Shown: piece by piece, positions 1 through 24,299 of the stretch | Layout: every line of letters starts with the position of its first letter | Numbering within the stretch: the first letter of the stretch is position 1 | Source: a virus | Reading direction: 5' to 3' (one strand) | IMG/VR virus record: IMGVR_UViG_3300017963_000731 | Span: 1 to 24,299 of that record | Length of the DNA: 24,299 nucleotides | The notes under the pieces: model-generated | The model's database searches: none | Seen by the model: the letters and a program-made list of their open reading frames with translations, nothing else | What the model was told of the DNA's origin: nothing | Translations under genes and position numbers: made by a program

Positions 1-830
1 AAATATTCCCTTGCCCTCTCATATGCCTGCTCTCCTATCTTTCCGAGATTCAATATTCCCGGAGGTATCTGGTCGTATTCCGATATTTTAGCAATCAACT
101 GTGTTGAAAGCATTGCAGCAGCAATCTCGTTTACAAGAGCATCCATCACTGGATTACCGTAAGGAGTAGATGAAGAAGGATGCATTACAAGATATATGAT
201 TTCTTCGGGTGCAAAAGATACAACCCTGTTTTTATTAACAAATCTTTGTTCATACCCTCCAACAACACCGTGCTGGTTAATCTTTACATGAAAATGCTTC
301 GGGTCTCTCGACCATATTTCAGTTAGTTCCCTGTTTTTGTTAAATACTTTTTCTATTACAGATGTGTCGTATATAAGGAGGTCTCTTACAACCTTACTCC
401 TGAATGTGCTGAAACTCTCATCGTTTGCGTTCGGATTTTTAAAAAATTCCGTTGCCCTTTTAATTTGGTTTTTAGTCCTGACGCTTATGTTGCTTGTATC
501 CGGCGTATTGCTTACAATTCTCCAGTCAAGGGAAGATATGATTCTTGTAATTCCGTCTATGATTGCACGGATAACAGAAGATTTTAAATATATTTGTTCT
601 AATTCTCGCCAAGATATGTTGTTGTATCTTGCATTTGTAGAGGGAGAAAGGTCTCTGTTTTTACCAAGATCCCATGTAGAGAAGGAAGGGTCGTATGCCT
701 TTGCCCTTTTTTTAATAGGAGCAACTTCGTTGGAAGGAGCAGGAACTTCACGTATGACCTCTTTAGTTACAACTTTGGCTTCCTGAAGCCTTTTTAACGC
801 TATTTTTTGTTCCCATCTATCAAGAAACAT
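1..830 (-). CDS. Phage portal protein, C-terminus beyond window
   Basis: This minus-strand reading frame is open from an ATG at 830 to the window edge, giving about 276 residues. The portal is the dodecameric ring at the capsid vertex through which DNA is packaged and ejected. The N-terminal part is a charged helix, followed by WRELEQIYLKSSVIRAIIDGI, then RDLLIYDTSVIEK, WSRDPKHF and FAPEEIIYLVMHP, then the start of a helical region. This is the usual order of the stem/wing core of portal families that use an early 'G/D-x-x-x-EK/WxxDP' layout. The start is chosen because it follows a promoter and a purine-rich stretch (AAGGAG lies somewhat far upstream). It is transcribed separately from the terminase operon. 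The family call is by pattern recognition; the missing C-terminus prevents a length check. Confidence 0.8.
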   Translation of the reverse strand, partial: MFLDRWEQKIALKRLQEAKVVTKEVIREVPAPSNEVAPIKKRAKAYDPSFSTWDLGKNRDLSPSTNARYNNISWRELEQIYLKSSVIRAIIDGITRIISSLDWRIVSNTPDTSNISVRTKNQIKRATEFFKNPNANDESFSTFRSKVVRDLLIYDTSVIEKVFNKNRELTEIWSRDPKHFHVKINQHGVVGGYEQRFVNKNRVVSFAPEEIIYLVMHPSSSTPYGNPVMDALVNEIAAAMLSTQLIAKISEYDQIPPGILNLGKIGEQAYERAREY

Positions 831-860
831 ATCCTTTTCGCATCTCTCCTTATGCTCACC

Positions 861-875
861 GTTGCAAAATGCAAC
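861..875. promoter_or_regulatory. Operator-like inverted repeat in the portal leader
   Basis: GTTGCAAAATGCAAC has 6-base arms around a 3-base centre. It lies about +6 to +20 relative to the start predicted from the portal promoter. That position suits a repressor site or a small leader hairpin. The TGCA core recalls the operators near 23.7 kb, but the spacing differs. Confidence 0.4.
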
Positions 876-887
876 ACTTCTACTTTT

Positions 888-916
888 AACATAATGTAAT
901 AAAAATAGAAAGTCAA
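888..916 (-). promoter_or_regulatory. Sigma-70 promoter for the portal gene
   Basis: Reading the minus strand, TTGACT at 916-911 and TATGTT at 893-888 are 17 bases apart. The predicted start is near 881, leaving a leader of about 50 bases before the portal ATG at 830. A weaker candidate lies upstream: TTGACA at 1022-1017 with TATAAA at 997-992, but its spacing is 19. Confidence 0.65.
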
Positions 917-1030
917 GAAGAATTATAGAAAGTATAAAAAATATTTTGCGTATTTATGATTTTCTGTGCATTTTTTGAACAATAAAACGCATTTATAGGC
1001 AGGATGTATCAAAGTGTGTCAAAAGAACAC

Positions 1031-1062
1031 AAAAAAGCCCCGATAGAATTAACTACCGGGGC
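1031..1062 (-). terminator. Rho-independent terminator of the long minus-strand operon
   Basis: On the minus strand, GCCCCG at 1062-1057 pairs with CGGGGC at 1042-1037. A single mismatch and a short TAG/CTA extension close a 5-base loop. A run of six T follows at 1036-1031. It sits 54 bases after the stop of the Cys-rich gene at 1116 and before the portal promoter, so it separates the two units. Confidence 0.85.
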
Positions 1063-1115
1063 AACTAAAGGAGCAAAAAAATCCCTGACGGAGCGGGAAG
1101 AATTTCAAACCATAA

Positions 1116-1457
1116 TTATTCCACCCAGAACTTCCACCACTTGCGCTGGTAGTAAGGACAATCGTTGTTTCTATTGAGATATTTATGAACATTCCCGTAA
1201 TAAATGTTGTTTTCTTTCAATATTCCTTCTAATTCTGGATATTTAAGTTCTTCGTCTTCAACATAATCATAGAGATTGCCCCCATATGCAGTATCTTTTG
1301 TCCATGTCGCTCTATGTTTACGGGTCGCAGAACAAGTAACATTGGGTTGTCTTTCCTTTGCACTCGAAGCATCGCAGTCCTGAATAAATACCCTTCTATC
1401 GTTAAACGGAGGAAGATTCCAAAACTTACAATTCTTGCAATATACCTTGTTATCCAT
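1116..1457 (-). CDS. Small Cys-rich protein, probable metal binder
   Basis: The product has 113 residues. It begins with CKNC followed by KFW, has further Cys at IQDC and VTC, and ends with DCPYY and a Trp-rich tail (RKWWKFW). The Cys pattern suggests a zinc-binding fold like those of many small phage proteins, but no family was recognised. An AGGAG site lies 7 bases before the ATG. It is the last gene of the minus operon, 9 bases after the NrdJ-domain gene. Confidence 0.7.
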   Translation of the reverse strand: MDNKVYCKNCKFWNLPPFNDRRVFIQDCDASSAKERQPNVTCSATRKHRATWTKDTAYGGNLYDYVEDEELKYPELEGILKENNIYYGNVHKYLNRNNDCPYYQRKWWKFWVE

Positions 1458-1466
1458 TTTATTCTC

Positions 1467-1997
1467 CTATCCGCATTTCTCCCAATTACAATCCAGACAA
1501 CCCACACAACCCCCTTCGTGCTTTAAATTGTGGCTCCCACATTCAGGACATCTCTTGCCTTCAAAACCGTTACCCAATTTTGTGTCCCCATCGGATACAG
1601 GTAACACTTCAGGTACACTTTTGTTCTCTGTAACTTTTTCTTCAATTTCTGGCAACTCAATATTCTTAATCTTCATATACTTGGCAATACATTTTGCAAT
1701 AGCATCAGGTAATGAACGCACCGATCCGTATGATTTCGTGATTGTCGGATTTGCTCCCACTATACCATCTAACTGTTTATGAATGTTCAAAATTGGAACA
1801 TTGTTTTTAAAAAGAAGCGAAATAAGCCTACCCAACGCTTCAGCTTTTGCGTGGGTTGACTGCCCCGATTTCCCAACCACAGCAAACAATTCACAGGGCT
1901 TTCCATCATCGGTTTCGTTAATCGTGCAATACAAATGACCGTATCCGGTATTTATTTTAATCGTATATCCTCTTAATACATCAGGTCTTTCTCCCAT
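1467..1997 (-). CDS. Stand-alone NrdJ C-terminal (TSCPD) domain protein with zinc ribbon
   Basis: The 176-residue product matches the C-terminal region of adenosylcobalamin-dependent class II ribonucleotide reductase as remembered. It opens with RPDVLRGYTIKINTG, then LYCTINE, GKPCELFAVVGKSGQSTHAKAEALGRLISL, a KQLDGI segment and SLPDAIAK (equivalent of the TSCPD motif). It ends with a four-Cys module CPECGSHNL...GGCVGCLDC. In full-length NrdJ this tail follows the catalytic barrel and carries a zinc site near the redox cysteines. No catalytic NrdJ part is present in the window, so it may partner a host or distant phage subunit, as in split NrdJa/NrdJb enzymes, or have another role. The start is directly after the upstream gene's stop, with GAGGG as ribosome site. 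Confidence 0.85.
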   Translation of the reverse strand: MGERPDVLRGYTIKINTGYGHLYCTINETDDGKPCELFAVVGKSGQSTHAKAEALGRLISLLFKNNVPILNIHKQLDGIVGANPTITKSYGSVRSLPDAIAKCIAKYMKIKNIELPEIEEKVTENKSVPEVLPVSDGDTKLGNGFEGKRCPECGSHNLKHEGGCVGCLDCNWEKCG

Positions 1998-2357
1998 TTA
2001 AAGTATTCCCTCTAGAATATTTTTTAATACTACATATTCGGGGGCAATTAATGACAAAAAACCTTCTATTGCCATAACTAAAAAACTAACAAACAATCCC
2101 GCACCAAGCAACACGCTAATAATTGCACCTATAAGACTGAGTTGATCTTCAAATACATCTAGAGACCATTTTTTTTTAAATATAAGACAACAGACAATTG
2201 TTGAGATTAAAAATCCCAAGAACAATGCCAAAATTCCAACACCTCTCATAAATTCCCCCTTCACCATTATGTCCCATGCATTGATAGATAACCCATCTAA
2301 TTTCAGCATAATGGTTTTTAATCCATCTATTACTTGTTGTTGTATTTCTTGGTTCAT
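1998..2357 (-). CDS. Membrane protein with two helices, unknown (holin-like size)
   Basis: The 119-residue product has an N-terminal amphipathic stretch and two strongly hydrophobic segments, about residues 38-61 (GVGILALFLGFLISTIVCCL) and 74-105, separated by a basic and acidic loop (KKKW, EDQ). Size and two-helix topology would fit a holin or an exclusion protein, but no lysis enzyme lies nearby and no family motif was seen, so the function is open. It has a GAGGAG-type site 5 bases before the ATG and abuts the NrdJ-domain gene, suggesting co-translation. Confidence 0.7.
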   Translation of the reverse strand: MNQEIQQQVIDGLKTIMLKLDGLSINAWDIMVKGEFMRGVGILALFLGFLISTIVCCLIFKKKWSLDVFEDQLSLIGAIISVLLGAGLFVSFLVMAIEGFLSLIAPEYVVLKNILEGIL

Positions 2358-2369
2358 AATTTTCTCCTC

Positions 2370-2588
2370 TTAAAAAGGTATTTTATCCTCGTTAAATTCT
2401 TTTTCCCGTTCTTCCATCGCTTTAAACTTATCCCTGCTCAAAGCAAATGTTTTTAGCAAATCAGACACATGCTTACATCTTCCGTTCTTACTGAATTGAA
2501 ATGCAGGGCAGTCGCATATAAACTTACCCCCTTCAAATACAATTGTGTAATAAAATTCGTAGGTAGTATCATCAACTTTGCGGAGCAT
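2370..2588 (-). CDS. SWIM-type zinc-finger protein
   Basis: The product is 72 residues if translation starts at the ATG at 2588, four bases after the lipoprotein stop; a longer frame upstream would overlap the lipoprotein gene almost entirely. It shows CDCPAFQFSKNGRCKHV, the CxC-x(n)-CxH signature of SWIM zinc fingers, which bind DNA or proteins. It begins with a short beta-rich segment (YEFYYTIVFEGGKFI) and ends in a charged helix. SWIM modules usually sit inside larger helicases, transposases or recombination mediators; a free one here is unusual. The partner is unknown. Confidence 0.7.
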   Translation of the reverse strand: MLRKVDDTTYEFYYTIVFEGGKFICDCPAFQFSKNGRCKHVSDLLKTFALSRDKFKAMEEREKEFNEDKIPF

Positions 2589-2592
2589 AATA

Positions 2593-2856
2593 TTAATATC
2601 CACTCCAATACTCAGCTTTGTCCCAAGTACAGCCGTTGTCCGTACTCGTGCATATGATATAGTGAATATTGTATTTAGCACCATTAGTATACGTAACCTG
2701 CTTAAAATCACCGTCCTTAAACCGCTCTATTTCGTGATAGCCATACGGTATGTCGCAATCAGAACAATCCCCATCGCCATCACATCCACTTAACAAACAA
2801 ACAATAATAAACAATAAAATCCAAAGTCCCCATGTTTTTCCCATAAACTTTAACAT
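2593..2856 (-). CDS. Small lipoprotein
   Basis: The 87-residue product has a lysine-containing N-terminus, a hydrophobic stretch and the lipobox LSGC near residues 22-25, so the mature protein should be lipid-anchored at Cys25. The exported part is rich in Asp and Cys (DGDGDCSDCD, ICTSTDNGC), which could form disulfides. GAGGAG precedes the ATG. It follows the secreted-protein gene by four bases. Lipoproteins of this size in phages act as spanins or superinfection-exclusion factors; nothing here decides between them. Confidence 0.75.
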   Translation of the reverse strand: MLKFMGKTWGLWILLFIIVCLLSGCDGDGDCSDCDIPYGYHEIERFKDGDFKQVTYTNGAKYNIHYIICTSTDNGCTWDKAEYWSGY

Positions 2857-2860
2857 ACTT

Positions 2861-3781
2861 TTACTCCTCTTCTTTAAGGATAATTAGGCAATCGCTAACG
2901 CCGCCTGTATAATAATCAAAATCCGTTGTCCCATGCGGGCATACACCTATCGCCACAATATTATTCCCATATTCCAGAGGTAAATCTGCAACACGATAGG
3001 TATCTATTTTCTGCCATAAAGGAAAACAAAAATATTGTGGAATTTCAACCGCTACAAACTGCACCCTTTCCGTCCAATCCGGGAAGAAATATACGCCGGA
3101 ATCGTTCACTATTACAATATAAATATCCACCAAAGCTGTATTAAAACCGAAATAAAACATGATCCGCATTGTAATCTGCTCGTCTATTTCAACCTTGCTG
3201 GGGATGAAACTAATATAAAAATAAGCATAGTCGCTAATTATCGGTCTATAGTCATATAGCTGATCCGCCCTGATGCTGTCAACAAAAGCATCGTGATCGC
3301 TATTCCATTGCTCTATATATATTTCTACTTTCCCAAGAGAGTATTCCACCGAATCCATTTCAAACTCATCGAAAAAGCTAAATTCGCCCCTAGGATTATA
3401 TTTCCTGTACGTAACAACACCCGTTTTGCTGTAATCGTTCGGGTAATAAAAAGTAAAGTCTGCGTACGCTTCAAAATAATGCAATGCCATGCTGTAAGTT
3501 GATTCCCAATGTATCCCGTAATTCTGACCACCCGCCCCAAAATCTCTCGACATTACAAGCATATCTTCAGGCTCTTCAGGCTTAACAAAAAATAACGCAA
3601 GATCTTCGCCTTCATATTTGGATTCGCCATAGTAAAACTCAATATTCGGATTCAAATTCCAATCAGTAGACTGGCTTTCGAAGTCCTCAAAGTAATAGTA
3701 ATATTCCCAATCCGTTGCATATATACTAGATGCAAAGAACAGGGTTAACAAGATTATTAATGTTGTTGTAAGCTTTTTCAT
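2861..3781 (-). CDS. Secreted protein with signal peptide, unknown function
   Basis: The 306-residue product starts with a typical Sec signal (MKKLTT, then a hydrophobic LIILLTLFF core, then SSIYA as probable cleavage site). The mature part is rich in Tyr, Phe, Asp and Glu with alternating hydrophobic strands (MRIMFYFGFNTALVDIYIVIVN), suggesting a beta-sandwich. No catalytic motif was recognised. It could be a periplasmic or surface protein expressed from a prophage, or a virion-associated beta domain, although a Sec signal argues against assembly in the cytoplasm. Ribosome site: AAAAGGAG before the ATG. Confidence 0.7.
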   Translation of the reverse strand: MKKLTTTLIILLTLFFASSIYATDWEYYYYFEDFESQSTDWNLNPNIEFYYGESKYEGEDLALFFVKPEEPEDMLVMSRDFGAGGQNYGIHWESTYSMALHYFEAYADFTFYYPNDYSKTGVVTYRKYNPRGEFSFFDEFEMDSVEYSLGKVEIYIEQWNSDHDAFVDSIRADQLYDYRPIISDYAYFYISFIPSKVEIDEQITMRIMFYFGFNTALVDIYIVIVNDSGVYFFPDWTERVQFVAVEIPQYFCFPLWQKIDTYRVADLPLEYGNNIVAIGVCPHGTTDFDYYTGGVSDCLIILKEEE

Positions 3782-3811
3782 TGTATTTACTCCTTTTAAA
3801 TTTTTATTTTA

Positions 3812-4252
3812 CTATTTAATTCCTTCTGGCACAGCAGAACAAGTGCAACCTGCTGATATCGGGGAAATGTGAACAGCACATGGTTCTAATAAAACATTAA
3901 GAGATGAATCAGATATACCCTGCCGAGTAGCACCAAAGACCGTATTCAAGCAAGTCTCGTTACCAATACTCTCGGATTCGATAGAACGTTGGGTGTTGCT
4001 GTTTAATTTTTCGAATATTTGACTCGTGAACCCTAAACTTTTATCGTTGACAGTTAAGCTCTGAACGTTAGATCCTTCTGGATTAGCAGTCCAGTTAATA
4101 TGCTCTGTCTCTCTTGACAGTTGGTATGTTGGATTTGAACCAACAACATTCTGATTGTCAGTCAGAAGCTCTACCATTGAGCTAATACCATCTTCGATTG
4201 ATTCTTTGACCCGAATCGGAGGTTCTTGAATGTTTATGGTTTCCGAATACAT
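3812..4252 (-). CDS. Hypothetical ORF overlapping a tRNA-Val-like sequence
   Basis: This frame codes for 146 residues and has a reasonable ribosome site (AGAGGATGG, 8 bases before the ATG). It fills the only sizeable gap between neighbouring genes. However, residues ~26-43 read MVELLTDNQNVVGSNPTY, the typical false translation of a tRNA gene, and a full cloverleaf can be folded there. The C-terminal half (NTVFGATRQG, PISAGCTCSAVPEG) looks protein-like but matches nothing recognised. It may be a real gene that contains a tRNA-like insert, or a non-coding tRNA region with a chance open frame. Confidence 0.4.
   Translation of the reverse strand: MYSETINIQEPPIRVKESIEDGISSMVELLTDNQNVVGSNPTYQLSRETEHINWTANPEGSNVQSLTVNDKSLGFTSQIFEKLNSNTQRSIESESIGNETCLNTVFGATRQGISDSSLNVLLEPCAVHISPISAGCTCSAVPEGIK
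4120..4191 (-). tRNA. tRNA-Val (anticodon GAC), no encoded CCA
   Basis: On the minus strand a 72-base cloverleaf folds. The acceptor stem is ATGGTAT with ATACCAA (six of seven pairs; the first pair is A-A), then TA at positions 8-9. The D-stem is GCTC/GAGC with a 7-base loop and the anticodon stem TCTGA/TCAGA with loop CTGACAA. The variable loop has 5 bases, and the T-stem GTTGG/CCAAC has loop TTCAAAT. The anticodon GAC reads GUC valine codons. The 3' end is not followed by CCA, so host CCA addition would be needed. The first-pair mismatch is the only defect. It lies in the sense direction inside a 146-codon ORF. Confidence 0.7.
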
Positions 4253-4267
4253 CTGATTACCATCCTC

Positions 4268-4897
4268 TTAATACTCTATGGTTATAGTTGTAGTTGCATT
4301 ACTTGTCGCCAATACAGTATCTACCTTTGTGAAGAAATTGTCAATCTTATTTTTCAATACTTCAATTTTTTCTTTTATGTTTAAAGGATCTAACAATGTA
4401 TACTTGTATGGTTCCATTGCTTCGTCCGCAAAATCAATATCTTCCTGTGTTGGTGTTTTTTCGTTTTCGGCTCTTTGTGTTATAATTTTCTGTTTTTCGT
4501 TATCTATCCTGAGATTATTTGCATCAACTTCTCGCTTTTCAGAATCATTATTATTAACCATTCTTTGAAGCAATGCCTTCTCGAAATCAATAGAATTTTT
4601 GTATTCTATCGCTTCGGCAACAGTCATGGTTTCTCCACCTACGTCTACATTTGTGTTTGCATTGGATTTTACAACAGCCCTCTTGATCGCCATCCTTCTT
4701 CTCATCAATCCATTTATAGAATCATAAGAAGATTGTATGGATTTTGAACAATCCTCGTCTGTCTTGAATCCCGCAGGTTTCCTTTTCTTGCTTGTTGCCT
4801 TAACGAATAATCCTTGTTCTATCGCTTCGTCAATCCTTTTCCCCAATATTTTTAATTGGGTTAATGCTTCAGTAATTGTTAATGTTTCTGTTATCAT
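4268..4897 (-). CDS. Conserved-type phage structural/hypothetical protein, helical
   Basis: The 209-residue product is mostly alpha-helical. It begins LTITEALTQLKILGKRIDEAI and continues with MRRRMAIKRAVVKSNANTNVDVGGETMTVAEAIEY, then a coiled-coil-prone middle (SEKREVDANNLRIDNEKQK) and a helical end before a Thr-rich beta tail. The 'TITEAL..LK.I.KRI' opening and the 'AI..AN....V.G...TVAEA' block recall a family of phage proteins commonly found beside capsid genes (resembling DIP1984-type proteins); this is from memory and uncertain. The gene is the first after a minus-strand -24/-12 element, with AAGGAG 6 bases before its ATG. Confidence 0.6.
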   Translation of the reverse strand: MITETLTITEALTQLKILGKRIDEAIEQGLFVKATSKKRKPAGFKTDEDCSKSIQSSYDSINGLMRRRMAIKRAVVKSNANTNVDVGGETMTVAEAIEYKNSIDFEKALLQRMVNNNDSEKREVDANNLRIDNEKQKIITQRAENEKTPTQEDIDFADEAMEPYKYTLLDPLNIKEKIEVLKNKIDNFFTKVDTVLATSNATTTITIEY

Positions 4898-4940
4898 GTA
4901 TTTCTCCTTGAAGGTTAAATGTTAAACTCAATATTTTAGT

Positions 4941-4957
4941 ATGCAAAATCTATGCCA
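4941..4957 (-). promoter_or_regulatory. Sigma-54-like -24/-12 promoter (minus strand)
   Basis: The minus strand reads TGGCATAGATTTTGCAT, with GG and GC 12 bases apart, matching the consensus TGGCAYRNNNNTTGCW. The predicted start is near 4931, 34 bases before the ATG at 4897. It fills the 62-base gap after the large terminase and would give the downstream genes (4897 to 1116) their own switch. Confidence 0.65.
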
Positions 4958-4959
4958 AA

Positions 4960-6489
4960 CTATCTTCTTTTTTTCCTTCTCCAAACATCAAATCCACCCT
5001 GATTACTGGGATTTATGAGTTCGTTGGCTAAAGAACTAGCTAATTGTAAACTATCAGGGCAGTCATCATGCTTACACAATGGATGTGTCGCCATTTCAGA
5101 AATTAACGAACAATGACCGCAAGTGCATTTTTCGTTTTCCTTCCCGTCAAAGACATATTCTGGTATCGGGTTTTTATGGCAGTAAAACATAAATCCGTCA
5201 TTCTTAACCTCAACTGCCAATTGCTGAAATCTCGCATACTTCTGCTGAACCTTGCCCTCAATATTGCTAAAAGGCAACGGCTTGGGGGAAAGAACCTGCG
5301 TCCACTGAGTCAAAGATTTCTGGTAAAATGCGTTCTCTACCCTTATCCCCTGACAATTCCACTTATCCTGCAACTCGATTATCTTTGCCCCTGTCTCGGT
5401 CGAATCCAGTTTTGCCCTGACTATTTCCAAAGGCACTTTGTAATACTTTTCAGGGTGAATACCCAGCACTGTAATAACAGTATAGTCGGCTCTTACAGAT
5501 TTGGATATGGCAGGATCTACTCCCATTACTTTTATCCAGTTATTGCCAACACCAATGTGTTTCGCAATGTCGGTATCCTCATCCGGCAACATTCTCATTG
5601 AAGATTTAATTTTAGCAATGCTAAAAGTAGATTCTTCGTCTGCCAACGGCTCGCAGTGATAACCTCTCGAAAATGCCCCTGATTCTATTATGTTCCTCAG
5701 TTCAATCAACTGTTGTCTGCTAAACTTCTCCTTCCATATAGGAGTAAAGTTGTGGTCGATTGTTCTGATAAAAGGTGCAAACCCCCTTAGATGCGCATTT
5801 CTCATTAATTCCATTGTAAGATCATCGAAATGAAAAGGTGTCGCAATATATATAAGTTTGCCTTTAGGAGTTAGCAGGTTCACTATTGTGTTTTTAAAGA
5901 TTGTTTTAATAGATTCTCTTGCCTTTTCAGACCTCAATGCTTCTTCACAGCAGATATCATCGCATATTATTAAGTCTTTTCTCGCCCCAGTAGTAGCGCT
6001 GTAGGCACCGATTGCTGAAACGGTAGGGTCTTTTGCGAAACTGTCCCTTTCTATCGTTATAGAAAAAGCACTCCAGTTTGTCTTTGACGGCTTTATATGC
6101 GGGAATAAACGCTGGTATCTTTCGCTTTCAGTAATATATTTTTTAATAGAATCAATACGTTCCTTTGCCGCCCCCTTCTCTTCAGTAAATATCGCAATAC
6201 GAATATTCGGGTTTTGCCCTATTTCATATAAAACTCTTCCAATCGTAACCTGAGACGTCTTTGCATGACCACGAGGACAGACTACAAAATTAAGCCTGTT
6301 CTCAGTTATATGATCCTGCATTTCATTGTGGAAGGGGGCGTTTACAATGCGTAACGATGGGTTCTCATCGTCTACCATAAAGTATGGTATGGCAAGTTTA
6401 GGGTCGTTCCTGATAGTATCAAGATTGTCCGTATCCTTTTTTATGGTGTCTAAAAAGGAATCTATACCCGTATTACTTATTTGGTTCAT
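4960..6489 (-). CDS. Terminase large subunit (packaging ATPase/nuclease)
   Basis: The 509-residue product is the DNA packaging motor, which translocates DNA into the prohead through the portal and cuts concatemers. The ATPase half has Walker A CPRGHAKTS (residues 71-79), Walker B LIICDD (173-178) with a following acidic CCEE, and the coupling motif ATPFHFDD (216-223). The RNase H-like nuclease half has GVDPAIS with Asp325, then ENAFYQ (Glu385) and a late HDDCPDS (Asp475-476, Asp479). Unusually, a Cys cluster, CTCGHC (455-460) plus C472 and C477, sits just before the last catalytic acid. Length is normal. The start overlaps the lipoprotein stop as ATGA. Confidence 0.95.
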   Translation of the reverse strand: MNQISNTGIDSFLDTIKKDTDNLDTIRNDPKLAIPYFMVDDENPSLRIVNAPFHNEMQDHITENRLNFVVCPRGHAKTSQVTIGRVLYEIGQNPNIRIAIFTEEKGAAKERIDSIKKYITESERYQRLFPHIKPSKTNWSAFSITIERDSFAKDPTVSAIGAYSATTGARKDLIICDDICCEEALRSEKARESIKTIFKNTIVNLLTPKGKLIYIATPFHFDDLTMELMRNAHLRGFAPFIRTIDHNFTPIWKEKFSRQQLIELRNIIESGAFSRGYHCEPLADEESTFSIAKIKSSMRMLPDEDTDIAKHIGVGNNWIKVMGVDPAISKSVRADYTVITVLGIHPEKYYKVPLEIVRAKLDSTETGAKIIELQDKWNCQGIRVENAFYQKSLTQWTQVLSPKPLPFSNIEGKVQQKYARFQQLAVEVKNDGFMFYCHKNPIPEYVFDGKENEKCTCGHCSLISEMATHPLCKHDDCPDSLQLASSLANELINPSNQGGFDVWRRKKRR

Positions 6490-6827
6490 ATCTTCTCAAT
6501 TCCAACAATTTTACCGTCTATCATCCATCTGCCTTCTAAGGGCAAATCCACATTATTAAGTTCATGGTCTTCCAGATCATCATAATATATTTTGATGCTT
6601 TCTTTTAACGGTATTCTCCATCTATTCGGGTTCCAGAATATCTTGCTTTCTCCGTTGTCAAACGCAATAATGTGAATGTTCGTGCCAAGATCAAATACCA
6701 TCAAGGGGGTTCCCTTGTAAATATAGGGCATGATATCAAGAATATGCCCCATAATGTTAAGCATTGTACAGCCGGTCAAGGATATTGCTGTTATTAGAAT
6801 TAGCGTTGATAGAAATGTTGTTTTCAT
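6486..6827 (-). CDS. Small lipoprotein upstream of the terminase
   Basis: The 113-residue product has an N-terminal hydrophobic signal and the lipobox LTGC (Cys20), so it should be a membrane-anchored lipoprotein. The mature part contains GTPLMVFDLGTNIHIIAF and DLPLEGRWMIDGKIVGIEKI, suggesting a small beta fold. It is placed between a capsid paralogue and the terminase, with three bases to the former and a four-base overlap with the latter, so it is translated with structural genes. The role is unknown; superinfection exclusion is one possibility. Confidence 0.75.
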   Translation of the reverse strand: MKTTFLSTLILITAISLTGCTMLNIMGHILDIMPYIYKGTPLMVFDLGTNIHIIAFDNGESKIFWNPNRWRIPLKESIKIYYDDLEDHELNNVDLPLEGRWMIDGKIVGIEKI

Positions 6828-6830
6828 TTG

Positions 6831-7685
6831 TTATCCCTTTTTATCCTCACGTTCGTAATTTTTGCAATACTGGCATCCCTCTGGCTCAGCATCCATTGAC
6901 TCTAATTGCAAAGCTGTTATATGTTTTGGATTATCTATCATTAGATATTCTTCACATTCTAGTAAAAAACCAAACTCGGTATCAGACAATTTATCTACAT
7001 TAAACCTCAATGGATACTTCTCTACAATCCACAACCTGCTCGTATCAATAAATAACAGCGTTGTGTCATCAGGAGACATGTGATGAGTTGCATATATAGG
7101 TATATTATTATACGTTATGTGTCTGTCCCCATTAATGTTAATTACACCAATAACGATTCCTAGGTTGTGCAAGTGTGCAGTAAACCCTCTTCTGCTTCTA
7201 TGCGCCATCATAATCATATCTGGACTGCCAGTATTCAGATCCATCGCTTCGTCTACTTTTTTAATAAAATCAGCAGATCTTTTAGGTGTTTCCCCCTTTA
7301 CCATACTTGGTATTTCAACTGAATCTATTAAACCTTTATAGCCGCAATTTTTATCCCCATAAATATAGGATTCCATTTCGCAGTATTTAAAAGATTCAAT
7401 TTTGTTTTCTACTTCTTCATCTATTGAAGTTAAGAGATAATCCAACCTATCAGTTTCGTTTGTTATATTACTTAAATTCACATCGGGTTGTGGGGCAACC
7501 CCCATTGCAACTAATCTACGAATACGAGGTAGCAATGATAATCTTTCTTCTTTTGCGAGTTCATTAATATTTGCTCTTTGGATAGCACGTCTAATTGGGT
7601 TATTGCAATTTACCATCTCCTCTAATTTGTCGTGATATTTATTGATGTGCCTTAAAATATCGTTCTGTGTGTTAGTTAAATTCAT
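6831..7685 (-). CDS. Capsid-protein paralogue C (HK97-fold type)
   Basis: With the ATG at 7685 (ATGA overlap with the upstream gene) the product has 284 residues. It shares with the plus-strand capsid protein at 14232 the blocks NPIRRA, YIYGDKN, VDEAMDLNTGSPDMIMMAHRSRR, YNNIPIYAT, LWIVEKYPLRF, FLLECEEYLMIDNP. These are the P-domain and A-domain elements of that family. It lacks the longer N-terminal and loop parts of the 318-residue copy and adds a Cys-containing tail (GCQYCKNYE). Being adjacent to paralogue B and cotranscribed with the terminase, it may be a minor or penton capsid subunit. Homology is read directly from the shared motifs; the role is inferred. Confidence 0.7.
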   Translation of the reverse strand: MNLTNTQNDILRHINKYHDKLEEMVNCNNPIRRAIQRANINELAKEERLSLLPRIRRLVAMGVAPQPDVNLSNITNETDRLDYLLTSIDEEVENKIESFKYCEMESYIYGDKNCGYKGLIDSVEIPSMVKGETPKRSADFIKKVDEAMDLNTGSPDMIMMAHRSRRGFTAHLHNLGIVIGVININGDRHITYNNIPIYATHHMSPDDTTLLFIDTSRLWIVEKYPLRFNVDKLSDTEFGFLLECEEYLMIDNPKHITALQLESMDAEPEGCQYCKNYEREDKKG

Positions 7686-8434
7686 TTGCTTTCTCCTTCC
7701 ACTGTCAGCATAGACAGTTGTTCGGGGTTTATGATTCTTAAATATTCTTCGCATTGAATTGTGTAATCAAACTTGTTCATAGTCAATTCATGTATTACAA
7801 ACTCTGTCGGGTACTTCTCTATGACGTCAATATTGTCGGTGCTTAAATACAATATCGTGGGATCGTCCGGCTGGATATGGATAGTTACATATATGGGCAT
7901 ACCGTTATATGTGGTAAGGGTGAAGCCGTTGTAGAGTTCGGTAGACACATAGACGCCTCTTTTTGTGAGCAAATTATTTAAGCTCCTTCTTGATTTTCTG
8001 CTCATTATCATCATATTCGGGCATCCCCCGTTCAAGTCCATAGCGTGATCGATATCCGTTAATCCGTATTCCCAATCTTCATCAACTAATTTTATGTTAT
8101 TTTCAGGAACGCATTGCTTTATGCTTGGGAATCCTGAACCGTTAGCCCCTATGACAAAGGTTCTTTCTTCTATGTCTTTCATCGACACAATTTTATGATC
8201 AATATCGTCTTTTATTCGGTAATCAAACTTTAGTTTGTTATCAGGATTGTTAATTAAAGTCCCCCCTGTTTTAAGGATTTTCATTTCAAAATCTTCCGTT
8301 TCGCCTGATTTTTCAAAAGGTATTCTTTTGAACGCTTTGCGTATCGGGTTCTGGTAGTTCATGTATTCTTCCATGTGTTCAAAATATGGAGATACGGCTT
8401 TTAATATTTCGTTGTGCTTACGATTAAGTTTCAT
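7682..8434 (-). CDS. Capsid-protein paralogue B (HK97-fold type)
   Basis: The 250-residue product aligns by eye with the capsid protein at 14232 and with paralogue C. Shared blocks are YQNPIRKAF near the N-terminus, IEERTFVIGANG, AMDLNGGCPNMMIMSRKSRR, YNGMPIYVTIHIQPDD, VIEKYPTEF and FDYTIQCEEYLRIINPEQLSML. It is shorter than the plus-strand copy by about 70 residues, missing part of the extended loop region. A clear AAGGAG precedes the ATG. It follows three HTH genes and precedes paralogue C with an ATGA overlap. It could form pentons or decorate the capsid, or be the relic of another phage's capsid gene. Confidence 0.7.
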   Translation of the reverse strand: MKLNRKHNEILKAVSPYFEHMEEYMNYQNPIRKAFKRIPFEKSGETEDFEMKILKTGGTLINNPDNKLKFDYRIKDDIDHKIVSMKDIEERTFVIGANGSGFPSIKQCVPENNIKLVDEDWEYGLTDIDHAMDLNGGCPNMMIMSRKSRRSLNNLLTKRGVYVSTELYNGFTLTTYNGMPIYVTIHIQPDDPTILYLSTDNIDVIEKYPTEFVIHELTMNKFDYTIQCEEYLRIINPEQLSMLTVEGESK

Positions 8435-8450
8435 TGATCTTCTCCTTAAT

Positions 8451-8786
8451 TTACAAATATGCTAAATAGCTGTTCCAATCGAACAACTCCTTGATTTCTT
8501 CCTTATTCATGTTTTCCAATTTATCCTTGATTGCCATTACAGCTTCCTGCACCCATGCAACATTATCGTCCCTTATGTCGATTTTAATAGGTACGCTACC
8601 AACATTTACAATTTCGGGGTCTATTCTTATAATCTTCCTGTCATCAAAGAAACGGTAGTGCGGTATCAACCCCTTGACCATCCAGTTGTGTATTGTTTGA
8701 GGATCAACACTGATATATTCCGCAAATTGGTTTATAGTCATAAGTTTCTTCGGATAATTCGGATATATCTTGCTTTTTACTGCCAT
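8451..8786 (-). CDS. Excisionase/MerR-type HTH DNA-binding protein
   Basis: The 111-residue product has MTINQFAEYISVDPQTIHNWMVKGLIPHYRFFDDRKIIRIDPE, the compact winged HTH of the excisionase (HTH_17) type: helix, turn, recognition helix, then the wing with a basic R-K-I-I-R-I strand. A helical C-terminus (AVMAIKDKLENMNKEEIKEL) may dimerise. It starts inside the end of the preceding HTH gene, just after a run of ten A in the mRNA, and has no clear ribosome site, so translation probably depends on its neighbour. It may regulate the operon or act in recombination. Confidence 0.8.
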   Translation of the reverse strand: MAVKSKIYPNYPKKLMTINQFAEYISVDPQTIHNWMVKGLIPHYRFFDDRKIIRIDPEIVNVGSVPIKIDIRDDNVAWVQEAVMAIKDKLENMNKEEIKELFDWNSYLAYL

Positions 8787-9328
8787 AAAGATTTTTTTTT
8801 TCGGTGCAGATCCTTATTTATATATGTTGCAGGTACAAAACTATCCTTTAACCATTTGTCAAGGTCATAATAAGAGTAACTCCCCGGAAACTTATAATAC
8901 GGTATAGATCTTGCACGAGTTCTCCTGTGTATACCAAGAGTTGCTTCATGTATGCCCAACATCCTTGTTACATAATTTGCACTCATTAAAATTTTGCCCT
9001 GATATTTTTTACCTTGAGGGATATTCTTTTTGTCTCTTGGATCGAGAGGCACAGTCCCCCCGAAATGCTTTGTTGTAGGCATCCTCAATCCTTTTTCTGC
9101 ACAATAATTTTTTACAGCCATGTAAACCTGAGACTTAGACAAATTGAATTTCTTGCCGATCTTCGAGCAGGAATTGTATCTTTTTTTATACATCAAATAC
9201 ATCTGTTCGTCCCGTTCTATGTTTGGAATGTTCTTCACTATCTTTTTGGGGATGCGATCTTCAGTCATTTTAGTGTAATAGTAGTATCGTTTTTTCTTGC
9301 GCTTTTTCTTTTTTTCTTTTTCTTCCAT
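8777..9328 (-). CDS. Two-HTH DNA-binding protein with basic N-terminus
   Basis: The 183-residue product opens with an extremely basic tract (KEKKKKRKKKR, then YYYY). A first HTH lies around residues 50-75 (SCSKIGKKFNLSKSQVYMAVKNYC), resembling resolvase-type HTH. A second, excisionase-like one lies around 112-160 (SANYVTRMLGIHEATLGIH...RSIPYYKFPGSYSYYDLDKWL). The end is again basic (HRKKKS). It is the middle of three adjacent HTH genes and probably a paralogue of both neighbours in its second domain. A DNA-binding regulator or nucleoid-type protein is likely; the target is unknown. Confidence 0.75.
   Translation of the reverse strand: MEEKEKKKKRKKKRYYYYTKMTEDRIPKKIVKNIPNIERDEQMYLMYKKRYNSCSKIGKKFNLSKSQVYMAVKNYCAEKGLRMPTTKHFGGTVPLDPRDKKNIPQGKKYQGKILMSANYVTRMLGIHEATLGIHRRTRARSIPYYKFPGSYSYYDLDKWLKDSFVPATYINKDLHRKKKSLWQ
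8792..8801 (-). other. A10 homopolymer at the junction of two HTH genes
   Basis: The mRNA has ten consecutive A in the codons for Arg-Lys-Lys-Lys of the upstream HTH protein, just before the overlapping start of the next HTH gene. One extra A, or a -1 shift, would join the two frames through Ile-Phe-Met into a single protein of about 290 residues. Whether slippage happens is unknown. Confidence 0.4.
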
Positions 9329-9332
9329 TAGC

Positions 9333-9584
9333 TTATAACTTTGGATTTTTTAACGGGTTATGCTGGTATTTAGGGGTAGGTTGATCGAGATCGTCTTTGG
9401 CAGGGGTGTAAAATTCCTGTAAAGAATCAGGGTCTATGCGTATTGCTCCTCTTTTCCCAATCCTAAAATGCGGTAAAGACCCATCACGTATGTATCTGCC
9501 TATCGTGGCTTCAGACAGCCCTGAATATTTTGCAAACTTCTTTATCGACAATAGTTGTTTCCCATTTTCCGGTTTATTCACCAT
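9333..9584 (-). CDS. Small excisionase-type HTH protein, first gene of minus operon
   Basis: The 83-residue product contains LLSIKKFAKYSGLSEATIGRYIRDGSLPHFRIGKRGAIRIDPDSLQEFY, a clear excisionase/HTH_17 domain with a basic wing. The rest is a short proline-rich tail. It is the first gene after the strong minus-strand promoter at 9639-9667 and has AAAAGGAG about 10 bases before the ATG. Small size and position next to a divergent promoter suggest a regulator of the two divergent operons; excision is possible, but no integrase or attachment site is visible. Confidence 0.85.
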   Translation of the reverse strand: MVNKPENGKQLLSIKKFAKYSGLSEATIGRYIRDGSLPHFRIGKRGAIRIDPDSLQEFYTPAKDDLDQPTPKYQHNPLKNPKL

Positions 9585-9612
9585 TTTTTATCATTCTCCT
9601 TTTACTGTAATT

Positions 9613-9629
9613 TGGCATAAAACTTGCAT
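9613..9629 (+). promoter_or_regulatory. Sigma-54-like -24/-12 promoter (plus strand)
   Basis: TGGCATAAAACTTGCAT keeps GG and GC 12 bases apart as required for sigma-54. Its predicted start (near 9639) falls on the -10 box of the minus-strand sigma-70 promoter, so the two would exclude each other. It points to the plus operon at 9749, about 110 bases downstream, which also has a closer sigma-70 promoter. Confidence 0.55.
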
Positions 9630-9638
9630 TTCATTAAT

Positions 9639-9667
9639 AATATATATATGATGATACCAAATGTCAA
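9639..9667 (-). promoter_or_regulatory. Strong sigma-70 promoter for the minus operon
   Basis: On the minus strand TTGACA at 9667-9662 and TATATT at 9644-9639 are exactly 17 bases apart, close to the ideal. The start should be near 9632, giving a leader of about 48 bases to the HTH gene at 9584. Confidence 0.8.
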
Positions 9668-9695
9668 GAAAAACTATAAAAAAATATGTTTTGAC

Positions 9696-9724
9696 TTGAT
9701 TTTTCATGTCAGGGATAGTATATT
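9696..9724 (+). promoter_or_regulatory. Sigma-70 promoter for the plus operon
   Basis: TTGATT at 9696-9701 and TATATT at 9719-9724 are 17 bases apart. The predicted start near 9731 gives a short leader with AAAAGGAG before the ATG at 9749. Its -35 lies back to back with that of the minus promoter, 28 bases apart. Confidence 0.6.
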
Positions 9725-9748
9725 TAATTATGTGCAAAAGGAGAAAAT

Positions 9749-9949
9749 ATGGATGATAAAAGATTATGGGAAATCAGGAAGGAACTTTCCAGAAATGGCG
9801 GAAAATATTTGTTTATACAGCCAATATTGCCATATTTAGACGAGATTAAGAAAAATATGCAAAAGACATGGAAGGGAAGGATGAAATTGAAATGGTGGGG
9901 ATTCCGATTGAGGCTGAATGATTGGTTTGAAAAAAATTATTATTATTAA
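9749..9949 (+). CDS. Small basic hypothetical protein
   Basis: The 66-residue product is basic and Trp/Tyr-rich (LKWWGFRLRLNDWFEKNYYY at the end) with a helical N-terminal half. No family was recognised. It is the first gene of the long plus-strand unit, with AAAAGGAG seven bases before the ATG. Confidence 0.7.
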   Translation: MDDKRLWEIRKELSRNGGKYLFIQPILPYLDEIKKNMQKTWKGRMKLKWWGFRLRLNDWFEKNYYY

Positions 9950-9959
9950 GGAGACAAAA

Positions 9960-10229
9960 ATGCCAAAAGCTGGAAAAGCGATAATACCAGATTTACAAGG
10001 AAGAATTGTTGAATTAGAAGAAAAAGTTAAAAGTTTAGAAGAAGAAATTACGGAGTTGAGGAATAATACCATTGTTTATGGTCGAACCTTCCCTCCAAAC
10101 GATGATATTGTTAGGGATAATTATTTAAACATGAATAATTGCACATGCTTTGGTGTTCACCCTTGTGGTGATGGATCGGGGCATGAAGATAATTGTCCTT
10201 GCAATCCGATTAATAGGGAAGAAAAATGA
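9960..10229 (+). CDS. Small coiled-coil protein with Cys-rich tail
   Basis: Starting at the ATG at 9960, which follows AAGGAG, the product has 89 residues. Residues ~12-38 form a clear heptad coiled coil (IVELEEKVKSLEEEITELRNN). The tail holds NCTCFGVHPCGDG and DNCPCN, five Cys and two His that could bind metal. An in-frame ATG 14 codons earlier lies inside the preceding gene and lacks a ribosome site. The function is unknown. Confidence 0.7.
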   Translation: MPKAGKAIIPDLQGRIVELEEKVKSLEEEITELRNNTIVYGRTFPPNDDIVRDNYLNMNNCTCFGVHPCGDGSGHEDNCPCNPINREEK

Positions 10230-10492
10230 ATAAATATAAAGCGTTAAATTGGAAAGATGAATTTCAAAAATTAGGGCTTGATTGTGATTTGACATCTACT
10301 CCAACTTGGGTTATGTCTGCTGGTTGCTCTTGTGCGTATCTCTCGCCAGAACATGGCGACTATAAAGACGATGAACTCGACTTTGGTGTAGTTATAGGAC
10401 AAAGGAATTTCGGTCATATTAGTGGCATAGCATATTATGACGAAGAAAGTTGTAAATCTGCAATAGAAATATATAGGAGTCGGAATGAGTAA
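10226..10492 (+). CDS. Small hypothetical protein
   Basis: The 88-residue product has SAGCSCAYLSPEHGDYKDDELDFGVVIGQ in the middle and a Cys in the last helix. It overlaps its neighbours by ATGA upstream and eight bases downstream, as expected in a translationally coupled phage operon. No family recognised. Confidence 0.7.
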   Translation: MNKYKALNWKDEFQKLGLDCDLTSTPTWVMSAGCSCAYLSPEHGDYKDDELDFGVVIGQRNFGHISGIAYYDEESCKSAIEIYRSRNE

Positions 10493-10832
10493 AGATTGGA
10501 TGAAAAACATAAAAAGGTGCTGGAAGTCGGGCGACCCCGATGTGGTTGCAAAATGCTCTAATTGCAGTGCATTGGATTATGATGGGAAAGAAATAAACTT
10601 AAATGACCCTGATGCCATGATAAACTTGGAATTTACCAGTAAGATTGGCTTGCCGATCCACTCCCCTTGCATTACAAAAAACAGTCAAGAATGTTGGGAG
10701 TGCTACTGCCCGTTTTCAAAGTATGCATACTGCCTTACAAGAGAACAGGTGGAACAAGTTTTGCAACATGAAAAGCATATTATAGAAAGAATTGAAGAAT
10801 TTTTAAAGGAAAAAATAAAGGGCAATGATTAA
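10485..10832 (+). CDS. Small Cys-rich protein, probable zinc binder
   Basis: The 115-residue product holds KCSNCSALDYDG and then SPCITKNSQECWECYCPF, with further Cys before a C-terminal helix (EQVEQVLQHEKHIIERIEEFLKEK). The CxxC pairs suggest a zinc fold. GGAG precedes the ATG, and both ends overlap adjacent genes. The function is unknown. Confidence 0.7.
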   Translation: MSKDWMKNIKRCWKSGDPDVVAKCSNCSALDYDGKEINLNDPDAMINLEFTSKIGLPIHSPCITKNSQECWECYCPFSKYAYCLTREQVEQVLQHEKHIIERIEEFLKEKIKGND

Positions 10833-11100
10833 ATTTAGGGACATGAAGGCAGGGAAAGTAAATGGAACCCCTCAAGAAAAGTGGTATGGTATACGTATTT
10901 GCGGAGGATATTTGCATTATACCAATGAAAACCGATGGACTCTTATAAAACATGATATATATAAATGGTTGGCAATTCACTTTCTTGCAAAAGCTGATAA
11001 ACTTGTAGATAAGATGGTTACAGAAGATTGTATAAGAAAAAGGGAAGAAAATTGGGGCAAAGTTTATAAACTGGTTGAAAAAAAGGAGAAACAACAATGA
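10825..11100 (+). CDS. Small hypothetical protein
   Basis: The 91-residue product reads as a short beta part (KWYGIRICGGYLHYTNENRWTLI) followed by charged helices ending in KLVEKKEKQQ. No motif recognised. It overlaps both neighbours by a few bases. Confidence 0.7.
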   Translation: MIKFRDMKAGKVNGTPQEKWYGIRICGGYLHYTNENRWTLIKHDIYKWLAIHFLAKADKLVDKMVTEDCIRKREENWGKVYKLVEKKEKQQ

Positions 11101-11468
11101 AAATCGAAATAACAAAACACAACATGGTTGATTGGAACAATATTAAAGGGAATTACGAGACGGAAATAAATCTTCCTTTCGAATATATCAAATTAGATAA
11201 CGAATATTCCATTCCTACAAACTTTGAATTTTGCTGTCAAAAAATGGTAGGATTGTTTATGGAATCAAAGGTTAGAGTTGGAACAGATCAAATATTCTTT
11301 AACAATGTCCCCCTTACCCAATGCCCATACTGTAAATCAAACTTTACTTTTGAAATAAAGGAAAAGGGAATTGTTGTTGAAAAACCAGAAACCGAAAAAG
11401 ATTACGAAAAATTAGATGAAGCAATGGAGAAATTACAAAACAGGAAAATAATTGAGGAGGTGAAGTAA
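11097..11468 (+). CDS. Small zinc-ribbon-like protein
   Basis: The 123-residue product has FCCQKMVGLF and, about 40 residues later, TQCPYCKSNFTFEI, two Cys pairs typical of a zinc ribbon. A charged helical tail follows. ATGA overlap with the preceding gene and a good AAGGAG site. The role is unknown. Confidence 0.7.
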   Translation: MKIEITKHNMVDWNNIKGNYETEINLPFEYIKLDNEYSIPTNFEFCCQKMVGLFMESKVRVGTDQIFFNNVPLTQCPYCKSNFTFEIKEKGIVVEKPETEKDYEKLDEAMEKLQNRKIIEEVK

Positions 11469-11472
11469 CAAT

Positions 11473-11631
11473 ATGTGCATGATATGCCCTGAATGTAAAC
11501 AGAAAAATAAATTAGCAAAATTAGAAAGGCAGAGAGATATTTTATCCCAGATGGAATATTACTACTGCTGGGTATGCAGTAATTATTACGGAACAAATAT
11601 AAAAAAGAAAGAAGGTGAAGGAACATGCTGA
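11473..11631 (+). CDS. Tiny zinc-ribbon protein (52 residues)
   Basis: An ATG at 11473 follows GAGGAGGTG and opens 52 codons: MCMICPECKQK at the start and YYCWVCSNYYG after a 20-residue helix, ending by overlapping the next ATG (ATGCTGA). Two CxxC knuckles suggest one bound zinc. Position, ribosome site and overlap all fit a real gene. Confidence 0.65.
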   Translation: MCMICPECKQKNKLAKLERQRDILSQMEYYYCWVCSNYYGTNIKKKEGEGTC

Positions 11632-11882
11632 AATGGGCTATAATTTTAAACAAAGTTACACAGATCATGCTTATTGCAGAAGATGGCAAGATCGATGACA
11701 TGGAAGAAGATATTCTTGTGGAAATGGTTGCCCCTGAATTAGCAAAACTTTACAAGAAAGAAACTGGTGTGCCTGTTGAAAAATGGGGTATAGTAAAAGT
11801 TCTGGTTAAAATTGCTCAAAGAACAATCGAGATAATCAACGCAAGAGATTCTAAAGAGAACGGCTCAATGAGCGAATATTAA
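11625..11882 (+). CDS. Small helical hypothetical protein
   Basis: The 85-residue product is acidic and helical (LIAEDGKIDDMEEDILVEMVAPELAKLYKKETGVP), then a hydrophobic helix. The 'EDGKIDDMEE' stretch is loosely EF-hand/TerB-like but too short to assign. It is the last gene before the -24/-12 element at 11919. GAAGGTGAAGG precedes the ATG. Confidence 0.65.
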   Translation: MLKWAIILNKVTQIMLIAEDGKIDDMEEDILVEMVAPELAKLYKKETGVPVEKWGIVKVLVKIAQRTIEIINARDSKENGSMSEY

Positions 11883-11894
11883 TCTATCTAAAAT

Positions 11895-11916
11895 CTATCC
11901 CTAAATTTTGGGATAG
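11895..11916. promoter_or_regulatory. Inverted repeat directly upstream of a -24 element
   Basis: CTATCCC and GGGATAG form a 7-base stem around an 8-base loop, ending three bases before the -24/-12 motif. There is no T run, so it does not look like an intrinsic terminator; a protein-binding site or leader hairpin is possible. Confidence 0.45.
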
Positions 11917-11918
11917 GT

Positions 11919-11935
11919 TGGCATAATACTTGCAT
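11919..11935 (+). promoter_or_regulatory. Sigma-54-like -24/-12 promoter (plus strand)
   Basis: TGGCATAATACTTGCAT matches the -24/-12 consensus with the correct 12-base GG-GC distance. The predicted start near 11945 is about 31 bases before the TTG start at 11976. It lies in the only real gap (93 bases) between 9749 and 18056. Confidence 0.7.
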
Positions 11936-11975
11936 ATTTAATTTGTAGATTTTTAATAATTTTAAGGAGAATAAA

Positions 11976-12191
11976 TTGAACGAATCTTTAGCAATCAGAT
12001 ACTCCTTCCAATCCTGTATGCTTTACGGAATCAAAGAGTCAATGGACGGAAATTGCACAGGGGATCTGTTTATTCTTTACGCATATCTATATTTGTTAAA
12101 CAATAAGGTGCATTTCAATCTGTTTCAGATTATACATGCGTCCCTAGAGATAAACAAAATTATAAACAACTTTTGGTGGCTGAACAATTGA
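11976..12191 (+). CDS. Small hypothetical protein with TTG start
   Basis: A TTG at 11976, 7 bases after TTAAGGAGA, opens 71 codons. The product is hydrophobic and aromatic (LFILYAYLYLLNNKVHFNLFQII), possibly one membrane helix or a buried core, and has two Cys. No family recognised. First gene after a -24/-12 element. Confidence 0.6.
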   Translation: MNESLAIRYSFQSCMLYGIKESMDGNCTGDLFILYAYLYLLNNKVHFNLFQIIHASLEINKIINNFWWLNN

Positions 12192-12346
12192 AAACAAAGC
12201 ATTGGGATAAATTAACTTGCGAATACTGCAATACAAGTATCTGGTATGAATATCGGGATCTTGAAAATGCAATAAAACAAATGGAAAAGCATGTTAAAGA
12301 AAAACATAAAGAGAAGGAGAAGGATAATGACGAAGAACAAGATTGA
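12188..12346 (+). CDS. Tiny C2H2-like zinc-finger protein with TTG start
   Basis: A TTG overlapping the previous stop (TTGA) opens 52 codons: LTCEYCNTSIWYEYRD then EKHVKEKH. The C-x2-C ... H-x4-H spacing resembles a single C2H2-type zinc finger, followed by a charged tail. A GGTGG lies upstream as a weak ribosome site, so coupling to the previous gene is likely. Confidence 0.5.
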   Translation: MKTKHWDKLTCEYCNTSIWYEYRDLENAIKQMEKHVKEKHKEKEKDNDEEQD

Positions 12347-12599
12347 ATACGACAAGAACAAAATTTTAAAGCCCCTTAAATGTCAAGTATGCGGTAAAGT
12401 AATTGCATATAAATATACATTTAAGGAAAATATTCTGAAAGATTTGCTTAACGAAGCAAAGATAAAAAATGAAATATTCGAAGAAGATATCGTAGTTTGC
12501 TGTCAACCTAAAAGATTAACGTGCGTTAAGAAATTTCAGGATATGCTCCTGCCTAAAATCGAAATAGCAAACGAAGAAAGCGGAGTGTGCAAAAAATGA
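12327..12599 (+). CDS. Small zinc-finger-like protein
   Basis: With the ATG at 12327 after AAGGAGAAGG the product has 90 residues. It contains KCQVCGKVIAYKYTF and later VVCCQPKRLTC, four or five Cys in a pattern that could bind zinc. It overlaps the preceding tiny gene and the following gene (ATGA). Confidence 0.65.
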   Translation: MTKNKIEYDKNKILKPLKCQVCGKVIAYKYTFKENILKDLLNEAKIKNEIFEEDIVVCCQPKRLTCVKKFQDMLLPKIEIANEESGVCKK

Positions 12600-13120
12600 A
12601 CAATGTTAAAGATCGAGTTTACGAATTGTTATGGGAACTTTTTAAGGATGAGTGTTTATATATTCAAAAATTAAAAGAATATTATGAAATCGGAGACAGG
12701 GATAAATTAAATTTAAATCAATTCATACATGAATTTAGAATTGCCAATAATTTTATGAAATCGGCTGAAATAGCGACCATCCTTTTCGAGATATTGCCTG
12801 TGGAAATAATAATAGACAGAAGAACATACCATGATGGATTTAGAAAGGATGTAATCTTTGGAATAATCAAAGGAGAAAATAGTTTATTTGAAAAAGAAAA
12901 GGGGATAAATTTATGTAGATCTAACATTGTCACTTGGGAGAAATTACCAGACGGGTTTCAAGAAAAAGTAGCTGCTGCATTAGAAGACCTCCATATTTTT
13001 AAGCAAATATATAAAAAAACAATAGAATTGTTCGAACAGGAATATCTTGAAAAAAGACAAGAAGCGAGAAATGAATTAGAATCCATCGGGATTAAATTCA
13101 GGGAGGAAATGAACAAATGA
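12596..13120 (+). CDS. Hypothetical helical protein
   Basis: The 174-residue product is predicted mostly helical (YELLWELFKDECLYIQKLKEYYE, ... FKQIYKKTIELFEQEYLEKRQEARNELESIG) with a central mixed part. No motif recognised. The ATG at 12596 overlaps the upstream stop; a GTG nine bases earlier is in frame but too close to the GGAG. Confidence 0.65.
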   Translation: MNNVKDRVYELLWELFKDECLYIQKLKEYYEIGDRDKLNLNQFIHEFRIANNFMKSAEIATILFEILPVEIIIDRRTYHDGFRKDVIFGIIKGENSLFEKEKGINLCRSNIVTWEKLPDGFQEKVAAALEDLHIFKQIYKKTIELFEQEYLEKRQEARNELESIGIKFREEMNK

Positions 13121-13692
13121 ATAACAAAGAACATAGAATAATGGTAACGGGGACCGGCAGAAGTTTTACATCCCTCCTGATGGCAATCTTTACATATGTT
13201 GGATGGGATACTGGATTTACCGAAGAAAGTATAAATAAATATCTGGGGGATAAATGTGGATGTGGAATGGAAGATTTCTACCGCAATGCATATATAATTA
13301 AGCGCCCAATGAACGATCTTGTCCCAATCGAAGCTTTTCTGACCCATTTTGAATATGATCTTCTCATAATTCCGATAAGGAATCTATACCACGCATCTCA
13401 ATCAAGAGTAAGAATACATAAAATGGGGGAAACTGCCGGAGGATTAACGCATACAAGAGTGCCTGAAGAACAATATAATAATTCTGCAATATTTTTAGGT
13501 GAACTTGTATCTACGGCAGTATTGATGAATATCCCAATGCTTTTCATTAAAGCCCCGCTGTTTCTGCATGATTTTGAATACTTATGGGAAACAATATATT
13601 CCTGCCCACAACTTCATACCCAGAAGATGGATAAAAAATTGATGCACGAAGCATGGGAAAAACTTGTTGATTTGAAGAAAATACATTTCTGA
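13117..13692 (+). CDS. Sulfotransferase-like P-loop protein
   Basis: The 191-residue product starts with a beta strand and P-loop (RIMVTGTGRSFTSLLMAIF) that resembles the 5'-phosphosulfate loop of PAPS-dependent sulfotransferases (usual form xxPRSGTTxL). It continues with WDTGFTEE. Around residue 90 it has LIIPIRNLYHASQSRVRIHKMG, like the 3'-phosphate motif where an Arg and a Ser bind PAPS. A late MLFIKAPLFLHDFEYLWE follows. If active it would move a sulfo group to an unknown acceptor, perhaps a surface sugar. Similar P-loop proteins in phages can instead be kinases. ATGA overlap with the upstream gene. Confidence 0.55.
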   Translation: MNNKEHRIMVTGTGRSFTSLLMAIFTYVGWDTGFTEESINKYLGDKCGCGMEDFYRNAYIIKRPMNDLVPIEAFLTHFEYDLLIIPIRNLYHASQSRVRIHKMGETAGGLTHTRVPEEQYNNSAIFLGELVSTAVLMNIPMLFIKAPLFLHDFEYLWETIYSCPQLHTQKMDKKLMHEAWEKLVDLKKIHF

Positions 13693-13708
13693 TAATAAGA
13701 GGATACCA

Positions 13709-13903
13709 ATGAAAAATGAAATTTCTATATCTATACACGGATGGGAAGAAAAAATTATTACCCTTCCTAAAGCATGTTCATCTTGCCAATCCCAAAATAT
13801 AAGAACTTACGTATATGCTACTTGCTGGGGCGAATTGAGACTGGAAGTAGGGATGGAATGTCTTGATTGCGGAGAATTAACTGGAATATTTGAATCGCCA
13901 TAA
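13709..13903 (+). CDS. Tiny zinc-ribbon protein
   Basis: The 64-residue product has ACSSCQSQNIRTYVYATCWGELRLEVGMECLDCGELTG: CxxC, about 30 residues, CxxC, a typical zinc ribbon with beta strands between the knuckles. AGAGGATACCA precedes the ATG. The partner is unknown. Confidence 0.7.
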   Translation: MKNEISISIHGWEEKIITLPKACSSCQSQNIRTYVYATCWGELRLEVGMECLDCGELTGIFESP

Positions 13904-13921
13904 TAAAAGAAGGAGAATAAC

Positions 13922-14230
13922 ATGCCAGAAAAACTAAGCCTTAAAAATGCAGTATTCTACAAATCGAAAATTCAGGAACTCCTGCCAAACATGAATGTCA
14001 CTATTCACTCCCTTACAGAAGGGAAGGATGAGTTCGGTATCCAAATAGCAAAGCCCCAAAATTACTCCGGTATTAGATTTTTAAATTTAGACTCTCTTGA
14101 TGCATTCCTCTGGGGTATTAAGGAGAAAATAGAAAACGATAAATTGGAAATCCAGAAATACGCAAATACAATATGTGTGTGCGATAATACAAACAACTGT
14201 TCCAAATTTGAACAAGGAGAGTTGGGATAA
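13922..14230 (+). CDS. Small hypothetical protein upstream of the capsid gene
   Basis: The 102-residue product has an alpha/beta look (NMNVTIHSLTEGKDEFGIQIAK, LDSLDAFLWGIKEKIENDKLEIQKY) and a Cys-containing end (ICVCDNTNNCS). It sits one base before the capsid gene start and could be a small capsid accessory, but nothing in the sequence proves it. AAGGAG precedes the ATG. Confidence 0.65.
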   Translation: MPEKLSLKNAVFYKSKIQELLPNMNVTIHSLTEGKDEFGIQIAKPQNYSGIRFLNLDSLDAFLWGIKEKIENDKLEIQKYANTICVCDNTNNCSKFEQGELG

Positions 14231-14231
14231 C

Positions 14232-15188
14232 ATGACTTATACCGATATTTGGACAGAAGGATTGGCGACTATTCGCAAGGCTTTGACTTCAGCAAATTCA
14301 GGGAATGCTCTATTACAGCCTGTAGTTGATGCAGTTGTACCACTGATGTGTGATTACCAAAACCCTTTGAGACAAAATATCCCCAGAAAATTGGGTAGTG
14401 GTCAAGGCTGGACAATAAACCGGCGTACTCCGGGATCTACTCCTGCTGAATGGGAGACGGATGTAGATTTCGTAACAGAGGACACAGGCAGCTATGAACA
14501 ATTCCTATTTCCATATAGAACTCTTTTGACAAGAGGCAAGGTGACCCGGAAACTTCAACCGACAGGCGCGTCTTATATTGACGTACTTATGGAGGAGATA
14601 GAGGGAAAGATTATCGAATTCAAGAATTATGAGGATCAAACTTATATAACCGGAGTTTCTTCTGAAACTGATTTTGACGGTTTTCAAAACCTATCTTCTG
14701 AGGATCAGATGATAGCAGCAAATGGTTATTTGTCTTTGGATAAAATAGATGAGGCAATGAACAAGAATATTGGTAATCCGAACATGATGGTTATGGCTCG
14801 AAGAACAAGGCGAGAATTAAATGCTCTTTTACAAGAGTACCAGCAATTTATCGATGTAACCGAGGTCAAAGGTGGATTCCGTTTGATGAGCTACAATGGT
14901 GTTCCGATTTACGTCAGCACAAATGTTCCAACCACTCAACTATTTAATGGAGTAACCGAAGGCTCCAATACTGGAGGTTCTTCCAGTTCAATATATTTTA
15001 TTGACACAGAGCATCTTTGGGCTGGGGAATTAACACCAGTGAGGATGTTACCTATGGCAAAAACCACCCAGCAATATGACGAGTTCGAAATCTTCTGCGA
15101 TGAAGTTCTCGTTTTAAGGAATCCAATGTGTATATCGAAACTCATCGGGATATGGGAAAGACACTTAATAACTGAAGGGGCGATATGA
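14232..15188 (+). CDS. Major capsid protein, HK97 fold
   Basis: From the ATG at 14232 the product has 318 residues. Typical elements of HK97-fold phage capsids are visible. There is an N-terminal region with YQNPLRQNIPRK and an E-loop-like part (WTINRRTPGSTPAEWETDVDFVTEDTGSYEQFLFPYRTLLTRGKVTRKL), a spine helix (YIDVLMEEIEGKIIEFKNYEDQTYITG) and P/A-domain blocks IDEAMNKNIGNPNMMVMARRTRRELNALL, YNGVPIYVST and CDEVLVLRNP. It resembles the 'phage major capsid protein' type with gene length near 320 residues. It lies far from the portal and terminase and on the other strand. Two shorter paralogues exist at 6831 and 7682. Confidence 0.85.
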   Translation: MTYTDIWTEGLATIRKALTSANSGNALLQPVVDAVVPLMCDYQNPLRQNIPRKLGSGQGWTINRRTPGSTPAEWETDVDFVTEDTGSYEQFLFPYRTLLTRGKVTRKLQPTGASYIDVLMEEIEGKIIEFKNYEDQTYITGVSSETDFDGFQNLSSEDQMIAANGYLSLDKIDEAMNKNIGNPNMMVMARRTRRELNALLQEYQQFIDVTEVKGGFRLMSYNGVPIYVSTNVPTTQLFNGVTEGSNTGGSSSSIYFIDTEHLWAGELTPVRMLPMAKTTQQYDEFEIFCDEVLVLRNPMCISKLIGIWERHLITEGAI

Positions 15189-16255
15189 TGAAAATAGATT
15201 TAGCTGAACTCCAAAAAAGAATTGATGAAGGGTTGATCAACAAAAAGAAACACCCGGAACACGATATTTATATCTACAATTATAGCATCGGATGCCAATT
15301 CGACAAGAAATGGGACGAATATACCAGAATCTCAAGAGGATTGATTTTAGACCCCTACGGATATGTAATATCCAAACCCTTCGAGAAATTCTTCAACCTC
15401 AACGAAATGCCGGAATCATCCATAGAAAAGATTCTCAAAAAAGGCAAACCTGTAATTACAGAAAAACTCGACGGCAGTCTAGGAATAATGTATTTCCATA
15501 AAGGAGATATGGGAATCGCCACAAGAGGTAGTTTCGAGGGAGAACAGGCAGTATGGGCAACCAACTGGGCTAAAAACAACATAAATTTACATGAAATAAA
15601 GCACTCCTATACATACCTCTTCGAGATAATATACCCCGAAAATAGAATTGTTGTGGATTATGGGGATAGGGCTGAATTGGTTTTGCTTGCAATGATATCA
15701 AAGGTAGACGGCACGGAAGAAAACTACATTGAAAAACATGCAGAACAAATAGGAGTTAAGTATGTAAAATTTTATGACTTTACCCTATCAGAAGCAATTA
15801 AATTGTTGCCAGGATTAAAAGGGACAGAACAAGAAGGTTTTGTCGCCAAATTTAAAGATGGGTCGAGAGTTAAATTAAAAGCAGACGAGTACTTTTTGTT
15901 GCATAAAACACTTAATGCCCTTTCATCTGTTTCAATATGGGAATGTCTTAAAAACAACATAGAAATTGGTAATCTCGGAATAAATAGATATCCTGAACTT
16001 GAATCTTGGGTTAAAGAAGTTGAGGGTGAATTAAGATATCAATATTTTAGTGTGGAGATTACGGCAAAAAGAATATTTAATGAAATAAAAGATATGGAAA
16101 CGAGAAAAGAGCAGGCTCTATATCTAAAAGAACACGCACCCGATTTATTGGGCATTGTTTTTAACATGATTGACCATAAATCATGGAATAAACTAATCTG
16201 GAAGAAAATTAAACCAGAAACATCGAAGCTTAAATGGATAGGAGGAGAAAAATGA
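15185..16255 (+). CDS. T4 Rnl1-type RNA ligase
   Basis: The 356-residue product is close in length to T4 RNA ligase 1 (374). It has SRGLILDPYG, PFEKFFNLNE and the nucleotidyltransferase motif I EKLDGSLG with Lys94 as the expected AMP-bound residue. Then come a motif III-like YLFEIIYPENRIV, motif IV EGFVAKF and motif V VKLKADEYFLLHK, followed by a helical C-terminal domain. It should seal 5'-phosphate and 3'-hydroxyl RNA ends with ATP, as in tRNA repair after host anticodon nucleases. No polynucleotide kinase/phosphatase is seen here. The start overlaps the capsid stop, and an AAGGGG lies upstream. Confidence 0.9.
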   Translation: MMKIDLAELQKRIDEGLINKKKHPEHDIYIYNYSIGCQFDKKWDEYTRISRGLILDPYGYVISKPFEKFFNLNEMPESSIEKILKKGKPVITEKLDGSLGIMYFHKGDMGIATRGSFEGEQAVWATNWAKNNINLHEIKHSYTYLFEIIYPENRIVVDYGDRAELVLLAMISKVDGTEENYIEKHAEQIGVKYVKFYDFTLSEAIKLLPGLKGTEQEGFVAKFKDGSRVKLKADEYFLLHKTLNALSSVSIWECLKNNIEIGNLGINRYPELESWVKEVEGELRYQYFSVEITAKRIFNEIKDMETRKEQALYLKEHAPDLLGIVFNMIDHKSWNKLIWKKIKPETSKLKWIGGEK

Positions 16256-16611
16256 GCAACAAATGCCCTCTTTGCAACAAAAAATACGGGGAATACAGAG
16301 AAGAATTCAAGATAAATAACAAAAGTATAGAATTAAGAAACCACAGATTTGAATTTGTATGTGGTATTTGTGGTCAAAAAGCCTGTAGCCTCTGCATGAA
16401 ATTCTATTACTCCCACGTTACTTCCTATGATGATTCGTATATGAGTTCCCAATCATTCTACTGTTGCCCGTCCTGCTGGGAAAAGGGAAGCGATATATAC
16501 AAACAAATTCTTGGAATAGAAGATGAAATAGAAAAACTAGACAATAAAATATCCAAATTGGAAAATAAATGGAAGAAAATTTGTAAGGAAGGAACAAAAC
16601 ATGAAATTTAA
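16252..16611 (+). CDS. Multi-zinc-knuckle protein with coiled coil
   Basis: The 119-residue product has CPLCNKKY, then CGICGQKACSLC and CCPSCW, four Cys pairs that could bind two zinc ions (RING/FYVE-like spacing, not assigned). A C-terminal coiled coil follows (IEDEIEKLDNKISKLENKWKKI). The ATG at 16252 follows GGAGGAG and overlaps the ligase stop. The function is unknown. Confidence 0.7.
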   Translation: MSNKCPLCNKKYGEYREEFKINNKSIELRNHRFEFVCGICGQKACSLCMKFYYSHVTSYDDSYMSSQSFYCCPSCWEKGSDIYKQILGIEDEIEKLDNKISKLENKWKKICKEGTKHEI

Positions 16612-16870
16612 ACTAAACGACGAAGAACAAATTGTATACAACTCTCTAAAAGGTGACCGTTTCGACAACCCAAACGAGGCTATCAGGCTTTCAGTGCTAA
16701 TAGTTAATCTTTTTGAAAGACTAACATGGAAGGATATAAATAACTGCTTTGCAATGAAGAAAAGCACAAAAGACCAAAATGTAAAAATTATAGGTGATTT
16801 TCTATCTGATATTCATTTCTCAGACGAAGACAGAGCACTCGAATATGCCGAAGAAATAAATGGTGCTTAA
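16601..16870 (+). CDS. Small helical hypothetical protein
   Basis: The 89-residue product is acidic and helical (NPNEAIRLSVLIVNLFERLTWKDI, DEDRALEYAEEING). It overlaps the previous gene by 11 bases with GGAAGGA upstream. No family recognised. The 58 bases after it hold only a very short open frame and no evident gene. Confidence 0.65.
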   Translation: MKFKLNDEEQIVYNSLKGDRFDNPNEAIRLSVLIVNLFERLTWKDINNCFAMKKSTKDQNVKIIGDFLSDIHFSDEDRALEYAEEINGA

Positions 16871-16928
16871 AAGAATATTTGGTCAATAAATACAATAGGG
16901 ATTTGGAAGAAGCATTAGGAGAAAGGGA

Positions 16929-17243
16929 ATGAACACAATTATTACATATTCAACAATACACAACGCCTGCTTAACAGTATCCCTCTTGTGTCTCTATTGG
17001 GTGATTGTTGATTGGGTATTTGATAGGTTAGCCTCAATCCTAATCGTTCACAAAGACGATAGAAAATCAGGCATGAGATTTACGGATATCCATAAATTAG
17101 AACCAGACGACAAGGGAACACGTATTATAGTATCTCTAATATCCGAAGGAGAATGGATACTAAAAAAAACAATATGGAATAGAATATACACTAAACCATA
17201 CAGGTTCATAATAAATGAATTAGAAAAAAATAAAGGAGGATAA
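16929..17243 (+). CDS. Small membrane-anchored hypothetical protein
   Basis: The 104-residue product has one hydrophobic segment near residues 12-35 (ACLTVSLLCLYWVIVDWVFDRL) and a basic cytoplasmic-type tail. TAGGAGAAAGGG precedes the ATG. No family recognised. Confidence 0.65.
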   Translation: MNTIITYSTIHNACLTVSLLCLYWVIVDWVFDRLASILIVHKDDRKSGMRFTDIHKLEPDDKGTRIIVSLISEGEWILKKTIWNRIYTKPYRFIINELEKNKGG

Positions 17244-17248
17244 TAACA

Positions 17249-17470
17249 ATGTGTCCAGCTTTTGATTTGAATGACGGAGAAGAAATACAAAGATACATGT
17301 TTAAATGTGAAAAATGCCACAGATGGTTTAATAATTCAGGGGTGGAATTGTTGCCGTCAGATCAATACCACGGGAAACAAATATATATCGCAGAATATTA
17401 TAACGGCAATGATATCCGTTCCCCTTTTATGAAAACTATTTGCAGGGAATGCTTTAAAGGAGATAAATGA
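17249..17470 (+). CDS. Tiny zinc-ribbon-like protein
   Basis: The 73-residue product holds KCEKCHRWFNNSGVELLP and ends TICRECFKGDK, two CxxC pairs 42 residues apart, plus a Cys at position 2. This resembles a treble-clef or zinc-ribbon protein. GGAGG precedes the ATG and the stop overlaps the next start. Confidence 0.7.
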   Translation: MCPAFDLNDGEEIQRYMFKCEKCHRWFNNSGVELLPSDQYHGKQIYIAEYYNGNDIRSPFMKTICRECFKGDK

Positions 17471-17688
17471 TGGAAATTAAAATTAAACACTGCAACGGTT
17501 GCCCCGCATTCCACTGCGATATAAATAAAAAAGATTGGTCAAAACTTAATGCTATCTGCCTATCCCCCCATAATAGAAAAATAGAAAAAAGAAGAAATAG
17601 CAAAATCAGTACATACACAATTATTCAAAAAGATATCGGATGGAATAGCAAAACAAAAATAAATATCCCAGAAAGGAATAAACAATGA
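17467..17688 (+). CDS. Tiny Cys-containing basic protein
   Basis: The 73-residue product begins KIKHCNGCPAFHCDIN and has one more Cys, then a basic, beta-like end. CxxC...HC suggests metal binding. It overlaps both neighbours by ATGA. No family recognised. Confidence 0.6.
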   Translation: MMEIKIKHCNGCPAFHCDINKKDWSKLNAICLSPHNRKIEKRRNSKISTYTIIQKDIGWNSKTKINIPERNKQ

Positions 17689-18056
17689 ATAAATACACGC
17701 CCTTTATCGCAATCACAATCCTATCAACAATTATCCTTTCCTCCTGCTCAGAATACCACTTCCAATGCTCTCCCCCTACACCCTCCAACACCTTCTTCCA
17801 CAGCAATACTATAGTAAACGTCCTCAGACATGAAAATAAAATAATACTAACATTTAATAAAACAGGAATGCACTTCATTTCCTTCTCCATCGACAATATC
17901 AGATACAGACACCCAGCATACAAAACATGCCCACAATCAATGAGAATAGACGTTAAAAAAATAGGACAACAATCCATCATATACCACAACTTCATCCCCC
18001 CACTTATAACTATTAAAATCCTATACAATAATAAATGGGAAATTAGAGAACTGTGA
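17685..18056 (+). CDS. Lipoprotein with unusual C-rich coding strand
   Basis: The 123-residue product has a hydrophobic signal and lipobox LSSC (Cys21). The exported part begins with a Pro/Ser-rich linker (QCSPPTPSN) and a beta-rich domain. Compared with neighbours, its coding strand is poor in G and rich in C, with C-ending codons (ATC, TTC, CAC), which may mean a separate origin. GAAAGGA precedes the ATG, and it overlaps the gene before. Function unknown; third lipoprotein in the window. Confidence 0.7.
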   Translation: MNKYTPFIAITILSTIILSSCSEYHFQCSPPTPSNTFFHSNTIVNVLRHENKIILTFNKTGMHFISFSIDNIRYRHPAYKTCPQSMRIDVKKIGQQSIIYHNFIPPLITIKILYNNKWEIREL

Positions 18057-18079
18057 ACAGGCATTATAGGAAATGAAAT

Positions 18080-18433
18080 ATGAATACTTTAAATAAGGAG
18101 AAATTAGTAGGGAGAATAATTCAAGGAAATGTTCTTGAAGTTTTAAAGACATTCCCGGATGAATTTGTAGACTGCTGTGTAACATCACCTCCCTACTGGG
18201 GACTCAGGGATTACGGAACTGCCACTTGGGTCGGCGGGGATGAGAAATGTGATCATCAATATGCAAAAGGTGGGAGAAATCCCGAAACAGCAGGCAAACA
18301 ATTAACTAATCACGGAACTTTATTTAGCCAATATGAACATACCTGCAAAAAGTGTGGAGCAAGGCGGATTGATTCTCAGATAGGATTGGAAGGGAGAAGA
18401 CTGTCTTATAGACCATTGATAGGACATAATTAA
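18080..18433 (+). pseudogene. DNA methyltransferase, C-terminally truncated
   Basis: The 117-residue frame opens like a phage N4/N6-type DNA methyltransferase: GRIIQGNVLEVLKTFPDEFVDCCVTSPPYWGLRDYG, with the catalytic SPPY at residues ~36-39, then WVGGDEKCDHQ and a zinc-type CKKCGARRIDSQIGLE. In intact members this is followed by 'TPEEYV...VFREVRRVL..DGTLWLN' and, later, the SAM motif FxGSGTT. Here the match ends at IGLE and the frame stops after 13 more residues. About two thirds of the enzyme is missing, so it should not be active. The P63C gene begins at the next base. Confidence 0.7.
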
Positions 18434-19408
18434 ATGAGCAATAAAGAAAAAAAAGATGATTTACTATCATTATATGGAAAAGAACCTAAAAATGTAATCA
18501 ATGCTTTTTTAAAGGTTAAGCCAAGAAATGGAGGGATAAAAAAAGTGAGTGAACATCCAAAAAGGGAACAATTGCCTTTAGCAAAACATAAGGGGAAATT
18601 GGTGTTGGGAGACAAGGAAATTGATTGTTATGTTTTAGATACCGAAGAAAGAGTCATAAGTTTAAGGGCAGCAGTTACATCTATAACCAAGGTAGAAGGT
18701 GGAGCCTTGGAGGATTATCTTGGGGTTAAAGCCTTAAAATCCTTTATTGACAAGGATTTAGTTCTGGAGGAAACTATAGAATTTAAGCAACCTAAGTTAG
18801 ATTGGATTACAAAAGGGATTAAAGCGGAAAACTTTTTAGATATATGCAGGGCTTATGTGAACGCTTATGTAAATGAAAAGCTAACAACATCAAGACAAAA
18901 AGAAATAGCTATTCAATGTAGTATTTTATTAAGTGCTTGTGCAAAAGTAGGTTTAATTGCTCTTATTGATGAAGCAACCGGATACCAATATGAAAGGAAT
19001 CAAGAAGCCCTCAGAATTAAACTTGCCGCATATATTTCAGAAGAGCTAAGAGACTGGGAAAAAACATTTCCAGACGAATTATGGGAAGAATTTGGGAGAT
19101 TAACAGGATGGAGTTCGACAAGACTGCACTCAAGACCAAAGTGGTGGGGGAAATTAGTTATGGAGGTTATTTATGATGCTCTCGATCCAGATGTTGCTCA
19201 ACATTTAAGGGAAAACAAACCGCCACCAAGACATAAAATGAATTATCACCAATGGATGACGTCAGATGTTGGATTAAAAGCATTGATACCTCATATAAAC
19301 CAAATAATAGGTATCGCCAAAACTTGCGAATCGTTAAGCGAATTTAGGGAGCAAGTTGGTTATCATTTTAAAAAAGAACCATTGCAATTAAGATTACCGA
19401 GCAAATAA
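18434..19408 (+). CDS. P63C-domain protein
   Basis: The 324-residue product carries, from about residue 180, a run typical of the P63C domain as remembered: ATGYQYERNQEALRIKLAAYISEELRDWEKTFPDELWEEFGRLTGW, RPKWWGKLVMEVIYDALDPDVAQHLRE and HKMNYHQWMTSDVGLKALIPHI. The N-terminal part has a beta-rich ERVISLRAAVTSI segment. P63C proteins occur in phages and mobile elements; their activity is not established. It starts directly after the truncated methyltransferase without a strong ribosome site, and its stop overlaps the next start (TAATG), so it is coupled to the methyltransferase-nuclease gene. Confidence 0.75.
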   Translation: MSNKEKKDDLLSLYGKEPKNVINAFLKVKPRNGGIKKVSEHPKREQLPLAKHKGKLVLGDKEIDCYVLDTEERVISLRAAVTSITKVEGGALEDYLGVKALKSFIDKDLVLEETIEFKQPKLDWITKGIKAENFLDICRAYVNAYVNEKLTTSRQKEIAIQCSILLSACAKVGLIALIDEATGYQYERNQEALRIKLAAYISEELRDWEKTFPDELWEEFGRLTGWSSTRLHSRPKWWGKLVMEVIYDALDPDVAQHLRENKPPPRHKMNYHQWMTSDVGLKALIPHINQIIGIAKTCESLSEFREQVGYHFKKEPLQLRLPSK

Positions 19409-20868
19409 TGGAAAACACTCTTTTTTATGGCGATAATTTAACAATATTAAGAGAACATATAGATGGTGGATCAATTGATTTGATTTATTTAGATCCGCCT
19501 TTTAATTCTAAGGCTACTTATAACATCTTATATAAAGAGCCAAACGGTTTGGCTTCGAGTGCTCAGGTTACAGCTTTTGAAGATTCATGGCATTGGACTG
19601 AAGAAACAGCAAATTCTTTTGAAGAAATAATTGACGATAAATTGGTATCAACAGATATTAAAGACATGATGTTAGCTTTTAGAAAATTTATTGGCTTAAA
19701 TGATATGATGGCATATCTCTCAATGATGTGTATTAGACTTATAGGGCTTCAAAGAGTATTAAAAAATACTGGGTCCATTTATCTCCATTGCGATCCCACC
19801 GCAAGTCACTATCTTAAAATTGTTATGGATACAATTTTTGGGAAAAGAAATTTTAGAAATGAAATTGCATGGTGTTATACTGGTGCTTCAAGTCCGGGAC
19901 AAAAACAGTTCCCAAGAAAACATGATATTATTTTTTGGTATTCAAATAATACTGATAAATGGATTTTCAATCACGATGATATTAGAATACCTTATAGCGA
20001 GTCAACATTAAATCGTATTAAAGCAGGTGAATTAGGGGGTAAATCTGCTGAATCTGTTTTTCATGGCAAAAGAACAAAGAGAACTATGCACAAACAAGGC
20101 AAAATACCTGAAGACTGGTGGTTAATTCCAGTATTGGGTTCTACCGCCAAGGAAAGGCTTGGATATCCAACCCAAAAACCAGAAAGACTTTTGGAAAGAA
20201 TAATTAAAGCGTCAACATCAGAGGGTGATATGGTATTAGACCCTTTTTGTGGATGTGGCACTACGATCATGGTTGCTCAAGGTTTAAGGAGAAAATGGAT
20301 TGGAATTGATATAACACACCTTGCAACCACTTTGATAAAAAAGCGTCTTTATGATATGTGGGGTTTGGAAGCTAAAAAAGATTATGACGTTGTTGGAGAA
20401 CCAACAGATTTAGCCAGTGCAAAGGAACTTGCATCACAGAACCGTTATCAGTTTGAGTGGTGGGGTCTTTCTTTAATTGGAGCACAGCCCTATAAAGGAA
20501 AAATAAAGGGATCAGACAAAGGAATAGATGGTGTAATATATTTCAAAAACGTTGGTGGGGAAATAAAAAAAGCAATGGTTCAGGTTAAGAGCGGTAATGT
20601 TGGCGTTGATAAAGTTAGGGATTTATGCCATGTTGTAAATAGAGAAAAAGCAGTCATGGGCTTTTTCATAACTTTACATCAACCTACAAAGGACATGATA
20701 AAAGAAGCATTGGGAGAAGGGTTTTATAAACATAAGGGGAGTAGCTTTCAAAAAATACAAATATTAACTATTGAATCATTATTGTCGGGAACAATGCCTA
20801 GTGCACCTTTTTATTATTCGGGATTAAGACAATCTGGTAAACATATCCCTGATCAATTAACTATTTAA
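19408..20868 (+). CDS. DNA methyltransferase fused to Mrr-like nuclease
   Basis: The 486-residue product begins as a beta-class amino-methyltransferase. It has DNLTILREHIDGGSIDLIYLDPPFNS (catalytic DPPF, residues 29-32), CIRLIGLQRVLKNTGSIYLHCDP, a target-recognition part, GYPTQKPERLLERIIKAST and the SAM motif DPFCGCGTT (278-286). After about residue 350 a second module follows, FEWWGLSLIGAQPYKGKIKGSDKGIDGVIYF (Asp374), then MVQVKSG (Gln392, Lys394) and VMGFFITL. This is the D...QxK pattern of Mrr/PD-(D/E)xK restriction nucleases. One chain could thus both modify and cut. Whether the nuclease is active and under what signal is not visible. Confidence 0.8.
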   Translation: MENTLFYGDNLTILREHIDGGSIDLIYLDPPFNSKATYNILYKEPNGLASSAQVTAFEDSWHWTEETANSFEEIIDDKLVSTDIKDMMLAFRKFIGLNDMMAYLSMMCIRLIGLQRVLKNTGSIYLHCDPTASHYLKIVMDTIFGKRNFRNEIAWCYTGASSPGQKQFPRKHDIIFWYSNNTDKWIFNHDDIRIPYSESTLNRIKAGELGGKSAESVFHGKRTKRTMHKQGKIPEDWWLIPVLGSTAKERLGYPTQKPERLLERIIKASTSEGDMVLDPFCGCGTTIMVAQGLRRKWIGIDITHLATTLIKKRLYDMWGLEAKKDYDVVGEPTDLASAKELASQNRYQFEWWGLSLIGAQPYKGKIKGSDKGIDGVIYFKNVGGEIKKAMVQVKSGNVGVDKVRDLCHVVNREKAVMGFFITLHQPTKDMIKEALGEGFYKHKGSSFQKIQILTIESLLSGTMPSAPFYYSGLRQSGKHIPDQLTI

Positions 20869-20890
20869 CCTTGGGTTTCCCAAATATATA

Positions 20891-20953
20891 ATTCCGAAAT
20901 AAAATAACACTTGAAACAAACAATAAATTATCAAACCAAGATATTTTCGGAAT
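20891..20953. repeat. Inverted repeat ATTCCGAAA, 9-base arms
   Basis: The arms lie at 20891-20899 and 20945-20953 with 45 bases between, starting 22 bases after the methyltransferase-nuclease stop. They might mark the edge of an acquired cassette or form a hairpin. No matching copy was found at the other edge of the cassette. Confidence 0.45.
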
Positions 20954-21048
20954 CGCAAAGTACTAAGATACACATGCGGAGGCACAAATGCACTTAGCAT
21001 TAGGAGTGTTCAACATTTGAACAGGGTAGGGGGACTGTTGCTATTTGA

Positions 21049-21300
21049 TACACTTTTTATCATGTAAGTTCTATTTTACACTTTTGATTATTCTATTTTA
21101 CATGTAAGAATAATTATACACTTGTAAGGTAAATTCTACACTTTGTAAGTAATTACTTACAAGAACGCTTTTTCTGCTCCCATTTGATACACTTTTTATG
21201 GTGGCTTATAAACCATTGATTTTATTATACTTTTTAGGTGTCGAATTTTGTGTCTATTCGTTACACTTTTGAATCGGTTACACTTTTAAGAATACACTTT
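21049..21300 (+). repeat. Eight direct TACACTT iterons
   Basis: Copies start at 21049, 21077, 21117, 21137, 21188, 21262, 21279 and 21293, all on the plus strand; most extend to TACACTTTT. The copies at 21049 and 21188 lie within an 18-base exact repeat ATTTGATACACTTTTTAT, and two share the left flank TTCTATTTTACA. Spacing is irregular (14 to 74 bases). Such clusters bind a replication initiator or an activator. Confidence 0.7.
21143..21162. repeat. Perfect 20-base palindrome
   Basis: TTGTAAGTAATTACTTACAA is identical to its own reverse complement and lies among the iterons. TTACATGTAA at 21098 is a second, shorter palindrome sharing the TTAC/GTAA ends. A dimeric protein binding site is likely. 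Confidence 0.6.
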
Positions 21301-21357
21301 CATATCGTAAATCCTTTAATTATACCACCTTACAGGCTTTTATGAAAGTATTTTTTT

Positions 21358-21374
21358 TGGCACAGCACTTGCAT
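21358..21374 (+). promoter_or_regulatory. Sigma-54-like -24/-12 promoter (plus strand)
   Basis: TGGCACAGCACTTGCAT is the closest of the set to the sigma-54 consensus, with GG and GC 12 bases apart. The predicted start near 21384 is about 30 bases before the ATG at 21414. The TACACTT repeats end 58 bases upstream, a range in which activators of sigma-54 commonly bind. Confidence 0.75.
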
Positions 21375-21413
21375 ATTATAGTAGTATGATTAACAATTAC
21401 AGGAGAGAAACCA

Positions 21414-21596
21414 ATGGAATTTGATCAAAAAATTATTGAGGTATCAGATTGCATAAAGTGTATAAAAGATACTCATATATGCAACGAAACCACTACTTAC
21501 AAAGAATTAAAAAAACAAATTAAGGATCATTGCAATATATGTACAGAGCAAAAGCTATGTTTGTCAATACTCAATTCAATTGACAAGCTGGCATAA
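21414..21596 (+). CDS. Tiny Cys-rich protein
   Basis: The 60-residue product has CIKCIKDTHIC, HCNICTEQKLC: six Cys and two His arranged as two clusters, probably one or two metal sites. ATTACAGGAGAG precedes the ATG. First gene of a module of tiny genes after the -24/-12 element. Confidence 0.65.
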   Translation: MEFDQKIIEVSDCIKCIKDTHICNETTTYKELKKQIKDHCNICTEQKLCLSILNSIDKLA

Positions 21597-21610
21597 TTAA
21601 GACCTTATAG

Positions 21611-21647
21611 ACTCCATTAGAAATAGTGGAGTTTATTAAGTTTTTAA
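21611..21647 (+). terminator. Hairpin with GAAA loop and following T-rich stretch
   Basis: CTCCATTA (21612-21619) pairs with TAGTGGAG (21624-21631), with one G-U pair, around a GAAA tetraloop; A21611 and T21632 extend it. The sequence ATTAAGTTTTTAA follows. It may be a partial terminator or an mRNA-stabilising hairpin between two tiny genes; the same 13-base tail recurs at 22025. Confidence 0.5.
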
Positions 21648-21674
21648 TTACAAACAAACAACAGGAGACAAACC

Positions 21675-21860
21675 ATGAAACTAACTGACAAACAAGTAAA
21701 TGAATTGCAGTCTATATTAGACAAATTTGACGATCGGTTTACGATCGATACAAATGGTGTCGTTGTAGACAATTGGCACAAAGAGGACGGCGTCTTTATG
21801 AATATGGGACGTGAAGACTTGTCGTTTAAAGAGATGAAGCGGATTTGCGACAATATTTAA
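21675..21860 (+). CDS. Tiny hypothetical protein
   Basis: The 61-residue product starts with a helix (KLTDKQVNELQSILDKF) and has a beta hairpin (FTIDTNGVVVDNW) and a C-terminal helix. No family recognised. ACAGGAGACAAACC precedes the ATG. Confidence 0.65.
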   Translation: MKLTDKQVNELQSILDKFDDRFTIDTNGVVVDNWHKEDGVFMNMGREDLSFKEMKRICDNI

Positions 21861-21898
21861 TGAATAATTTTTAATTATCAATTACAGGAGCTAAGATT

Positions 21899-21964
21899 AT
21901 GACATTGAAAGAATTTATCAGAGTATTATCATCCGATCCTGATTACCGATCAAATAAGTATTGA
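21899..21964 (+). CDS. Possible 21-residue leader peptide
   Basis: An ATG at 21899, ten bases after ATTACAGGAG, opens 21 codons (MTLKEFIRVLSSDPDYRSNK, then Tyr and stop). The good ribosome site, shared with the neighbouring genes, argues that it is translated. It is followed by two mutually exclusive hairpins before the next gene, as in attenuation leaders, but could simply be a small or shortened gene. Confidence 0.4.
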   Translation: MTLKEFIRVLSSDPDYRSNKY

Positions 21965-21975
21965 TAGGCAATTTG

Positions 21976-22037
21976 ATCTCTTTGAGATACTACAAGCGAT
22001 ATGGTTTGTAGTATCAATTAAGAGATTAAGTTTTTAA
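21976..22037 (+). promoter_or_regulatory. Overlapping alternative hairpins between small genes
   Basis: A first hairpin ATCTC-TTT-GAGAT (21976-21988) shares three bases with the left arm of a second, stronger one: GATACTACAA (21986-21995) with TTGTAGTATC (22006-22015). Then ATTAAGTTTTTAA follows at 22025-22037. The two cannot form together in full. The T-rich tail is offset by 15 bases, so termination would be weak. Confidence 0.45.
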
Positions 22038-22060
22038 CAATAATTTACAGGAGAGAAGAT

Positions 22061-22273
22061 ATGACAAGTTTAAAAAATCAAATTGAATCGGCGGTAACAA
22101 GTATTTTATCGTATGCTAATTCAAAATTATCTTTGCAAGAAAAAAGAAAAAATATTAAATCTGAATTGGTGAATTTATCTACTTTGATTTGCTTAGAATT
22201 TCAAGATACAAATTCTAAAAAGGAATCAATTAGCGATTTATACTTAAAGATGATAAATCAATTACAGGAGTAA
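22061..22273 (+). CDS. Tiny helical hypothetical protein
   Basis: The 70-residue product is predicted to be nearly all helix (SLKNQIESAVTSILSYANSKLSLQEKRKNIKSELV). No family recognised. TTTACAGGAGAGAAGAT precedes the ATG. Confidence 0.65.
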   Translation: MTSLKNQIESAVTSILSYANSKLSLQEKRKNIKSELVNLSTLICLEFQDTNSKKESISDLYLKMINQLQE

Positions 22274-22277
22274 GAAT

Positions 22278-22469
22278 ATGGCAGATAACAAATCAGATTA
22301 TCAAGGATTCCTTAATGCTTTTTTAAGAAATTGCAAAACTTGCAATATACAAAAACCTTTAAACCAGATGATAAACTTTAATGGTAAGTGGTTTTGCTCT
22401 GAAAAATGTCGATTCGAATATTTTGAAAGTATAACAGAATATAAAAAAGGAGTAATATCCTATGAATAA
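22278..22469 (+). CDS. Tiny zinc-finger protein
   Basis: The 63-residue product has NCKTCNIQKPLNQMINFNGKWFCSEKCRFEYFES: CxxC, about 20 residues, CxxxC followed by an aromatic helix, like TRASH/MYM or FCS-type zinc fingers. ATTACAGGAG precedes the ATG. Confidence 0.65.
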   Translation: MADNKSDYQGFLNAFLRNCKTCNIQKPLNQMINFNGKWFCSEKCRFEYFESITEYKKGVISYE

Positions 22470-22653
22470 ATATAAAGAAAATCACAAAAGTATGCTGAAT
22501 CATATCTTTAATCCGTTTAAAGAAAAGGTAAACGATAAACTCGATAGATTGTATGATCTTAAAAGAGATTATGCACAAAAGATAATACCTGAAAACTATT
22601 ATCACAAAACTTTTGAAGAAATTTACAACGAACTAAAAGCTATGTTTGAATAA
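22462..22653 (+). CDS. Tiny hypothetical protein
   Basis: The 63-residue product is helical and charged (FKEKVNDKLDRLYDLKRDYAQKI, FEEIYNELKAMFE). It overlaps the previous gene by eight bases with AAAAAAGGAG upstream. No family recognised. Confidence 0.6.
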   Translation: MNKYKENHKSMLNHIFNPFKEKVNDKLDRLYDLKRDYAQKIIPENYYHKTFEEIYNELKAMFE

Positions 22654-22668
22654 TCAAGGGAAATAACT

Positions 22669-22806
22669 ATGGCAAAGTCAAAGAAAAGAAAAAAGATTTT
22701 AATTGAAAAACTACAGGTAAAAAAATCAAAGCTGCTCAAGCTTGGCTATAGGTATGAAGCAAACCAGGTTGGTTTTGAGATCAAACAACTTAAAGAGGAG
22801 ATATGA
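22669..22806 (+). CDS. Tiny basic protein (45 residues)
   Basis: An ATG at 22669 opens 45 codons with a very basic start (AKSKKRKKILIEKLQVKKSKLLKL) and an acidic helical end (FEIKQLKEEI). AAGGGAAATA upstream is a modest ribosome site. It could bind nucleic acid. Position in the gap between genes supports it. Confidence 0.5.
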   Translation: MAKSKKRKKILIEKLQVKKSKLLKLGYRYEANQVGFEIKQLKEEI

Positions 22807-22809
22807 GAA

Positions 22810-22974
22810 ATGGATAAATATTTAACAAGAAACACGGCAGGTGCAAAAAAAATGTCAAAAAACGGTCAGACCGTACCATTGTGGATGATATGTCAGCATA
22901 GTCTTGACTCTTTATGGTGGTTTATGGTTGGGTACAAACACAATAAAAGGATGAAAGAATACCTTAAAACTTAA
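22810..22974 (+). CDS. Tiny aromatic protein (54 residues)
   Basis: An ATG at 22810, three bases after the previous stop with AGAGGAGAT upstream, opens 54 codons. The middle is aromatic (VPLWMICQH, SLWWFMVGY) and the ends are basic. No family recognised. It is the last gene before a good terminator. Confidence 0.5.
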   Translation: MDKYLTRNTAGAKKMSKNGQTVPLWMICQHSLDSLWWFMVGYKHNKRMKEYLKT

Positions 22975-22995
22975 TCTCTCTTATCTCCTGTTATT

Positions 22996-23021
22996 AGCCG
23001 GGTGAAAGTCCTGGCTTTTTT
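22996..23021 (+). terminator. Rho-independent terminator of the tiny-gene module
   Basis: AGCCGGG (22996-23002) pairs with CCTGGCT (23010-23016), with one G-U pair, around a 7-base loop, and TTTTT follows. It ends the plus-strand unit 22 bases after the last stop. A weaker hairpin TTGAGT/ACTCAA lies at 23034-23052, on the side of the facing minus gene. Confidence 0.8.
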
Positions 23022-23117
23022 ATTGTACTAAACTTGAGTCATAGACACTCAACTTATCTATACGACCTATAATAGATCTTAAATTATCTCGCTCATACCT
23101 TTTTATAATATCTTGTT

Positions 23118-23627
23118 TTATATCTTTTTAATGCTCTTGACTCTCTCATTAAAAATCTCTCTCTCGCTCTCTGAAGCTATCTCGTACAATCTGTAAACTT
23201 CTGTCATATGCTCAATCATCTTGCCCGGTATATCTTTTGAATTAAGAATAAATACATTCTGGTTTGCTTTTAATTTCTCGCTTCCCAAAACCCCCTGAAT
23301 TTTCAATAAAGTTTCCAGAGCTGCCCGTTTTTCCTTCTCCGATTTTGCGTGAAATGCCATGTGTACGTAGGCATCAACGGTCTTTTCCACGAGTCCTTTT
23401 ATCAACAAAGTTTTTCCGTGAACCTTAATTTCTTGACGTTTAGTTATCTCTTTGATAAAGGCGGGTTCTTTTTTCCAGTTGTAGATCGTAACCTTCGTAA
23501 CATCTAATTTTTTAGCAATTTCAGAATCGGAGAAACCGGATGCAACAAGATCGATTGCTTCGAGGATTTTCGTATCTTTTGGTAGTTGAGTTGAATATTT
23601 AGTAATTTCTATTGGTTTTCTGTCCAT
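23118..23627 (-). CDS. HTH protein, likely terminase small subunit (or repressor)
   Basis: From the ATG at 23627 the product has 169 residues. An N-terminal HTH is clear (TKILEAIDLVASGFSDSEIAKKLDVTKVTIYNWKKEPAFIKEITKR). A helical oligomerisation-type middle (EKRAALETLLKIQGVLGSEK) and a charged helical end follow. This order is typical of terminase small subunits that recognise phage DNA for packaging. The start at 23627, not an ATG 16 codons earlier, is chosen because the promoter lies between them; transcription would begin at or next to the AUG. A leaderless mRNA plus flanking operators would also suit a repressor, so that alternative stays open. Confidence 0.65.
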   Translation of the reverse strand: MDRKPIEITKYSTQLPKDTKILEAIDLVASGFSDSEIAKKLDVTKVTIYNWKKEPAFIKEITKRQEIKVHGKTLLIKGLVEKTVDAYVHMAFHAKSEKEKRAALETLLKIQGVLGSEKLKANQNVFILNSKDIPGKMIEHMTEVYRLYEIASESEREIFNERVKSIKKI

Positions 23628-23634
23628 GTAATTT

Positions 23635-23663
23635 AATATAGGATTTTTTTTATATATTGTCAA
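23635..23663 (-). promoter_or_regulatory. Consensus sigma-70 promoter giving a leaderless mRNA
   Basis: On the minus strand TTGACA (23663-23658) and TATATT (23640-23635) are 17 bases apart. Only seven bases separate the -10 box from the ATG at 23627, so the transcript should start at or within a base or two of the AUG. No ribosome site is present. Confidence 0.75.
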
Positions 23664-23668
23664 GGTGG

Positions 23669-23845
23669 TATGCAATTTATTTCAGGGAACAAAAGGCGAA
23701 AGTCGGGTAATTGGTTGATTTTAAAGGGATATTTGGTATGCAGAGTTTTGCATAGTGTATGCAATTTTTTGCGTAGTGGAATTATTGTTTATTTTCAATG
23801 GTTTGGGTTGATTTTTGGATTTTTAGGTATGCAATTTTTTGCATA
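23669..23845. promoter_or_regulatory. Array of TATGCA-N6-TGCATA operators
   Basis: Sites lie at 23737-23754 (spacer GAGTTT), 23758-23775 (spacer ATTTTT, right arm TGCGTA) and 23828-23845 (spacer ATTTTT). A half site TATGCAATTTAT lies at 23669-23680, next to the -35 box of the minus promoter. The first two full sites are centred 21 bases apart, two helical turns. The array sits between the minus HTH gene and the plus -24/-12 element. The remainder of the 23628-24046 gap holds no gene that I can support. Confidence 0.7.
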
Positions 23846-23973
23846 TTTTGTATTTTTATTGTGATAAAATGGGTGTATTTTGCATTGGTATTTATTTTCT
23901 TTCATGTTTTACATTGTTTATTTATAGGGTTTTATAGGGATTTATGAAAGTTTTAGAAGTGCGTTTTAAAAAG

Positions 23974-23990
23974 TGGTACAGGGATTGCAT
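23974..23990 (+). promoter_or_regulatory. Sigma-54-like -24/-12 promoter (plus strand)
   Basis: TGGTACAGGGATTGCAT keeps the GG-GC distance of 12 and shares the TTGCATATTATA end with the element at 21358. The predicted start near 24000 is 47 bases before the ATG at 24047. The nearest TATGCA operator is centred about 164 bases upstream of that start. Confidence 0.65.
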
Positions 23991-24046
23991 ATTATATATG
24001 TAGTGAAAAACAAACAACAAACAATCTTTAACGGAGGATTTAAACA

Positions 24047-24238
24047 ATGGCAACAAAACATAAATGCAAGGAACATGCGATCCCGGATAATACAAGGGAT
24101 ATTGAGTTTGATATTGATATAAATACGGGAGATAATCTTACATCCGATCCCTTTGTTTGTACTGTATGCAAAAAGAAGCTATACAGGGTGTCAAGGGAAG
24201 CATACTGGACGGATGAAAATTTTAACGTTATTGAATAG
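24047..24238 (+). CDS. Tiny zinc-binding protein
   Basis: The 63-residue product has HKCKEHAIPD, an acidic middle (DIEFDIDINTGDN) and FVCTVCKKKLYRVSR, giving a C-x2-H/CxxC set that could hold zinc. AACGGAGGATTTAAACA precedes the ATG. First gene after the fourth plus-strand -24/-12 element. Function unknown. Confidence 0.7.
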   Translation: MATKHKCKEHAIPDNTRDIEFDIDINTGDNLTSDPFVCTVCKKKLYRVSREAYWTDENFNVIE

Positions 24239-24252
24239 AGGGGAAATAAACA

Positions 24253-24299
24253 ATGCAAAGTTTAAAGAAAGTAATGCTTTACTTGTTTGAATATGCCGA
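24253..24299 (+). CDS. Start of a gene cut by the right edge
   Basis: An ATG at 24253 after AGAGGGGAAATAAACA opens MQSLKKVMLYLFEYA and runs off the window. Ribosome site and spacing fit the next gene of the module; nothing can be said of its function. Confidence 0.5.
   Translation, partial: MQSLKKVMLYLFEYA

Follow-up and report, generated by a model that had tools for sequence, protein, structure and literature searches.

Four homologous capsid genes at three loci of an uncultured tailed phage, two of which appear to lack the E-loop region

The window, as we call the stretch of DNA analysed here, comprises a 24.3-kb virus record (24,299 nt; IMG/VR record IMGVR_UViG_3300017963_000731) which terminates within the portal gene. 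The source virus is an uncultured tailed phage. The initial annotation had named three diverged HK97-type capsid paralogues on opposite strands of the window, and the ORF coordinates agree with the places, strands and lengths it gave for them (P0001, P0002 and P0004; Table 1). An alignment also recovered the sequence blocks it had listed, in order across the three proteins. BLASTP comparison gave E-values of 2e-22 for P0001 and P0002, 7e-20 for P0001 and P0004 and 8e-42 for P0002 and P0004, and each of the three matched phrog_212, 'major head protein' (1.3e-18 for P0001, 3e-4 for P0002 and 1.4e-5 for P0004). These BLASTP and PHROG E-values rule out chance similarity. Judged from their sequences, P0001, P0002 and P0004 are intact homologues from one HK97-fold capsid family, and the proposed HK97-type paralogy is upheld by sequence, by the phrog_212 profile and, for P0002, by the predicted fold.

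A Shine-Dalgarno-like sequence was identified ahead of each of the three starts. The genes of P0002 and P0004 overlap by ATGA (7682-7685), which marks them as a predicted translationally coupled pair. The longest ORF of P0004 runs from 7754; the start at 7685 has GGAAGGAGA and the overlap with the end of P0002. Both genes are on the minus strand, flanked by HTH genes and the gene of the large terminase subunit; P0001 starts immediately 3' of the preceding ORF and its stop overlaps the RNA ligase gene. Promoter-like counts were somewhat higher than in shuffles and terminator-like counts no higher; being so close to the shuffles, these counts allow no reading of expression timing.

Table 1. Capsid homologues and other features of the window
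Feature	Position	Strand	Basis and remarks
Portal gene, 5' part	3..830	-	Pfam PF04860, phrog_12; continues left in L022/G003 (632 aa)
tRNA-Val (GAC) in the terminase-portal interval; a 146-aa ORF on this strand overlaps it	4119-4192	-	
Terminase large subunit	4960..6489	-	phrog_38 1.4e-67; strand and unit of P0002/P0004
Small lipoprotein-like ORF, 113 aa, between P0004 and terminase	6486..6827	-	ORF list
P0004, short capsid paralogue, 284 aa, E-loop region apparently removed	6831..7685	-	BLASTP, phrog_212, spacing table
P0002, short capsid paralogue, 250 aa, E-loop region apparently removed	7682..8434	-	BLASTP, spacing table, AF2 model, Foldseek
HTH_17 protein, 111 aa, directly upstream of P0002	8451..8786	-	Pfam HTH_17 3.4e-6, weak terminase-small-subunit PHROG matches
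P0001, second full-length capsid protein, 318 aa, HK97 fold by homology	14232..15188	+	BLASTP, PHROG, alignment with MCP1, codon analysis
T4 Rnl1-like RNA ligase, start overlaps P0001 stop	15185..16255	+	PF09511 3.6e-20, phrog_562 3.9e-62
DNA methyltransferase (N6_N4_Mtase) with C-terminal Mrr-type nuclease domain, one protein	19408-20868	+	
Lone HTH_23 / Terminase_5-like protein, candidate small terminase subunit, far from large subunit gene	23118-23675	-	

Three overlapping IMG/VR records (G001, G002 and G003) and the window together give a sequence of ~93 kb. G001 (37.4 kb) differs from window 2221-24299 by 1 mismatch, G003 (33.4 kb, from a different sample) shows 100% identity to window 1-2199 over 2199 bp, and G002 (53.7 kb, from the sample shared with G001) matches window 1-123 at 100%. 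The tetranucleotide distance between the window and the left pieces was 0.10-0.14, against 0.28-0.43 to relatives, and their gene contents are complementary, indicating that the join is probably right. The contig ends of the three records repeatedly fall near window 1-123 and 2199-2221, a hint of assembly branching or a shared segment around the portal start. A pentapeptide-repeat gene is found both at the right end of G001 (L011:18349-18906) and at the left end of G002 (L018:1-422), with repeats 84-88% alike, so that G001 and G002 may close a ~93-kb circle. The versions from two samples differ by a 108-base indel within a large putative fibre gene (L019:17108-17217 vs L021:12321), and the contigs around it are otherwise nearly identical. 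A cassette of glycosyltransferase-like, methyltransferase-like and radical-SAM-like genes was seen beside putative tail fibre genes at L019:2748-11226 (-), and L011:6516-8336 (+) encodes a DNA polymerase III beta-clamp-like protein of 606 aa with a long acidic N-terminal extension.

A fourth capsid homologue, MCP1 (~317 aa), lies 3.3 kb left of the window, at about -4290 to -3337 in window-equivalent positions. The gene order left of the window is portal, ClpP-like head protease, a further protease-like ORF, a scaffold-like ORF encoding an acidic protein and MCP1, after which come the head-tail adaptor and tape measure genes. Following the portal, protease and scaffold-like genes, MCP1 occupies the canonical position of a major capsid gene, and it is almost certainly the main shell protein, which makes P0001, P0002 and P0004 all additional copies. 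Searching the ~93 kb in all six frames with the profile returned exactly four capsid homologues (E <= 5e-67; next E ~1), where a single one is usual. The three homologues of the initial annotation are thus real, and its count of three missed the canonical copy just outside the window; its placing of hexon and penton subunits among the three window copies does not stand. MCP1 and P0001 are 68% identical in the alignment, and ~90% identical in the C-terminal P-domain strands. If two related phages with a common portal region had been misjoined, MCP1 and P0001 would be alleles of different viruses and the window virus would hold three copies only. The recurring contig ends would fit such a misjoin; however, the 2199-bp overlap is identical throughout, the tetranucleotide signatures match, the gene contents complement each other, and neither a second terminase nor a second head arm was found, so we consider it highly unlikely.

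Relatives of MCP1 were identified in 19 IMG/VR records (41-52% identity) and in one Elusimicrobia genome (43%). Each of them has exactly one capsid gene, a count that covers only what the records, which are fragments, hold; several span the terminase-to-capsid stretch and have no paralogue there. In a tree with these relatives and outgroup phages, MCP1, P0001, P0002 and P0004 formed one clade with moderate support (89/87), indicating that duplication in this lineage is the most likely origin of the copies. Phylogeny had been proposed as the means of telling duplication from import, and the same clade disfavours import from a different phage group. P0002 and P0004 are sisters (100/100) on a long stem of 1.75, with tips of 0.93-1.2, and the branch lengths of MCP1 and P0001 are 0.18 and 0.27. 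AU tests on the branching order among the four copies gave 0.58 and 0.24 and singled out no order. Nucleotide similarity between the MCP1 and P0001 loci ends at the gene, which rules out duplication with flanks.

Codon analysis of MCP1 and P0001 gave a dN of 0.26 with dS saturated; such a value with third positions near saturation indicates that both have long been kept under purifying selection. For P0002 and P0004 dN/dS was ~0.33, a rough figure at such divergence. By both analyses the copies are old, functional genes. Pseudogene decay is ruled out by intact frames, ribosome-binding sites, dN/dS and the confident fold of P0002.

In HK97-fold shells, one flexible subunit usually forms both hexamers and pentamers; the E-loop is a main source of this flexibility and clasps neighbouring subunits. 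We compared motif spacings in an alignment of 14 full-length proteins, namely 12 representatives of the relatives together with MCP1 and P0001. The NP motif and the glycine that follows the spine helix are 96-101 residues apart in 14/14 full-length proteins, against 66 in P0002 and 80 in P0004; for the YNG motif and the proline of the P-domain the distance is 41-51, against 33 in both short proteins. The other core spacings of the pair are near-unchanged, and both of these spacings are normal in P0001 and MCP1. By position in the fold, the first gap probably corresponds to the E-loop hairpin and the second to an axial-domain loop. The spacing leaves P0002 and P0004 without the extended hairpin from N-arm to spine helix that characterises an E-loop, and for this reason we file them as capsid-derived paralogues and not as typical capsid proteins. 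The short type was not found elsewhere in IMG/VR, phages or plasmids, and the pair's own patterns, used as the query, matched in this virus only.

P0001 lies in a transcription unit different from that of MCP1, and it could for this reason replace MCP1 under some conditions or at some times, giving two interchangeable major capsids and a short accessory pair. This would suit a P0001 of full length and normal spacing, encoded on the strand opposite to the head module, with a branch length like that of MCP1 (0.27 vs 0.18) and nearly the same C-terminal P-domain strands. However, one scaffold and one portal would have to serve two shells, we came across no inversion or switching signal, and we know of no precedent for dual-capsid switching; we hold such replacement to be a lesser possibility. 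The initial annotation had suggested alternative capsids under different promoters, which may thus hold for P0001 and is unlikely for the short pair, in which the E-loop region and the axial-domain loop are missing.

The AlphaFold2 model of P0002, built from a 16-sequence alignment, reached a pLDDT of 87.1 and a pTM of 0.82. It comprises a 25-residue spine helix (70-94), long P-domain strands (202-217 and 221-234) and the helices and strands of the A-domain, and a single long strand stands between the N-arm and the spine helix. With A-domain, P-domain, spine helix and long P-domain strands all present in the model, P0002 is predicted to have the HK97 fold; P0001, P0004 and MCP1 are assigned to it by homology only, and a structure prediction of MCP1 from four sequences (pLDDT 37) was set aside. 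Foldseek placed encapsulins at the top (E 5.6e-12, TM 0.66), among them the two-component Family 2B, followed by phage capsids including lambda and HK97; many viral capsid models were matched as well. The failure to superpose that would have spoken against the initial annotation did not occur for P0002.

P0002 and P0004 might then form a separate small two-component HK97 shell, a phage-encoded encapsulin-like compartment. Their size of 250-284 aa, their coding as a coupled pair and the top Foldseek matches to Family 2B and other encapsulins would be in line with this. Nevertheless, PMC12407261 counts the E-loop among the features conserved in the HK97 fold, in encapsulins too, and no cargo enzyme was recognised near the pair in the ORF list or by PHROG and Pfam. 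Compact HK97 folds may also match encapsulins because both are without large insertions. Neither the adjacent cargo enzyme gene nor the non-viral context of an encapsulin was found, the neighbours being HTH, terminase, portal and head/tail genes. We find such a compartment extremely unlikely.

We favour, with about an even chance of being right, the reading that a single ancestral capsid gene was duplicated and its copies specialised within this phage's own lineage; presence in virions and the roles that follow are what we infer. MCP1 would make the bulk of the shell. P0001 would be a second full-length subunit with, most likely, a distinct place in the MCP1 shell, for example by forming pentamers, which is the solution of T4 gp24, or by entering mixed capsomers. 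P0002 and P0004 would come from the packaging/head gene unit as a coupled pair which has kept the HK97 core (P-domain, spine helix and A-domain) and lost the E-loop. They would jointly serve as minor subunits where the E-loop clasp is unwanted, such as the vertex or the portal-proximal ring, or otherwise as assembly regulators capping or timing shell growth. Several points count against this explanation: P0001 sits among non-structural genes on the opposite strand, so that its expression time may differ from that of MCP1; a simple penton role needs fewer than two short paralogues; and, to our knowledge, E-loop-less pentons have no structural precedent. It is possible, though we think it improbable, that all four HK97-fold proteins have separate stations in the shell and that P0002 and P0004 make a distinct capsomer, for example the pentons or a portal-proximal ring, without the E-loop clasp. 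If true, a capsomer would work without a clasp that is considered central to the fold.

P0002 and P0004, and perhaps P0001, may also mimic capsid protein and, without entering virions, have MCP1 or a host factor as their binding partner, acting as assembly inhibitors, as size or timing regulators, or as decoys for capsid-sensing host defences. The missing E-loop region, the much faster divergence of the pair (stem 1.75 and tips 0.93-1.2, against ~0.2-0.3) and its position between HTH genes and the terminase gene would be consistent with this, as would host CapRel immunity, of which a viral capsid protein is the direct activator (PMC9712102). However, the HK97 core is fully kept in the P0002 model, spine helix and long P-domain strands included, and a role outside the shell seems rather unlikely to us.

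On the favoured reading of a duplicated and specialised capsid gene, four retained copies, two of them without the E-loop region, are a natural experiment on the splitting of a flexible subunit into specialised ones, and the same phage informs what the E-loop is needed for. Two copies without the subunit-locking loop suggest that the shell, or the process that builds it, has parts of unusual specialisation. The four capsid genes are small, and direct co-expression is feasible.

PMC12407261 describes T4 as the only virus in which two HK97-fold proteins have separate roles. Its gp24 is a probable duplicate of gp23 which has diverged (~20% identical) and forms the vertices; the need for gp24 can be bypassed through point mutations in gp23 (PMC9958956). 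The present phage resembles T4 in having HK97-fold paralogues that arose, judging by sequence, through duplication and divergence; unlike in T4, there are four copies at three loci on both strands, two of them without the E-loop region. By this comparison it stands outside the T4 family: the family profile searched against solved structures gave no T4 chain at E<=1, and the PHROG is phrog_212. With the phrog_212 major head proteins (Rhodobacter phage RcRudolph, Pseudomonas phages Epa5/YuA and Brevundimonas phages) it shares the capsid family by profile and a similar portal-to-capsid gene order, but identity is only ~20-31%, and MCP1 matched 101 phage records at a single place in each. In Streptomyces lydicus, Enc1 and Enc2 (Family 2B) are two HK97-fold shell proteins of one operon that co-assemble (PMC12407261). 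Family 2B encapsulins are the nearest PDB folds to P0002 and likewise come as a coupled or operon pair, yet their E-loop bears an inserted domain and they have cargo, whereas here the E-loop region appears deleted and the pair lies in a phage packaging unit. No phage with duplicated major capsid genes beyond T4 was found in the open-licence literature. As far as these searches show, what is new is the copy number, the distribution over three loci and the absence of the E-loop region from two copies.

Follow-up and report, generated by a model that had tools for sequence, protein, structure and literature searches.

Promoters of the sigma-54 type are silent until a dedicated activator spends ATP, and a phage that uses them therefore ties its genes to a specific signal. 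TGT-N10-12-ACA is the enhancer code of many sigma-54 activators, the sites lie mostly 100-250 bp upstream of the promoter and are often multiple, and activators unlinked to their sites are known (PMC6615313). The closest described upstream activating sequences (UAS), those of PrdR, AdhR, CrbR and others in Clostridiales (PMC6615313) and of NifA and FhlA in Proteobacteria, have in common with the array described here the dyad code, the multiple sites, the 100-250 bp range (which holds most of our array), a sigma-54 promoter downstream and a gene soon after. What sets the present array apart is its location in a phage, its larger number of sites (at least five in tandem plus about three) and the lack of an activator gene seen adjacent to it. 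In the open-access literature that we searched, we found no phage genome described as having both a sigma-54 promoter set and an enhancer array of host type. The case links the sensing of host metabolism to the transcription of a phage in a concrete way that can be tested, and its dyad code gives a lead on the kind of activator, and possibly the kind of host, of an orphan metagenomic phage.

The window, that is the whole stretch of DNA analysed, is 24,299 bp long and comes from IMG/VR as an incomplete virus record. A second contig of 37,406 bp shares 22,079 bp with it, differing there at a single position (9395), and adds 15.3 kb rightward, and the two were analysed jointly as 39,626 bp (39.6 kb). 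Terminase subunits, HK97-type major head proteins, an RNA ligase, a sliding clamp and a RuvB-like protein identify a tailed phage. The second contig, 99.995% identical, is the sole relative with the array; apart from it, the collections searched held no close relatives, and searches with the P63C protein, the 60-aa ORF, the terminase and the clamp returned this contig and distant P63C/methyltransferase cassettes that lack the repeats. The array occupies a large, A+T-rich intergenic gap of 545 bp between a methyltransferase gene and a 60-codon ORF (Table 1). The methyltransferase is of the N6/N4 DNA type, is fused to an Mrr-type nuclease domain and is encoded beside a P63C-domain protein; this pair, or its parts, recurs in unrelated phages.

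An earlier note on this DNA had described eight same-strand copies of TACACTT, and they are indeed far above chance. The eight copies span 251 bp (21049-21299), against 0-3 copies in each of 2000 dinucleotide-shuffled versions of the intergenic sequence, and 7-mers of at least three different letters never exceeded five copies in the shuffled gap. The 18-base exact repeat containing TACACTT and the 20-base perfect palindrome among the copies were found as claimed, and the promoter placed shortly downstream of the last copy begins after 57 intervening bases. The repeat unit, however, is likely a different one: the TACACTT copies are real, but TACACTT pairs with TGTAAG at fixed spacing into 18-bp dyads, which the first reading had missed. 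The functional unit is most likely a TGT-N11/12-ACA dyad in which TACACTT makes up the right half-site and the CTT outside it.

The counts of spaced half-sites agree with such a unit. TGT-Nn-ACA occurs in the gap four times at n = 12 and three times at n = 11, seven sites that form a sharp peak over the four others scattered across all remaining n from 0 to 30. The gap contains TGTA-N10-TACA four times, the remainder of the 39.6 kb has it once, and none of 2000 gap shuffles has more than one copy, while the longer TGTAAG-N8-TACA is confined to the gap, with no other occurrence in 39.6 kb. Together, the 7-mer shuffle counts and the dyad-spacing counts exclude a chance origin of the repeats. We rejected an everted dyad (TACA-N0-3-TGTA) as the unit because its spacer varies (0, 2 or 3) while TGT-N12-ACA is constant. 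The five tandem dyads are spaced 22, 18, 20 and 21 bp from start to start, or about two helical turns, with gaps of 0-4 bp between them, and all five are in helical register. The degenerate dyad 2 is in phase with the dyads on either side (22 and 18 bp), and the best copy is the 20-bp palindrome. The TACACTT at 21188 has a degenerate partner half, and the unpaired copies are probably weaker half-sites.

Table 1. Features of the array region and of the surrounding phage genome (window coordinates unless another contig is named).
Feature	Position	Strand	Sequence	Remark
Possible extra dyad, TGT-N11-ACA	21007-21023		TGTTCAACATTTGAACA	
Probable extra UAS dyad, TGT-N11-ACA	21036-21052		TGTTGCTATTTGATACA	
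18-base exact repeat	21043-21060; 21182-21199		ATTTGATACACTTTTTAT	contains TACACTT
TACACTT copies	21049, 21077, 21117, 21137, 21188, 21262, 21279, 21293	+		
Putative UAS dyad 1	21063-21080		TGTAAGTTCTATTTTACA	TGT-N12-ACA
Putative UAS dyad 2	21085-21102		TGATTATTCTATTTTACA	degenerate; one mismatch in left TGT; third-best PWM score class
Putative UAS dyad 3	21103-21120		TGTAAGAATAATTATACA	exact TGT-N12-ACA
Putative UAS dyad 4	21123-21140		TGTAAGGTAAATTCTACA	exact TGT-N12-ACA
20-base perfect palindrome	21143-21162		TTGTAAGTAATTACTTACAA	
Putative UAS dyad 5	21144-21161		TGTAAGTAATTACTTACA	perfect palindrome, inside the 20-base palindrome
Half-site copy	21174-21194		CTGCTCCCATTTGATACACTT	near-duplicate of 21035-21055; left half degenerate
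IHF consensus WATCAANNNNTTR, perfect match	21209-21221	-	AATCAATGGTTTA	between array and promoter
Probable promoter-proximal UAS dyad, TGT-N11-ACA	21249-21265		TGTGTCTATTCGTTACA	93 bp between its end and the -24 element
Two unpaired TACACTT half-sites	21279-21299	+		copies 21279 and 21293, without partner half
Sigma-54 promoter	21357-21374	+	TTGGCACAGCACTTGCAT	-24 GG at 21359-21360, -12 GC at 21371-21372
Predicted transcription start	near 21384			
First gene of downstream operon	21414-21596	+		60-aa Cys-rich protein; ribosome site CAGGAGAG upstream
Sigma-54-like promoter	4942-4957	-		between large terminase and next gene
Sigma-54-like promoter	9613-9628	+		at cumulative GC skew minimum (9605)
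Sigma-54-like promoter	11919-11934	+		
Sigma-54-like promoter	23974-23989	+		
Sigma-54-like promoter	26109 (joint 39.6 kb); L055:5889-5904	+		
TATGCA-N6-TGCATA dyads	23737-23754; 23758-23775; 23828-23845			18 bp each
Methyltransferase gene	19408-20868	+		
HTH_17-type proteins	8451-8786; 9333-9584	-		excisionase-like
HTH_28 protein, weak match	8777-9328	-		
Capsid-like proteins 1, 2, 3	6831-7754; 7682-8434; 14175-15188	-; -; +		
TSCPD-domain protein	1467-1997	-		
Imm5-like protein	L055:12888-13724	-		

Scans for similar repeats in other genomes gave little. Matches to an exact 17-mer and to triple TACACTT were mostly coding repeats or chance, and none of the loci with at least four TACACTT copies has a nearby sigma-54-like site. 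A palindrome search of viral contigs found an exact copy of the 20-bp palindrome within a long inverted repeat at the end of a G+C-rich contig (L008, 12599-12657); we rejected this contig as a relative, since it is unrelated and the repeat is probably an assembly fold-back. The perfect IHF match between array and promoter belongs to a class of sites present at chance level in the window (5 found, 4.1 expected).

Downstream of the array, the promoter proposed in the earlier note is well supported and turns out to be one of a set that the note had missed. We defined a -24/-12 element by GG and GC 10 bases apart and the consensus TTGGCAY-N5-TTGCW; TTGGCACAGCACTTGCAT meets this definition, and TGGCACAGCACTTGCA is an exact match to the consensus. 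The 60-aa gene, which has a good ribosome site, starts 40 bp downstream of this promoter. In the 39.6 kb, the strict form TGGCA[CT]-N5-TTGC[AT] occurs five times (0.08 expected) and the relaxed form TGG[CT]A[CT]-N5-TTGCA six times (0.10 expected), with 0 or 1 occurrence at any other spacer length. The strict element is found about 0.2 times per 39.6 kb in ~1.4 Mb of other viral loci, a comparison set from which the near-identical contig was excluded, as were two soil contigs rich in such sites (L087 and L110). An ORF begins 57-73 bases after the start of the element in five of the six cases, with a short leader and a purine-rich ribosome site. The TGTAAG dyad array is absent at the other sigma-54-like promoters of the phage, and sigma-70 promoters in the array region are at chance level.

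The two soil phage contigs likewise carry five or six TGG[CT]A[CT]-N5-TTGC[AT] sites, in 11-14 kb, but they are unrelated genomes with a G+C content of 43-44% and no TGTAAG dyad array was seen in them. Their sigma-54-like sites include L087 7182-7278 and 10659 and L110 9085-9181 and 12562, several of which share TGGCACGATTCTTGC, and the use of sigma-54 by phages may be wider. TACACTT triplets in these two contigs look coincidental, and the idea, taken from L087, that TACACTT is part of degenerate -24/-12 elements does not hold in the window.

The dyad unit had been chosen after inspection of the sequence, and a scan of ~85,000 bacterial genomes then provided an independent test. The query consisted of two TGTAAG-N8-TACA dyads separated by 1-6 bases and included no promoter. 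Among the 51 loci found, three have a sigma-54 promoter 131-141 bp downstream of the tandem dyads, against 0.1 expected: L190 in a Lachnospiraceae MAG, with a gene for a sodium:solute symporter-like protein; L226 in an Eubacteriales MAG, with an NhaC-like transporter gene (both named from sequence); and L230 in a Clostridiales MAG, where the activator gene accompanies a urease-like cluster. In all three, the dyads adjoin a gene for a sigma-54 activator (bEBP; PF00158 E<=1e-67, Fis-type HTH domain HTH_8 E<=1e-8) whose nearest NCBIfam model is PrdR, at a score below its cut-off. A third TGT-N12-ACA dyad lies nearer the promoter in L190 and L230, and a half-site in L190 reads CTTACACTT, with TACACTT as its outer part. 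In the L230 genome, a second dyad lies between another bEBP gene and a sigma-54-like promoter, TGGTATAATTGTTGC, 67 bp away. A search for the strict tandem palindrome in 391 genomes of the same class as L230 recovered, besides the locus already known, a single further one that has neither promoter nor activator. The three loci share tandem TGTAAG-N8-TACA dyads and the downstream sigma-54 promoter with the phage; they differ in their bacterial genes, in the adjacent PrdR-like activator gene and in dyads that abut with 1-bp gaps, and are convergent parallels rather than homologues of the phage segment. Since the same code stands at sigma-54 promoters beside activator genes, the dyads of the phage follow a code that in bacteria serves as an enhancer for activators. 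PrdR-like activators whose TGTAAG/CTTACA enhancers lie next to transporter genes or urease-like ones are seen at these loci and at one more (L316), and they form a candidate group of uncharacterised activators with a binding site that could be deduced.

Based on these data, we propose, with a probability of about 0.8, that the array is an enhancer for the sigma-54 promoter at 21357. The earlier note had read the copies either as iterons of an origin or as enhancer sites serving this promoter's activator; the second reading is well supported by the dyads and the Clostridia loci and the first is left without support. Seven of the dyads have their ends 93-335 bp upstream of this promoter (197-278 bp for the core array), within or near the range of ~70-250 bp expected of such enhancer sites, and the five tandem ones are in register. 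Against this reading, the array is longer than the usual two or three sites, the other sigma-54-like promoters of the phage lack it, two or three TACACTT copies have no partner half, and a repressor could in principle read the TGT-ACA code. No gene for a bEBP, a Fis-type HTH protein or sigma-54, and hence no linked activator gene, is found in the 39.6 kb of this incomplete genome. Activator dimers would most likely fill the tandem dyads, assemble into an AAA+ ring and loop to the holoenzyme at 21357, and the looped activator would drive the operon of small genes downstream. This activator is most likely a host protein resembling the TGT-ACA class of Clostridia, or may be encoded by the phage outside the 39.6 kb. 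The enhancer code, the sole pointer to a host, suggests a Clostridia-like one.

Other explanations of the array have to be weighed against this one. Direct repeats at 18-22 bp spacing in a large, A+T-rich intergenic gap resemble the iterons of plasmids and P1-like phages, so that a phage initiator might bind ~20-bp iterons beside an A+T-rich unwinding element; the sliding clamp and the RuvB-like AAA+ protein are encoded 6-9 kb downstream, and a repeat at 21114, TTATACACT, is one base from a DnaA box. We consider such a replication origin improbable. The cumulative GC skew is lowest at 9605 and highest at 31780, and the check for a skew change proposed in the earlier note shows no inflection at the array. 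DnaA-box-like sites are no more frequent than chance predicts (37, with 36 expected) and form no cluster, and the Rep3 initiator is absent from both contigs. Pfam and PHROGs scans, run on selected proteins and covering initiator families other than Rep3, recognised no initiator, primase or helicase. The neighbours of the array are the methyltransferase and small proteins, not an initiator gene, and the units are inverted dyads like those at Clostridia sigma-54 promoters beside activator genes. Because these loci pair the dyads with both promoter and activator gene, the array is very probably an enhancer and not a replication origin.

The dyads could also be operators, in a stoperator-like or silencer array, for a phage repressor or another regulator that uses TGTAAG/CTTACA. 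The 20-bp perfect palindrome and tandem dyads are typical of repressors too, and the phage encodes HTH_17-type proteins. No dyad overlaps the promoter, however, and even the nearest ends at an activator's position rather than that of a simple repressor; independent Clostridia loci, moreover, tie the dyad code to activator genes, and we regard operators as unlikely. Lastly, the dyads and promoter may be real while the block is recently captured host DNA without a role in the phage. The same arrangement does exist in bacterial genomes, but six sigma-54-like promoters are spread over the phage, one of them by the large terminase, and the array leads into a phage-type operon of small genes and not a host gene, which makes capture very improbable. 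As an enhancer-type switch in a phage, of the sort with which Clostridia-type bacteria switch on metabolic genes, the array suggests that phage expression depends on the host sigma-54 system and an activator of this type. More tentatively, a lytic-type phage may have brought a regulon of its own, with five or six promoters, under sigma-54 control, and a full enhancer array of host type may connect one or more of its operons to a host metabolic activator of the PrdR/TGT-ACA class; phage expression might then read the nutrient or redox state of the host.

Several other features of this genome deserve mention. A second dyad array, TATGCA-N6-TGCATA, with 21-bp spacing between its first two members, lies 128-237 bp upstream of the promoter at 23974 and is possibly the enhancer of a different activator. 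Its word count is not beyond that of shuffles, and in Clostridia-class genomes TATGCA dyads were found without sigma-54 promoters or activator genes. One such genome has TATGCA-N6-TGCATA-TATGCA sites five times (L320-L326), which resemble an ArgR-type operator more than an enhancer of the sigma-54 kind. The genes of the three helix-turn-helix proteins are consecutive and lie next to the divergent promoter region at 9.6 kb. The phage also encodes three related capsid-like proteins, of which proteins 2 and 3 match phrog_212 and protein 1 was assigned by sequence resemblance, and a protein with a TSCPD domain, which is otherwise known from ribonucleotide reductases. An AGCAGCA-type tandem repeat in the gene of the Imm5-like protein gives rise to a long Ala/Asp/Tyr repeat.
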